From the IMG/VR virus record IMGVR_UViG_3300009094_000026, positions 1 through 48,302 of that record: a stretch of DNA of 48,302 nt; one strand, written 5' to 3'. Each line of letters begins with the position of its first letter. Within the stretch, counting starts at the first letter, position 1. Made by a program: the position numbers and the translations under genes. Below the pieces are notes generated by a model. That model did not search any database. It was not told the DNA's origin and saw nothing but the letters and a program-made list of their open reading frames with translations. This document shows positions 1 through 48,302 of the stretch, one piece after another. This stretch comes from a virus.

Positions 1-912
1 ATGTCGGGTCGTCCGGTTCATTTCTCGCGAATCATTCACATTGCCGACGGATTGTTGGACGATCGCATCAACGGGATCCCTCGACTCGAACGTTGTTGGA
101 ACAATCTCGACGACCTTGACAAAATCACTGGTGGTGGTGCGGAGGCCTTCTGGCGTCGTGCCGATGCGGGGTTTCAGGTCGACGTTGATCCGGAGATGGA
201 ACTCGAACCGGACGACGAGGCTCAACTCGACAACGAAATCGACGAGTACCTCCACGACCTTCGCCGGATTGTTCGCACTCGTGGTGTGAAGATGAATCCG
301 TTGACCTCGCAGGTCGCCGGAATCAAGGATCCCATCGAAGGAGTCATGTCCCAAATCTCCGCCGGGACAGGAATTCCCCAGCGCATTCTGATGGGATCCG
401 AACGAGGTCAGTTGGCGTCTACTCAAGACGACGACAATTGGACGGCACGTATCTCTGACCGTCGAAAGGATTATGCGAGTCCCGTTGTGGTTCATCCCAC
501 ACTCGATCGGTTCATCGAAATCGGTGCATTGCCGACTCCGAAACTCGACTACGAACCGAGGTGGCCGGAAATCGACGACTTGAACGATCTCCAGAAAGCA
601 GAGGTCGCGAGCAAGTGGGCGGGAATCAATAAGGATATGGCACAAGTCGTGGTTCTGCCAGACGAGATTCGAGACCGACTGCTCGGACTGCCGCCGTTGG
701 ACGACATAGCGACTCCCGAACAACTTGACAATCCGAATCTGGTCCCAGTTGCTGCACGTCGGCGAGCGACCTTCGATCGGAAGTGGGCGGTCCTCTCTTA
801 TAATAAGAAGGTCGCTTATCTTCGAAAGAAGATGCCGGAGAAATTCGCAAAGATGAAGTCGCTGATCGGAACCACCCCGAAGCGATTGCAGCGGAAAGGA
901 GTGGTGGCTTGA
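1..912 (+). CDS. Phage portal protein, DUF1073 type (5' truncated)
   Basis: C-terminal part (303 residues) of a portal protein, the dodecameric ring at the capsid vertex through which DNA enters and leaves. The family call rests on the segment SERGQLASTQD near residue 135 and the surrounding layout, which I recognise from DUF1073 portals. The usual family length is well over 400 residues, and the first residues match the middle of the family, so the ATG at base 1 is probably just where the window begins. The C-terminus is basic (KRLQRK). It overlaps the downstream protease gene through a TTGA junction, so the two are probably translationally coupled. Terminase genes would be expected to the left, outside the window. 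Confidence 0.85.
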   Translation: MSGRPVHFSRIIHIADGLLDDRINGIPRLERCWNNLDDLDKITGGGAEAFWRRADAGFQVDVDPEMELEPDDEAQLDNEIDEYLHDLRRIVRTRGVKMNPLTSQVAGIKDPIEGVMSQISAGTGIPQRILMGSERGQLASTQDDDNWTARISDRRKDYASPVVVHPTLDRFIEIGALPTPKLDYEPRWPEIDDLNDLQKAEVASKWAGINKDMAQVVVLPDEIRDRLLGLPPLDDIATPEQLDNPNLVPVAARRRATFDRKWAVLSYNKKVAYLRKKMPEKFAKMKSLIGTTPKRLQRKGVVA

Positions 913-2621
913 AGGTAAAGGTCAATCGTAGTCTCCATCTGGTCAGCGCGACGTCTGCTGCTCGGAAGGAGACTTTTCGCGGGCGTGACTATCTCGCTAT
1001 TCCGGTTGTCGCGCTTGTCGAAGGTGTCATCTGGCCTGTCAATGCGGAATCTCCGGAGTACGTGACGGCGGATGCGTACTCGATGGCTCCCGAAGGATGG
1101 AACGGACGGCCAGTGTTCCCGGGTCATCCGGTTCGAGGTGGCACCCAGGTTCTCGGGAATACTCCAGAGATCCTGGAGAAGGAACAATTCGGATACATCT
1201 TCAACGCTGGTGTCGTCGACGGCAAGCTTACGATGGAAGCTTGGCTTAACGCCGAAGATGCCGAGGCAGCTGGTGAGCATGCAGTCGAGATCTACACTCG
1301 CGCCGAAGCGGGTGAGCCCATCGAGATCTCGGTTGGTGCAATTGTTTTGATGGAGGAGGTCGAAGGAGAATACAACGGAACAGCTTACAGCGGCAAGTGG
1401 CTCGAAGTCATTCCTGACCATCTCGCGTTGTTGCCAAACGGCGACATCGGTGCTTGTAGCATTTCGATGGGATGCGGAGTGAGGACCGCGACTGTCCATC
1501 GCATGGCAGCGAAAGGTTACGAGCTCGTGAACGGAAAGGAGAAAGAGGTGCCCGAGAAGGACAAGAAGGAGAAACCAGCGAGACGGTCGCTCAAGGACCG
1601 ACTGCTGGCCTCGCTTCGAACGCTCGCGCCAGCCGGACGAAGTGACAGCGAAGTTCGATCCGAGTTGCTCGAAGCGCTCGAAGAGAAAGAACCTCGACTC
1701 GCCCTATACGGCTGGGTGGTCGACGTCTACGAAAACGAAGGTCTGGTCGTCTATTGCATGTACGACGAAGAGTACGACATGGACCTTTACGTTCGAGACT
1801 ACAAGTGGGATGGCAAGACCGCGATCATCGGCGATCTGTACGCCGAGGTCGAGGCCCACACGGTCTACGAAATCGAAGACGACGAAAACCAAGCGAACGA
1901 GGTTCTCATCACCCAGCTTCGTGCCGCTCAGAAGCTGACTCCGAAGACCGCAGCTGCGCCGTGTGGGTGCGGCAACAAAACCACCACGACCCCAACATCA
2001 GCAACCACAGGAGACACCGGAATGAAGACGAGAGACGAACGGATCACTGCGTTGATCGCCGCCAGCGCTGCCCTGGTCACGACCGGGAAGACGAAGACGG
2101 CGTACGCGGAAAGCGATCGGAAGTGGCTGACGGACGTTCCCGATGCCCACTTCGAGACGATCGAGAAGGCGTGTTCGGCTGATGCGCCACCGCCCAACGA
2201 CGGCAAACCGCATCCGAACGATGGTGGGACGAAGGAGATTCCGACCAAGCCCGCCGAACCGAAGCCGAAGGAGACCGTCGCCGAAGCCGCTCCGGAAACG
2301 CAGGAACAGTTCCTCGCGCGCAACCCGGAGATCAAGCGGATGGTCGATCGTCAGCTCGCCCAGGACAAGTCCCGTCGGACGTACCTGGTCGGCAAGCTGA
2401 AAACGGCGCAGACGGAGTACGACGAAGCGGCGCTCACCGGGATGCCGCTCGATGAACTCGAGCGTCTGGGTCGGTTGCTCAAGGCGACGGGACCGGAACC
2501 GGTGTCGGACTACTCCGGTATCGCGACCCCGCACGAAGTGGCCGCGTCGGACAGCGCGCCGAAGGCTCCGGACTTCAATGCGGCGGTCCGGGCAGCGACG
2601 GGCAAGACCAAAGCCTCGTAG
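909..2621 (+). CDS. Prohead protease (DUF2213) fused to a scaffold-like region
   Basis: A 570-residue protein. Residues 15-200 resemble the DUF2213 prohead protease family, with the hallmark VIPDHLALLPNG near residue 170. After residue about 200 the protein is charged and low in complexity. It has a middle domain at about 260-340 and a C-terminal helical region at about 460-530 that looks like an internal scaffold. The protease would cleave scaffold and capsid proteins during head maturation. The start is TTG at 909, overlapping the portal stop (TTGA) and preceded by GGAAAGGAG. No in-frame ATG lies near it. The gene sits between portal and capsid genes, as expected. A second start with its own ribosome site lies inside it at 2022. 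I did not identify the catalytic residues. Confidence 0.8.
   Translation: MKVKVNRSLHLVSATSAARKETFRGRDYLAIPVVALVEGVIWPVNAESPEYVTADAYSMAPEGWNGRPVFPGHPVRGGTQVLGNTPEILEKEQFGYIFNAGVVDGKLTMEAWLNAEDAEAAGEHAVEIYTRAEAGEPIEISVGAIVLMEEVEGEYNGTAYSGKWLEVIPDHLALLPNGDIGACSISMGCGVRTATVHRMAAKGYELVNGKEKEVPEKDKKEKPARRSLKDRLLASLRTLAPAGRSDSEVRSELLEALEEKEPRLALYGWVVDVYENEGLVVYCMYDEEYDMDLYVRDYKWDGKTAIIGDLYAEVEAHTVYEIEDDENQANEVLITQLRAAQKLTPKTAAAPCGCGNKTTTTPTSATTGDTGMKTRDERITALIAASAALVTTGKTKTAYAESDRKWLTDVPDAHFETIEKACSADAPPPNDGKPHPNDGGTKEIPTKPAEPKPKETVAEAAPETQEQFLARNPEIKRMVDRQLAQDKSRRTYLVGKLKTAQTEYDEAALTGMPLDELERLGRLLKATGPEPVSDYSGIATPHEVAASDSAPKAPDFNAAVRAATGKTKAS
2022..2621 (+). CDS. Candidate nested scaffold protein (internal start in the protease gene)
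   Basis: An in-frame ATG at 2022 is preceded by CAGGAG at 2008-2013, eight bases upstream, a site as good as those of the real genes around it. Translation from it gives 199 residues. It drops the protease domain and keeps the helical, charged C-terminal region ending in NAAVRAATGKTKAS. This is the arrangement known from lambda C/Nu3, where the scaffold is made from an internal start in the protease gene. The upstream 30 residues are rich in Thr, Pro and Gly, like a linker. The start site is visible in the sequence; independent expression is inferred. Confidence 0.5.
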   Translation: MKTRDERITALIAASAALVTTGKTKTAYAESDRKWLTDVPDAHFETIEKACSADAPPPNDGKPHPNDGGTKEIPTKPAEPKPKETVAEAAPETQEQFLARNPEIKRMVDRQLAQDKSRRTYLVGKLKTAQTEYDEAALTGMPLDELERLGRLLKATGPEPVSDYSGIATPHEVAASDSAPKAPDFNAAVRAATGKTKAS

Positions 2622-2686
2622 GCGGGGTTCGTTCGTTCGGGTTCTGAAGTTTCACTCGGTTTCGATTCACAAGGAGAGATTCAGAC

Positions 2687-3151
2687 ATGGCAAACGTTCC
2701 TCGTGCAGGACGGCGGCAGATCCTTCTCAAGGGTCGGCCCAATCAGAGCGAAGAGGGAATCGCCGGAGCCGTGATCCAGCCAGGTATGCTGGTTGACGGC
2801 GTCACGACGATCCTCCCTCACGCATCGGCGGGTGGCGTCGCACCGAAGTGCTTCGCTGCCGAACGCGACGAGATGGGTGCGGGCGTCGACGACTCGTACC
2901 AGTACGGTTACGCGCCCAGCGCGAACTACGCGATCGGTGATTCGGTCAAGGTGCTCGCATGCGCACCTGGCGATCGTGTGTGCGTTCTCATTCCGTCGGG
3001 TCAGAACATCACGTCGAACGATCGACTCGAATCGAACGGCGACGGTATGATGCGCAAGTTCGCGGCCGGAACGATCCTCGCGCGTTCGCTCGAGACGTAC
3101 GATGCGCGCAACGTCGTCGGCCCGATCTTGATCAAAGCGGAGGTGATGTAG
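2687..3151 (+). CDS. Head decoration / capsid-stabilising protein candidate
   Basis: A 154-residue protein between the protease and the major capsid protein, where decoration proteins normally lie. Sequence content is beta-rich with repeated Gly and Val, no cysteine ladder, and a central YQYGYAPSANY segment. The start is supported by CAAGGAGA at 2670-2677. The upstream leader closely resembles that of the capsid gene downstream, which suggests matched high expression. It may sit on the outside of the capsid lattice. The assignment relies mainly on position and general character; no catalytic motif is present. Confidence 0.6.
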   Translation: MANVPRAGRRQILLKGRPNQSEEGIAGAVIQPGMLVDGVTTILPHASAGGVAPKCFAAERDEMGAGVDDSYQYGYAPSANYAIGDSVKVLACAPGDRVCVLIPSGQNITSNDRLESNGDGMMRKFAAGTILARSLETYDARNVVGPILIKAEVM

Positions 3152-3213
3152 CACCTCGTTCGGTTCAGCATTCACTTTCGGTTTGAGTTTCGTTTCCAAG
3201 GAGAAGCAGAGAC

Positions 3214-4245
3214 ATGAGAAAGCATCGCAATGAAGCGTCCATCTCGAGTGGTCGCGCCCTCATGCGAGGGAGCTCGGGAAAATGGGCGGGTGAGCGGCTT
3301 GCAGAAGCGGCACGACTCGGTCTGCCTCTGACCGCGCAAGTCCTCCGAACCAACAACACCCTGCGAAGGGACGAGTGGATCGAGTTCGACACCGCCGTTC
3401 TCGAGGAGTCGGTCATTCAGCTGAACGGCATCGCGGATCTCATCAACGGAAATCTGACTCGCCCAGTTCCGAACTCGCTCGGCAAGACGCTCTTCAGCTA
3501 CGAGCGAGAGACGGACATGGACGATGCGCAGATTTCCATGGATCCGGTCAGTCGGACCGACTACGATCGCGGGGACTTCGATCTGGCGAGCGTTCCCTTG
3601 CCGATCATCCACAAGGATTGGTTCCTGAACCTCCGTCGTCTCGCGTCCTCGCGCAGCGGCGGCGAACCGCTCGACACCACGACGGCGCGGCTGGCTGGTC
3701 GCAAGGTCACGGAGAAGTCTGAACAAGTTCTCTTCCAGGGTGCGGGCAAGTCGTTCGGTGGGTTTCCCATCTACGGCTACACTACGCACCCCAACCGGAC
3801 GACCGTATCGTACGGTACCAACGGCAACTGGCTGAACACCAACACGGCGAAGACGGGCGAGAACATCCTCGCCGACGTTCTCACGATGTTGCTGGCAGCT
3901 CAGAACGCCCGCCACTACGGACCGTATTGGTTGTACGTCTCGAGGGATTCGGCAGTCAAGCTGTCCGGTGACTTCAAGACCAACACCCAGGGAACGATTC
4001 GTCAGCGGCTCCTCGAAGTCGAAGGCATCGACGCCGTCAAGTCCTCGGACAAGATGCCGGCGGCAACAGTGCTCCTCGTTCAGCACACGTCGGACGTCGT
4101 CCAGCTTCTCCAGGGCGAGACGTTGCAGAACGTTCAGTGGGACGTCGAAGGTGGTTTCCACATCAACTTCAAGACGTTCCAGATTCAGGTACCGCTGATC
4201 AAGGCGGACATCGCGGGTCGGTCAGGTATCGTTCACATGTCGTAG
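3214..4245 (+). CDS. Major capsid protein (HK97 fold, encapsulin-like branch)
   Basis: A 343-residue protein that would form the icosahedral shell. Sequence order resembles the encapsulin-related capsid proteins: DEWIEFDTAV near residue 52, the stretch LPIIHKDWFLNLRRL near 129-143, a middle region with KVTEKSEQVLFQG, and a C-terminal domain ending in GRSGIVHMS. Its location after protease and decoration genes supports this. The start has CAAGGAGA at 3197-3204. A short hairpin follows the gene. The protein begins with about 40 basic residues, which could be an N-terminal arm removed or ordered during maturation; cleavage is not visible from sequence alone. Confidence 0.85.
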   Translation: MRKHRNEASISSGRALMRGSSGKWAGERLAEAARLGLPLTAQVLRTNNTLRRDEWIEFDTAVLEESVIQLNGIADLINGNLTRPVPNSLGKTLFSYERETDMDDAQISMDPVSRTDYDRGDFDLASVPLPIIHKDWFLNLRRLASSRSGGEPLDTTTARLAGRKVTEKSEQVLFQGAGKSFGGFPIYGYTTHPNRTTVSYGTNGNWLNTNTAKTGENILADVLTMLLAAQNARHYGPYWLYVSRDSAVKLSGDFKTNTQGTIRQRLLEVEGIDAVKSSDKMPAATVLLVQHTSDVVQLLQGETLQNVQWDVEGGFHINFKTFQIQVPLIKADIAGRSGIVHMS

Positions 4246-4260
4246 TCCCCAAACCCGGTA

Positions 4261-4278
4261 GGGTGACCACCATCACCC
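4261..4278 (+). terminator. Short hairpin after the capsid gene
   Basis: GGGTGA (4261-4266) pairs with TCACCC (4273-4278) around a six-base loop, just after the capsid stop. There is no run of T behind it, so it is at best a weak attenuator or an mRNA 3' stabiliser that sets capsid transcript levels above those of downstream genes. Confidence 0.35.
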
Positions 4279-4297
4279 CACCATTCGAAAGGCAGTT

Positions 4298-4696
4298 ATG
4301 GAAGCCACCACTTCTACGAAACCGTACCGTCTCAAGCACGGCATGAACCACTTCAACGCCGACACCGGTCGGATGGTCAAAGCTGGTGAGGTCGTCGAGC
4401 TTACACCGAACCAGGCGCGAGCGTTCCGGGACAAGTTCGTTGCTGCGGATCAACCGCTTCCTCCGCCACCGGACGAGGAGGAGAACCTCGACAACAACGA
4501 GGACGAGGAAGAAGAAGGATCTGATGAGGGTGAAGAGGACGACGAAGAAGAGGACGATGGAGACGACGACGATACGAATCTTCAAGGCAACGACAACGAA
4601 ACCATCGAGCAGATCCGTGAGCGTCGCGCGCGCGAGAAGCAAGAACGTCTCGAAGAGAAACGACGCAAACGAGAACTGAAGAAAAAGAAGAAGTAG
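4298..4696 (+). CDS. Small head-region protein with long acidic tail
   Basis: A 132-residue protein of unknown function. Residues 1-45 form a compact region (KHGMNHFNADTGRMVKAGE followed by an LTPNQARAFRDKF helix) of a type often found in small proteins of head-gene clusters. Residues 55-95 are almost all Asp and Glu. The last 30 residues are strongly basic and helical. The mixed acidic-then-basic tail suggests a charged linker or an assembly chaperone for the capsid or connector. Start ATG at 4298; the ribosome site is GAAAGG about eight bases upstream. The acidic tail resembles those of three unrelated proteins in this window. Confidence 0.6.
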   Translation: MEATTSTKPYRLKHGMNHFNADTGRMVKAGEVVELTPNQARAFRDKFVAADQPLPPPPDEEENLDNNEDEEEEGSDEGEEDDEEEDDGDDDDTNLQGNDNETIEQIRERRAREKQERLEEKRRKRELKKKKK

Positions 4697-4711
4697 ACAC
4701 GGAGGAGTCGG

Positions 4712-5332
4712 ATGCCTGTTACGATCGTCGAAACACCGGGGGCTGTGAATGCGAACAGCTACGAGTCCCTGAATGAGTTCAAGGCGTACCTTGGACTCCG
4801 ACTCCACGTTCCTGCTTCTGTGTCGGCGTTGTTGACTTCGGACCCAGACGAGATTCTTCCGAAGTCGCTGATCATGGCCACGAGAGGCCTCGATCAGATC
4901 TTCACCAGATTCAGAAAGCTCAACATCGTCGAAGGGAAGAACGGTATCATCAAGTTCTACGTCACTCGGCCATATTGGACTGGTTCGGTTGCGTCTGCTA
5001 CACAGGCGTTGGCGTGGCCTCGAATCGGAATGTTCGATCGGAACGGGAACGCGATTGCCAGTACCGTCATCCCGCAAGAACTCAAGAACGCCGAATCGGA
5101 AATGGCGATCCTGGCGATCACAACGGATCTCACGGCCGACAACCAAGTCGTCGCCCAAGGTATCACGTCAATCAAAGCGGGACCGGTTGCGCTTACCTTC
5201 AAAGACTTTATTCAGAAGCAACTGATTCCGGATGCGGTCTCGTTGGCGTTGGTTCCGAGTTGGATCACCGACGAACTCGTTGAACAGATCCCGCAGGCGC
5301 AGTTCAGTACTCTCGGATCTCGGAGCTTCTGA
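4712..5332 (+). CDS. Head-tail connector protein, DnaT-like/gp6-type
   Basis: A 206-residue adaptor expected to sit under the portal. The block QALAWPRIGMFDRNG followed by IPQELKNAESEMAILA (about residues 94-130) is typical of the family often labelled putative DnaT-like ssDNA-binding in phage head clusters. That label is a naming artefact: gene position shows a head-completion role. The N-terminal NSYESLNEFKAYLGLR pattern also fits. Ribosome site GGAGGAG is immediately upstream. The stop is followed one base later by the next ATG, so the two connector genes are probably co-translated. Confidence 0.75.
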   Translation: MPVTIVETPGAVNANSYESLNEFKAYLGLRLHVPASVSALLTSDPDEILPKSLIMATRGLDQIFTRFRKLNIVEGKNGIIKFYVTRPYWTGSVASATQALAWPRIGMFDRNGNAIASTVIPQELKNAESEMAILAITTDLTADNQVVAQGITSIKAGPVALTFKDFIQKQLIPDAVSLALVPSWITDELVEQIPQAQFSTLGSRSF

Positions 5333-5333
5333 T

Positions 5334-5738
5334 ATGGGTTTCGGTAGCATCATTCGGAACACGGCGCTCCCACTCACCAAGAGCTTGATTGGTGGGGACG
5401 ACGGTTTCATGGACAACGTCACGATTGCGGCGTGGCAGGGAGACAGCGACGACGCGGGTAATGCTTCTTATGGTTCGCCGATGCCCTTTCAAGCGATTGT
5501 GGTTCGAAAGCAACAGCTCATTAAGAAGGCCGATGGCCAAGAGGCCATGTCTCAGACCTACTTGGCATTTCTTGAAGAACTACCTAGTCATGGTGGTGCT
5601 AACGGTCGTCGGGAACCGCTTGATGAGCGTGACATTATTACTCTATCGGACGGGACTACTGGGCCCATCTTGAACATTGAAGGACTGATGGACGAGACCA
5701 CGGCCGCACCGTTCCTGCTCGAGGTCTATCTTGGTTAA
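5334..5738 (+). CDS. Head-closure / stopper-like protein candidate
   Basis: A 134-residue protein starting at ATG 5334, one base after the preceding stop. A longer in-frame reading exists upstream but runs through the preceding gene. The C-terminal half (DERDIITLSDGTTGPILNIEGLMD) is a beta-rich pattern common in small head-closure proteins. Position after the gp6-type connector fits a stopper. It is the last head gene before the glycosyltransferase island, and its tail overlaps the first glycosyltransferase by eight bases. Function is inferred from position. Confidence 0.6.
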   Translation: MGFGSIIRNTALPLTKSLIGGDDGFMDNVTIAAWQGDSDDAGNASYGSPMPFQAIVVRKQQLIKKADGQEAMSQTYLAFLEELPSHGGANGRREPLDERDIITLSDGTTGPILNIEGLMDETTAAPFLLEVYLG

Positions 5739-6378
5739 TCTCTGCGTGACGGTGCGAAACCGTTACGACATGATTCGGGCCATGTTGCTGTCCGCATTCG
5801 AAGGGACGGTGAAACCAGACCACGTCTACATTATCGACAACGGCAAGTGCCCGGGACTTCTCATCCCAGAGCTCGAAGGAATTCCAAGTTGGACGATGGT
5901 TGACATTAGCGCGGACCCGGAACCGGGACAGTCATGTTGGTCGCTCGCGCGATCGCTCAACTGGTTCATGACTCAAGTCCCTGAAGAACGGGTGATCGCA
6001 CACGATGATTTGACCTTTGCACCGCATAGTATTGAGAAATTCATCTCCACTCCTGGCGCGTTTCTTCTGGACACGGCGCTTGGAGTGCTAACGTATCGAG
6101 ACGAGTGTATCCGAGCGGTTGGTCTGAACGACGAGACGATCTCTCCGGGTTTCTATCGATACGAAGATTGCGATTACCAACATCGATTGGCGCTGGCTGG
6201 AATTCGTTGTACGTTGGTTGAGTGCGGCATTCGTCATACTCCCAATGGAACAATGCGAAAGTATACCGACGAGGAAATGCAAGACTACCTGCATCGACAG
6301 CATCAGGCCGCGGTCAACTATCACAACAAGTGGGGCAAGGGACCGGAACGCGATCCAGAAACTGGACAGTGGTGGTAA
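5731..6378 (+). CDS. GT2-like glycosyltransferase
   Basis: A 215-residue GT-A fold sugar transferase. Features: an N-terminal beta strand followed by TVRNRYDM and an acceptor helix, HDDLTF near residue 91 as the nucleotide-sugar/metal site, and YRYEDCDYQHRL near 142-153 containing the ED pair expected for the catalytic base. The start is TTG at 5731, with GAGGT six bases upstream. A GTG at 5746 is possible but would remove part of the first strand. No membrane segment, so it is cytoplasmic. It opens the glycosyltransferase island lying between head and tail genes and could decorate capsid or tail proteins, or host glycans. Acceptor unknown. Confidence 0.75.
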   Translation: MVNLCVTVRNRYDMIRAMLLSAFEGTVKPDHVYIIDNGKCPGLLIPELEGIPSWTMVDISADPEPGQSCWSLARSLNWFMTQVPEERVIAHDDLTFAPHSIEKFISTPGAFLLDTALGVLTYRDECIRAVGLNDETISPGFYRYEDCDYQHRLALAGIRCTLVECGIRHTPNGTMRKYTDEEMQDYLHRQHQAAVNYHNKWGKGPERDPETGQWW

Positions 6379-7070
6379 TGAAGATCGCGCTTGGGTCGAT
6401 GTTTCGAGATTCTACGGGGTACCTTGATCGGTACTTCGGACAAGTGGGACAGTTGCGTTCTGTACTTGAGTCCCATGGACATTCATTGAAGTTATTCCTC
6501 GCCGAAGGAGATAGCGAAGATCGGACGTGGGATCGACTTCAAGTCTATCTTTCAGATGGAGGATGGGATCATGCGCTACTAAAACGTGAGCATGGCAGTA
6601 AACATCCATGGCATTGGTCTGACGTACCTGAGCGTTGGAAAGCGATCTCATGGGTGTGTAATGGAATCATTGAATGCGTTCAGGGGGACCACGCAGTAGA
6701 CGCATTCATCTACGTCGAATCAGATCTCGGATGGGATAGCCAGACCATGATCAAGTTGTTGTCTCATCTGGCGGACGTGCCGTCGGTTGCTCCGATGGCG
6801 TTCGCTGGAGACAACTTCTATGATCTCTGGGGTCACATTGGTATGGATGGGAAACACTTCGGTCCGTTTCCTCCATATCATCCGTCTCTCGTCCCAGGAC
6901 AGTTAACCGAGATCTATTCGGCGGGTTCGTGCATCCTCATGAGAGGAGACGTAGTGAGATCCGGTGTTCGTTGGGATTCGATCGACCACTGCAGAGGGTT
7001 GGGTCGGTCCATTCGAGAAGCCGGCTATTCCCTTTGGATTGATCCTGACTCACGGGTGGTGCACTATTGA
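6378..7070 (+). CDS. Putative GT-A glycosyltransferase-like protein
   Basis: A 230-residue protein starting at ATG 6378, overlapping the previous stop by one base. It begins with a beta strand (MKIALGSMFRDS), then a helix and a second strand ending in KLFLAEGDSEDRTW. It contains FIYVESDLGWD (about 110-120), which looks like a DxD-type metal/sugar-nucleotide site, and a conserved-looking GSCILMRGDVV followed by an RxxGYSLWIDPDSRVVHY ending, as in many small GT-A enzymes. The family cannot be named more precisely. The neighbours are other glycosyltransferases, which supports the call. Confidence 0.6.
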   Translation: MKIALGSMFRDSTGYLDRYFGQVGQLRSVLESHGHSLKLFLAEGDSEDRTWDRLQVYLSDGGWDHALLKREHGSKHPWHWSDVPERWKAISWVCNGIIECVQGDHAVDAFIYVESDLGWDSQTMIKLLSHLADVPSVAPMAFAGDNFYDLWGHIGMDGKHFGPFPPYHPSLVPGQLTEIYSAGSCILMRGDVVRSGVRWDSIDHCRGLGRSIREAGYSLWIDPDSRVVHY

Positions 7071-7384
7071 CTTCGGTTGTCGCGACCAAATGCGCTTCGC
7101 TCGACGAACTGTTCGAGGCCGAGAAGCCTGGATCGTTCTGCATCAAGGAAGGAGAGAAGTGGTTTTACTGTGAGTGCCCATGTGGATGCGGACATCATAT
7201 GAATCTGCCGATTCACAGGGCCGAAGAAACCGATGGAAGAACTCCGTCGTGGATTTGGAACGGCGATCGTGACAAGCCAACGCTCCAACCGAGTATCCGA
7301 GATGTAGGGAGTTGTTTCTATCACGGTCACATTACCGAAGGAGTGTGGACATTCGAAGGAGACAGCGGCGTTAACCCAAATTAG
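7067..7384 (+). CDS. DUF6527 family protein
   Basis: A 105-residue protein with a cysteine-rich centre: CECPCGCGHHMNLPI, then WIWNGDRDKPTLQPSI and CFYHGHITEGVW. This matches the small phage family I know as DUF6527, whose Cys/His pattern suggests metal binding, most likely zinc. The start is TTG at 7067, forming TTGA with the previous stop. It lies inside the glycosyltransferase island without being an enzyme of that class itself. Function is unknown. Confidence 0.7.
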   Translation: MTSVVATKCASLDELFEAEKPGSFCIKEGEKWFYCECPCGCGHHMNLPIHRAEETDGRTPSWIWNGDRDKPTLQPSIRDVGSCFYHGHITEGVWTFEGDSGVNPN

Positions 7385-7398
7385 GAGATCTCACCACC

Positions 7399-8301
7399 AT
7401 GAGAGCGTACATCGAGTTGCCACCCAACATGTCCAAGGCGATGGACAGAGTTGTTCGAGCGTTGAAAGTGCACGCACCTCGCCACGTGCAATTCGTGAAG
7501 AAAGAAGAAGACGCCGAGTTCGTGTTGATCCACGTGATCGGCTACCCAGAGACTGTGGAGACCGTTAAGCGTTGCGTTGATCGTGGCCAGAAATACGGTA
7601 TCGTCCAATACTGTATGCGTTCGACACAACGTCCAAACACACGTGATTGGATTGGCATGTGGCAGCACGCCGAAATCGTCTGGTCGTATTACGACCTTAA
7701 GGCATTGCTTGAACACGACCATCCGTCGATGTCATCAGGAGTTCTCGACGATGGATGGGCGATTAAATTCTACATGTCGCCGCTCGGAGTAGATCCGATC
7801 TTCCTGAACACGGAACCGATCTACACGAAGATGCACACCATGTTGACTTCCGGCTTCGTGGCCGAGTCCGAGGGTGTTGCCGAAGTCTCTGCGGCGGTCA
7901 AGCAAATTGGTGGTCGCCACTTCCACCTTGGACCAAAAGATGCAGCACCCAATGCAGACCTTTGGGGAATGGGGATCTCCGATCCTCAACTCGCCGATGT
8001 CTACGCTAGATGCTGCTGGGTTGCGGGGCTCAGACGTTGTGAAGGTTTCGAGATGCCCGCAGCCGAAGGGCTTGTGTGTGGCGCGCGACCCATAATGTTT
8101 GACGCCCCGCACTACCGTCGCTGGTTCGAGCCGTGGGCGCAGTTTGTTCCCGAAGGAACCTTTGACGAAGTGGTCGCCGCGATCGTTGACATTTTCGAAG
8201 GCGGATTCAAAGTTCCGACCGACGACGAACGGAAAGCTGCTGTCGAACGATTCGATTGGAAGCGGATTATTCCACCGTTTTGGGAAGGAGTTGCCGCATG
8301 A
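7399..8301 (+). CDS. GT-B (GT4-like) glycosyltransferase
   Basis: A 300-residue protein whose C-terminal half carries the nucleotide-sugar site of GT4-type retaining enzymes: CEGFEMPAAEGLVCGARPI near residues 214-232, with the two glutamates about eight residues apart. The N-terminal half is shorter than in typical GT4 enzymes (usually about 370-400 residues in total), so the acceptor domain is reduced. The ribosome site is TAGGAG upstream of ATG 7399. It overlaps the next glycosyltransferase gene by four bases. Probably adds hexose to a virion or host acceptor; the substrate cannot be predicted. Confidence 0.75.
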   Translation: MRAYIELPPNMSKAMDRVVRALKVHAPRHVQFVKKEEDAEFVLIHVIGYPETVETVKRCVDRGQKYGIVQYCMRSTQRPNTRDWIGMWQHAEIVWSYYDLKALLEHDHPSMSSGVLDDGWAIKFYMSPLGVDPIFLNTEPIYTKMHTMLTSGFVAESEGVAEVSAAVKQIGGRHFHLGPKDAAPNADLWGMGISDPQLADVYARCCWVAGLRRCEGFEMPAAEGLVCGARPIMFDAPHYRRWFEPWAQFVPEGTFDEVVAAIVDIFEGGFKVPTDDERKAAVERFDWKRIIPPFWEGVAA

Positions 8302-9497
8302 GGAAACTCCTTTTCTGCGGTGATGCCGCGTGTCCGAGTGGGTTCGCCCGTTCGACGCACAAGCTGTGCGACTACTTGGACTATCGAGCGAATCCGGACA
8401 ACCCGCATCCGTGGGAAGTCCACGTCATGGGTTTGAACTATCGGGGAGATCCGCATCCATATAAGTACGACATCTGGCCAGCGAAGTTGAAGGATCGAGA
8501 GGACCTCTTCGGCCAGATGCTGATCCCGGACCTCATCCAGAAAATTCGACCGGATGTTGTGGCCGTTCAAAATGACCCGTGGAATTTTTGGCGATACCTC
8601 GATGTTCTTCGCAATGTACCGGTTGTTGGTATCGTTGCGATCGACGGAAAGAATGTCCAAGGTCGCCAGTTGAATGGTCTCCACGCGGCGGTCTTCTGGA
8701 CCAAATTCGGTGCGGATCAAGCGATGCTCGGTGGATTCAGTGGACCGTACGCAGTCATTCCACTTGGTGTCGATCTGGATACCTACAAGCCGATGGACAA
8801 AGACGAGGCTAGAAAGCTGTTCTTCCAACCGAACGATTACGACAGCGGTTTGAAGGACGCGTTCATTGTCTCGAACGTAAATCGCAACCAACCGAGGAAG
8901 CGATTCGACTTGTCGATTTCCTACTTCGCTGAATGGATTAAGTCTCGGAAGATCACGGACGCGTATCTCCATCTCCATGTCGCACCGACCGGCGATGTGG
9001 GATATGACTGTCATCAACTCGCAGTCTACTACGGGATTGCGAACCGTCTCATCCTCTCAGATTCCGAAGTCTGGAAGGGTGTGACCGAAGAAGTGCTCGC
9101 CCGAAACTACAACATCGCCGACCTTGGGATTTCTACTTCCCAGGGAGAGGGCTTTGGTTTGACGACGGCAGAAATGATGGCGTGCGAGATTCCGAATCAA
9201 GTACCTGACAACGCGGCTTTGGGAGAGTGGCCTGAAGACACCGTAGTCAAGATACCGTGTTCGGAGATCGCCGTCACACTCAATCGCGTCAACATCGTTG
9301 GTAGTCTGGCGGATCGGCAGCCGTTCATCGAAGGTCTAGACCGATTTTATCGAGATTCGGATATGAGAAAGGATTACGGTAAGCGCGGGCGCGCGTTAAT
9401 TGAACGTCCAAACTTCCGCTGGTCGGATATCGGTGCGAAGTTCGCCGAAGTTCTTGAAGCGGCGACGGATGTGCTCGGAGTGAAAACGATACGCTGA
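8298..9497 (+). CDS. GT4 family glycosyltransferase
   Basis: A 399-residue GT-B enzyme. The start is ATG 8298, preceded by GGGAAGGAG; an upstream in-frame TTG lies inside the previous gene and is less likely. It opens with a Rossmann-like strand and glycine turn (LLFCGDAACPSGFARST). A linker at about residue 150 contains VIPLGVDLDTYKP. The donor site is GEGFGLTTAEMMACEIP, near residue 287. Residues 190-205 contain VNRNQPRKRFDLSI, a phosphate-binding pattern of GT4. This is full-length and the most convincing sugar transferase of the island. Likely donor is a UDP- or GDP-sugar. Its stop overlaps the start of the tail-completion gene by one base. Confidence 0.85.
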   Translation: MRKLLFCGDAACPSGFARSTHKLCDYLDYRANPDNPHPWEVHVMGLNYRGDPHPYKYDIWPAKLKDREDLFGQMLIPDLIQKIRPDVVAVQNDPWNFWRYLDVLRNVPVVGIVAIDGKNVQGRQLNGLHAAVFWTKFGADQAMLGGFSGPYAVIPLGVDLDTYKPMDKDEARKLFFQPNDYDSGLKDAFIVSNVNRNQPRKRFDLSISYFAEWIKSRKITDAYLHLHVAPTGDVGYDCHQLAVYYGIANRLILSDSEVWKGVTEEVLARNYNIADLGISTSQGEGFGLTTAEMMACEIPNQVPDNAALGEWPEDTVVKIPCSEIAVTLNRVNIVGSLADRQPFIEGLDRFYRDSDMRKDYGKRGRALIERPNFRWSDIGAKFAEVLEAATDVLGVKTIR

Positions 9498-9889
9498 TGG
9501 CTTCTGGTGCGTCGCTCACCGGCAAAGCGGAGATGAAGACGAAGTTGGAAAACGTCGTCAAGAATTATCCTCGTAAAGTTGGTGATGCGCTTTATGCGGA
9601 AATGAAAATTGAACTGGTCGAAGTGATTCGGAGAACTCCAATTGAAAGCGGGGATCTTCGAAGCACAGAACATTTGATCGGACCAAGTGTCGACCAGAAC
9701 AACAAAGTTTCTGTACTGATTGTTGCCGGAGGACCGGACGCACCGTATGCCGTTATCGTTCACGAAGATTTGGAAGCGTTCCACAAGATCGGGCAAGCAA
9801 AGTACATTGAGTCCGTGATCATGGAGAGTCGCGCATACATCGGACAGCGGGTGGCGCGTCGGCTTAACATCGCAGACTGGGTGGCGTGA
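9497..9889 (+). CDS. Tail completion protein, HK97 gp10-like
   Basis: A 130-residue protein matching the HK97 gp10-like family. It has an amphipathic N-terminal helix, then RRTPIESGDLRSTEHL (about 45-60), a beta segment, and YAVIVHEDLEAFHKIGQAKYIES near 84-105. These proteins join the head-tail connector to the tail. The gene resumes the canonical order that the glycosyltransferase island interrupts. Start ATG 9497 overlaps the previous stop (ATGA-like). Confidence 0.8.
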   Translation: MASGASLTGKAEMKTKLENVVKNYPRKVGDALYAEMKIELVEVIRRTPIESGDLRSTEHLIGPSVDQNNKVSVLIVAGGPDAPYAVIVHEDLEAFHKIGQAKYIESVIMESRAYIGQRVARRLNIADWVA

Positions 9890-9890
9890 T

Positions 9891-10322
9891 ATGGGATGGT
9901 CTGAAGATGTAATGTTTATCTTATCGGGAGACGGTGTTGGACTCCCGAGAGTGAACATGTTCCGTTCAACGGCCAAGGTACTGCCTACTGGGCCAGGACC
10001 GTTTCTCTCTATCATCGAAACAGGAGGTACGACACCAGACAATACGCAAAACTCGGTCATCATCCCTGCGTATCAACGGCCAGGAGCGCAGATTGTTGTC
10101 CGAGCAGATAGTTACGTAGTCGCCTACGCAATGGCGAGAGCAGCGTATAACTCGTTGGTGAAGATCCGCAACGAGTACATCGGATCGGGAATTCTCAGTC
10201 CAACGGGAACCTGGTATCGAAAGATACGACCACTTCAGGAACCCAGTGACATTCTCGGTCTTGATGCAGAGGGCCGACCGCGTGTGTCTTTCAACATTCT
10301 AGGCGACAAACGACCGTCATAA
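9891..10322 (+). CDS. Tail terminator protein
   Basis: A 143-residue protein of the minor-capsid/tail-terminator family. The block AYQRPGAQIVVRADSY near residues 60-75 is followed by WYRKIRPLQEPSDILGLDAEGRPRVSFNI near 105-135, which I recognise from terminators of siphoviruses. It should cap the tail tube at the head-proximal end. The start is ATG 9891, one base after the previous stop. It precedes the tube gene, as expected. Confidence 0.75.
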   Translation: MGWSEDVMFILSGDGVGLPRVNMFRSTAKVLPTGPGPFLSIIETGGTTPDNTQNSVIIPAYQRPGAQIVVRADSYVVAYAMARAAYNSLVKIRNEYIGSGILSPTGTWYRKIRPLQEPSDILGLDAEGRPRVSFNILGDKRPS

Positions 10323-10334
10323 GGAGAAACGCAG

Positions 10335-10763
10335 ATGCCTTCAATCAGTACGGGGTTCGAGAGCAACGGTATTTCGGCACACGGAACGCTGGTCCAAAGG
10401 AACGGCGTCGAGATCGCCGAACTGAAAGACATCACGCCGCCACCGCTGTCTCGGAAGCCGATCGAGACCTCAACACAGAACTCGTCGGATGACAGCTACG
10501 TGGTCGGCATCCGGCGAAAGGGTGAGCTCGGGTTCATGGTCAACTTCCTTCCCCAGAGTGAAGGAACGCACGACTCGGCGACGGGGTTGATCAAGGCCTG
10601 GCACGATGGGTCGAAAGATCGATACAACGTTTTGTACCCCGACGGATCGGATTGGATGTTCTCGGGCTTCGTGTCGAACATCGCGCCCAAGGCTCCGGTC
10701 GATGGCGGACTCGAAGCGCAGATCTCGATTCGGCCGTCCGGCGGACATATCTTCAATCCGTAG
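10335..10763 (+). CDS. Major tail tube protein
   Basis: A 142-residue beta-rich protein in the position of the tail tube subunit, just before the chaperone pair. Visible features: HGTLVQRNGVEIAELKDI early, ETSTQNSSDDSYVVGIRR in the middle, WMFSGFVSNIAPKAPVDGG and a C-terminal strand ISIRPSGG, a layout typical of lambda gpV-like N-domains. AAGGAGAAACGCAG precedes ATG 10335. A hairpin follows the stop, probably keeping tube transcripts more abundant than downstream ones. Confidence 0.8.
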   Translation: MPSISTGFESNGISAHGTLVQRNGVEIAELKDITPPPLSRKPIETSTQNSSDDSYVVGIRRKGELGFMVNFLPQSEGTHDSATGLIKAWHDGSKDRYNVLYPDGSDWMFSGFVSNIAPKAPVDGGLEAQISIRPSGGHIFNP

Positions 10764-10780
10764 TCGGTAGTCGACAGCGG

Positions 10781-10802
10781 GTTCGTTAACCACCAAACGA
10801 AC
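10781..10802 (+). terminator. Hairpin between tail tube and tail chaperone genes
   Basis: GTTCGTT (10781-10787) pairs with AACGAAC (10796-10802), seven base pairs with an eight-base loop. It ends directly before the CGGAG ribosome site of the chaperone gene, so it could attenuate transcription or limit ribosome access. No T-run follows. Confidence 0.4.
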
Positions 10803-10813
10803 GGAGCAGAGTA

Positions 10814-11260
10814 ATGGCAGACGCGAAAAAGGAAGCGGTTGTACTCGACGACAAGGATGCAGACATCTTCGAATCGATGGAAGACATCCTCGGGACCGAC
10901 GGAACGGAGTATCGTACCGTCAAATCCTGGGGAGGAAAGATGGCTCGCATCGGGTCGTTGACCGCGGGTCAGCTGATCACGTTTCTCGAGAACAACGAGA
11001 TCGCCGAGAAGAAGAGACAGAACGGATTGATGCTGATCGCATTGAGCTTGGTCAACAAGGAAGGCGAACGTCTCGTTGATGTTACCAACCCAGAAGCGGT
11101 GCAAGCCGCGATCGAGAAGCTCAAGACGAGAGATGCGAACGCGAACGGGCATGTCGTCGAAGCCGTGCTCCTGCTCAACGGATTGAACAAGAAGGATGCG
11201 GTGAACATCGCAAAAAACGCCTTAGGCGAAGCTCCAACTGGCGCTTCGCCCACCGCCTAG
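10814..11260 (+). CDS. Tail assembly chaperone, gpG-like (zero-frame product)
   Basis: A 148-residue protein in the gpG position between tube and tape measure. It is mostly helical, with WGGKMARIGSLTAGQLITFLE near residues 38-58 and an LVNKEGERLVDVTNPE segment common in these chaperones. Near its end lies the heptamer A-AAA-AAC in the correct frame for a -1 slip, so some ribosomes make a longer product with the following reading frame. The chaperones would coat the tape measure before tube polymerisation. Start ATG 10814 with CGGAG upstream. Confidence 0.8.
   Translation: MADAKKEAVVLDDKDADIFESMEDILGTDGTEYRTVKSWGGKMARIGSLTAGQLITFLENNEIAEKKRQNGLMLIALSLVNKEGERLVDVTNPEAVQAAIEKLKTRDANANGHVVEAVLLLNGLNKKDAVNIAKNALGEAPTGASPTA
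11212..11218 (+). promoter_or_regulatory. Programmed -1 frameshift slippery site
   Basis: The bases A AAA AAC lie with zero-frame codons GCA-AAA-AAC (11210-11218), exactly the X XXY YYZ pattern. After a -1 slip the reading continues with no stop from 11218 through to 11637, joining the gpG-like and gpT-like frames. The zero-frame stop is only 42 bases downstream (11258-11260). Confidence 0.85.
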
Positions 11261-11301
11261 CACTCGAGTTCAAGATCCCTTCGGTACACACGCTACTGAG
11301 G

Positions 11302-11637
11302 ATGCTTTCAGCAAAGGAGTTCATTGCGTGGCAGGCGTTTGACGAGATCGAACCGATCGGTGGGGTGCGTTTAGACTACCTCTTCGCGTCGGTGTGTTCG
11401 ACACTCGTTAATCTGAGACGGGATATCGAGAAGCATCCGAAACCGTTTCCGGTTAGCGACTTCCTTCTGAAGTGGGGAGAGAAGAAAGCCGGGCAGCCGG
11501 CTGAGCCTCCTCGCAAGACGTGGCAACAATTAAAGTTGATCGGACAGGTGTTGGCGGCGTCGTACAATATGATGGAAGAAGCGGACAGGGAGAAGAGAGA
11601 ACGACTTCGTCGGAAGAGGGAGAAGAACCGTGGCTGA
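11302..11637 (+). CDS. Tail assembly chaperone gpT-like extension (made by -1 frameshift)
   Basis: The -1 frame after the slippery site. Sequence such as FIAWQAFDEIEPIGGVRLDYLFASV (first dozen residues and on) is the classic gpT-domain pattern, with W-x-A-F and P-x-G-x-R-x-D. An ATG exists at 11302, but the frame is open from the slip site, so the natural product is most likely a GT fusion of about 274 residues (10814 to 11637). The C-terminus is highly basic. It overlaps the tape measure start by eight bases. As in lambda, a small fraction of fusion protein should be needed for tail length control. Confidence 0.8.
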   Translation: MLSAKEFIAWQAFDEIEPIGGVRLDYLFASVCSTLVNLRRDIEKHPKPFPVSDFLLKWGEKKAGQPAEPPRKTWQQLKLIGQVLAASYNMMEEADREKRERLRRKREKNRG

Positions 11638-14335
11638 AGGTGGACTGTCAATCGGAACATTGTCGGGCCGGATCGAACTGGACGACAAGTTTACCGCTAC
11701 GCTCACGATCTCCAACGAAGCTCTCGACGCTCTCGAGAAACGTTTCGGTGGTGTGCATGCTTCCGCGGTCCATGTGGCCGAAGGTATGCTCATCGCCGAA
11801 ACGGCAATCGAAGCGGTAAAGGAAGTTGCGCATCTTGCGGCCGAAGCCCTTTCCGAGATCACCGTTGAAGGTGCGAAGGTTGCAGATGTCGAACAGAATT
11901 TCAATCGTCTCACACTCGCTGCGGGAGATCTGGGCGAAGAACTTCTCGGGAGTCTGAAGAAAGGAACTCACGATACTATCACCGACTTTGAACTCATGAA
12001 GTCGGTTAATGATAACTTGGCAGCGGGTGTTAAACTCACCGACGCACAGTATAGTACTTTGGCAACCGGAGCCTTCGCGCTTGCCCAGGCGAAGGGAATG
12101 GAAGTCAAGGACGCATTCGAGCGTATTAACGATGCTCTACTCACCGGCAGGGTTCGTGGGGTGCAGTACCTAACCGGTAAACTCGACCTGGCGGCAGCCG
12201 AAGAGGCCTATGCGAAATCCATCGGTACGACAGCTGAACGATTGGATGCTGAAGAAAAAGTTGAAGCTGCTCGTGTTGCGATACTTGATCGAGTGTCTGC
12301 GTCCGTGCAGCGACTCGGCGAACAACACGATGGGCTCGATGAGAAGATCGCACAGGCGGGTGTCCGATGGAAGAACTTCCAAGAAGACCTCGGCAAGATG
12401 GTCGCCACATCACCGGTCATCCTTCATGCATTCGACGAAGTCAGTGATATCCTCACCGAAGCCTTCGGTACGGATAAAGAGCATCTCATCGAAGTCATCG
12501 TCGGAAAAGTTGAAGGACTCGCCGTCGCGGGAGTCGAAGTCGTTCGGGTTGGTACGGACGTCGTCAAGTTCATGGTTGAGTGGCGGTCGATACTCGAACC
12601 ACTAGCAGTGGGTTTGGGTGGAATCACCACAGCACTCGTTGCCGTCAAACTCGGTGAGGAAGCGGTAGAGACCGCGAGCAAGTTCTGGGTAGCACTCACA
12701 CCAGGAGTACTCGCTTTCGGTGCCGCGGCCGCTTCAGTGTATGCCGCGTTCGAACTCGGTAAGTGGCAACCGGTATCCGACTTCTTTGAACAACTTGGTC
12801 TGGAAGTCTTCTATGGTTTGAGTTCGCAAGAAGCGTTCGTTGCCGTCCAGACCCATCACATGACCGACGAGATGGTCAAAGCTACCGCAGCTGCGAAAGA
12901 GCATTCGGCGGCAGCCGAGGAGATTGCGCTCGCTACCCAGAATTGGCGTGAGGTGATCCTGACGATCAGTCCTGAGATCGCAAATGAAGCGGAGCATCTG
13001 CTTGCGTCTGGAGTATCCGCGAAGACGGTGGCGGAGGAATTCAAACTCACGGCAGGTCAAACCAAAGCATTGCAATCTGAGTTGGCGGAGAACGCCCGAA
13101 TCGCGGAGCACAACGAGAAGATGCTCGCTCAGATGAACGAAACCGTTAAACTCTCGAAGAAAGAGTTGAAGGACTTTGCGGATACGTGGGAGAGCTTAAA
13201 TTCGATTGGACATTCCTACGAAGAAACCCTCGCTGGGGTCAATCCGAAGATCGTCGAATCGGTGAAGTACTATGCGGACCTTGGCGCGTCCGTAAATGAC
13301 TTGGAGAAAGCGTTCCCCGGTCTGACCAAGGCGCAAGCTGAGGCCGCAGTACAAGGTGCAAAGTCGGCTCTTGAAATTCAGAAAGCGTGGACCGACGTCT
13401 TCGCGATTCAAATGAAGTTGCACGGTGACAACATCGATGACTTCATCAAGCTGGAAACCAGGCGCTTCGATACGCACATTAAACAATTGGAGCAGGAAGG
13501 GAAGCTCACCGAGGACCGTCTCAATGCCGAGAAGGCATTGTACATGTCAACGATCGAAGCGGAGATCCAAAAGCGAACCGAACAGATTGATACTTCTCGA
13601 GCCTTCTTTCAAAAGGAAGCCGACGAAGCCAAGGCGAAGCTCGATCTGATGATCGAAAATTCTGGGGACTTCGTCGAACAAGATATTCAACTCGCACGAC
13701 AGCAGTACGCCGAGAAAGAACGAATCCTTGAACACTGGGCAGCGTACGCCAACGAGAAGATCGAAGCGAAAACCGCAAAGGACAAAGAAGAACTCGGAAA
13801 GCAAGGTCGAGCAATCGACGAAATGTCGACCCATTGGAATGGAGCGAACGCCGCCATCGATATGAACATTCAGAAGGTGCGAACACTTTCTGGAGAATTG
13901 ATTTCGTTGGCGGAATTCCAAAAGAGACAATCCGCTGGAAGTTCGATGACGTACGACCTGTCAACCAAAGCGGGTCTCGATACCTTCCACAAGTTGAATC
14001 CGGCCGCAACGTCAAGTTACAGCGACCAGCAAATCATGTATGCGGTTCAGCATGGTGCGTCGTTGCAGTCGTTGATCCAAGCAGGTATCATTAGTCTCTA
14101 TGGGAAGGGAATGCCGGGGTTCGCAGGAGGTACGGGCGGTGAGTACGTCGACTTCGGTCCAGGAACGATCGCAATGCTCCACGGAAAGGAAGCGATTGTT
14201 CCTGAAGGACAAGGCCTTGGCGGTGGTCATCTCGAGATGAACTTCTACGTCAACGGTACCGCGGTGCAAGTCGCTCAACAAATCAAAGAACTCATCATGC
14301 GGGAATTGAAGGGCATCAAACAATTCGGGGCCTAA
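11630..14335 (+). CDS. Tail tape measure protein
   Basis: A 901-residue, mainly helical protein starting at GTG 11630, inside the end of the chaperone frame. Long Ala-, Glu- and Lys-rich coiled segments run through residues 150-300 and 560-740. A hydrophobic stretch lies at about 315-370 (LAVGLGGITTALVAV and TPGVLAFGAAAASVYAAF), as expected for a tape measure that contributes to membrane passage of DNA. The C-terminal 60 residues (GFAGGTGGEYVDFGPGT then HGKEAIVPEG) are a recurrent tape-measure ending. Its length would predict a tail of roughly 135 nm using the usual 1.5 angstrom per residue rule. Confidence 0.85.
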   Translation: MAEGGLSIGTLSGRIELDDKFTATLTISNEALDALEKRFGGVHASAVHVAEGMLIAETAIEAVKEVAHLAAEALSEITVEGAKVADVEQNFNRLTLAAGDLGEELLGSLKKGTHDTITDFELMKSVNDNLAAGVKLTDAQYSTLATGAFALAQAKGMEVKDAFERINDALLTGRVRGVQYLTGKLDLAAAEEAYAKSIGTTAERLDAEEKVEAARVAILDRVSASVQRLGEQHDGLDEKIAQAGVRWKNFQEDLGKMVATSPVILHAFDEVSDILTEAFGTDKEHLIEVIVGKVEGLAVAGVEVVRVGTDVVKFMVEWRSILEPLAVGLGGITTALVAVKLGEEAVETASKFWVALTPGVLAFGAAAASVYAAFELGKWQPVSDFFEQLGLEVFYGLSSQEAFVAVQTHHMTDEMVKATAAAKEHSAAAEEIALATQNWREVILTISPEIANEAEHLLASGVSAKTVAEEFKLTAGQTKALQSELAENARIAEHNEKMLAQMNETVKLSKKELKDFADTWESLNSIGHSYEETLAGVNPKIVESVKYYADLGASVNDLEKAFPGLTKAQAEAAVQGAKSALEIQKAWTDVFAIQMKLHGDNIDDFIKLETRRFDTHIKQLEQEGKLTEDRLNAEKALYMSTIEAEIQKRTEQIDTSRAFFQKEADEAKAKLDLMIENSGDFVEQDIQLARQQYAEKERILEHWAAYANEKIEAKTAKDKEELGKQGRAIDEMSTHWNGANAAIDMNIQKVRTLSGELISLAEFQKRQSAGSSMTYDLSTKAGLDTFHKLNPAATSSYSDQQIMYAVQHGASLQSLIQAGIISLYGKGMPGFAGGTGGEYVDFGPGTIAMLHGKEAIVPEGQGLGGGHLEMNFYVNGTAVQVAQQIKELIMRELKGIKQFGA

Positions 14336-14348
14336 GAGGAGCTAAGCT

Positions 14349-14912
14349 ATGTCATCACAATCGTGGGGAGAAGTTCTCGTTACTTCGCAATCAGACGGAG
14401 CGACGTTGACGGCCGCAGCCGCCGCGTCAGCAATTCCGGCGCAGGCGAAGTATACGCTACCGGCGAACTTCTTCAAGAAGATCGGTGACAAAATTCTCGT
14501 TCGTGGCAACGGACGGTTGTCAACCGTTGCGACGACACCGGGAACATGGCGGTTTGACGTTCGATTCGGCGCGACCATCGTGTTCGATACGTTGGCTGGT
14601 GCATTCAATGCAGCGACGAACGCCTACACCACCGTGGGCTTCGCATTCGAGTTCGTCTTGACGGCTCGTACGATTGGTTCTGCGGCCAGCTTGATGCAAG
14701 GTGGGTGGTTCACCGCACCCAATATCAAGGGTGGTGCGGACGTCGCGATGCCGATCGGCGGCGTCAACGCGTTGGTACCGTGGAATACTGCACCAGCCGT
14801 TGGTGCTACGTTCGACTCGAGCATCTCACAGCAAGTCGATCTATTCTGGACGCAGACCGTGGCAACGGGGTCGATGACATTGCATCAGTATGAACTTGTT
14901 TCCTTGAACTAA
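14349..14912 (+). CDS. Conserved beta-rich tail protein
   Basis: A 187-residue protein directly after the tape measure. It has YTLPANFFKKIGDKILVRGNGRLST (about 35-60) followed by TTPGTWRFDVRFGATIVFD, a combination typical of small tail-tip or fibre-associated proteins in siphoviruses. No catalytic motif is visible. Start ATG 14349 with GAGGAG upstream. It could be part of the tail tip or a fibre-related subunit; its exact role is inferred from position. Confidence 0.6.
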   Translation: MSSQSWGEVLVTSQSDGATLTAAAAASAIPAQAKYTLPANFFKKIGDKILVRGNGRLSTVATTPGTWRFDVRFGATIVFDTLAGAFNAATNAYTTVGFAFEFVLTARTIGSAASLMQGGWFTAPNIKGGADVAMPIGGVNALVPWNTAPAVGATFDSSISQQVDLFWTQTVATGSMTLHQYELVSLN

Positions 14913-14916
14913 CGTT

Positions 14917-17900
14917 ATGCCGTCTGGACCTGGACATCCGCAATTCACTGGACCGATCGCTGAGTTCAAGCGACCGGACGCCTTCACCACGAAACCGGTT
15001 ATTACGAACGTCTCCCCAAATGCTGGGCGGATCAGCGGAGGGGAATCGATCACACTCACCGGATCACATTTCTCTGGAGTTGAATCGGTTCTGTTCGGTA
15101 GTCAACCGGCGACTTCTGTTGTTATCGTTAGCGATACTTCGATCACTCTTGTTGCTCCCGCGCAAACGGAAGCCGGTCTCGTCGATGTTTCTGTTGTAAA
15201 AGGTTCCGAGACCGGAACGATTCTCAATGCGTACACCTATGTCGAGGGTGTCATCACCAAGATCACTCCCAGCCATGGTCCCTTTGGTGGTGGCACTCAG
15301 GTTCAGATTGAAGGGTACAACTTCGTTACCGGATCAACGATTACCTTCGGAGGTGAGCCTGCGACAAACGTCGTGTTTATTGACGAGAACCATTTCTCGG
15401 CGGTCACTCCGGCACACGCACGTGGCTATGTTGACGTTGTTATTACGGAGCCTCTAACCGCCGAGGTTACATTTCGAAACGGCTTCCAATTCACCTTTCT
15501 CACCAGAGGAGATGACATTCGACGGCAACCCGGAATTTCGATCCGGGACGTTCTGAGTAGCGAACCGAATACCTGTAACATGGTTATCGATGGGGAGAGC
15601 AACACTCCAACCATCGGGGAAGTCATTGAGATCATTGATTCCGCGGACGGGAATCGTTTGCTCTTCCGTGGCTCGGTACTTACGATCGATCAGAACTACG
15701 AAGGTCAGACGGATCAGTTGTGTTGGGCGACTCGTTGTGTTGACTTTACGTGGCTCTTCAATCGTCGTCGTCCGGTTGGACACTTCTCCCAGGTATCAGT
15801 ATCGGATGTTGTAAAGAGTTTGGTGACGAGTTTCGCTCCAGGGTTCACGACGAACCATGTTCAGACCAACCTCGCAAAGGTCTCGGTCTCTCTCGATGGA
15901 TCTCAAGACTTCATCTCAGTGATGAATGACTTGGCCGCAGCCATTGGTGGGGGTCATTGGTACATTGACTACGACATGGATGTACATTTCTTCCATGTGG
16001 TACCGGCCTCGTTGGAAGTGCCTCCGTCGTTGATGCCAACCGATACCAGTCACATGACCGTGGCTGAAGGGTCAAACATCCCAACAACGTTTAGTTATGA
16101 GCCTGGGTACTATCTGTTCCGTCATTCATTCCTTTACAGCGATGGAACCGAGTCTGTACTGAAAGCCGTATCGAACATGTTGACGGCGACGGGGTTCAAA
16201 CAGCTGTCGTTTACAGGAATCCCTACCGGAGCGAATCCAGGTGGTGGCATCACCTGTGTGGGTCGTCGAATCTACTACAATCGGTGGATCGCCTATACGA
16301 AAGAGCAGAGTCCGATTGAGAATATTCGAGGATTCATTCAGATCAACGACAACGTCACAACAGCGTTTACGACGAACTTCAAAACTAACGGCATCAGCAT
16401 CACTGCCGTTGAACTCGAGGATACTCAACAACCGATTAAGGGATTTACGGGACACCCAGTGGGACCATCGAATGCACCCTCAGCTACGGGTGTGGTGTTG
16501 AACGGAGGACAGTCGCTCTGGGGCGGTGGTGCGTGGCAATTCAAGGTGGCGTATCTCTATCGGGATGGAAGCGTGTCGATGCCGAGTCCGGCGTCGAATA
16601 CGGTTGTTCAACAGTTGATCCTAGGGCAATTTCTTAGTGGTTTCAATCTGACGGGTATTCAGACGGGACCGGTCATTGGTACGTTGGACGTCGTCGCTCG
16701 ATTCATCTACATGGGCGCGGGATTGTTGAAGAACCCGAACTTCAGTTTGACCGCGCCTGGTGCGGCGGGTTTTCCGCTCGGTACGAATTCGAGTCCCGAA
16801 GGTTTCAACGATCCGACATGGGGTTCTAACGTCACGGGCATCATCATTGTACCGGACAACACAACGACCGATCTGTCGAATTTCTCGCATGCGGATTATG
16901 GTTACATTGATCCGAACGGAGCGTACCTGCCGGGATTGCTCGTAGGTGGTTTCGGAGCGAACCTGCCATACGATAGCGGATCCATCTTGTCTGTCGATCC
17001 CGTTCCGATCTGGCCGAATCCTGACGGACCGTATCTCGAAGATGTCGATCCTCCAGACGATCTGACCGATGACAACCCGCTGACACTACACCAGGATGCG
17101 GGTCAGAGCTTTACGGTTACGGTCGATCTCAGTCAGGTACGAAACCGAGTCATCGTATTAGGTTCGGGAAGTTTGTCGTCGCTGACCGCGAAGATCGGAG
17201 ACACACAAGTCTTTGTTGCAGATATCTCGAACTTCTCTCCGTCTGGTGGTCGTGTGCGTATCGAGGATGCGGCGTCGTTCCAACGATTCGAGATTGGTTA
17301 CGTTGGTGTCACCGGTGTCCCCGGTCGCGCAGCGATTCAACTTCGATCCGCTTTGACTGTGAACCTTGCGCAGGGTTCTACAGTAGTGAACTTCTTCCAA
17401 GCGGACGACTTCGAATCGCAGAAACTTCTTGCGAAAGCTGAACTCGACGCCAACGGGAATGAGACGGACGGTATTCACGAATACGTTATCTCAGATGGTT
17501 CGCTCAAAGCGGTGTTCCAGTTATTCATGCGAGCGCACGCTGAGTTAGAAATGTATTCTCGGCCGATCGTTCAGATTCGATTTGCATCTCGTGATCCGAA
17601 GATGAAGTCCGGGCAGATGGTGCATGTCGATCAAACCGATCCGCCGTGCCAAGGCGACTTTCTGATCCAAGAAGTGACCATCGATCAGATCGGAGACGAA
17701 GCCGAACTCAGTATGCTGTCGCCACGGTATACGGTAACTGCGACGTCGAGTCGGTTCGAGCTAAACGATCTGCTCTTGCGAATTATTGGTGGTCAGATTG
17801 GACAGAGTGTTTCTTCTGCCGGTATTGCGACGGCGGGCACCTCTGCCGCGCAGACCTTGGCTCGAGGCAACCTCTCCGCAGTCACCGGACAAACGTCTCG

Positions 17901-18549
17901 CGCATTCACCGCGGCATGGATCGAGAGTACGTCAACCACCATGGCGCAGGTGCCGGCATCATGCTGGCAGAATACGCAGGGTACGTTCAGTAGTGTGATC
18001 GACACAACCTCAATGTGGTTGCGAGCAACAGCGGCAACGGCGCTTCAACAGAACCAACCTGGTGGCGCCAATCGATGTTGGCTGGAGCATCTCCCGTTCT
18101 TCCAAGTGAAGTTCCGAACGGGACCAGCGGCGGCAGACGTCACTGGTGTCGAGTTCTGGATCAGTTGGGGAGCTACGGTGTCACCGCAATTGAACGCACA
18201 GTTCCAGGCCTCGGGTGTTGGCCAGAAAGGATTGGGGTTTCGGTATTCCTCGGCGGCTGGAGATGGTGGGTTCAGACCTTTCACTCACGATGCGACCAAC
18301 GGCATCGCGGGTCAGACGATGTATCCGTCGTTGATCTCGGTAGCGCCAGCGACGATCTACGTGTGTACGATCAATGTCATTTCGGCGACGCAGGCAATCT
18401 TGGACATCAACGGATTCTCACAGACAGTAGCGATTCCTGCAAGTGCGTTGAGTACGCTCATGGGTGGGAACATCATCATGTATGCGGAAGACGGTGTGAC
18501 GACAACCAAGCGACTCGACTTCCACAGTATGTATCTGGAACGTGGCTAA
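14917..18549 (+). CDS. Large tail tip protein with two IPT/TIG domains
   Basis: A 1210-residue protein. Residues 27-108 and 112-194 are two tandem IPT/TIG Ig-like domains (PVITNVSPNAGRISGGE and ITKITPSHGPFGGGT). Residues 195-390 resemble a tail hub: they include a DVVKSLVTSF helix and GGGHWYIDYDMDVHFF. After that come long beta-rich repeats with aromatic and Asn/Gly-rich segments, and a C-terminal 200 residues that look like a jelly-roll carbohydrate-binding domain (TNGIAGQTMYPSLISVAPAT). The whole is likely the central receptor-binding spike or host-specificity protein. Start ATG 14917, four bases after the previous stop, with no strong ribosome site. The stop overlaps the next start by one base. 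Confidence 0.75.
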   Translation: MPSGPGHPQFTGPIAEFKRPDAFTTKPVITNVSPNAGRISGGESITLTGSHFSGVESVLFGSQPATSVVIVSDTSITLVAPAQTEAGLVDVSVVKGSETGTILNAYTYVEGVITKITPSHGPFGGGTQVQIEGYNFVTGSTITFGGEPATNVVFIDENHFSAVTPAHARGYVDVVITEPLTAEVTFRNGFQFTFLTRGDDIRRQPGISIRDVLSSEPNTCNMVIDGESNTPTIGEVIEIIDSADGNRLLFRGSVLTIDQNYEGQTDQLCWATRCVDFTWLFNRRRPVGHFSQVSVSDVVKSLVTSFAPGFTTNHVQTNLAKVSVSLDGSQDFISVMNDLAAAIGGGHWYIDYDMDVHFFHVVPASLEVPPSLMPTDTSHMTVAEGSNIPTTFSYEPGYYLFRHSFLYSDGTESVLKAVSNMLTATGFKQLSFTGIPTGANPGGGITCVGRRIYYNRWIAYTKEQSPIENIRGFIQINDNVTTAFTTNFKTNGISITAVELEDTQQPIKGFTGHPVGPSNAPSATGVVLNGGQSLWGGGAWQFKVAYLYRDGSVSMPSPASNTVVQQLILGQFLSGFNLTGIQTGPVIGTLDVVARFIYMGAGLLKNPNFSLTAPGAAGFPLGTNSSPEGFNDPTWGSNVTGIIIVPDNTTTDLSNFSHADYGYIDPNGAYLPGLLVGGFGANLPYDSGSILSVDPVPIWPNPDGPYLEDVDPPDDLTDDNPLTLHQDAGQSFTVTVDLSQVRNRVIVLGSGSLSSLTAKIGDTQVFVADISNFSPSGGRVRIEDAASFQRFEIGYVGVTGVPGRAAIQLRSALTVNLAQGSTVVNFFQADDFESQKLLAKAELDANGNETDGIHEYVISDGSLKAVFQLFMRAHAELEMYSRPIVQIRFASRDPKMKSGQMVHVDQTDPPCQGDFLIQEVTIDQIGDEAELSMLSPRYTVTATSSRFELNDLLLRIIGGQIGQSVSSAGIATAGTSAAQTLARGNLSAVTGQTSRAFTAAWIESTSTTMAQVPASCWQNTQGTFSSVIDTTSMWLRATAATALQQNQPGGANRCWLEHLPFFQVKFRTGPAAADVTGVEFWISWGATVSPQLNAQFQASGVGQKGLGFRYSSAAGDGGFRPFTHDATNGIAGQTMYPSLISVAPATIYVCTINVISATQAILDINGFSQTVAIPASALSTLMGGNIIMYAEDGVTTTKRLDFHSMYLERG

Positions 18550-19076
18550 TGGATTTTCTCCAAGTCGAAATCAACGCGGCGGCAAACCGTCACGGTCTCA
18601 AACCGTTGGATGTGGCCGCGATCGTTTCTGTTGAATCCAGCTTCAATCCTTGGGCGTGGAATCCGGAACCTCGGTACCGCTACCTCTGGGATACGAAACA
18701 GAAGACGCCGTTCCGACCGTTGCTCCCGGCAGAGATTCTTTCGGAGTATCCGCCCAAAGACTTTCACAGTATGTACGGTGATCCTGATAACGAGTGGTGG
18801 GGTCAGTCATGCTCGTGGGGATTGATGCAAGTGATGGGCGCGGTGGCTCGAGAGCATGGCTTCCAAGGAGCGTATCTCACCCAGCTATGCGATCCAGTTA
18901 TCAATCTCGAATACGGATGTAAACAACTCGCAGCCTTGTTCCGATGGTCCGGTGGTGAAGAGGAGCCGGCATTCGCCGCCTACAACGGTGGCAAGGTGGG
19001 TAATCTCCATAGACCATTTCGGAACCAAAATTATGTAGTCAAAGTTCTTGCGGCGCGTTCGTCCCTCAAACCTTAG
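18549..19076 (+). CDS. Lytic transglycosylase (SLT-like)
   Basis: A 175-residue enzyme starting at ATG 18549, overlapping the previous stop by one base. It shows the SLT pattern: catalytic Glu29 in VSVESSFNPWAWNP, then SCSWGLMQVMG near 87-97, and AFAAYNGGKVGN near 145-156. It would cleave the glycan backbone of peptidoglycan without water, forming 1,6-anhydro ends. There is no signal peptide, so it is either a virion-associated enzyme tied to the adjacent tail tip or a holin-dependent endolysin. The position directly after the tail tip favours the first. Confidence 0.85.
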   Translation: MDFLQVEINAAANRHGLKPLDVAAIVSVESSFNPWAWNPEPRYRYLWDTKQKTPFRPLLPAEILSEYPPKDFHSMYGDPDNEWWGQSCSWGLMQVMGAVAREHGFQGAYLTQLCDPVINLEYGCKQLAALFRWSGGEEEPAFAAYNGGKVGNLHRPFRNQNYVVKVLAARSSLKP

Positions 19077-19084
19077 GAGCCACC

Positions 19085-20632
19085 ATGCACATCTTCGCTG
19101 AGAATGGAATGTTCGTCACCGCAGAGCTCGGGGGCGGCATTGACAGTCGTGTCCCCGGTTCGCCACCGGCGGTTACGGCTCGTGGGTTGCCCGGAGAACC
19201 GGGAGCCGACGGTCCGTGGCAACAGTGGGAAGAGATTCGCAACGACGACGGTACGTTCAGCTATCGTTGTGTGGACGGCCATTACCTGACCGCGGAAGAG
19301 GGTGGTGGCAAAACCGTGTCGACCGATCGCGACGTCAACAGTGTGTGGCAGCGATTCAAGAAGGTCGGCAACATGTTGCAGTGCTCCGATGGTGTTCACT
19401 ATCTTCGCACACGGACGGACCTTGGGCCGGTTGCGGTGGTTGATGCCACCGGAACCACCCAAGGCTTGACGTTTCGTATAGGCGACGGCGGCACGGTCCC
19501 GACGCTCAACGGACGTCTGCACGTACAAGGGATCCGATTGTTCGATACGGTCGGTCCGTATCGGTGGAAGATTTGCACGGGATTCAACGCCCAGGATCTC
19601 GCGTTACAGAACCGATGGGATGTCCTCGGTACCTACTTCGATTGGATGGACACGGTAGGTGGCAACGGCATCCGAGTCTTCTTGAATTGGGAAGTCGTTG
19701 GTCTGGACTACCGCGATCATCCTGATTACTTCACCATCCTTCGGGAGCTGTGCAAGTTCACTCGCGAACGGAGCAAACGTCTCCTTGGGACGGCGATCTG
19801 CGATCAAATTCCCTCCGGTCTCGGACAGCAGCAGGACTTCCTCGATAGTGCATTCTCCGTTTTGAACGAGTTCGATCACACACTGGGCGAATGCGCCAAC
19901 GAACCGTACAACGGCAACAGTGTCTTTCCGGGATTGTTTCGGCGAACGTCTTCATGGGGTTCATTGATGGTGGCACGTGGGATGTGTCGACCGGATTCGA
20001 ACCCGGCGAGTGGCGATCCCAACGACGCACCCTACGTGCCGTCGCTCGGTTACACCACCTACCAGAATGGGCGGTCCGCTGATTGGTATCGCAAAGCTGG
20101 CAAGGATGGATTGGAGATCCACGACGGATGGCCGGGTCTTGGTGTGCCAGGAACCGGCGACGCCACGATCAACAACGAGACCATGGGTGCCGCCGAGATC
20201 GGCGTGCCGGGGCGTCGGTCGAATCGTCCGATTGAATTCCAAGCGGCCGGAGGTGGGGCGGGACTCTTCACTTCCGGAATCACTGGGCACGGCGACTCGT
20301 TGACTATGCAACGATGCATCCCACCGGGACCAACGGAGACCTCATGCATCAAGGCGTTGTTCGATTCGCTTGAATTCGTTCCGATCGATGCTCCCGATTG
20401 GATATACACTCGGTATGGTCCTGGACATCCTCCGGAGCCGATGCCGGTTCAGATGGATCCTGCTGATGCAGACGAGACCGTTTCTCGTATGCACGCCAAG
20501 GTTGGCCCCAACCAAGCGTCTGCGGTCAACTACAACGCCGCCATCCCTGGGAGAGAAGGATGGAAGGCGGTCGCTGCCAACGGATGGCGTATCGTCGAAC
20601 AGCGCGGTCCGGTGGTTCTCTGTGAACGATAA
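19085..20632 (+). CDS. Trefoil (fascin-like) domain plus GH5-like barrel protein
   Basis: A 515-residue protein. Residues 1-135 contain fascin/trefoil-type repeats (FVTAELGGG near 10; HYLTAEEGGGKTVSTDRD near 66-83; HYLRTRTDLGPVAV near 105-118). Residues 145-445 look like a (beta/alpha)8 glycoside hydrolase related to GH5/GH39: FLNWEVVGLDYRDHPD near 200, then GECANEPYNGN near 268-278 with Glu273 as the likely acid/base. I could not place the second catalytic Glu, so activity is uncertain. A tail-borne depolymerase or receptor-binding protein are both possible. Ribosome site TAGGAG precedes ATG 19085. Confidence 0.6.
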   Translation: MHIFAENGMFVTAELGGGIDSRVPGSPPAVTARGLPGEPGADGPWQQWEEIRNDDGTFSYRCVDGHYLTAEEGGGKTVSTDRDVNSVWQRFKKVGNMLQCSDGVHYLRTRTDLGPVAVVDATGTTQGLTFRIGDGGTVPTLNGRLHVQGIRLFDTVGPYRWKICTGFNAQDLALQNRWDVLGTYFDWMDTVGGNGIRVFLNWEVVGLDYRDHPDYFTILRELCKFTRERSKRLLGTAICDQIPSGLGQQQDFLDSAFSVLNEFDHTLGECANEPYNGNSVFPGLFRRTSSWGSLMVARGMCRPDSNPASGDPNDAPYVPSLGYTTYQNGRSADWYRKAGKDGLEIHDGWPGLGVPGTGDATINNETMGAAEIGVPGRRSNRPIEFQAAGGGAGLFTSGITGHGDSLTMQRCIPPGPTETSCIKALFDSLEFVPIDAPDWIYTRYGPGHPPEPMPVQMDPADADETVSRMHAKVGPNQASAVNYNAAIPGREGWKAVAANGWRIVEQRGPVVLCER

Positions 20633-20642
20633 AGGAGACAAG

Positions 20643-21044
20643 ATGACAAAGAGACGAACCATCTCGCTCGTTTTAGCGCTCACCGCGCTACTGACGAGCA
20701 CCATCCTTAACGGATGCGCCGCCAACGCACCACCTCGGTTGGGTCAACAAGCCGCGGTCGCGTACAACAATCATCGGGTGCAACGTGCGCTCGATCTCAT
20801 TCGCGATACCGTGCAAGACGGTAATGCATTGCAACCGCCGGTGTTCTCCACGGCGACGACACGAAAGGTCACCATCTGGCACAAGGCCGCGATCACAACA
20901 ATCCACGCAACCCAGACAGGTTGGCAGTCCGCTGTGGAAACTGGTCTCGATCAACTCGTCGCGACGTTACCGAAGGAGGACGCCGACCGTATTCGTATCT
21001 ACGTCAACTTGGCGAAGACCATTCTCAAGGAGGTCACGTCTTGA
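20643..21044 (+). CDS. Small secreted lipoprotein
   Basis: A 133-residue protein with a textbook lipoprotein signal: a basic N-terminus (MTKRRT), a hydrophobic core (ISLVLALTALL) and a lipobox ILNGC at residues 21-25, so Cys25 should be lipidated after signal peptidase II cleavage. The remainder is helical and alanine-rich. Phage lipoproteins in this location include spanin outer subunits and superinfection-exclusion proteins; the sequence does not decide. ATG 20643 has AAAGGAG upstream; in-frame starts farther upstream are inside the previous gene. Confidence 0.7.
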   Translation: MTKRRTISLVLALTALLTSTILNGCAANAPPRLGQQAAVAYNNHRVQRALDLIRDTVQDGNALQPPVFSTATTRKVTIWHKAAITTIHATQTGWQSAVETGLDQLVATLPKEDADRIRIYVNLAKTILKEVTS

Positions 21045-21253
21045 ACGAGCAGCTCATCGCACTGGCGATTCAGTCGGCACCGAACATCATCGCGGGATTG
21101 AAGGCACTATTCCGCAAGGAGCACCCGGACGCTCCGGAGCCGACCGACGCCGAAGTGATCGAGGCCTACAATCAAGCCTTTGAGTCGTCGGTCGCGAAAG
21201 ACGATCGGTGGCTCGCGGTCCATCCGGAACAAGAGATCGATCCGGAAACCTAA
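21041..21253 (+). CDS. Small hypothetical protein of lysis region
   Basis: A 70-residue protein starting at TTG 21041, overlapping the lipoprotein stop (TTGA) and preceded by AAGGAGG at 21027-21033, an excellent ribosome site. A short helical N-terminus (LIALAIQSAPNIIAGLKALFR) is followed by a Pro/Asp-rich linker and a helix ending in DDRWLAVHPE. The N-terminal helix is amphipathic rather than a clear membrane span. Function unknown; coupled to the lipoprotein. Confidence 0.65.
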   Translation: MNEQLIALAIQSAPNIIAGLKALFRKEHPDAPEPTDAEVIEAYNQAFESSVAKDDRWLAVHPEQEIDPET

Positions 21254-21426
21254 AAGAACTTCCGTGGACGTGAAGACCCCACCATACCCGCTTCCTGGAA
21301 CAGGGAATGCGACTCTGGGTCTGTCACCCTGCGGTAGTCACAGCCCGCGCTCGATTGTGGTTATGGTGGTGACCATGATCGGGCGCGGGTGCGGGTGTTG
21401 AAGCTACCACCAGAAAGGATTGTTCT
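21254..21426 (+). other. Structured non-coding stretch in the lysis region
   Basis: About 170 bases with no convincing coding sequence. It contains several small self-complementary pieces, such as TTCCTG/CAGGGAA near 21290-21307 and CAGGG/CCCTG near 21301-21331, before the 18-bp stem at 21344-21389. It ends in the AAAGGA ribosome site of the next small gene. Confidence 0.5.
21344..21389 (+). terminator. Strong 18-bp stem-loop
   Basis: Bases 21344-21361 pair with 21372-21389 over 18 positions (outer CCCGCGC/GCGCGGG, then a run with three G-U wobbles) around a ten-base loop. No T-run follows, so it may be a factor-dependent terminator, an mRNA processing site or an RNA structure rather than a simple intrinsic terminator. 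Confidence 0.6.
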
Positions 21427-21564
21427 ATGCCTTGGCATCTTCTCTGTGTCGCGTTCTCGATTTGTTGCTTCGCCTTTGCGGCATGGCAGCATGCGAGCCC
21501 GATGTGGAATCGTGTCGTGGCGGTTGGCTTTGCGCTGTTCGCCTTGGCCACTCTCATCCCGTAG
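21427..21564 (+). CDS. 45-residue two-span membrane protein (holin candidate)
   Basis: ATG 21427 with GAAAGGA upstream encodes 45 residues. Two hydrophobic segments are visible: LLCVAFSICCFAFAAW (about 5-20) and VVAVGFALFALATLIP (about 30-45), separated by a short polar turn (QHASPMWNR). The hairpin topology and position near a lytic transglycosylase make it a holin or pinholin candidate. No family match is recognised. Confidence 0.6.
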   Translation: MPWHLLCVAFSICCFAFAAWQHASPMWNRVVAVGFALFALATLIP

Positions 21565-21572
21565 GTGATCCC

Positions 21573-21878
21573 ATGTATACCTTGTGCTGGATCTTTCTGC
21601 GACTTCCGAAACCGATTCGGCATTGGGTAGCACGTCATGCCACCACATGGGTCACACAGACTCGACGTATCATTCGGAGGTTGAACAATGGCGAAGAAAA
21701 ATCCGAACGTGGACGCGCAAGTGACTGCAGCCAAGTCGGCGGCAACGGTATTCGTCAACGCCACCAACCCGGCGGAAGTCAAAGCGGCCGCGCAGACGCT
21801 GAAAGACAAACTCGACGCGATCGTTTGGGACGACTAGCGACCACCAGGGTGTCCAATCCGGATACTCTATTACCGTAG
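21573..21878 (+). CDS. Possible small ORF overlapping the next gene (doubtful)
   Basis: ATG 21573 opens 101 residues. The first 38 look like a real amphipathic, basic helix (MYTLCWIFLRLPKPIRHWVA), filling the 123-base gap between two small genes. The rest runs out of frame over the better supported 49-residue gene at 21688 and has the Arg/Ser/Gly/Gln composition of a wrong frame. There is no strong ribosome site. Either a short peptide or chance. Confidence 0.2.
   Translation: MYTLCWIFLRLPKPIRHWVARHATTWVTQTRRIIRRLNNGEEKSERGRASDCSQVGGNGIRQRHQPGGSQSGRADAERQTRRDRLGRLATTRVSNPDTLLP
21688..21837 (+). CDS. 49-residue hypothetical protein
   Basis: ATG 21688 preceded by CGGAGG seven bases upstream. 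The protein is alanine-rich and helical (DAQVTAAKSAATVFVNATNPAEVKAAAQTLKDKLDAIV) and ends in WDD. No membrane span. It resembles a small helix-bundle or coiled protein. The gene is in the cassette of tiny genes after the lysis enzymes; function unknown. Confidence 0.6.
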   Translation: MAKKNPNVDAQVTAAKSAATVFVNATNPAEVKAAAQTLKDKLDAIVWDD

Positions 21879-21887
21879 GAGTGCAGT

Positions 21888-22196
21888 ATGAACGAAAGCG
21901 CAGCAAGCGGCAAGGGCCACGGTGGCGGACACGGTCACGCCAATCGCCATCCGATGCATCAGGCGATGCGGTCCAAGGCGATCGGGAAGATCAAGAAGGC
22001 CAAGGATGTTGAGGGTCGCGTCCGTGCGTTCCTCGACGACGAGGTCGAGAACTTCGAGACGCTGTTCGCAGCGGCGTCCGACCCCGCGGTGACCAAGGAG
22101 CAGTTGCTCGCCGAAGTCCGAAAGGCGATCGAGGATCGCAAGGACGACATCGACGAGATTGTTCCGTTCCTCGCGACCGGTCAGGTTCAGGAATAG
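21888..22196 (+). CDS. 102-residue His/Gly-rich then helical protein
   Basis: Starts at ATG 21888 after TAGGAG. The first 28 residues are rich in Gly and His (GKGHGGGHGHANRHPMHQ), a possible metal-binding or disordered stretch. The rest is strongly helical with acidic and basic alternation (VRAFLDDEVENFETLFAAASD, then a helix in ERKDDIDEI). No known family is recognised. Small genes on either side share the operon. Confidence 0.65.
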   Translation: MNESAASGKGHGGGHGHANRHPMHQAMRSKAIGKIKKAKDVEGRVRAFLDDEVENFETLFAAASDPAVTKEQLLAEVRKAIEDRKDDIDEIVPFLATGQVQE

Positions 22197-22211
22197 CAAA
22201 GGGAGACGGCG

Positions 22212-22367
22212 ATGTCTCTCGAGCACTTCTTCACGGCGCAGGCTGAAGACCAGATGCTGGTGCTCATACGTCTCACACAGATGGGATTGTATACGCTTCT
22301 CGCAGCCATTGTCGCTGTGATTGCTATTCAGACGTGGCGGTTGGTCAAGAAGGATCACCACGTTTAA
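22212..22367 (+). CDS. 51-residue single-span membrane protein
   Basis: ATG 22212 follows AAAGGGAG. An acidic amphipathic N-terminus of about 15 residues is followed by one membrane segment (LYTLLAAIVAVIAIQTW, about residues 26-42) and a basic tail (RLVKKDHHV), so the C-terminus should face the cytoplasm. It could be a holin, an antiholin or an inner-membrane spanin-like piece; no family is assigned. It is the last gene before a hairpin. Confidence 0.6.
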   Translation: MSLEHFFTAQAEDQMLVLIRLTQMGLYTLLAAIVAVIAIQTWRLVKKDHHV

Positions 22368-22380
22368 GTTCGTATCCGAT

Positions 22381-22406
22381 CCCCGGTGGTAATAGGGCCA
22401 CCGGGG
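22381..22406 (+). terminator. GC-rich hairpin (copy 1 of a repeated stem)
   Basis: CCCCGGTGG (22381-22389) pairs with CCACCGGGG (22398-22406) around an eight-base loop, directly after the small membrane gene. The same stem sequence recurs after the PASTA gene at 23732-23760. There is no T-run behind it. Confidence 0.65.
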
Positions 22407-22435
22407 AACTCTCCTAAACCACCTACGGAGAAATC

Positions 22436-23716
22436 ATGAAGATCCACGCTCATCCGCAGAAGACCGACTACGCCAGTCCAGCCGAGTGGCCAACGCGTTC
22501 CTTTCAACATCATTGGAAAGCGTCTGATGCGATCCTTGTACCGCCGCCAGCGAATCCGCAAACAGGTCACCTCCACATCGACATGACCTATCCCGAAGAT
22601 GCCGAGTGGGCCACCGGGACGTTGACGATTCCGTTCAAACTCAAGCTGTTCCACGTGGCTGGACGTATCACTCAGGTATTCGCGGCTGTCCTCCAAAGCC
22701 ACAATGCGCGAGAGATCATCTGGGATGCAACCGGAACCACGACTCCACCATCGATGATTGGCGACATCAACAGCCTGAAGGAGTGGTCTGGGCATTTCGT
22801 GATCGACCCGCCGTCGAATCCCAGGATGCCGGAATTCCTGCACGGCTGGATCTTCCTGTCAGTCAGTGCGGCGATGCAGTTCGACAACGGCGTGGCGGTC
22901 ACTGGCAATTCTCTTGGGGCGGTGTGGTCGATGGTTGATCCGTCACTTCCGCCGGTTGGTGGTTTCCATCTCCCAACGGTTGGCAGCCGAACGATGTCAA
23001 AAGATCCGAGTCTGCCGAACGTATTCACTGGCGCGAATCAGATGGACGCGATGTCGTTCTTGCCGTTGGCCCCGATCAGTACACCGTGGGAGATTTCCAC
23101 GTCCGCGATTCAATACGCGGCACAATCGCCGCTACCGATTGCGACGTTCGAACTTCGTGCGGATTTGGACTTGCATGCCGGGATCCCTGGGCGCGTACTC
23201 CAACGCGTGGTCAAACCACCAGACGGCGGATTCGTTTCTGTACTCGATCCGAAGGTGATCGGACCTGGGGTGCATCGAATCGCGATGATGCTGATCCAAC
23301 CCCTGGCGGAGATTCAAGAGGTAACCACCCTGTTGGTGTTCGATGTGACCATCGGCGATGTGCCGCCTGCGGAACTCGTGGTGGTGCCGAACGTCGTTGG
23401 AGAAGATCAATCGGCGGCTGCCGCAATCCTTGAAGCGGCGGGCCTCCACAGCTCACCGATGCTGCACGAGAACGAAGCTCCCAAAGGTCAAGTCTTCATG
23501 CAGGATCCATCTGCGGGATCGTCGGTCCAAAAAGGATGGGTGGTTTCGTTGATGGTGTCTGAAGGACCGATCGCTCCACCCCACCAGGATATGCGTCCGG
23601 TGGAAGTGTTCCAGTTGTTGGAGAACGGGAAACCGGTCAATCGATTCTTCGCATGCTTCGACAGTCCTGACGGGACCCACGAGGTGTGCGCGGAGCTGAT
23701 GGTGAAACCGAGCTAA
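22436..23716 (+). CDS. PASTA-domain protein (putative structural or cell-surface-binding)
   Basis: A 426-residue protein with a clear PASTA domain at about residues 314-380: it begins with VVVPNVVGEDQSAAAAILEAAGL and ends with VVSLMVSEGP. PASTA domains bind peptidoglycan or beta-lactam-like stems. The first 300 residues are beta-rich, with aromatic/proline patterns (PSNPRMPEFLHGWIFLSVSAAMQ). No signal peptide, no transmembrane segment, so a virion fibre or surface decoration role is most likely. The gene is bracketed by two hairpins sharing one stem, which makes it a separate transcriptional unit. Start ATG 22436 after ACGGAG. It is the last + strand gene. Confidence 0.65.
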   Translation: MKIHAHPQKTDYASPAEWPTRSFQHHWKASDAILVPPPANPQTGHLHIDMTYPEDAEWATGTLTIPFKLKLFHVAGRITQVFAAVLQSHNAREIIWDATGTTTPPSMIGDINSLKEWSGHFVIDPPSNPRMPEFLHGWIFLSVSAAMQFDNGVAVTGNSLGAVWSMVDPSLPPVGGFHLPTVGSRTMSKDPSLPNVFTGANQMDAMSFLPLAPISTPWEISTSAIQYAAQSPLPIATFELRADLDLHAGIPGRVLQRVVKPPDGGFVSVLDPKVIGPGVHRIAMMLIQPLAEIQEVTTLLVFDVTIGDVPPAELVVVPNVVGEDQSAAAAILEAAGLHSSPMLHENEAPKGQVFMQDPSAGSSVQKGWVVSLMVSEGPIAPPHQDMRPVEVFQLLENGKPVNRFFACFDSPDGTHEVCAELMVKPS

Positions 23717-23731
23717 GGATTTTGAGGAGCA

Positions 23732-23760
23732 CCCCGGTGGCCGCGACAGGGCCACCGGGG
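23732..23760. terminator. Bidirectional hairpin where the two gene blocks converge
   Basis: CCCCGGTGGCC (23732-23742) pairs with GGCCACCGGGG (23750-23760), eleven base pairs with a seven-base loop. It lies between the last + strand stop and the last - strand stop, so it can end transcription from both sides. Its stem repeats that of the hairpin at 22381-22406. Confidence 0.7.
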
Positions 23761-23770
23761 CACCGGTAGG

Positions 23771-24064
23771 CTACGGATTCTTCGGGCAACGTTTCTCGTC
23801 TGCGATATTCAATCGGATTCGTTCCTCCTGATACGGTTCCAGATACAATCTCACGGCCGTATCGCCTGAGCTATACTTCACATTCTCTCGACGTACGATT
23901 CTGAACAAATCCGTTCCCAATTCTTCCAATCGCCGCAGCACCCGCTGTTCACGTTTATCCTCAGCCACTTCTTCTGGGTAGAATCCCGACCAGCTGCGCA
24001 CATGCTTGCATAGGCTGAGCGTGACTTGATGCTTGCCGATTCGCTTCCGTTTCGATTTCGCCAT
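23771..24064 (-). CDS. 97-residue basic hypothetical protein
   Basis: The last gene of the - strand block. Start chosen at 24064, because GAGGAG lies six bases upstream of that ATG; an ATG at 24070 touches the ribosome site. The N-terminus is basic (MAKSKRKRIGK), with a helical middle (EDKREQRVLRRLEELG) and a C-terminal LYLEPYQEERIRLNI segment. It may bind nucleic acid, but no family is recognised. Its leader lies next to the repeat-rich intergenic region. Confidence 0.6.
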   Translation of the reverse strand: MAKSKRKRIGKHQVTLSLCKHVRSWSGFYPEEVAEDKREQRVLRRLEELGTDLFRIVRRENVKYSSGDTAVRLYLEPYQEERIRLNIADEKRCPKNP

Positions 24065-24070
24065 CTTCAT

Positions 24071-24367
24071 CTCCTCATGGCCGGCGGGATGCCGTACCGG
24101 AAATTATTATCGCCTGAGTACGATTTCTGCACCATACGAAAATTACTGACTCAGGGAATTTCGTAGGCAAGGCCTTGCCACGCCCGGCCGCACGCCCCGG
24201 TAACGGGCCTTCCCGCCCCGGCTAAACTGGAACGCCCCGGAATCCAGGCGTAACCCGGTCTAATTGAGGACTTCCGGACAGGCCGGGGGCCGGGGGCTGC
24301 CCCCGTTTCGGTCCGTTCCTACAGGCGTTTGGCCGCAACCCTCATACCTTCTTAGGTTTAGCGCGCC
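24071..24367. other. Repeat and palindrome-rich intergenic region (origin/control candidate)
   Basis: About 300 bases without a gene. It contains CCTGAGT (24113-24119) facing ACTCAGG (24149-24155), a perfect 14-bp palindrome GGCAAGGCCTTGCC at 24166-24179, and three CGCCCCGG copies at 24193, 24214 and 24233 spaced 19-21 bases apart. A GGGGGC/GCCCCC dyad lies near 24290-24305. The left 60 bases are AT-richer (TAATAATTT on the - strand), the rest very GC-rich. The primase-helicase gene ends next to it. It could be a replication origin, operator cluster or terminator array. Confidence 0.5.
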
Positions 24368-26701
24368 CTATTTCGCAGCGTTTGGGGGCGATTTCGGCAG
24401 CACCGGGGCCTCGCCGCCCCCGGCCGCACCCGCCCCGGCCACTGGCACGGTGGTGGCAGCAGGCTGGCCGTTGTCGCTCACTACGATTTTCGTACCTGTG
24501 CTACCGATGGTTACCTTGCCCAATGGGATGCGTATGAACCGACGATGTTCCTTGATGCGACGTTTGATGACACGAATGCGTCCGGTAGGTCGACCTTTCA
24601 TATCCTCCTGGGTGTACAGTTCGGCATCCTTGACTTCCTTCAATACATAATCGGATAACGTCCAGGCACTCACCGAACCAGATCCATGGCGTTTGACGAT
24701 TTGCAACGCGACAAGGTCTTGCATCAGGCGCTGTATCGTGGCAAACGGGTAGTGAGTTTTGGCAGCCATTTCCCGCATTGAGATTGGGGCCATGTTTTCG
24801 GTCCCACCCATTGCGCCAACGCCAATCAGGGTCCGCAACACATCCTCATTCCGCTGACTGATGGTATCCAGCATCACCTTCTTGATGAGATGATATTCGA
24901 CCTCAGTCACCTCCACCTTGTTGTAGACCATCGCCATGCCGCGGGCCAGCTTCGCCAGTTGCTGACCGAGACGGGTACCAACCTCCGCCATCGGTCGCGA
25001 CATCACGATATCATTTCGGTAGAAATCCCTTGAGACCGAGCCACGCATACGCGCTCCGAACTTCGCAAGGGCAACGATCTTGGAGAGGATGGCTTTCGGC
25101 ATTCTCGGGGGCTGACGACTTGCACAAGTCCTTTCGAGGAAATTCTTAACGACATCGACAAGTTCGACACGCATGGCCGTTTCTCGGTCCGCGTTTTCGA
25201 TCGCCTTTCGGATGACCTCATTTTCAGACTCATGATGCAGATTGTCGCCTACCAGAAATTTCAAGAACCGTTCGCCAAGGGCCGCGTGCTGTTCCGCAAG
25301 GTCATAGATCCTAGGAGTCGTAGCGGCCAGGATTGTGAACCGACTTTCGTAGGTCCTGTCGACGCCATTCCCGAATGACTTCCCGCATCGCCCGTCGTAG
25401 GCATCCCGCAAAATACCAAAGATCTCCTTCTGCTCGCGATCGGGGAGACTCAGGATTGAGGTGAAGTCTTTGACGACGAGAACTTTCCCATCCAGTTTTG
25501 GTATGAGAGAAGGGTCCCCCGTCTGCCCAGTAAAGTTGGCGCCCGAAATCAAGGATGGTGCTGTCAACGTCGACGTAGCGTGGGTCATCTCCACTTCCTG
25601 CAATGAGGAGACTATCGCCGTCTTCGCGGAGCCAGGCGGTCCCACCAAAAACATCCACACCGGAGAGCCGTCGATACGTTGTGACAGTACCACGGCCATC
25701 ATCACATCGATGACTTCGGTCGTCCGGAGAAACAGCCACCGGTTGAAGACATCGTGGACATCTCGTAAAGTAGGTGGGTGCGTCTTCCATTTGGACTCTG
25801 GCTCCTTACGTTTCTTGATTGTGATCTTACCGCTCTTTGAGACTACGGTCTCCCGTACTGGTTCCGACGGCGAATCCCACTTCGGCTTTCGATTGAACCG
25901 ACGCTTTAATCGCTCCCAGCAGATGTCTGGGGTATCGCGAATCGTCGTTCCGTAGACGATCCAATCTCTGGTGTCGAAACCCACTGGCACTTCGTCGGGC
26001 CAATGAACGAAGGTCAACTTGCGAACCCGACCTTGCAATCGTTCAAGTAAGATCTCTTCGCCCTTGCGGCCCGCCGGGTCATAGTCGTACAATGAATGGA
26101 CGGTACGCCCCGAGAACCAAGACACCCAATCTTTCTTGAACGTCCCTGCACCCGGCACTCCAACAACCACACCGGGTTCGTTCAAGGTCTTCAAGAGCCA
26201 CCGCAACGCAATGGTGTCCCATTCGCCTTCGCACAAGTAGACCGGGTCCTTCTGGTTCTCCTTCAGAAGTTGGGCACGGAACAACCCCACATGACATCCA
26301 GACGTTGACATCATCAGCTTCGAACGGATGTTGTACTTCCGAATGTCGACGTAGTGTCCGTAATAGTCTTGGATAGGAAACGTAAATGCTTGACCATCCC
26401 ACCCCATTCCCAATCCTTCGAACGCCGTCTTCCGAAGTTGCCGATTCTCCGCCAACTGACGAACCATCGATCCCTTGAGATCCTGCGCGTAGCGTTCGCC
26501 AGTCAGCTTCAAAAACTGGGAGATGTTTCCGGATAGTCCCGCAGACTTGCTGTCCCACAATCCGAGCTTCGTGTTTACATAGAACTTATCATCCTTCCCA
26601 GAAAACGGACAATAGCCGAACGTTTGATTTCCACGCTCACCGGTAAATTCAACTCCGTGAGCTTCGAAGATCTTCAACAGATTCTTCTTTTCACTCATCA
26701 C
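24368..26701 (-). CDS. Primase-helicase: TOPRIM domain plus AAA+ ATPase
   Basis: A 777-residue protein combining DNA priming and unwinding. Residues 25-65 look like a primase zinc domain that has lost most cysteines (only CPFS remains near 31). Residues 150-215 are a TOPRIM fold, with CEGEWD at 157 and DYDPAG at 206. Residues 300-560 are an AAA+ ATPase, with VGPPGSAKT as Walker A (353-361), ILAATTP as sensor 1 and GERF as arginine-finger candidate. The GPPGSAKT form is closer to MCM-type than to DnaB RecA-type helicases. A winged-helix-like region lies near 620-700. The tail is Ala/Gly/Pro-rich. Start GTG 26701, overlapping the polymerase stop; ATG 26698 is an alternative. Confidence 0.8.
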   Translation of the reverse strand: MMSEKKNLLKIFEAHGVEFTGERGNQTFGYCPFSGKDDKFYVNTKLGLWDSKSAGLSGNISQFLKLTGERYAQDLKGSMVRQLAENRQLRKTAFEGLGMGWDGQAFTFPIQDYYGHYVDIRKYNIRSKLMMSTSGCHVGLFRAQLLKENQKDPVYLCEGEWDTIALRWLLKTLNEPGVVVGVPGAGTFKKDWVSWFSGRTVHSLYDYDPAGRKGEEILLERLQGRVRKLTFVHWPDEVPVGFDTRDWIVYGTTIRDTPDICWERLKRRFNRKPKWDSPSEPVRETVVSKSGKITIKKRKEPESKWKTHPPTLRDVHDVFNRWLFLRTTEVIDVMMAVVLSQRIDGSPVWMFLVGPPGSAKTAIVSSLQEVEMTHATSTLTAPSLISGANFTGQTGDPSLIPKLDGKVLVVKDFTSILSLPDREQKEIFGILRDAYDGRCGKSFGNGVDRTYESRFTILAATTPRIYDLAEQHAALGERFLKFLVGDNLHHESENEVIRKAIENADRETAMRVELVDVVKNFLERTCASRQPPRMPKAILSKIVALAKFGARMRGSVSRDFYRNDIVMSRPMAEVGTRLGQQLAKLARGMAMVYNKVEVTEVEYHLIKKVMLDTISQRNEDVLRTLIGVGAMGGTENMAPISMREMAAKTHYPFATIQRLMQDLVALQIVKRHGSGSVSAWTLSDYVLKEVKDAELYTQEDMKGRPTGRIRVIKRRIKEHRRFIRIPLGKVTIGSTGTKIVVSDNGQPAATTVPVAGAGAAGGGEAPVLPKSPPNAAK

Positions 26702-28839
26702 GCCGCCATCTTCTTAGGAGCACCACCAACGATCTCTGGTGGGAGAACAATCTTCGTTGGCCGTGACCAACGAGTCTTGGCGATTTTCATTTCAACCGGC
26801 AGTCGGACCGGCAACCCGAGACGCTTACTATCCTTCTGCATAGCTCGGATGATATCCTTCATCAGCTCGATACTATGCAACTTCTTTGGCAACTCGATAA
26901 TGACTTCGTCGTGTACAGTCAGGAGCAGTCTCACTCCCAACCGATACCAATCCGTCTCCTTCAACATCTCGTGAATGTTGATGAGACCGTTCTTCATCAC
27001 ATCCGCCGCGGTGCCTTGAATCAAGTAGTTAACTGCACGATACGCGTAGTCTGGTTCGAACGTATAGCGACGACCAAATGGACTGTAGATCTCTCCAACC
27101 TGTGTCGCCTCAGCAATGAGGGCAGACATAAACCGTTTGACACCGGGGAGCTTGGCTTCGTAGCCGGCCACGAACTCCTGTGCAGTATCGAGGTCGGATT
27201 TGAGAAGCTTCGCCACCTTGGGAACACCGCCCCCATACAACTTACAGAACATGATCAGCTTAGCGCACTTGCGGTAATAATCTTTGTGTTCGTCGAAGTC
27301 GTCGCGACTACTGAAGACTTGTTTGGCGATGCCTCCGTGATAGTCCTGTCCAGACATGAGGGCCGCTTGCATGGCCTTCTCGCCGGACAGATAGGCGAAC
27401 AACCAAACTTCAATCTGCGAATAGTCGGGTAGATACCAAATGCAACCAGGACGTGGACCAAAAGCTTCACGCGGTCTCGATTGAATATCCGCCTTGCGTC
27501 GGCCGGTGGTCTCCGACGCTACTTGTTGAAGGTTCGGATCAGAACACGACAGTCGGCCGGTAATCGCTCCTGTCTGTTTGAAGTTGGGATGAAGCGTCCA
27601 TACTCCTGGCGACTCCTTCAACCAGTAGCGACGGTACACATGGAGAAATGAATTGTTTGTCTGCTGTGCCGCATTGTGTTCTAATACGGCTTTGGCCAAC
27701 GGGTCTGGTGGAACCTTAATATACCGCGCACCGGTCTTCCGATTACGAAGCCACTTGCCACCAATCGGCAGGTGCTCGGTCTTCCGGTCCATATTGAACC
27801 ACTCGGCGCTCTGGATCACATACCCGGTTCCCATCTTTAGGAGATGTTCTCCGGTGAGCGAGTAGTTGAATGTCCCGGTCTTCTTGTTGAGTGTGCCAGT
27901 GAAGTTTGGTGGATGATGACGGGTCTCATAGAACACCTTCGACATCTCTGGGGTGCTCTTGTAGTTCAGACCTTCGCCACCATTCGCCGAAGCGATCTTG
28001 CGTTGCTCCGCTCGATAGTTATTGTAGAACTTAATCAAGGAACGTACACGCGGTCGGTGGATACGTGTGCCCGTGTCCTCCATATCTTTCAACACCCAGA
28101 ACAACTTGTGCTCTCGATCGCAAACCTCCTTGGTCCGTGCGTCGGCTTGGATCTGGTCCCACCACGCTTTGTAAATGAGCATGGAACGAACCGCGTCGCC
28201 AACAGCATATGGAGCGATGAAACTATCCGGACACAACCACATGTCCGACTTGGCGGGTTTCTTGCCACCGATGATCTTGTCGGCGATGGACCAACGTGTC
28301 TTCTTGGCCTGTTGCCGTCGCCGGTTGACTTCTTGGAGGAGCGTCTTCTCGTCGTCATCGGGATACTTGAAACGACGTTTGCAGAACTGCTTCAACGCGT
28401 AGGTGAGTTCTTGTCCACTCGTAGCGATATGGGCAATGATCTGCGTATCGAGGCAACGACCTCGCACTCGCATCCCGCCGTGTTCGGCCATCAAGATGTC
28501 GAATCGAAGGTTATGGCCGATCTTCGTAATGTCTTTGTCGTCCCAGAGTTCGGCAATCGCGGCGAGCTTTGACTTGTCGTGAAAGGAAACTTCTCTGGTG
28601 ATCGGATCAACGTGACCACGAAGATAGTCGGTGTTTCCGTCTTGGTCGCACATCGACCACACGAATGCGCGAGCAGGAACTACCGACCGTACTTCAATGT
28701 CAGGCTTCTTCTTCGTTCCGAAGTTCAGGATTAGCCGACGCCAATCACCGTATGGCATCATGCCGGTCGTCTCGGAGTCGATGGCGATTGCTTTGCCGCG
28801 AACCTTGAGACCCGAACGCGAACCCAGTCTAACTAACAC
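26698..28839 (-). CDS. Family A DNA polymerase with 3'-5' exonuclease
   Basis: About 713 residues. Residues 20-220 form a DnaQ-type proofreading exonuclease: IDSETTG, GHNLRFD near 108-114, and YAVGD near 211-215. The polymerase domain has the A family motifs: RLSCSDPNLQ near 429, motif A DYSQIE near 472-477, motif B R-x3-K-x3-F-x3-YG near 523-536, motif C HDE near 643-645. It should be the replicative polymerase. No 5' nuclease domain. The start is unclear: GTG 28839 gives an 11-base overlap with the upstream gene; in-frame ATGs at 28935 and 28983 would overlap it by more than 100 bases. Confidence 0.9.
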   Translation of the reverse strand: MLVRLGSRSGLKVRGKAIAIDSETTGMMPYGDWRRLILNFGTKKKPDIEVRSVVPARAFVWSMCDQDGNTDYLRGHVDPITREVSFHDKSKLAAIAELWDDKDITKIGHNLRFDILMAEHGGMRVRGRCLDTQIIAHIATSGQELTYALKQFCKRRFKYPDDDEKTLLQEVNRRRQQAKKTRWSIADKIIGGKKPAKSDMWLCPDSFIAPYAVGDAVRSMLIYKAWWDQIQADARTKEVCDREHKLFWVLKDMEDTGTRIHRPRVRSLIKFYNNYRAEQRKIASANGGEGLNYKSTPEMSKVFYETRHHPPNFTGTLNKKTGTFNYSLTGEHLLKMGTGYVIQSAEWFNMDRKTEHLPIGGKWLRNRKTGARYIKVPPDPLAKAVLEHNAAQQTNNSFLHVYRRYWLKESPGVWTLHPNFKQTGAITGRLSCSDPNLQQVASETTGRRKADIQSRPREAFGPRPGCIWYLPDYSQIEVWLFAYLSGEKAMQAALMSGQDYHGGIAKQVFSSRDDFDEHKDYYRKCAKLIMFCKLYGGGVPKVAKLLKSDLDTAQEFVAGYEAKLPGVKRFMSALIAEATQVGEIYSPFGRRYTFEPDYAYRAVNYLIQGTAADVMKNGLINIHEMLKETDWYRLGVRLLLTVHDEVIIELPKKLHSIELMKDIIRAMQKDSKRLGLPVRLPVEMKIAKTRWSRPTKIVLPPEIVGGAPKKMAA

Positions 28840-29290
28840 GGATGCTACGGGAGTAGCGTTGCAACCAGAACAAGAACGAACAACGATCGCAAATCTTCGG
28901 CGTCGTCTGCAACATATTACAACGCGTCGGTTCATCGCTCTCGCAGCGACGGTGTGACTCGACGAACAAGGCCGCATCTTCAATGATACGAACCTTGTAT
29001 TTCAACCAGAAATGAAACATCCCCATGTACACCGCGATGTCGATCATTCGCGATTCGGGCGACTCGCTTTCAACCTGACCTTCGATTACGAAACTTCGAA
29101 GGGCGATGTACTGCTTCCGAATCTTCGCCCAGAGATCTTGCTCGACTGTCATCTGACATTCCCACGCCGTCTGCAGTATCTCCAGGAAGGCGACTTTATC
29201 TGGATGGTAGTCGGCATTCTTCCGCCATTGGAGCTTGTTGGCGTCTTCGAAGAATGCCGCGACCTCTTCACTCATTTGCGTTGCATGCAT
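28829..29290 (-). CDS. DUF1599-like (Nmad1-type) helical protein
   Basis: About 153 residues from ATG 29290, which has GGAG six bases upstream; an ATG at 29302 is possible. The segment RKNADYHPDKVAFLEIL then QDLWAKIRKQYIALRSF and RMIDIAVYMGMFHFW resembles DUF1599, a family linked by others to nucleotide modification. The final 40 residues are Cys-rich and less conserved-looking, and they overlap the polymerase reading frame, so the true C-terminus may be shorter. The gene precedes the DNA polymerase in the operon. Confidence 0.55.
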   Translation of the reverse strand: MHATQMSEEVAAFFEDANKLQWRKNADYHPDKVAFLEILQTAWECQMTVEQDLWAKIRKQYIALRSFVIEGQVESESPESRMIDIAVYMGMFHFWLKYKVRIIEDAALFVESHRRCESDEPTRCNMLQTTPKICDRCSFLFWLQRYSRSIRVS

Positions 29291-29313
29291 CGTCGTCTCC
29301 ATCCACGAAAGAA

Positions 29314-29355
29314 CCCACCGACGTCGCTACCTAGGGCGGCAACAACGTCGGTGGG
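29314..29355 (-). terminator. Hairpin between the DUF669 gene and the DUF1599-like gene
   Basis: CCCACCGACGT (29314-29324) pairs with ACGTCGGTGGG (29345-29355), eleven base pairs around a 20-base loop, in the gap after the ssDNA-binding-like gene. It probably separates the recombination genes from the polymerase transcript. Confidence 0.55.
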
Positions 29356-29400
29356 GTTGGGCGCGGATCAACAACCTCCCAGCGGCTGACCCGACCCGAT

Positions 29401-30444
29401 CTATTTCTTGCTCTTCTTCTTGCCCTTCTTCGGAACGGACTTCGCGGGTGATTCCTCAACGGACGTAATGGCGTCGGCCTTGATCTTGACCGTCTTGCCC
29501 TTGTCGGTCTTGATCAGGACCTTACCTTCCTGCTCGAAGAGTTCGACGACCTCGCCCTTGATCTTGCCGGACTTCTTCGTCTCGGCCTTGACCACGGACC
29601 CGACGACGACGTCGACTTCATCTTCGACCTCTTCTTCTTCGTCGTCTTCTTCGTCTTCGTCCTCTTCGTCTTCCTCTTCGTCGTCCTCGTCTTTGGACTT
29701 GGATTTCTTGCCCTTCTTTTTCTTGCTGGGCTTCTCCTCCTCGTCCTCGTCGTCTTCCTCCTCGTCTTCTTCCTCTTCCTCCTCGTCGTCGTCAGACTCC
29801 TCGTCGTCATCGGACTCTTCTTCTTCCTCGTCGTCCGATTCCTCCTCGTCGTCCTCTTCTTCTTCGTCTTCGTCGTCCTCTTCGTCGTCCTCGTCGTCGT
29901 CCTTCTTCTTGGACTTCTTCTTGGACTTCTTCGGTTCGTCGTCGTCCTCGTCCTCGTCCTCTTCTTCCTCCTCGTCGTCATCTCCAACGAGGCCGTCGAC
30001 GTAGACGTTCTGGAACTCGCCCTTGGTCTTCAAGCGGACGCGGCACTTCGGCTTCGTCTTCTTGATGTCATCGAGGATGTCCTTGAGTTCCTTCTCCATG
30101 TCCTCGAGCTCGGACACATCGTAGCCCATCGCGTCGAGTTTGCGAAGCAAGTACTCCAGATGGTCCTCGGTCAGACCTTCGAAGTCGAGCTTCTCCTTGC
30201 CCTTGTATTCGCCATCCATGAACTTCCACGTGATGACGACCTGGACCCGCTTGTTCTTCGAGACACCGATCTTCGCATCGGTCGCCCGCATCCGATAGCG
30301 ACCGTCGTCGTATTCAGCGAACCCGCCGGTTGCCGCCTTCTCCTTCGCTTCGTCGAGATTCTTGTTGAGCCGGCGAAGGTACTTGCCGAAATCAACCCCA
30401 GATGACGACGACTTGCCTTTCGATTTCTTTTCCTTCTTCTTCAT
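29401..30444 (-). CDS. DUF669-like ssDNA-binding protein with long acidic region
   Basis: About 347 residues. Start chosen at 30444 because AGGAG lies six bases upstream. Residues 20-150 resemble DUF669: YDDGRYRMRATDAKIG, then EYKGKEKLDFEGL, ending in KGEFQNVYVDGLVG. DUF669 proteins bind single-stranded DNA beside Sak4 recombinases, which is the arrangement here. Residues about 155-285 are almost entirely Asp, Glu and short Lys/Ser runs, far beyond the acidic tail of typical SSBs. The last 60 residues contain an SH3/KOW-like strand set (VVGSVVKAETKKSGKIKG). The acidic part likely recruits partners or mimics DNA. Confidence 0.7.
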   Translation of the reverse strand: MKKKEKKSKGKSSSSGVDFGKYLRRLNKNLDEAKEKAATGGFAEYDDGRYRMRATDAKIGVSKNKRVQVVITWKFMDGEYKGKEKLDFEGLTEDHLEYLLRKLDAMGYDVSELEDMEKELKDILDDIKKTKPKCRVRLKTKGEFQNVYVDGLVGDDDEEEEEDEDEDDDEPKKSKKKSKKKDDDEDDEEDDEDEEEEDDEEESDDEEEEESDDDEESDDDEEEEEEDEEEDDEDEEEKPSKKKKGKKSKSKDEDDEEEDEEDEDEEDDEEEEVEDEVDVVVGSVVKAETKKSGKIKGEVVELFEQEGKVLIKTDKGKTVKIKADAITSVEESPAKSVPKKGKKKSKK

Positions 30445-30455
30445 GTGATCTCCTG

Positions 30456-31340
30456 TCAATGTTTACCGATCCGGAACTTCTTCTTCTTGACTGTGGTGGC
30501 AGCCTCCTCTTCGTCGATGTCCGACGACCGCGTCGGGACGTACTCGTTGTTGAACGCCGCGGTGACGTTCTTGTACGCTTCCTTGGCCGAGGTTCCCATA
30601 TCGATTCGACGAATCGGTTTCCCGTCTGGTGTGAGAAACCGTCCTTCGAGTCGATGTCCTGCCGAGACGTGGTCGTCGCCAAGGATCTGTAGAACCCGTC
30701 GTCGCTTGTCGTATGAATAGTACGCCCAGATGTCGACCGATCCTTCGACGAGGTCGCGCATCTTCTTGTGCATGGTCGGCATCATGCGGTCGTACGTTGC
30801 GCCGTCCCGTGTCTCCACTTCCACTTCTTGGGCATGTGAAAGGAAGATCACTCCCTTGCCGGAGTTGAGCAATTCACCAAACGTTCGTTCGAACTCCCTA
30901 CGATTCTCTCGCCACCCCTTGCCCCACTCCTCGTCGGCCAAGTCGTCGATGACCAACTTCTCGCAAGTGTAGTCTTCGACCATTGGGTACAACGGATCGA
31001 CAATGTCAACGACCACGGTGTCGAAGGTCTTGTCTTTTCTCAACGCCTTGATCGCCTTCTTGAACTTCCGCCAGCTGTTGATCACCACTGGGTAGAGACG
31101 TAGTGCCTTGCCACCCGGCTCCGTGAATAGGTGAATCGCTTTGCCGAACAACGCGGTCAACGACGTCTTGCCGATTTTCTTCTCGCCGAAGATCAGCCAC
31201 GTGTAGGCTCCCAAGGAATCTTCCGGTTCGGACCGCTCAGTAGGGAGTACGAACTTCTCCTCCCCAGTCTCCTCGCGCTCGCGAACCTTCTTTTTCTTGT
31301 CGGCCTTTTTGTGGCCCTTCAACTTCTTCAGGACGGCCAC
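30456..31340 (-). CDS. Sak4-like RecA-fold ATPase (AAA_24 type)
   Basis: About 294 residues from GTG 31340, directly after the upstream stop; the longer in-frame reading overlaps the upstream gene and looks non-coding. Walker A is GEKKIGKTS near residue 53, preceded by TWLIF. Walker B is DTVVVDIVDPLY near 110. VIFLSHAQEVEVETRDG near 168 fits the next strand, then a C-terminal LEGRFLTPDGKP. Such proteins act as single-strand annealing recombinases with DUF669 SSBs. The adjacent gene is exactly that. Confidence 0.75.
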   Translation of the reverse strand: MAVLKKLKGHKKADKKKKVREREETGEEKFVLPTERSEPEDSLGAYTWLIFGEKKIGKTSLTALFGKAIHLFTEPGGKALRLYPVVINSWRKFKKAIKALRKDKTFDTVVVDIVDPLYPMVEDYTCEKLVIDDLADEEWGKGWRENRREFERTFGELLNSGKGVIFLSHAQEVEVETRDGATYDRMMPTMHKKMRDLVEGSVDIWAYYSYDKRRRVLQILGDDHVSAGHRLEGRFLTPDGKPIRRIDMGTSAKEAYKNVTAAFNNEYVPTRSSDIDEEEAATTVKKKKFRIGKH

Positions 31341-31341
31341 G

Positions 31342-31554
31342 TTACTCGTCGTCCTCGGTCTTGACGTGGCGGATCTCCACGTTGTTCGCGCCACCGTTCG
31401 TCTCAAGCACGATGGTGCGACCACCCGTCGGCTTGTACGTCGCTTTGTTACCGTCGTCCGTGTCGTTGGTTTGTTTCATCCCACTGAAGAGTTGAATCTT
31501 GCACGTGGGATCGTCCACCATCTTTCGGACGATGTCTTTCAGTGCCTCATCCAT
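31342..31554 (-). CDS. 70-residue hypothetical protein
   Basis: ATG 31554 overlaps the radical SAM stop by eight bases. A short N-terminal helix (MDEALKDIVRKMVDD) leads to a small beta-rich region (TYKPTGGRTIVLETNGGANNVEIRHV). It resembles nothing I can name. Coupled to the Sak4-like gene one base downstream. Confidence 0.6.
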   Translation of the reverse strand: MDEALKDIVRKMVDDPTCKIQLFSGMKQTNDTDDGNKATYKPTGGRTIVLETNGGANNVEIRHVKTEDDE

Positions 31555-32713
31555 GACGAGCCTTCACTTTCAACGAGGCGAGTGGAATCACCTGACCGGC
31601 CACCTCTACCGGTGCAGGCTTAAGGGAATTACCATTCCCTGCGAAGACGTATTGACGCATCGTCTTCAGATGCTCTGCAACCATTAGCTGCAGCTTCTCG
31701 TCGGAATCCTTCGCGTATTCGGCTCCCGGCGGTTTGATGAGACCCTGACGCCATCCACCGTTGTAGCTGCACACAGAACAGGGTGTCATGTTACGGTTCT
31801 TCCGGAACAGCAATTCCCGAATCGCGTTCATCTGCACAGACTCCCAGATCTGCTGCAGCGATTGATTGGGAAACTTACCAACCGGTAACTGCGTCGACCA
31901 GTCGTAGCAGCACACAGGCACTACACCATTGTAGCCCATATTGAGTTCTCGGAACGGCCGTGTGCATTTCTTCTTAAGCGGCTCGGTGATTGGCTCCTGT
32001 CCCAAGAGATTCTGCAACGGCTTCTCCGGCGAGTTGCCAGCTTCGTTGTTGATATCCTTTGAGACCGGACGTCCGGTCTCCGCCCGCTTCTTCGTGTTCA
32101 CCTCTCCCAGATCGTCGAGCACAAAGATCTGTTGTCGGTTGGTCGGATACCGTCGATAGATCGAGAGATGATCTGGGTTGTCGTAGTAGTGATCCGTGAC
32201 CCGGATGTCTTTGTCCTTGGCGTATTGCTTAGCGTAGGCCATGAACATTTCATACCGAGTCTTATGTCGTTCATGCGGTTTGCCCCACCACCGCTTGTAG
32301 GCGTTGATAGCCAACAAGTTCAGACCCTTGGCAAACCATTCGTCAGCCGACGATCTGAACGTCTTCCAGTCCTCGATCTGGGAGCCGTTGGTCTGCAGTT
32401 GGATATGGGCGTTGGGATCCAACCGAATCGCTGCAATGATTCCTGCGAAGTTCTTGTGCAACGTCGGCTCACCATGGTTGTCGAGTTCGACACGCACCCC
32501 ACCAGGGAGCCATCGCTGAGTCTCCTTGAACATCGCGCGAACGAGTTCGACTGGCATCTCTCGATAGTCCGCCCACCCGGTGCCTGGGGTGTCTTTGGAA
32601 CGAACGCTATGGATGCCGCAGAACCAACAACTATAATTACAACCTTCCACAACCTCCAATTGTATGGACCACGGCAAGGCGACGAACGGTTTCTTTGGCA
32701 ACGAGATCTTCAT
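31547..32713 (-). CDS. Radical SAM enzyme with SPASM-like C-terminus
   Basis: About 388 residues from ATG 32713, coupled by ATGA to the small membrane gene before it; a longer reading frame upstream lacks support. The radical SAM motif CNYSCWFC (C-x3-C-x2-C, Cys25, 29 and 32) follows an initial strand. DNHGEPTLHKNF is the GxxE-like SAM-binding segment. Further cysteines (KKCTRPFRELN, VPVCCYDW, PCSVCSYNGG) resemble a SPASM or twitch domain for extra iron-sulfur clusters. The reaction is unknown. Enzymes of this type modify peptides, and others appear in DNA-hypermodification loci. Confidence 0.8.
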   Translation of the reverse strand: MKISLPKKPFVALPWSIQLEVVEGCNYSCWFCGIHSVRSKDTPGTGWADYREMPVELVRAMFKETQRWLPGGVRVELDNHGEPTLHKNFAGIIAAIRLDPNAHIQLQTNGSQIEDWKTFRSSADEWFAKGLNLLAINAYKRWWGKPHERHKTRYEMFMAYAKQYAKDKDIRVTDHYYDNPDHLSIYRRYPTNRQQIFVLDDLGEVNTKKRAETGRPVSKDINNEAGNSPEKPLQNLLGQEPITEPLKKKCTRPFRELNMGYNGVVPVCCYDWSTQLPVGKFPNQSLQQIWESVQMNAIRELLFRKNRNMTPCSVCSYNGGWRQGLIKPPGAEYAKDSDEKLQLMVAEHLKTMRQYVFAGNGNSLKPAPVEVAGQVIPLASLKVKARHG

Positions 32714-32844
32714 TTCTTCAACTCCGCCGCCAACGCCAACACGTTGGGCAGGCATAGCAGTACAACAATGAATAGGACAAAGACACCAATCGCGATCATT
32801 GACAGAGCGCCCCACGCAAAGAGTATAATCTCCAACCAAGTCAT
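32710..32844 (-). CDS. 44-residue membrane peptide
   Basis: ATG 32844 has AGGAG nine bases upstream. The sequence is one long hydrophobic segment (LEIILFAWGALSMIAIGVFVLFIVVLLCLP), possibly two short spans, then LALAAELKK. Its stop overlaps the start of the radical SAM gene (ATGA), so the two are probably made together. Function unknown. It is one of several tiny membrane genes on this strand. Confidence 0.6.
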   Translation of the reverse strand: MTWLEIILFAWGALSMIAIGVFVLFIVVLLCLPNVLALAAELKK

Positions 32845-33023
32845 TTCATCATCTCCTTCTTCTTCTGCTTGTCCATGTATTGGATATAACGCCACGCCGC
32901 ATACAGCACACGGTGAGCAATCGGATTCGAAATCGGCGCGTTGGCTGGAGCACCGGCATAGTTCGCTTCAGCGACCGCATCTCGTAGACGCTTGTACAAC
33001 GACTCCTCTTTCGTCAGACTCAC
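32841..33023 (-). CDS. 60-residue hypothetical protein
   Basis: ATG 33023 overlaps the glycosyltransferase stop (ATGA). A helical N-terminus (MSLTKEESLYKRLRDAVAEA) is followed by an Ala/Pro-rich stretch and a C-terminal aromatic helix (RVLYAAWRYIQYMDKQKKK). No family is recognised; four-base overlap couples it to the next membrane peptide. Confidence 0.6.
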   Translation of the reverse strand: MSLTKEESLYKRLRDAVAEANYAGAPANAPISNPIAHRVLYAAWRYIQYMDKQKKKEMMK

Positions 33024-33796
33024 GGTTCAACCTCCAACGACTTTTCGATTTGCGTCCACGGAAAAGTCACCCGGACCTTCTCCATGTATTGCGGATGCGT
33101 CTGCGAGAATCTCTGGATAGCGATTCCGACTTTCCGAACCCGTTCGCCGATACCGCCGTAGCCTCCCGGCATGTAACGTTTCTTCTGAAATGGCGCGTCC
33201 ATACAGACCATCTGCGCAGTGAGGTTCATATCGAACGCGGCAAAGGTGACCTGCACATCGTCCATACAACCTTCGTCAACGACGTAGCGCATCTTGTTGT
33301 ACAGAGTATGTGGGATCGCCCAGAACATCGCCGACCTCTTCTTGTAGAAGCGTAACCCGTCGTGGGTCTCGACTCCCTTCTTGATACGCCCAGAATCGAA
33401 ATGTTCGGCTGTCCCATGCATCCCTGCGATGAGGCAAGGTTGAATCGGATAGACGAACGACGCACGCACCAGGTTTTTCAAACTCTTTTCGGTGTAACGC
33501 GTATTGTCGTCGGTCACCACGTAGCGATCGAACTTCACTTCAGTGGCTTCCTGACGAAGCATCTCACGCGCGTAGGTCCCACTACCATAGGGATTCTCGT
33601 ACGTGATCCAAGTTACCCTATCGAACTCCCTTCGTACCGGGAGGTATTTCTTCCTTTCTTTTTCTTCCACACCAATGAATGTGCTGGGTCGGTTCAGGAA
33701 CGGCTGTGCGCGTAAGGTCTTCAACAAGACTTCTGGTCGTCCCTTCGATGGGATCAGTACTGCAAATGAACGTTGAAGTTTAACACGCACAGCCAT
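33020..33796 (-). CDS. GT-A glycosyltransferase-like protein
   Basis: A 258-residue protein. It begins with a beta strand and FAVLIPSKGRPEVLLKTL (about 10-28), a hallmark of GT2-type folds, and has YVVTDDNTRYTEKSLKNLV near 92-110, where DDN is the sugar-nucleotide/metal site. Later FWAIPHTLYNKMRYVVDEGCMDDVQV could hold the catalytic acid. Start ATG 33796; GTG 33790 has a better spaced AAGGAG. It lies in the - strand metabolism block, far from the structural glycosyltransferase island, so its acceptor may be DNA or a modified nucleotide rather than a virion protein. That is inference. Confidence 0.6.
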   Translation of the reverse strand: MAVRVKLQRSFAVLIPSKGRPEVLLKTLRAQPFLNRPSTFIGVEEKERKKYLPVRREFDRVTWITYENPYGSGTYAREMLRQEATEVKFDRYVVTDDNTRYTEKSLKNLVRASFVYPIQPCLIAGMHGTAEHFDSGRIKKGVETHDGLRFYKKRSAMFWAIPHTLYNKMRYVVDEGCMDDVQVTFAAFDMNLTAQMVCMDAPFQKKRYMPGGYGGIGERVRKVGIAIQRFSQTHPQYMEKVRVTFPWTQIEKSLEVEP

Positions 33797-33802
33797 CTCC
33801 TT

Positions 33803-34174
33803 CTACTTGACGGTGTCCCGCTTCTTCTCGAGCTTCGCTTTCTTGGCCGAGAGCTTGTTGATGCGACTGTCGATCTTGTCGATCCGCTTCTGGATTCGCG
33901 CGACCTTCTTATCGACCTTCTTCTTTGCTCGCGCGTCGGCCGGTGTCGACTTCTTCGGTGGTACTGCAACAGACTTCTTCGCCATGGTGGTTAGTTCCTG
34001 CGCCAAACGTTTTTTGAATTGTGGTCGTGCGCGGCGCAAAGCGTCCGCCACAAAGTGTGAGCCTTTTAAAAACAGCGTTGGGTCTTCCTGGATTGCACGG
34101 CCTGGTTCTCCTGCGAACGGATTCCCGTCTCGCTCGCCCAGATAGTCGATGTATCGGTCCTCATGATATCCCAT
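33803..34174 (-). CDS. Small protein with basic coiled-coil C-terminus
   Basis: A 123-residue protein. Residues 1-60 contain a possible small folded domain (DYLGERDGNPFAGEPGRAIQE). Residues 64-123 are Lys-rich and coiled-coil-like (KKVARIQKRIDKIDSRINKLSAKKAKLEKK). An in-frame ATG at 33985 (Met-Ala-Lys-Lys) with AGGA upstream could give a separate 60-residue product of the basic part. The basic half may bind nucleic acid. It lies between the glycosyltransferase and ThyX-like genes. Confidence 0.55.
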   Translation of the reverse strand: MGYHEDRYIDYLGERDGNPFAGEPGRAIQEDPTLFLKGSHFVADALRRARPQFKKRLAQELTTMAKKSVAVPPKKSTPADARAKKKVDKKVARIQKRIDKIDSRINKLSAKKAKLEKKRDTVK

Positions 34175-34186
34175 GCCCAGGTACCG

Positions 34187-35443
34187 CTACTTTATCTGGT
34201 CGTGTGGGTACTTTCCGTTGGTCGGGATCCAACGAATCTGTCCGCCCTCCATACTCTCAGGAGCGAGAACGAAGAACGGCATCTGCTCAGGCCGGTGTTG
34301 CCGAGTCAAACTGTCTTTCCCAACGTACTTGTGATACGGAGCATAACGATGTCCACCGGGTTCCGGATCTCTCTTGCAGACCTCGCAGTACTCCTGGGCT
34401 GGTCCTTCTTCTCGATCAATCAGATGATTGCCTTGCGCGTGTCCGCACTCCGCACATCGTTCGTACGGGTTCGGATACTTGCCGTCCGGTGGCCAGGACT
34501 CGAGACCTGCAAACCGTGCCGCCTTGGCCTTGTCGCTGTGACTGCCGAGATACTTCGAGATGATGGGTGGGCATTTCATCTTCACTTCGCGCAGCATCAA
34601 CTGAGCGACGCAATTGAATTCCCAGTCCATAATGTGCTCAAGACGGTTGGCCAACACACCGGACAGGGCAATCCAATTGTACTGGTCGTGGATATAGGTC
34701 TGCATTCCCATGAACAGTACGCGACGAGCGTCCTGCCAGGGAATGCCGGCATCGACCAGTGCCGAGTACAACCGACGACCGTTGTCGATGTGCTTCAGAA
34801 TCTGCGCATGGAGTGTCGGGTCACCGTCTTTCGATTCCATCCCATCGAACACCGGCTGATGTGACAGATACTCCTTGATGGGTTCCCAATTCGTAATGCA
34901 ATGCTCGAGACTCTCCGGCAAGAGGGCACCCTTGTCGTGCACTGCACACGCCCGACGTATCGTCTCCGGCATCGTCCACGCGCGATGACGCCAGTCGTTG
35001 TCGCGCCCGCCGTGCTGCATGAAACCGGCACCCAGACGCGTCCGAACGTTCTGGTGTGTAAATGCGCGTGAGACTCCGTCGATGCAGAAGTCGAACGTGA
35101 TTCCTTCGAGGACCTGCTGCAACGTCTTGCCCGCGAAGCAGGACTCGACATAGTCGCGTTCGTCTGGAAGCAACCGTGTCCATCCGGTGACGAAGGCAAC
35201 CTTCGGATCGTTCACACGCGTGTCGATCGTCAGATTGAGATTGGGTTCGCGGTTCACAGTCCGCGATGGCGACTCGCCCCAGTTCGCTTGGAGTGCGTCG
35301 TACATGGATGTGAACAAGTTCACTGTCGGACCCCATCGATCCAATGTGACCTTCAGACTGTCCGGCCCGTAGGTGATGGGATTCGTTGGCTCTTCGCCCG
35401 TATGAATGGCGTGAGGCCGGTGCTTCGCATCTTCGTAAGCCAT
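34187..35443 (-). CDS. Divergent ThyX-like flavin-dependent thymidylate synthase with zinc-ribbon tail
   Basis: A 418-residue protein of the ThyX superfamily. Matches: ITFDFCIDGVSRAFTHQNVRTR near 115-136 corresponds to the FAD/dUMP-binding strand-helix of ThyX; GIPWQDARRVLFMGMQTY near 233-250 and LEHIMDWEFNCVAQLMLREVKMKCP near 268-292 correspond to its C-terminal helices. The signature RHR-x7-S-x-R motif is altered: RTR at 134-136 then HGGRD. An extra 110 residues contain Cys330, 333, 353 and 356, a likely zinc ribbon. ThyX makes dTMP from dUMP; the changes suggest a modified nucleotide or other substrate. Ribosome site AAAAGGAG is present. Confidence 0.65.
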   Translation of the reverse strand: MAYEDAKHRPHAIHTGEEPTNPITYGPDSLKVTLDRWGPTVNLFTSMYDALQANWGESPSRTVNREPNLNLTIDTRVNDPKVAFVTGWTRLLPDERDYVESCFAGKTLQQVLEGITFDFCIDGVSRAFTHQNVRTRLGAGFMQHGGRDNDWRHRAWTMPETIRRACAVHDKGALLPESLEHCITNWEPIKEYLSHQPVFDGMESKDGDPTLHAQILKHIDNGRRLYSALVDAGIPWQDARRVLFMGMQTYIHDQYNWIALSGVLANRLEHIMDWEFNCVAQLMLREVKMKCPPIISKYLGSHSDKAKAARFAGLESWPPDGKYPNPYERCAECGHAQGNHLIDREEGPAQEYCEVCKRDPEPGGHRYAPYHKYVGKDSLTRQHRPEQMPFFVLAPESMEGGQIRWIPTNGKYPHDQIK

Positions 35444-35455
35444 CTTCGTCTCCTT

Positions 35456-36478
35456 TTATTCTGCGGTGATCTCGAACGGGATCTTCCCAGGCATCTTCTT
35501 CTCCCTCTCCATCAAATCGTGCAGGCTTCGTACGGTGAGCGGGTTGTGCGTCGGGTCGGATTCGTCGAACGGTAGTTTGCGATCGCGCTTGTAAGTCTTG
35601 ATCATTCGAGACCGCAACTGTTCGACGAACTTGTCGCTGTCGTCAACTGCGAACACGATTTGTCCGCGCATGGTTGCTGGTCCCTCTTCGATGCGCTCTC
35701 CTTTCTCGTTAGCCCACCACAGGAAATCGAATGGCAAATTGTTGTTGGTCAACCACGTGATCGTGTCGGTGAAGATGTTCGGATACAAATCGACCGGTCT
35801 GCTAGTGATGAGAATGATCGTCCAGCCTTGGGCTCGGCACCATTCGAGAAACGGCTTGGCGTCCGGGAACACCGGAAGGGTTTGCTTGCCGCCGCGTGTG
35901 CGGAAGTCGTGTTTAACTTTCTGCCACTCCAGATGGGGAAACCCAACGGATGACGACGAAATAAATGTCCCGGACTTCTCGATACGGTCCAGGTTTTCAA
36001 TCAGTCGCCGAGTATCGGAAGGAGAGAGCTTCATCAACTGCGCTCCCCATTCACGAGCCCACCGACACATCCCGGTCAGGTAGTCGGCTAACACCTGATC
36101 GATATCAACGATCACCGAGGGTCCATCGATCGTTGCTAACCACTCCTCCTGGTAGCGATAGCGGACCACTCGGCTCTTGGCGTAGTAGAGTTCTTCCAAT
36201 CGTTCCATCGGGAAGTCTGCGAGGTCGCAGAGCGAGAGCCAGTACTTGAACTGGTCAATCAACTCCTCGTGTGAATGAGCGACGTTCTGAAGACGAACCT
36301 TCGACCGACGATGCACCTTATAATCGAAGGTGCGGATGAACTCTAAGGACTCCTCAATCAACCCGAAGGTCAGATCGCGAAGTCGTGCGAGGAACGCCGG
36401 CTGATCGTCCTTGAATTTCTCGCGGTCCCAAATCAGTTTGTTGAACGCTCGCTGGTCTTTGTAGAGTTTTGTAATCAT
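35456..36478 (-). CDS. MazG-like NTP pyrophosphatase fused to HAD phosphatase
   Basis: About 340 residues from ATG 36478 (ATGA overlap with the oxidoreductase). Residues 10-110 are an all-alpha NTP-PPase (MazG/dUTPase superfamily) region: GLIEESLEF near 40-48 carries the ExxE pattern and EELIDQFKYWLSLCDLAD follows. Residues 120-320 are a HAD domain: VIVDIDQVLADY with Asp125 and Asp127 (DxDxV), LITSRP as motif II and VDDSDKF as motif IV. Such a fusion would convert a dNTP to dNMP and then strip the phosphate. It could purge canonical nucleotides or prepare a modified precursor. Confidence 0.65.
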   Translation of the reverse strand: MITKLYKDQRAFNKLIWDREKFKDDQPAFLARLRDLTFGLIEESLEFIRTFDYKVHRRSKVRLQNVAHSHEELIDQFKYWLSLCDLADFPMERLEELYYAKSRVVRYRYQEEWLATIDGPSVIVDIDQVLADYLTGMCRWAREWGAQLMKLSPSDTRRLIENLDRIEKSGTFISSSSVGFPHLEWQKVKHDFRTRGGKQTLPVFPDAKPFLEWCRAQGWTIILITSRPVDLYPNIFTDTITWLTNNNLPFDFLWWANEKGERIEEGPATMRGQIVFAVDDSDKFVEQLRSRMIKTYKRDRKLPFDESDPTHNPLTVRSLHDLMEREKKMPGKIPFEITAE

Positions 36479-37296
36479 CGCTTGTCGCCATTCTCCGAGA
36501 CCCAGGTCTCGATATGATGCCACGTCTCGTGGGCGAGTTCGTCTGGACGCCATGTGGCGAAGCGACCGAAACAGTGCACATCATGTAGACGCATCGTCGC
36601 TAGCATCAACTCGCTTTCCGGATGTGCATGAATCTTTCCAGGAAGAAGTTTCTTGGCTAGTGACGTCGGAGTGAGTTGTTCGTAGAAATCGTATCCCGGT
36701 GTGCGGGTCTCCCGATAGCAAGATACGGTGGGGTCGGAGAGATAGTTGAGCACCATCCCTTTCGGGTCGTTGAACTTCTTGGGAATGGTGGTCATGAAGA
36801 TGGCGTTGGACTTAAAGGGTTCCTTGAACTCCGGACCCACGATCATCAGATCAAGGAAGGCAGGAAGCGGGATCGTGTTGATCAGGATGTCATATTCAAT
36901 CGTTTTCCAGTCCGCCATCCCCAAGGTATGGCCGGGCAGGTCGACCATGCGAACCGTCTGACCGAATTCAATCGTGGGCACGGGAAGTTTGGATTCCCAC
37001 CCTACGCTCTCGTGTTGAAACTGAAGACCCCAGTTGCCACCATCGTCTTCTTTGCCGATCTTCTTCTTGTAAGCCAAGATGCTCTCTGGGGTAGGAGGTT
37101 GGCCGTCAACCAGCGTCGTCACCGGAAACGACTCCGACGGCACACCCGGGATTGGCTCCCAGAGATACTGCGGCCCCATCCGCGTCTCCATATGATTGAC
37201 TGGGGGCGTCTTCCGCCAATCCAACAACCGAGCTTCTGGAACAGCCAACTGGAACAGCTGCGCTGCAAACCCGCCACCTATCACGACTATCTTCAT
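36475..37296 (-). CDS. FAD/NAD(P)-dependent oxidoreductase
   Basis: About 273 residues from ATG 37296. It opens with KIVVIGGGFAAQLF, the GxGxxA dinucleotide-binding fingerprint of an FAD or NAD(P) Rossmann fold. Further sites are IEYDILINTIPLPAFLD near 130 and HCFGRFATWRPDEL near the end, a segment like the second FAD-binding motif of amine-oxidase or UDP-galactopyranose-mutase-type proteins. It is shorter than those, so the substrate domain is reduced. It lies next to the MazG-HAD and ThyX-like genes and may reduce flavin or oxidise a nucleotide side-chain; the reaction is unknown. Confidence 0.6.
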   Translation of the reverse strand: MKIVVIGGGFAAQLFQLAVPEARLLDWRKTPPVNHMETRMGPQYLWEPIPGVPSESFPVTTLVDGQPPTPESILAYKKKIGKEDDGGNWGLQFQHESVGWESKLPVPTIEFGQTVRMVDLPGHTLGMADWKTIEYDILINTIPLPAFLDLMIVGPEFKEPFKSNAIFMTTIPKKFNDPKGMVLNYLSDPTVSCYRETRTPGYDFYEQLTPTSLAKKLLPGKIHAHPESELMLATMRLHDVHCFGRFATWRPDELAHETWHHIETWVSENGDKR

Positions 37297-37556
37297 CTCA
37301 TCCTCACATCTTTGATCGACGCTTCCAGTTGGCCCTTCGTGGTCAGTACGTAATATCCGCGACGGTCGAGTGTAATATATCCTTTCCGCGCCAAGGCCGC
37401 TACCATCGTCCCGTGCAACGATCGCATCGGAAATGAATTGATAGCATATCGAATTGCCATCCATTGCCTCGGATGCTTCTGAAGGAAGATGACTCGTTTC
37501 TCCGATGCCATCTCCCACAACAACGCACGTTGTGCTCTTGTTAGTTCTTTCTTCAC
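37293..37556 (-). CDS. Small winged-helix-like protein
   Basis: About 87 residues from GTG 37556, overlapping the upstream stop (GTGA). Helical N-terminus (ELTRAQRALLWEMASE), then LHGTMVAALARKGYITLDRRGYYVLTTKGQ, which fits the recognition helix and wing of a winged-helix DNA-binding domain. It may be a regulator or DNA-contact protein. The longer reading frame upstream lies in the previous gene. Confidence 0.55.
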   Translation of the reverse strand: MKKELTRAQRALLWEMASEKRVIFLQKHPRQWMAIRYAINSFPMRSLHGTMVAALARKGYITLDRRGYYVLTTKGQLEASIKDVRMR

Positions 37557-37795
37557 TGGTTCGGAACCACCATCGTCGGTACCGCGAGATACCGATGCAG
37601 ACTCTCTGGGAAGTAGCCGTGTTCGGTTAAGCCGGTATCGTCCCAGCGAACCGCGCACATCAACACGCCCTGACTCATTGCCGACGGATGTCCTCGATAG
37701 ACGTCAACGAGCACACCAAACCGCGGTGTGTCGGTTGCGGTTAATCCCTTGCGCATGACACGCTCACCGATCTCAAGTTGTTTCGGGTTTTCCAT
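37553..37795 (-). CDS. 80-residue hypothetical, SH3-like
   Basis: ATG 37795 has GGAGG upstream; another ATG lies at 37801. The sequence IGERVMRKGL then RFGVLVDVYRG and CAVRWDDTGLTEHGY is beta-rich and looks like an SH3/Tudor-type barrel used for binding protein or nucleic acid. No enzyme motif. It overlaps the genes on both sides by a few to 23 bases. Confidence 0.5.
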   Translation of the reverse strand: MENPKQLEIGERVMRKGLTATDTPRFGVLVDVYRGHPSAMSQGVLMCAVRWDDTGLTEHGYFPESLHRYLAVPTMVVPNQ

Positions 37796-37973
37796 CTCCA
37801 TCCTCCATAACTGCGATGACACCGACCCGCTCTGCGCTCAGTGCCTTCAGTTTCTCCACCATGTCATCGAGATATGTTTTCTGAACCAAGGGATTGAACG
37901 GGAGCTCCCTCGGCGACATTACGACGGTAAAGATGTAACGAATCTTCCGTACCGGAGCCGGATCGTCGCTCAT
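37773..37973 (-). CDS. 66-residue hypothetical protein
   Basis: ATG 37973 overlaps the upstream stop (ATGA). Residues 8-20 look like a beta strand (VRKIRYIFTVVMS), then a helix (TYLDDMVEKLKALSAERV) and another strand (GVIAVMEDGDG). No recognised family. No strong ribosome site, so it relies on coupling. Confidence 0.5.
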   Translation of the reverse strand: MSDDPAPVRKIRYIFTVVMSPRELPFNPLVQKTYLDDMVEKLKALSAERVGVIAVMEDGDGKPETT

Positions 37974-38122
37974 GCGACACCCCGTCTCTTCGCTACCGCA
38001 TCACACGACCGCCATCCCCTGCGGTACCCGAACCCATAACTGATTCCAATGACAGGGATCAACGAGATTCCCCACATCATGAGCCAAAACAGATTCCAAA
38101 AGTCTTGCTGGTCGATTGACAT
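37970..38122 (-). CDS. 50-residue membrane protein
   Basis: ATG 38122 preceded by AAAAGGAG six bases upstream. It encodes a short acidic N-terminus, one membrane segment (FWLMMWGISLIPVIGISYGFGY, about residues 12-33) and a basic tail (RRGWRSCDAVAKRRGVA), so the C-terminus should be cytoplasmic. Its stop overlaps the next start (ATGA). Function unknown. Confidence 0.6.
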   Translation of the reverse strand: MSIDQQDFWNLFWLMMWGISLIPVIGISYGFGYRRGWRSCDAVAKRRGVA

Positions 38123-38134
38123 CTCCATCTCCTT

Positions 38135-39166
38135 TTACAGTTCGTCGGCCAGTTCGCGAAATACCTTTTCGCGTTTGTAAAATCCCGTATAATCTCCACG
38201 TGCGCAAATCGGCAGCATCGCACACGTGCCGTACTTGTTCTGACACGCATCCGAATTCTTGTAGTGACCGGCCAACCCATTCCACCACAACATGAAGTCG
38301 GACACCAGATCCCGAAGCTCCAGCTCGTTGCGTTCGAGATCCTTCTTCGTCACACGCATCTGCATGCGTATGAAATACCATTCAGGTCGCTTGCGAACGT
38401 CCTCAGCAACCCGTCGTGCAAATTTTACTACTGATTCAGTTTTCTTTTGCCGAAGCCCCGGCCGCCTTATTATGTTGTAAAGCAAGCCCTCTGGCAACAC
38501 CTTTTCTAGCCACCACAAATTCAACAGGTAAATGTTAACTTGCAGTTCATGGGGTAGGATATCTGCGATGTCGCTCTCCCCACGCTCACCGAGGTTTGAC
38601 TTCGTTTTGGTCTCCAAAAGCCATGGCCGACCCGCAGTGGTTCGCTTGTACGATCCGTCCATCTTGCCACGGATGAACGTTTTCATTAAGCGGCCGTCCG
38701 GTCGTTCGACCTTGAACCGAACTTTGAATTCAGATTCGATTCGTTCCCACAACAACTTGAAGTCTTTTTGCCAATAGCGGAAATACTCAGGCATCAGCGC
38801 TTCAAGCAGGATCATGGAAAACTCGAGGTACTGCAACGACTCCGCATCAGCTCTTGGATTCTCCTCCTTCCAGATTCGCTCGACTTTTCGACAGACGTCC
38901 TTGATGTATTGAGGACTAGGCAAGGAAGTGAGACGACCTTCTCGCACATCCTCGTACATACGTTGGCAGATGCCATGGCAGAGTCCACCGAAGACTTGGC
39001 CCAAGGAGTTCTTCCGTGATGTCCATCCATTCAGGAACAAGCGTGCGCGCTCCCGACATCCTTTGAACGTGGTGAGAAGAGAGAAGGTCACACCGTCCCG
39101 CTCTGGGTCGTAGAACCGAGCCGGGACTTCCTTCATCGGAATGAGACGCAACGCTTTGATTTTCAC
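38135..39166 (-). CDS. PD-(D/E)XK nuclease with four-cysteine iron-sulfur cluster (Cas4/AddB-like)
   Basis: A 343-residue nuclease. The catalytic core is IRGKMDGSY with Asp170, then LLETKTKS (E185-T-K187), with Gln210 in HELQVNIYLL. Cys37 in a TTFKGCRERARL segment and Cys308, 315 and 321 at the C-terminal end give the one-plus-three cysteine layout of Cas4 and AddB-type nucleases that bind a 4Fe-4S cluster. It may act in DNA end resection for the Sak4 recombination system. No CRISPR array or other cas gene is visible here. Start GTG 39166 with GGAGT five bases upstream. Confidence 0.75.
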   Translation of the reverse strand: MKIKALRLIPMKEVPARFYDPERDGVTFSLLTTFKGCRERARLFLNGWTSRKNSLGQVFGGLCHGICQRMYEDVREGRLTSLPSPQYIKDVCRKVERIWKEENPRADAESLQYLEFSMILLEALMPEYFRYWQKDFKLLWERIESEFKVRFKVERPDGRLMKTFIRGKMDGSYKRTTAGRPWLLETKTKSNLGERGESDIADILPHELQVNIYLLNLWWLEKVLPEGLLYNIIRRPGLRQKKTESVVKFARRVAEDVRKRPEWYFIRMQMRVTKKDLERNELELRDLVSDFMLWWNGLAGHYKNSDACQNKYGTCAMLPICARGDYTGFYKREKVFRELADEL

Positions 39167-39182
39167 AACGACTCCAAATTGT

Positions 39183-39263
39183 GCCCGGCCCCGGACCTGG
39201 ATTAGGGATCCGTAGCGGTATGCATACCCACTATCCGCTCGACTGGTCGTGGGCGGGCCGGGC
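39183..39263 (-). other. Nested inverted repeats upstream of the nuclease gene
   Basis: GCCCGGCCC (39183-39191) pairs with GGGCCGGGC (39255-39263), and the perfect 12-bp palindrome GGTATGCATACC lies at 39217-39228 inside it. The 106-base gap between the small membrane gene and the nuclease has no coding content. I checked it for a tRNA: there is no conserved T-loop. Possible terminator, operator or structured RNA. Confidence 0.5.
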
Positions 39264-39272
39264 GACCTCGAA

Positions 39273-39380
39273 CTATCTTGCCATACACCGGATTACATCG
39301 CTGTAAAATCCCTGCGCGAGAATCCCGAACATAAACGCGCAGGCAGCGATGATCAGGAGTGTCAGCGGAGCGATCTTCAC
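39273..39380 (-). CDS. 35-residue membrane peptide
   Basis: GTG 39380 lies three bases after the upstream stop and gives 35 residues with one hydrophobic segment (IAPLTLLIIAACAFMFGILAQGFY). There is only a weak ribosome site. It fits the pattern of tiny membrane genes on this strand, but it could be chance. Confidence 0.4.
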   Translation of the reverse strand: MKIAPLTLLIIAACAFMFGILAQGFYSDVIRCMAR

Positions 39381-39383
39381 GAC

Positions 39384-39596
39384 CTACTTTCCTTTCTTCT
39401 GGGCGTACTTGTAGATGTTCAGACCGATGACCACGTCACCGACCTTCTTGTTCCCTTGCGTCGTTGCAATGATGAGCGTCTTCCCCGACGCCGACGGCTC
39501 CGTGGGTGCCGCCAGGTCGACCACGATGGTCATTTCGTTCCCGTCGACCGACACATTGACATTCCGTCCGAGTTCTTCCGTCTTCTTCTTAGCCAT
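39384..39596 (-). CDS. 70-residue conserved-looking phage protein
   Basis: ATG 39596 with AGGAGAGG upstream, overlapping the previous stop by eight bases. It is beta-rich (VNVSVDGNEMTIVVDL, then SGKTLIIATTQGNKKV) and ends in a short helix. I recall similar small proteins in other phages but no function. It could bind nucleic acid; this is a guess. Confidence 0.6.
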   Translation of the reverse strand: MAKKKTEELGRNVNVSVDGNEMTIVVDLAAPTEPSASGKTLIIATTQGNKKVGDVVIGLNIYKYAQKKGK

Positions 39597-40080
39597 CTAC
39601 CTCTCCTTTGAGAAACTTCTTGACATTCTTGACTCGATCTACGGGAACCTCGAAAGTCATCCGAACCATCTTCTTCTTCAACTTGGGATCGATTTCGGTT
39701 TCGGCTTCGTCTACCTTCTCCTTGGAGTACCACAGGAGCGCGAATCGTGCGTTCGTGGGTTTCTCCCGTCTCGTCTTTTTTCCGTTCTTCGTGGGAGGAC
39801 GATCCATTGGATTGAACTCGAAGAGGTGATTTTTGAAACCCTTCTTCTCGAGTTCAACCCTCTTCGGATTATTGATGAGTCGCAACCACATAGCGACTCT
39901 CCACCAATCTCCTTCCAATCGCACGCGAGCACCATTCGCTAGTCGTTCTTGAAATGACCCGAGGTTCGTGTAGTTACTGCTCCCAGCCGGAACGATTTCG
40001 TGAATGTCCGGATGGGCTTGGAGAGATACCAGACAATTTCCAGTATCCTTCCTTCGAGGAAGTCGCTTCTTCTTTTCCAT
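39589..40080 (-). CDS. 163-residue hypothetical protein
   Basis: ATG 40080 with AGGAG upstream. Mixed alpha/beta: VSLQAHPDIHEIVPAGSSN, an ANGARVRLEGDWWRVAMWLRLINN segment and a basic C-terminal region. Rich in Lys and Arg. No motif recognised. It overlaps the next gene by eight bases and seems part of the same operon. Confidence 0.6.
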   Translation of the reverse strand: MEKKKRLPRRKDTGNCLVSLQAHPDIHEIVPAGSSNYTNLGSFQERLANGARVRLEGDWWRVAMWLRLINNPKRVELEKKGFKNHLFEFNPMDRPPTKNGKKTRREKPTNARFALLWYSKEKVDEAETEIDPKLKKKMVRMTFEVPVDRVKNVKKFLKGEVDG

Positions 40081-40091
40081 CTCGTCTTCTC

Positions 40092-40304
40092 CTAGTTACC
40101 AAAGCCGATCGTAATGATGAACGACCTTGGTTTCTTCTGTGAACGACGCAGAGCCTCTGCACGGAGGTACTGTTTCGCTCGGTTAAGATCGTTGGTCCAC
40201 TTGCTGCCGGTCCAGTACTTGCGTTCTCCATCCCCAGTATCGACACGGCAGATCACTGTTGACGGATACTCCACATCTCGCTCCTTTCTCGCTCTGATCT
40301 TCAT
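40092..40304 (-). CDS. 70-residue basic hypothetical protein
   Basis: ATG 40304 shares one base with the RuvC-like gene's stop (TAATG). The residues YPSTVICRVDTGDGERKYWTGSKWTNDLNRAKQYL look like a small strand-turn-helix protein; a longer reading frame upstream overlaps the resolvase gene. Function unknown. Confidence 0.6.
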   Translation of the reverse strand: MKIRARKERDVEYPSTVICRVDTGDGERKYWTGSKWTNDLNRAKQYLRAEALRRSQKKPRSFIITIGFGN

Positions 40305-40810
40305 TAGAATTTTCCCATCTTCCACAAACCGATACCTACTGCATCCCACACGTCCTTCTCCCAATTTCGTGTGGCCCCCGGCCCGTAGCGTTTAATCAAC
40401 CGACGTGTGACGACCGATTTCGGTAACTGCCCTTTCCAATCCTTGGGGGTCACCGGTGTAAACGATTTCGCTTCCTTGAAGTAGCCGGCCAACACACCCA
40501 CCAGAAAGACGAGCTTCTGGAGATCGCCTGCCGCCCATCCAAGTTGAATCCCGTGCCACGACGGAAACTCGGAAACGAAATCAGTCTCGTACACGCTTAC
40601 CGATCCCCCCATTGGTCCGAGATCCCACATCGCTTGGTCGAGCTCCTTGGCGATCCACAGTGCTCTGGCGGTGAGTTCGAGTTTCCGTGGGGCCTTGATA
40701 AGACCGACTCGGTGTGGCGGACGAACGGAAGGAGTGCGTTCCCAATAGGCCCATCCAAGCGAGTTCAACCCAGGGTCGATCGCTAGCATCCCCATACACA
40801 GGCACCCCAT
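40304..40810 (-). CDS. RuvC-like Holliday junction resolvase
   Basis: Up to 168 residues. It has the RNase H fold pattern of RuvC: LAIDPGLNSLGWA at the N-terminus with the first Asp, SVYETDF with the central Glu (about residue 75), and KDVWDAVGIGLWK at the C-terminus with the last acidic residues. It would cut four-way junctions made by recombination-dependent replication. Starts are possible at 40810, 40795 and 40789; none has a strong ribosome site, and the last gives the shortest lead-in to the first catalytic Asp. Confidence 0.8.
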   Translation of the reverse strand: MGCLCMGMLAIDPGLNSLGWAYWERTPSVRPPHRVGLIKAPRKLELTARALWIAKELDQAMWDLGPMGGSVSVYETDFVSEFPSWHGIQLGWAAGDLQKLVFLVGVLAGYFKEAKSFTPVTPKDWKGQLPKSVVTRRLIKRYGPGATRNWEKDVWDAVGIGLWKMGKF

Positions 40811-40857
40811 TGATATACAATCCGCAGCAGTTCAACGGACGAGAAAACGAATAGCGT

Positions 40858-41319
40858 TCAGGAAATACTCTTGACGACGCCGAACCGGTGGTCGCGACCG
40901 TCGGACCAATAGGGTATCTTCTCGTAGGCGCGACGAACTCTCTGCTCTTCATCGCTTGGAGGACGGACGGATCGACTGTCGGTCCGTGGATCATATCGAT
41001 AGGCTTTCCGAGGTCCGCGTTCGTATAGACCTTTTGGCACAGGACCAACCTCGTCGAAAATGTAGATAGTACGAAGATCGTAATCAGGAACTCTTTCATG
41101 GCGGATCACCTTCAGACGGTAGACACCGTCCGCTCCTTTTTTCATATCGAAGGTTGACTCGTGATGATGGCCCAATCCCCATGTCGACTCGATATCGATA
41201 GAGGACGTTCCATCCTCGTGTTCGACGACGACGTACTGCGAGTCTCCAAGTCCGATCGATTCGTACATACGCCGTTCGATATCGGACCAGTCGAACTGGT
41301 AGTGGCGTCGTCGTTTCAT
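40858..41319 (-). CDS. 153-residue hypothetical protein
   Basis: ATG 41319 overlaps the MazG-like stop by four bases (ATGA). Sequence: an RRRHYQFDWSDIERRMYESI start, then beta-rich VVVEHEDGTSSIDIEST and a His-rich GLGHHHES, DLRTIYIFDEVGPVP in the middle and an Arg-rich end. No recognised domain. Another frame across it begins with a signal-peptide-like run but looks like a shadow. Confidence 0.6.
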   Translation of the reverse strand: MKRRRHYQFDWSDIERRMYESIGLGDSQYVVVEHEDGTSSIDIESTWGLGHHHESTFDMKKGADGVYRLKVIRHERVPDYDLRTIYIFDEVGPVPKGLYERGPRKAYRYDPRTDSRSVRPPSDEEQRVRRAYEKIPYWSDGRDHRFGVVKSIS

Positions 41320-41630
41320 CGGAGTGTTCCCAAGTCGTGAGCGATGAGAAGATACTTCTGGATCTTCTGCGTCTTCGCGAACTCGAACCGCCGCGCCCGA
41401 TCGGACATGTCCCAGGCATCGATCCCGATCATGCCCAACGACGCACGCAGGTCGTAGTATTCCCGAAGGATGCGTTCCCGATTCGTTAAGAGTCCGGGGT
41501 TGTCCTCCGGCTTATCGTCTGGAAGGTGTTGCACCTGTTCCATCCCGAACCGTTTCGCCTTGGCGATACGATGCGCGACTTCGCAACACTCTTCCATCGT
41601 GACAGTCATCAGGTGTTCCATCTCAGTCAC
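41316..41630 (-). CDS. MazG-like NTP pyrophosphohydrolase
   Basis: About 104 residues from GTG 41630, overlapping the upstream stop (GTGA). MEECCEVAHRIAKAKRFGMEQ near residues 12-32 gives the EExxE pattern, and RILREYYDLRASL near 60-72 gives the second metal-binding Glu/Asp set. Such proteins hydrolyse NTPs to NMPs and house-clean pools. A longer frame upstream exists but overlaps the previous gene and looks non-coding. It is one of three NTP-pyrophosphatase-type folds in this window. Confidence 0.7.
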   Translation of the reverse strand: MTEMEHLMTVTMEECCEVAHRIAKAKRFGMEQVQHLPDDKPEDNPGLLTNRERILREYYDLRASLGMIGIDAWDMSDRARRFEFAKTQKIQKYLLIAHDLGTLR

Positions 41631-42100
41631 GACACCACCGTCCCCTTCGCGATCCGGTCCTCGCTCAGACGTTGGAAGAACTGTGCCTGCGTCTCCACGT
41701 TCAGATGCATGTTGTGCACCATCGCGACGTAGAGTTCGTAGGCCGCCGCACGGACAGGAAGTTGCGCATGACGATAGGCGATCACCTCCAACGCATGCAT
41801 GATATGCGAATACCAATGCTGCGGCAGATGGCCGAACTCCGACGGTTTGAAATTCGTCGGCGGATGGCTTTGAAAGAACGCCCCTGGGACGTCGACCTCG
41901 CGCACATCTGCAGGGTTCATGAAACACCAACGGACAAACGCCGTGATCCGCCGACCAGGCGACTCCGCCACTCCTCGTGCGGTCCATTGCTTCGGTTCGT
42001 CGTCGCAGCCACGCACCGCGGTCAACAGTGTTCCCTGTTCGCGCAAAGGGAGTCGCATCACCCAATCTTGCAACACACTTGTCTCGGGATTCTCCAACAT
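41627..42100 (-). CDS. Conserved phage hypothetical protein
   Basis: A 157-residue protein that I recognise as a type found in many phages but without a known function. LQDWVMRLPLREQGTLLTAVRGCDDEPKQW and FVRWCFMNPADVREVDVPGAFF are typical, followed by HWYSHIMHALEVIAYRH and a C-terminal LSEDRIAKGTVV. Ribosome site AAAAGGAG six bases from ATG 42100. No enzymatic motif is obvious. Confidence 0.65.
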   Translation of the reverse strand: MLENPETSVLQDWVMRLPLREQGTLLTAVRGCDDEPKQWTARGVAESPGRRITAFVRWCFMNPADVREVDVPGAFFQSHPPTNFKPSEFGHLPQHWYSHIMHALEVIAYRHAQLPVRAAAYELYVAMVHNMHLNVETQAQFFQRLSEDRIAKGTVVS

Positions 42101-42112
42101 CTTCGTCTCCTT

Positions 42113-42331
42113 TTACATTACCGGTTCTTTGATCCGATCGACACGGATCAATCGTACCCCAGGGACTGGCCGTCGTGCTCGTTCTTCATGTTGCACGCAG
42201 AAGTACAGATGGAACAGTCCGCCACCTTCGAGCTCTCGTTGCGAACACCAGATAGCTGGCTTGTCGCACAAGGCTCGATCGTCGTTCTCGATCACGGCGT
42301 CACACTTGCCTTCTCGGTTCCTTTTCTTCAT
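42113..42331 (-). CDS. 72-residue Cys-containing protein
   Basis: ATG 42331 with AGGAG six bases upstream. Cysteines lie at GKCDAV, ALCDKPAIWC and FCVQHEE, suggesting a zinc-binding fold with His. The remainder is helical or beta with an Arg/Val-rich tail. No known family. It overlaps the zinc-ribbon gene by four bases. Confidence 0.55.
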   Translation of the reverse strand: MKKRNREGKCDAVIENDDRALCDKPAIWCSQRELEGGGLFHLYFCVQHEERARRPVPGVRLIRVDRIKEPVM

Positions 42332-42480
42332 CTTCTTCTCCTAATCTTAATTCGTATCCGATGACCCGACGACAATCTCATGACATCGAAATCGCAATAC
42401 AGAAAACACGGAAAACAGGTCGTGTGCCGAACCGTGACTAAATTCTTGCAACCTCGACAGATACAACGAAACAACTTCAC
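42328..42480 (-). CDS. 50-residue zinc-ribbon-like protein
   Basis: GTG 42480 gives 50 residues with CICRGCKNL and TTCFPCFLYC, i.e. two cysteine pairs that could bind zinc, and a basic tail (RIKIRRRR). The ribosome site is poor; it follows the upstream stop by 12 bases and overlaps the next start (ATGA), as in coupled small genes. Confidence 0.45.
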   Translation of the reverse strand: MKLFRCICRGCKNLVTVRHTTCFPCFLYCDFDVMRLSSGHRIRIKIRRRR

Positions 42481-42491
42481 AGCGGACGCGC

Positions 42492-42611
42492 TCAACGAAA
42501 GTAAACCCAAATCGACCCACCGACCATCAGTGCCAAAAAGAACGCCAAGATCGCCCAATCAAGCCACCATGGATTCGACGGACCCCAATCATCTCCCGAT
42601 CCTGTAGCCAT
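42492..42611 (-). CDS. 39-residue membrane protein
   Basis: ATG 42611 has AGGAG six bases upstream. A polar Gly/Trp-rich N-terminus (MATGSGDDWGPSNP) is followed by one membrane segment (LDWAILAFFLALMVGGSIWVYF) ending in Arg. The N-terminus would lie outside and the short tail inside. It is a likely real gene too short for most gene finders. Confidence 0.55.
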   Translation of the reverse strand: MATGSGDDWGPSNPWWLDWAILAFFLALMVGGSIWVYFR

Positions 42612-42620
42612 CCTCATCTC

Positions 42621-43991
42621 CTATGCAACGTTGTCCAACGGATACACCCGACGCCATCGATCGATCATACCCTTCAAGACCAAGTTGAACTGTTTGGCGG
42701 TCAGCTTCTTCTCGCGCAGTCGCGGCACTACCTCTTCGTCAACCGAATTTCTGGTGATGAGATCGATATGCAACAGTGGACGTTTCTTCGTCAGATGCTC
42801 AATCCGCTTCTCGCATTGGCTTCGGACTTCGTTCTCCCACATGTTGCTATAGTAGATATCCGTGTCTGCGGCTGCGAGATTCAAACCGTACATACCGAGC
42901 TTTTCCTGCACCACCAAAACGCGAATCTTCCCTTTCTGGAAATCCTTAATCCGATGGCGACGTTTGACTCGGTCCGTCGCGCCGGTCATGGTCGCAGTCT
43001 TGATCCCCTTTGAGTTGAGGTATTGATACAGACCGCGTATCTCCGAACGGAACCGTGCCCATACCACGATCTGCGAGTTCTTCGGAAGGTCGTTCTTGAG
43101 AATCGATAGAACCTCTTTTAGCTTGGCGTCGCTCACCAGATCCTTGCCGTCCGGAGCATATCCGCCAGCCAGTCGAGCCAACCAGGTCTGTTGAACGGGT
43201 GCCCACTTCGTTTCCTTTCCTTCGTATTCAAAATCCTTAATGATCTGCCGCTGCAAGCGTTTCTGAACTCCGTTCATCTCGACCACACGTTTTTCGTAGA
43301 CGTGTTGCGACCCCATCCCGGCTTGTTTGGCTGTGAGGATGAAGACATTCGAGTGTACTTCGTTCTTGATCGCTTCCATCGTTCCTTTCTTCGGACGCCA
43401 TTCATACGTGGCCCATCTGGGTTGATAGAAGTGGCGTCCCCGGAACTGCCAGTAGTTGTCCGTCCCGAGCATATCTCCTTTCATCCAGACGACTTGATTG
43501 AACCAGTTGAGGACCGACTCCGGGTTAGGCAAGCCAGACAATAGCGCGCGATGCTCCACCTCAGTTTGACGAAGTAATACTTTAGTGATCGCCGCTTTCG
43601 GCGACCGGATGCGTGTGCTTTCGTCGAGGATGATCCCATCTTCATCCTTGTCTAAGAGTTCGAGCAACTCCGGGTGGGTGCGGAGATACTCGTAGTTAAT
43701 GAGATGCCAGCCCGGTAGGTTGGCGACAACCGACGGTCGATGTGATTTCGTAATCTCAGTAAGAATGTGCACACGACGATCAGGTACACCTTCAATCTCA
43801 AGCTCTTCGACCCAACCGGGATTGATGGTGGACAAGGGAGCCACCACCAACACCCGCCTGAGCCGCCGCGCCTTGGCCCAACGAATCGCTACAGAAGACT
43901 TTCCTGTGCGCATCTCCATCGCCAGGAAGATCCGACTTCTGGGTAACGCGTATGCCATTGCCCGAACCTGATGGGGTCTATGTTTGTGCAT
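42621..43991 (-). CDS. SNF2/DEAD-like superfamily II helicase
   Basis: About 456 residues from ATG 43991. Motif I is AMEMRTGKSSVAI (near 25-37), motif Ia VLVVAPLSTI, motif II DESTRI, motif III LLSGLPNPES, and the C-terminal half has QEKLGMYGLNLAAAD (motif V) and RSQCEKRIEHLTKK (motif VI). This layout matches SNF2-type phage helicases rather than DnaB-like replicative ones. It may help recombination, replication restart or remove bound proteins. It is coupled to the cold-shock gene, whose stop overlaps its start. Confidence 0.8.
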   Translation of the reverse strand: MHKHRPHQVRAMAYALPRSRIFLAMEMRTGKSSVAIRWAKARRLRRVLVVAPLSTINPGWVEELEIEGVPDRRVHILTEITKSHRPSVVANLPGWHLINYEYLRTHPELLELLDKDEDGIILDESTRIRSPKAAITKVLLRQTEVEHRALLSGLPNPESVLNWFNQVVWMKGDMLGTDNYWQFRGRHFYQPRWATYEWRPKKGTMEAIKNEVHSNVFILTAKQAGMGSQHVYEKRVVEMNGVQKRLQRQIIKDFEYEGKETKWAPVQQTWLARLAGGYAPDGKDLVSDAKLKEVLSILKNDLPKNSQIVVWARFRSEIRGLYQYLNSKGIKTATMTGATDRVKRRHRIKDFQKGKIRVLVVQEKLGMYGLNLAAADTDIYYSNMWENEVRSQCEKRIEHLTKKRPLLHIDLITRNSVDEEVVPRLREKKLTAKQFNLVLKGMIDRWRRVYPLDNVA

Positions 43992-44244
43992 TCCCCATCT
44001 CAATCGCTTCGGCCGAAGGACCGCGCGAGTCCCCGACCTTCGGTTCGAACGAACAGGGTTGTCCTTCCCACATATCGTAGATGGGGAATCCGTACTTCAC
44101 TTTCGTCTGGTGGGCGAAGTACTTTACACCATCATCGCCGGTGATCCAAAAGAATCCCCGATCAGGCAAGGTGGCCTTGACTTTGCCGGTCATCCGTACC
44201 GATGTCCTATTCTGCATGTCCGATCCTCGATCCGTGATCAGCAT
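43978..44244 (-). CDS. Cold-shock-domain protein
   Basis: About 88 residues from ATG 44244 (GGAG six bases upstream; ATGs at 44250 and 44256 are possible). The CSD is visible: MTGKVKATLPDRGFFWI with an RNP1-like GFFWI, then KYFAHQTKV as RNP2-like, and GQPCSFEP with GPSAEAIEMG at the end. It likely binds single-stranded RNA or DNA. It precedes the helicase gene. Confidence 0.75.
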   Translation of the reverse strand: MLITDRGSDMQNRTSVRMTGKVKATLPDRGFFWITGDDGVKYFAHQTKVKYGFPIYDMWEGQPCSFEPKVGDSRGPSAEAIEMGNAQT

Positions 44245-44268
44245 CTTCATCTCCATAAGTCTAAAGGT

Positions 44269-44296
44269 GGACCGCCGACCGCCGTACCGACGGTCC
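44269..44296 (-). terminator. Hairpin after the Lys/acidic protein gene
   Basis: GGACCG (44269-44274) pairs with CGGTCC (44291-44296), a short stem in the gap after 44305. No T-run is present, so it is a weak terminator at best. Confidence 0.35.
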
Positions 44297-44304
44297 CCCG
44301 GTTG

Positions 44305-45102
44305 CTACTTCTTCGCTTTCTTCGCGGTGGTCTTCTTGATGACCTTCTTCTTCGGCTTCTCTTCTGCCGGTTCTTCTTCCTCGTCGTCGACCTCTTCGTC
44401 GTCGCCACCAGATTCTTCACCATCTTCGTCTTCCGACTCGTCGTCGGACTCGCTCTCCTCCTCCTCGTCGTCTTCCTCTTCTTCCTTCTCGCCGCCGGAG
44501 AAGCTCGCCATAAACGTTTTGAGCTCCTCGTTGTTCTTGATCTCACGTTGCTTGACCACGACACCGGCTCGCAGCATGTTGCGGAGGATCCCCTTGACGA
44601 GTTTCTTGACCGTCTTCTTGCCTTCGGCCTTGACACCCGCCTTTTCCATCGCGAGGACTAACTCGTTCTCACCCATCGTATGCTCGTCGGCGCCTTGCAT
44701 CGCCTTCAAGACCTTCGACAAGAGCGAACCCTTCGGCGCGAAGCACCGATTGGCCACCAGGACGAGTTTGCGCCCCACCTTGACACCCTTCGTCTTCTTC
44801 GTCTTCTTGAGATCCTTCTTCTTCGCCACCTTCTTGCTCGCCATCTTTTTCTTTGCCACGACTGCCTCCACCTGTTGTTGATACTTTCGTTGACGTTTCA
44901 CCCGTCTCGCTTTCTTTCGTTCGCGACGCTCCTGCTTGGTCTCACGCTCCTTCGTTAAAAACGTGCACATCGCGCAATGGACATTTGCCCACATCCGACC
45001 AGGACGGTGGTCCCGTCGTGTGATGTGCCCACACCTAAGAACTAACGTCACCCTCGCCGTCCCCGGCTTGGGTCCGTAGACTTTAGTTACCGGACGTAGC
45101 AT
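44305..45102 (-). CDS. Lys-rich protein with acidic tail (possibly two products)
   Basis: A 265-residue protein. Residues 1-60 form a Cys/His-rich piece (LRCGHITRRDH, HCAMCTF) that may bind zinc. Residues 60-110 are extremely basic. A compact helical region follows near 120-180 (LVLAMEKAGVKAEGKKTVKKLVKGILRNML), then a long Asp/Glu run and a basic end. An in-frame GTG at 44859, preceded by GGAGG, could start a separate 184-residue product from the second half. The composition fits a nucleoid-type or assembly protein. It resembles the acidic-tail proteins elsewhere in the window. Confidence 0.55.
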   Translation of the reverse strand: MLRPVTKVYGPKPGTARVTLVLRCGHITRRDHRPGRMWANVHCAMCTFLTKERETKQERRERKKARRVKRQRKYQQQVEAVVAKKKMASKKVAKKKDLKKTKKTKGVKVGRKLVLVANRCFAPKGSLLSKVLKAMQGADEHTMGENELVLAMEKAGVKAEGKKTVKKLVKGILRNMLRAGVVVKQREIKNNEELKTFMASFSGGEKEEEEDDEEEESESDDESEDEDGEESGGDDEEVDDEEEEPAEEKPKKKVIKKTTAKKAKK

Positions 45103-45105
45103 CCG

Positions 45106-46377
45106 TCACGCTCGACACTCCGACGGCTTCTTGTCGTCTCGTTTTCGAATGAAAACCGGAAAACGAAATCCACTATCCGACTTCTGGTCGTATTCAATCT
45201 GGATCACGCATGGATACTTCCACGACAACGCGGCCTTGCGCGTCTTATCATCGAGACCAGTACCGCATCGCCCCATTTCCTTGAACCCAGTCAGTCCCTG
45301 GGCACAGAGAGCGATGTGGAACTTACCGACTACGTTGTGGTTCTTGCCTTTCCCAAGTTCGTATCCAGTTGCGATCACATCCTCCTCTTGAACGGGTTTG
45401 ACCTTCCAACAGTTGACTCGCGCCGGTGTTCCGTTCACATGGACCACTGTCGCCTGGTCTTTGCGCCACACCACCAGACCTTCCCATTTGAACTTCTTGA
45501 CCCGATCGATCGCTTCCGACAGGGTCGCCAATCTGGTGGGTGAGATCGCCACCAATGGCATTCGTACGAGCGGCGGGTAACCCTCCGCGACTTCGCGTTC
45601 GAGGTCTTCCATCGCGAAGTCAACCGCCTTCGCCAACATGGCGTAGCGTTCAGAGTATGGTTTTTTGTAAACCGGTTCTCCTTTCCACCACAACAAGTCG
45701 AAGGCGTGTAGTTGAACTTGCATCCCCTGTTTCTCCGCTTGCTCGATCATCAGATGCGCTCGTTGCGGTAGCGACCGAGCGATTCCGGAGACGAGGTTGA
45801 ATTCGTCCTTGTCGTTCATACCAGGATTTCGGTTCGTCACCACGAGCTCGACATCCATAATCGACTTCGGTGGCATGGACAGATCTTTCACCAATGGCAT
45901 CAGATGATCGGTCACGTCGTCCTTGCCGCTACTGTAGATGTGCCGCTCGCCTTCGAAATCGGAGACGAGGAAGTGCCGCATCCCATCCCGCTTGCGTTGG
46001 ATAAAGACCAGGTTGTCCCTGGCCCAGTTCGCCATGTCCGTGGGATCGTACGTCTTGATGGGCTTGGCTGCCGCGAACTCCTTCGGCAACCGTCTCCATT
46101 CCATCTTCTTCTCATCGACCGTTACAGTGGCGGTGACGTTCAACAGTTCGTCTCGGTATCCTTTCTTCATCTTCTTCTCGATCCGCTTCGTGTACAAGGC
46201 GAGCGCCCGCTCTCGTGCGGTCATCCGCTCGTTGGCCTTGAGACGTTCGACAGTGTGTTGCATCTCACCGTCTTGCTGGCCCCATGTGGTGTGGACCTCA
46301 TCTCCTTTCAGTTCGCAGGACCACACCTTCACACCACCCTTGGACTTTCGATGAAACAACGTAATCCGAGTCCCCAT
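45106..46377 (-). CDS. ATP-dependent DNA ligase with WGR domain
   Basis: About 423 residues from ATG 46377, which has AGGAG six bases upstream. Residues 1-75 are a WGR domain (TWGQQDGE). The nucleotidyltransferase core has IQRKRDGMRHF with the AMP-accepting Lys129 (KxDG), MDVELV with Glu177, FDLLWWKGEP, EGLVVW and WKVKP as motifs III-V. The C-terminal OB region (YELGKGKNHNVVGKF) follows. It seals nicks in replication and recombination. WGR domains bind DNA ends and are not common in small phage ligases. Confidence 0.85.
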   Translation of the reverse strand: MGTRITLFHRKSKGGVKVWSCELKGDEVHTTWGQQDGEMQHTVERLKANERMTARERALALYTKRIEKKMKKGYRDELLNVTATVTVDEKKMEWRRLPKEFAAAKPIKTYDPTDMANWARDNLVFIQRKRDGMRHFLVSDFEGERHIYSSGKDDVTDHLMPLVKDLSMPPKSIMDVELVVTNRNPGMNDKDEFNLVSGIARSLPQRAHLMIEQAEKQGMQVQLHAFDLLWWKGEPVYKKPYSERYAMLAKAVDFAMEDLEREVAEGYPPLVRMPLVAISPTRLATLSEAIDRVKKFKWEGLVVWRKDQATVVHVNGTPARVNCWKVKPVQEEDVIATGYELGKGKNHNVVGKFHIALCAQGLTGFKEMGRCGTGLDDKTRKAALSWKYPCVIQIEYDQKSDSGFRFPVFIRKRDDKKPSECRA

Positions 46378-46403
46378 CTTCATCTCCTTTTTGATACGGA
46401 CTT

Positions 46404-46487
46404 TCACGCGCGCTTCCTTTTTCGTTGTGGCACCGCGGCCATGTAGTACTTCGGTGCGCGAACTTTCACCGCACGTGGATGTTTCAT
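46404..46487 (-). CDS. 27-residue basic peptide
   Basis: ATG 46487 overlaps the upstream stop (ATGA) and encodes MKHPRAVKVRAPKYYMAAV followed by a basic tail. It fills the gap before the ligase. Very short; it could be a real small peptide or only a coupling ORF. Confidence 0.35.
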   Translation of the reverse strand: MKHPRAVKVRAPKYYMAAVPQRKRKRA

Positions 46488-46753
46488 TTGTTGATGCTCC
46501 ACAAGTTGTCGAGCACCTGCTCTCGAATCTCTGCCACCAACTTCGGGAGTTCGTTGGCTGTGATTGCCGTCTTCACGGCATGCTGGTATTGCATGTAACG
46601 AACAAGTGCTGGTGCTGTTTTAGTGGACACCGACACCTTTGCTCTGACCAGTGTCTCGGCCTTCGACGTGTGTCCGTTCTTCAACACACGCCACCGCTTC
46701 TTCTGTGCCCGAGAAATCTTCTTGCGTGCTTCTGCCGACATCTTCTTCTTCAT
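46484..46753 (-). CDS. 89-residue basic hypothetical protein
   Basis: ATG 46753 with AAAAAGGAG six bases upstream. The N-terminal MSAEARKKISRAQKKRWRVLK is a basic helix like those in small DNA-binding proteins, followed by a helical C-terminal half (HAVKTAITANELPKLVAEIREQ). Possibly nucleic-acid-binding; no known family. Confidence 0.55.
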   Translation of the reverse strand: MKKKMSAEARKKISRAQKKRWRVLKNGHTSKAETLVRAKVSVSTKTAPALVRYMQYQHAVKTAITANELPKLVAEIREQVLDNLWSINK

Positions 46754-46772
46754 CTCAGTCTCCTTTTTCCTT

Positions 46773-47006
46773 CTACTCCGGTTTGAGGTTTGACTCCATC
46801 GTTGAAAACCGTCCGTTCGATTCCGCTTTCTTGCTACGCGCGAGTCCTTCGGCTCGCAACACCAATGACATTTGCGACTTCGTCAGTGGGATCTGCACCA
46901 CGACTTCGTGTCGTTCCTTCCCATCCATCGCCTGCTGGGGCGTGTCCCACAATGTGAGACGACCATTGTGATCCACACGGAAATGCAGAATCCCGTTGCT
47001 GTTCAT
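46773..47006 (-). CDS. 77-residue hypothetical protein
   Basis: ATG 47006 overlaps the metallopeptidase stop (ATGA). Beta-rich N-terminus (GILHFRVDHNGRLTLWDTP), then a helical stretch (SQMSLVLRAEGLARSKK). No recognised domain; a partner of the neighbouring peptidase is possible. Confidence 0.55.
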   Translation of the reverse strand: MNSNGILHFRVDHNGRLTLWDTPQQAMDGKERHEVVVQIPLTKSQMSLVLRAEGLARSKKAESNGRFSTMESNLKPE

Positions 47007-47443
47007 CGGCCTGTCCTCCTCGCTTCTGTGTATCCGTTAATTCCAAAGTAACGAACCTGTTCCATCGCTACCGTCCAAATGAACACCTGCTCGATATAAT
47101 ACCGAGCCCATGTCCACGCCGCTTCCTCACACACCAGCTTCGCGGCTCGATACTCGAACATCTCTCTGGGATGAGCTCCCGGTTTCGGTTTCTGCTTCGT
47201 GCAAAACCCGTCCGGTGCCAGATGGTGTCCGAATTCGTGCATCACCACTGCGTAGCTCGTCTCATCGTCGATCTCTCGTGCGATCACTACCCGACCAACC
47301 GACTCCTTGGTTACACGATGGATTGCGTTCAAGGCAATCGCCTTGTGTCGCTCCCGTTCGCTATCAAGAATGACTGGGATCTGGAATCGCTTCGAGATCT
47401 CGGCCACATGCCATTTGAAGTTGGCGACAGTCATCTCCATCAT
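47003..47443 (-). CDS. Zincin metallopeptidase (HExxH)
   Basis: About 146 residues from ATG 47443 (GAGG upstream; overlaps the previous stop). VVMHEFGHHLAPDGF carries the HExxH zinc site near residue 70, and EYRAAKLVCEEAAWTWARYY provides a likely third ligand Glu. A helical N-terminus (FKWHVAEISKRFQIPVILD) leads in. It may cleave host or phage proteins early in infection. A longer upstream frame overlaps the zinc-ribbon gene and looks non-coding. Confidence 0.7.
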   Translation of the reverse strand: MMEMTVANFKWHVAEISKRFQIPVILDSERERHKAIALNAIHRVTKESVGRVVIAREIDDETSYAVVMHEFGHHLAPDGFCTKQKPKPGAHPREMFEYRAAKLVCEEAAWTWARYYIEQVFIWTVAMEQVRYFGINGYTEARRTGR

Positions 47444-47859
47444 CGCCGACCTCGCTTCTTCTTCAGCTTCACGGACATCTTCCGTTTCGGCTGTTCCGGC
47501 AAATCCGGAATCAACGGCGACGTGTGCGCGCTGACCGTCTTGTTGTCGATCTGCACGACTACCTCTTCTTCGACCGCTACTTCTTTCGGTGGCCACTCAC
47601 CACCGTGCGATTCGATTTCGGCCTTGCACAGGAGCCGAGCAATCACCTCGTCGCTCACACCCCAGCGCTTGGCATGCATACGTTCGTTGGCGATCCATGC
47701 CGTGATGTCCCAGACCGCCTTCGAATTCCGCGATGCCTGTCGTTCAATCTCCTCCGCCAACATCGTTTGGCATTTCGGACACCGCATCTTCAGGTACTGC
47801 GCCATCGACACATTCAATCGCGTGCCACACACGCACACGATCATCATCTTCATCTCCAT
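47440..47859 (-). CDS. Zinc-ribbon protein with helical middle
   Basis: About 139 residues from ATG 47859 (AGGAG six bases upstream; a second ribosome-site-and-ATG pair lies 12 bases further on). The N-terminus VCVCGTRLNVSMAQYLKMRCPKCQTML is a zinc ribbon (two Cys pairs). A helical region (WDITAWIANERMHAKRWGVSDEVIARLL) follows, then an acidic strand and a Lys-rich tail. Probably nucleic-acid or protein binding. It overlaps the peptidase start. Confidence 0.6.
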   Translation of the reverse strand: MEMKMMIVCVCGTRLNVSMAQYLKMRCPKCQTMLAEEIERQASRNSKAVWDITAWIANERMHAKRWGVSDEVIARLLCKAEIESHGGEWPPKEVAVEEEVVVQIDNKTVSAHTSPLIPDLPEQPKRKMSVKLKKKRGRR

Positions 47860-47872
47860 CTTCATCTCCTAC

Positions 47873-48025
47873 CTATTCGCAGCGGCCGAGTCGTCGGCCA
47901 GTGCCATGCTCAGTGATATCGCCGTGCCCATCCACATGCACGATCTGCATATGTGAGACGACAACGTGCGGAAGGTAGACAACCTTCCCACCATTGCGTC
48001 GTGCCGTCCGTTCAAGCGACGCCAC
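47873..48025 (-). CDS. 50-residue hypothetical protein
   Basis: GTG 48025 follows the VWA gene stop by seven bases and has only a weak CGGA site. The sequence (GGKVVYLPHVVVSHMQIVHVDGHGDITEHG) is beta-rich. The longer reading frame above it overlaps the acidic tail of the VWA gene and is not credible. No family known. Confidence 0.4.
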   Translation of the reverse strand: MASLERTARRNGGKVVYLPHVVVSHMQIVHVDGHGDITEHGTGRRLGRCE

Positions 48026-48032
48026 GGTTCCG

Positions 48033-48302
48033 CTAAAGGTCGTCTTCGTCTTCGTCGTCTTCGTCTTCATCGTCGTCCTCTTCGTCATCGTCGTCTTCGT
48101 CATCGGTTTCTTCGAGCACCGCACCGTTCAACAACCCGACCACCGCACTGGTGATCTCCTTGACATCGGACAGATCGCCTTCGAATCGCTGTCCACCCGT
48201 TGCCTTCGCCAACTGATCCAGAAAATGTGAACCCGGTTCTCCTGGATTGCCAACGAAAATAACATCGATACGACCACCGAAGGATGCCGCGGCTCCCATC
48301 GC
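48033..48302 (-). CDS. VWA-domain protein, C-terminal end (cut by window edge)
   Basis: The 89 visible residues include GRIDVIFVGNPGEPGSHFLDQLAKATGGQRFEG, the last strands and helices of a von Willebrand factor A domain, then an acidic tail of about 30 Asp/Glu residues. The rest, including any MIDAS metal site, lies beyond the right edge. VWA proteins in phages are often paired with MoxR-type AAA ATPases, which should be looked for just outside. The ATG near 48299 is internal to the domain. Confidence 0.6.
   Translation of the reverse strand, partial: AMGAAASFGGRIDVIFVGNPGEPGSHFLDQLAKATGGQRFEGDLSDVKEITSAVVGLLNGAVLEETDDEDDDDEEDDDEDEDDEDEDDL

Follow-up and report, generated by a model that had tools for sequence, protein, structure and literature searches.

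A candidate pathway for phage DNA modification built around a divergent ThyX-like enzyme and a UDP-galactopyranose-mutase-like flavoprotein

Three of the five genes of a biosynthetic cluster in a soil phage, encoding a flavoprotein, a MazG-HAD fusion, and a divergent ThyX, constitute a conserved core, while the glycosyltransferase (GT) and the radical SAM enzyme encoded beside them are lineage accessories, absent from many relatives. The window analysed is the whole stretch of 48,302 nucleotides of IMG/VR record IMGVR_UViG_3300009094_000026. We lean, if only slightly, towards a reading in which phage DNA contains a modified pyrimidine that the cluster makes by a new route based on ThyX; in the lineage of the window this base would be capped with a sugar. 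The chemistry of the route is predicted. It is put forward tentatively that a base modification made by a repurposed ThyX and a UDP-galactopyranose mutase (UGM)-like flavoprotein has gone unrecognised in approximately 480 phages and explains their restriction resistance, with glycosylation and a radical SAM step added in the window lineage.

All five genes lie on the minus strand between 31547 and 37296, have open frames, and possess close homologues in independent contigs, in agreement with the first-pass annotation that had named them. The features of the locus are as follows:

36475..37296, minus strand: UGM-like flavoprotein, core gene 1 (273 aa)
35456..36478, minus strand: fusion of a MazG/dUTPase-type domain and a HAD phosphatase, core gene 2 (longer frame from 36553)
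34187..35443, minus strand: divergent ThyX-like enzyme, core gene 3 (418 aa; Pfam Thy1)
35003..35044, minus strand: altered ThyX motif RTRLGAGFMQHGGR (residues 134-147 of the ThyX-like enzyme)
34376..34456, minus strand: CxxC...CxxC in the C-terminal extension of the ThyX-like enzyme, possibly a zinc ribbon (residues 330-356)
33803..34174, minus strand: small coiled-coil protein, between ThyX and GT (homologues in GT-bearing contigs)
33020..33796, minus strand: GT-A glycosyltransferase related to TAGT/T4 alpha-glucosyltransferase, accessory (TAGT, PHROG 842)
32841..33023, minus strand: small ORF of 60 aa between the GT and radical SAM genes (ORF only)
31547..32713, minus strand: radical SAM/SPASM enzyme, accessory (388 aa from ATG; PF04055, PF13186)
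30456..31424, minus strand: Sak4-like ATPase at the cluster border (PHROG 124, E 2.7e-32; AAA_24, 117 bits)
28829..29302, minus strand: small gene earlier labelled DUF1599-like (PHROG 1485, function unknown, E 1e-4)

The flavoprotein, MazG-HAD, and ThyX genes are contiguous and occur in identical order in every related contig long enough to show the trio, and relatives with the trio only, devoid of both GT and radical SAM genes, exist. The radical SAM gene is a nested accessory, found solely in contigs with the GT, and homologues of the coiled-coil gene are likewise restricted to GT-bearing contigs (L008, L011, and L014). Because the GT and the radical SAM enzyme are missing in many relatives, the five genes are not one obligatory unit, and a single obligatory five-gene pathway was dropped in view of the trio-only relatives. 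The earlier proposal of a hypermodification cluster is thereby narrowed: the linked biosynthetic set, the altered ThyX with its nearly invariant active-site motif region, the co-occurrence of the flavoprotein in unrelated phages, and the restriction resistance of some cultured carriers, for which no cause is known, speak for it, but the core comprises just three of the five genes. The co-occurrence in other genomes that had been suggested as a check holds for the trio and not for the GT and radical SAM enzyme, and the refuting condition named with it, genes found independently of each other in relatives, applies to the five as one unit. The first-pass annotation had also pointed to a DUF1599-like gene nearby, an identity that is not supported: the gene at 28829-29302, conserved in contigs L011, L014, L066, L067, and L070, matches PHROG 1485 only, has no Pfam or NCBIfam match at E 0.1, and shows no significant similarity, profile against profile, to a domain of other cassettes that looks like DUF1599.

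The ThyX-like protein exceeds the cut-off of Pfam Thy1 (PF02511; 63.6 bits against 24.8) and falls under that of the NCBIfam equivalog thyX (TIGR02170; 50.3 bits against 87.9). The canonical signature RHRxxSx...SxRY is replaced in it by RTRLGAGFMQHGGRD, and the motif RTRLGAGFMQHGGR is essentially invariant in a ten-member alignment, with only L137 varying; its description as ThyX-like with an altered motif is thus borne out. All four cysteines of CxxC...CxxC are invariant in the same alignment; the ThyX of contig L020 has a shorter C-terminal extension in which they are absent. The AlphaFold model of the protein (pLDDT 43.7) was unusable, and no relative was found in GTDB genomes.

The core might instead serve ordinary nucleotide metabolism, with ThyX making dTMP, the flavoprotein acting as its reductase or as an unrelated redox partner, MazG-HAD balancing the pools, the DNA left unmodified, and the GT and radical SAM enzyme working elsewhere. 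Canonical ThyX is also present in phages just for dTMP production; ThyX, MazG, and HAD are common phage nucleotide-metabolism genes, the Thy1 fold is kept here, and domains of the HAD and dUTPase types are typical of pool enzymes. Among 17 phage genomes, however, the flavoprotein is present in 11 of the 11 with altered ThyX and in none of the six with canonical ThyX, from which it follows that an ordinary ThyX can do without this partner. The signature RHRxxS...SxRY is kept in all six canonical proteins, whereas the ThyX motif of flavoprotein carriers lacks either the RHR histidine or the serine and tyrosine of SxRY; the ThyX of an Aeromonas phage retains RHR...S despite the presence of the flavoprotein, a point against the ThyX-based route. 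Ordinary metabolism, which would also leave unexplained both a DNA-base-type GT in the set and the restriction resistance of carriers, is therefore regarded as rather unlikely.

The pairing of flavoprotein and altered ThyX was found, unexpectedly, in the unrelated cultured phages Pbunavirus, Wifcevirus, and Carpasinavirus, and also in Rhizobium, Microbacterium, Mycobacterium, and Gordonia phages; the ThyX proteins of the phage groups are homologous (E 4.3e-14). A HAD phosphatase and an SDR often accompany the pair. For instance, Carpasinavirus, Wifcevirus, Myosmarvirus, and one Aeromonas phage have flavoprotein, ThyX, and HAD together with SDR and glyoxalase-fold genes; Pbunavirus has the flavoprotein-ThyX-HAD set; Microbacterium phage TinyMiny has all components, dispersed. 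Counts of ThyX and flavoprotein are equal by genus: Pseudomonas 291/291, Escherichia 27/27, Mycobacterium 26/26, Serratia 9/9, and Xanthomonas 6/6. In the ThyX tree, the flavoprotein-associated proteins form one side (support 87/82), and the co-occurrence may reflect a single joint origin followed by vertical descent. The carriers comprise approximately 480 cultured phages with sequenced genomes, among them Pseudomonas phages used in therapy (Pbunaviruses).

The flavoprotein, for which the cut-off search gave no Pfam match, was matched by PDB profile to UDP-galactopyranose mutase 4dsg (E 2e-7), and Foldseek with its AlphaFold model (pLDDT 84.5) returned the same structure (E 1.3e-10, probability 1.00, TMq 0.64). 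The FAD-binding GGG motif is invariant in the family, and the conserved YR arginine of the substrate region and the GRF.WR motif are shared with UGM. The earlier call of a flavin/NAD oxidoreductase is accordingly kept as to the flavoprotein and revised as to the type, which is UGM-like and not a generic NAD oxidoreductase. Its homology with the Carpasina/Pbunavirus flavoproteins extends over 243 aligned columns (hhalign E 1.8e-12). The Pbunavirus-type proteins have no significant UGM match and only weak amine-oxidase matches at the N-terminus, so the term UGM-like rests on the window family and on homology between the families. The fold and motif match, together with the GT that follows in the window lineage, would suit a sugar pathway: UDP-galactofuranose, or a sugar nucleotide like it, would be produced by the flavoprotein and used to glycosylate DNA, the virion, or the surface of the host, ThyX being just a neighbour. 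This is considered very improbable, since many carriers have no homologue of the window GT, the flavoprotein has about 273 aa against 484-519 aa in the matched UGM chains, the Pbunavirus-type homologues lack the UGM match, and the constant partner of the flavoprotein is ThyX and not the GT.

For the MazG-HAD protein, no Pfam model scored above cut-off. Its N-terminal half weakly matches all-alpha dUTPase/dCTPase structures (E 0.01), and its C-terminal half carries the HAD motifs DIDQVLADY, TSRP, K, and VDDS, conserved in 11 homologues, which is consistent with the fusion first proposed; the protein also matches PHROG 415/420/173. It is related to the gp56 phosphatase of TinyMiny (blastp E 1e-8), and the HAD profiles of the two phage groups show a weak mutual match (27% probability). 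The window HAD has no match to PF06941, to which the TinyMiny homologue has a weak match below cut-off (E 0.002).

The two accessory enzymes also turned out as annotated. The GT-A glycosyltransferase matches PHROG 842 (beta-glucosyl-HMC alpha-glucosyltransferase; E 1.8e-6) and reaches 22.6 bits with Pfam TAGT, under the cut-off of 27.5; TAGT is matched at E<0.01 by five of eight GT homologues, and DDN is invariant. The radical SAM (PF04055, 41.5 bits, cut-off 29.5) and SPASM (PF13186, 38.7 bits, cut-off 21.5) domains both score above cut-off, the closest structure being BtrN (E 2e-4). A direct search of the phage collection with the window GT and radical SAM proteins gave no match.

Wifcevirus is insensitive to all tested RM systems except EcoP1_I, to which it is very sensitive, and the protection is described as having no known cause; it was also insensitive to the non-restriction defences tested (PMC11990801). 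DNA of PB1-like phages is digested incompletely by EcoRI and HindIII and is cut by Sau3A and AluI (PMC3634792). Since the latter enzymes cut and other work has mapped Pbunavirus DNA with HindIII/EcoRI/XbaI, any modification would be partial. The Pbunavirus JG024 built in yeast reboots only with host RM genes removed, while the native phage infects the wild type (PMC10913387); this is not strong evidence, because lost host methylation explains the result equally well. The literature searched contained no description of DNA modification in these phages. The product might alternatively be a modified nucleotide or small molecule acting outside DNA, for example by decoying or inhibiting host defences that sense nucleotides, as free nucleotides are possible substrates for all core enzymes and the insensitivity of Wifcevirus extends beyond restriction. 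It is judged quite improbable, since restriction resistance and the incomplete digestion of purified PB1-like DNA implicate DNA itself, TAGT kinship indicates glycosylation at the polymer level, and the cassette genes adjoin polymerase and recombination genes.

For the preferred ThyX-based route, we infer DNA as the target, protection from restriction as the purpose, and every chemical step. The MazG/dUTPase-type domain would convert canonical pyrimidine dNTPs to dNMPs, and canonical dTMP would lose its phosphate to the HAD domain, as it does to the PBS1 dTMP phosphatase, which would exclude ordinary T from the pool. The altered ThyX is predicted to attach a one-carbon unit at C5 of dUMP and to give a non-methyl product, most simply 5-hydroxymethyl-dUMP, which the UGM-like flavoprotein may tailor before the nucleotide is phosphorylated and incorporated by the phage polymerase. 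In the window lineage, the TAGT-related GT could then glycosylate the hydroxyl of the base in DNA, the radical SAM/SPASM enzyme might alter the attached sugar further, and the modified DNA would be protected against nucleases. ThyA (PF00303) and C5-methyltransferase (PF00145) were found in none of eight genomes with positive controls, the ThyA result being read with the possible incompleteness of the contigs; a 5mC-TET route was dropped for want of the C5-methyltransferase. The search for TET/JBP dioxygenase (0/8 genomes) was without a working control. Neither a 5-hmU DNA kinase nor an aGPT-pyrophosphorylase turned up among the scanned genes.

If the proposal is true, a modified base has been overlooked in several groups of model phages and in a common phage genus used for therapy, the pathway that makes it is of a new kind, ThyX gains a second chemistry, and the resistance of Wifcevirus to restriction, published without an explanation, is accounted for. 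It would further matter for engineering phages and for attempts to reboot Pbunavirus genomes made synthetically, and a pathway would take the place of the labels 'thymidylate synthase', 'oxidoreductase', and 'polynucleotide kinase' in hundreds of annotations. Carriers are already in culture, so the hypothesis is testable at once with existing phage stocks.

The cassette resembles several known systems in part. The phage ThyX-like protein shares the fold family of canonical ThyX, as its Thy1 score indicates, but misses the NCBIfam thyX cut-off and the signature motif, and differs in its 418 aa with the CxxC..CxxC extension and in its accompanying flavoprotein. The flavoprotein has the FAD-binding fold and substrate-region arginine of UDP-galactopyranose mutase, whereas it is little over half as long, has 10-13% identity, and has ThyX as its constant neighbour. 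The GT is nearest in Pfam to TAGT of TET/JBP-TAGT cytosine glycosylation, although its score is under the cut-off and the C5-methyltransferase was found in none of eight genomes. Thymidine hypermodification in phages M6, ViI, and SP10 starts from a ThyA-type dUMP hydroxymethylase, and radical SAM and flavin enzymes are also present in this pathway. A C5-modified deoxyuridine with further tailoring is predicted for the phage cassette as well, but with a ThyX relative in the place of ThyA and a UGM-like flavoprotein; the hypermodified thymidines of M6, ViI, and SP10 are derived from 5hmdU, according to Lee et al. as cited in PMC11955845. Enzymes of the dU-DNA phages PBS1, DSS3_VP1, and PhiR1-37 hydrolyse dTMP/dTTP and exclude canonical T, the PBS1 dTMP phosphatase Dtm belonging to PF06941 (PMC12697855), the family that the TinyMiny HAD weakly resembles. 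Unlike these phages, the cassette keeps a ThyX-like enzyme, so the expected base is a modified one rather than plain U.

The window, an IMG/VR virus record of 48,302 bases, has minus-strand replication genes in its right half (primase/helicase, PolA, Sak4, exonuclease, SNF2 helicase and ligase). A contig, G001 (L030), overlaps window positions 1-35,596 at 99.99% identity and runs 15.1 kb further left, which brings the known sequence of this phage to at least 63 kb. The genes proposed as a modification cluster are read as follows.

Genes in minus-strand reading order
36475-37296, minus: flavoprotein like UDP-galactopyranose mutase (UGM), first gene
35456-36478, minus: MazG-HAD, second gene
34187-35443, minus: ThyX-like protein, third gene
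minus: small coiled coil, between ThyX-like and glycosyltransferase (GT)
33020-33796, minus: GT, after the coiled coil
minus: 60-aa ORF, between GT and radical SAM/SPASM
31547-32713, minus: radical SAM/SPASM, after the 60-aa ORF and before Sak4
minus: Sak4, then probable SSB, past radical SAM/SPASM
28829-29302, minus: small gene called DUF1599-like, between probable SSB and PolA

The probable SSB adjoining Sak4 (29401-30459) has a long acidic Asp/Glu-rich tail, as does a second protein at 44305-45102. The genome's second MazG-like nucleotide pyrophosphohydrolase lies at 41316-42065 (PHROG 4856, E 1e-11) and is partially matched (residues 1-97) in the related locus L010. The plus-strand gene block ends in 22436-23716, which encodes a PASTA-domain protein (41 bits, cut-off 23.2). 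Left of window position 1, near the terminase gene, a 357-aa protein with a GT-A-like DADVMF motif (L030:16257-17330) has no match or homologue in Pfam, PHROG or the other loci examined.

Searches with the ThyX-like protein returned 14 and 17 viral loci in partly overlapping sets; on every sufficiently long contig among them, flavoprotein, MazG-HAD and ThyX are adjacent in that order. This extends to the distant loci L069 and L070, only ~30-50% identical to the window proteins. In L070, the PolA gene (8140-11160) is split: its two matching pieces overlap at their query ends and lie ~770 bases apart, which an intein, intron or other insertion may explain. The GT is missing from six of ten searched records, and in L069 and L070 it lies after Sak4. 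Two divergent copies stand in tandem in four related loci, L008 (1945-3553), L015 (854-3031), L066 and L067, which suggests that sugars are transferred twice in succession or that there are two types of acceptor. Outside the window, five loci have the radical SAM gene, and each of them also has the GT. Radical SAM is thus nested within GT and GT within the trio, which contradicts one obligatory five-gene unit and fits accessories tailoring the product of the core. The cluster noticed in the first-pass annotation is sound and larger than could then be seen, with three of its five genes forming the core and the GT and radical SAM only accessories.

The gene first labeled a flavin/NAD oxidoreductase does encode a flavin enzyme, here identified as UGM-like rather than generic. 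A profile of eleven homologues matches UGM 4dsg (E 2e-7), UGM structures are the top matches of the confidently predicted structure (pLDDT 84.5), and the conserved 'YR' and 'GRF.WR' segments align with UGM. The window protein is only slightly more than half as long as the UGMs it matches. Canonical ThyX carries the signature RHRxxS...SxRY, present in the six phage ThyX proteins compared, whereas in the window protein only the arginines remain and the histidine, the two serines and the tyrosine are gone. It scores over the Pfam Thy1 cut-off and under that of NCBIfam thyX. Since the altered motif is strongly conserved (RAFTHQNVRTRxGAGFMQHGGRDNDWRHR, essentially invariant among ten aligned homologues), the alignment points to a change of reaction or substrate, not to decay.

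The same partners recur in unrelated phages. In the phage collection, the window ThyX matched solely Xanthomonas phages, in which ThyX is flanked up- and downstream by a homologous flavoprotein and HAD fusion, both annotated hypothetical, followed by SDR and glyoxalase-fold genes. Wifcevirus, Myosmarvirus and an Aeromonas phage share this row, and Pbunavirus has it without the SDR and glyoxalase-fold genes. Microbacterium phages carry distant flavoprotein relatives, adjoining a 'ThyX-like thymidylate synthase' in Haunter and accompanied in TinyMiny by HAD phosphatase, SDR, glyoxalase-fold, GT and ThyX-like genes. Compared as profiles, the two flavoprotein families match over 243 columns (E 1.8e-12) and the ThyX families at E 4.3e-14; the HAD link is weak. 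The genes labeled 'polynucleotide kinase/phosphorylase' in phage record L054 (7114-8133), Pbunavirus and Wifcevirus encode a HAD phosphatase with a C-terminal DUF1599-looking domain, and the kinase label looks misleading.

Records with ThyX and flavoprotein matches, grouped by genus name, are equal in number for Pseudomonas (291/291), Escherichia (27/27), Mycobacterium (26/26), Serratia (9/9) and Xanthomonas (6/6), and nearly so for Rhizobium (10/8), Gordonia (55/46) and Streptomyces (11/9); for Halorubrum there are 13 ThyX records, and the listed flavoprotein genera do not include it. Two flavoprotein searches gave roughly 480 records (359 + 120), and the number of cultured phages with the core runs to several hundred. 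In 17 whole genomes, the flavoprotein, modeled with WaldoWhy and Sadboi left out, accompanies ThyX off the canonical motif in 11/11 and canonical ThyX in 0/6. The one-sided chance of this split is 8e-5, a value that overstates independence because the association may trace to one joint origin. One branch of the ThyX tree (support 87/82) divides the two motif classes, and the Aeromonas ThyX is intermediate, keeping RHR and the first serine and losing the SxRY part. That the pair has been kept over very long branches, with different polymerases and in different host phyla, is still hard to explain other than by shared function.

PB1-like phage DNA was incompletely digested by EcoRI and HindIII, with no such problem reported for other phages of the set (PMC3634792). 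Maps made with HindIII, EcoRI and XbaI were used in a second Pbunavirus study, which passes no remark on them, so any modification would be partial or variable. These papers do not tie their observations to the flavoprotein-ThyX gene set.

The best available reading of the gene set, though unproven, is still a modification pathway, of which we infer every chemical step. Searches of eight genomes for other routes to a C5-functionalised pyrimidine, run with working controls, turned up neither a C5-methyltransferase nor a ThyA homologue, which leaves the ThyX-like enzyme as the sole C5 candidate observed; a TET search, which lacked a working control, gave no match. By sequence family comparison, the GT is nearest to enzymes glycosylating hydroxymethyl bases in DNA. 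The radical SAM protein may act on the sugar, for which its nearest structure, BtrN, which oxidises an aminocyclitol alcohol, is a plausible precedent by analogy. The dUTPase-type domain and HAD phosphatase would remove canonical pyrimidine nucleotides, a role likened to that of the PF06941 dTMP phosphatase of PBS1, which removes a canonical pyrimidine nucleotide (PMC12697855).
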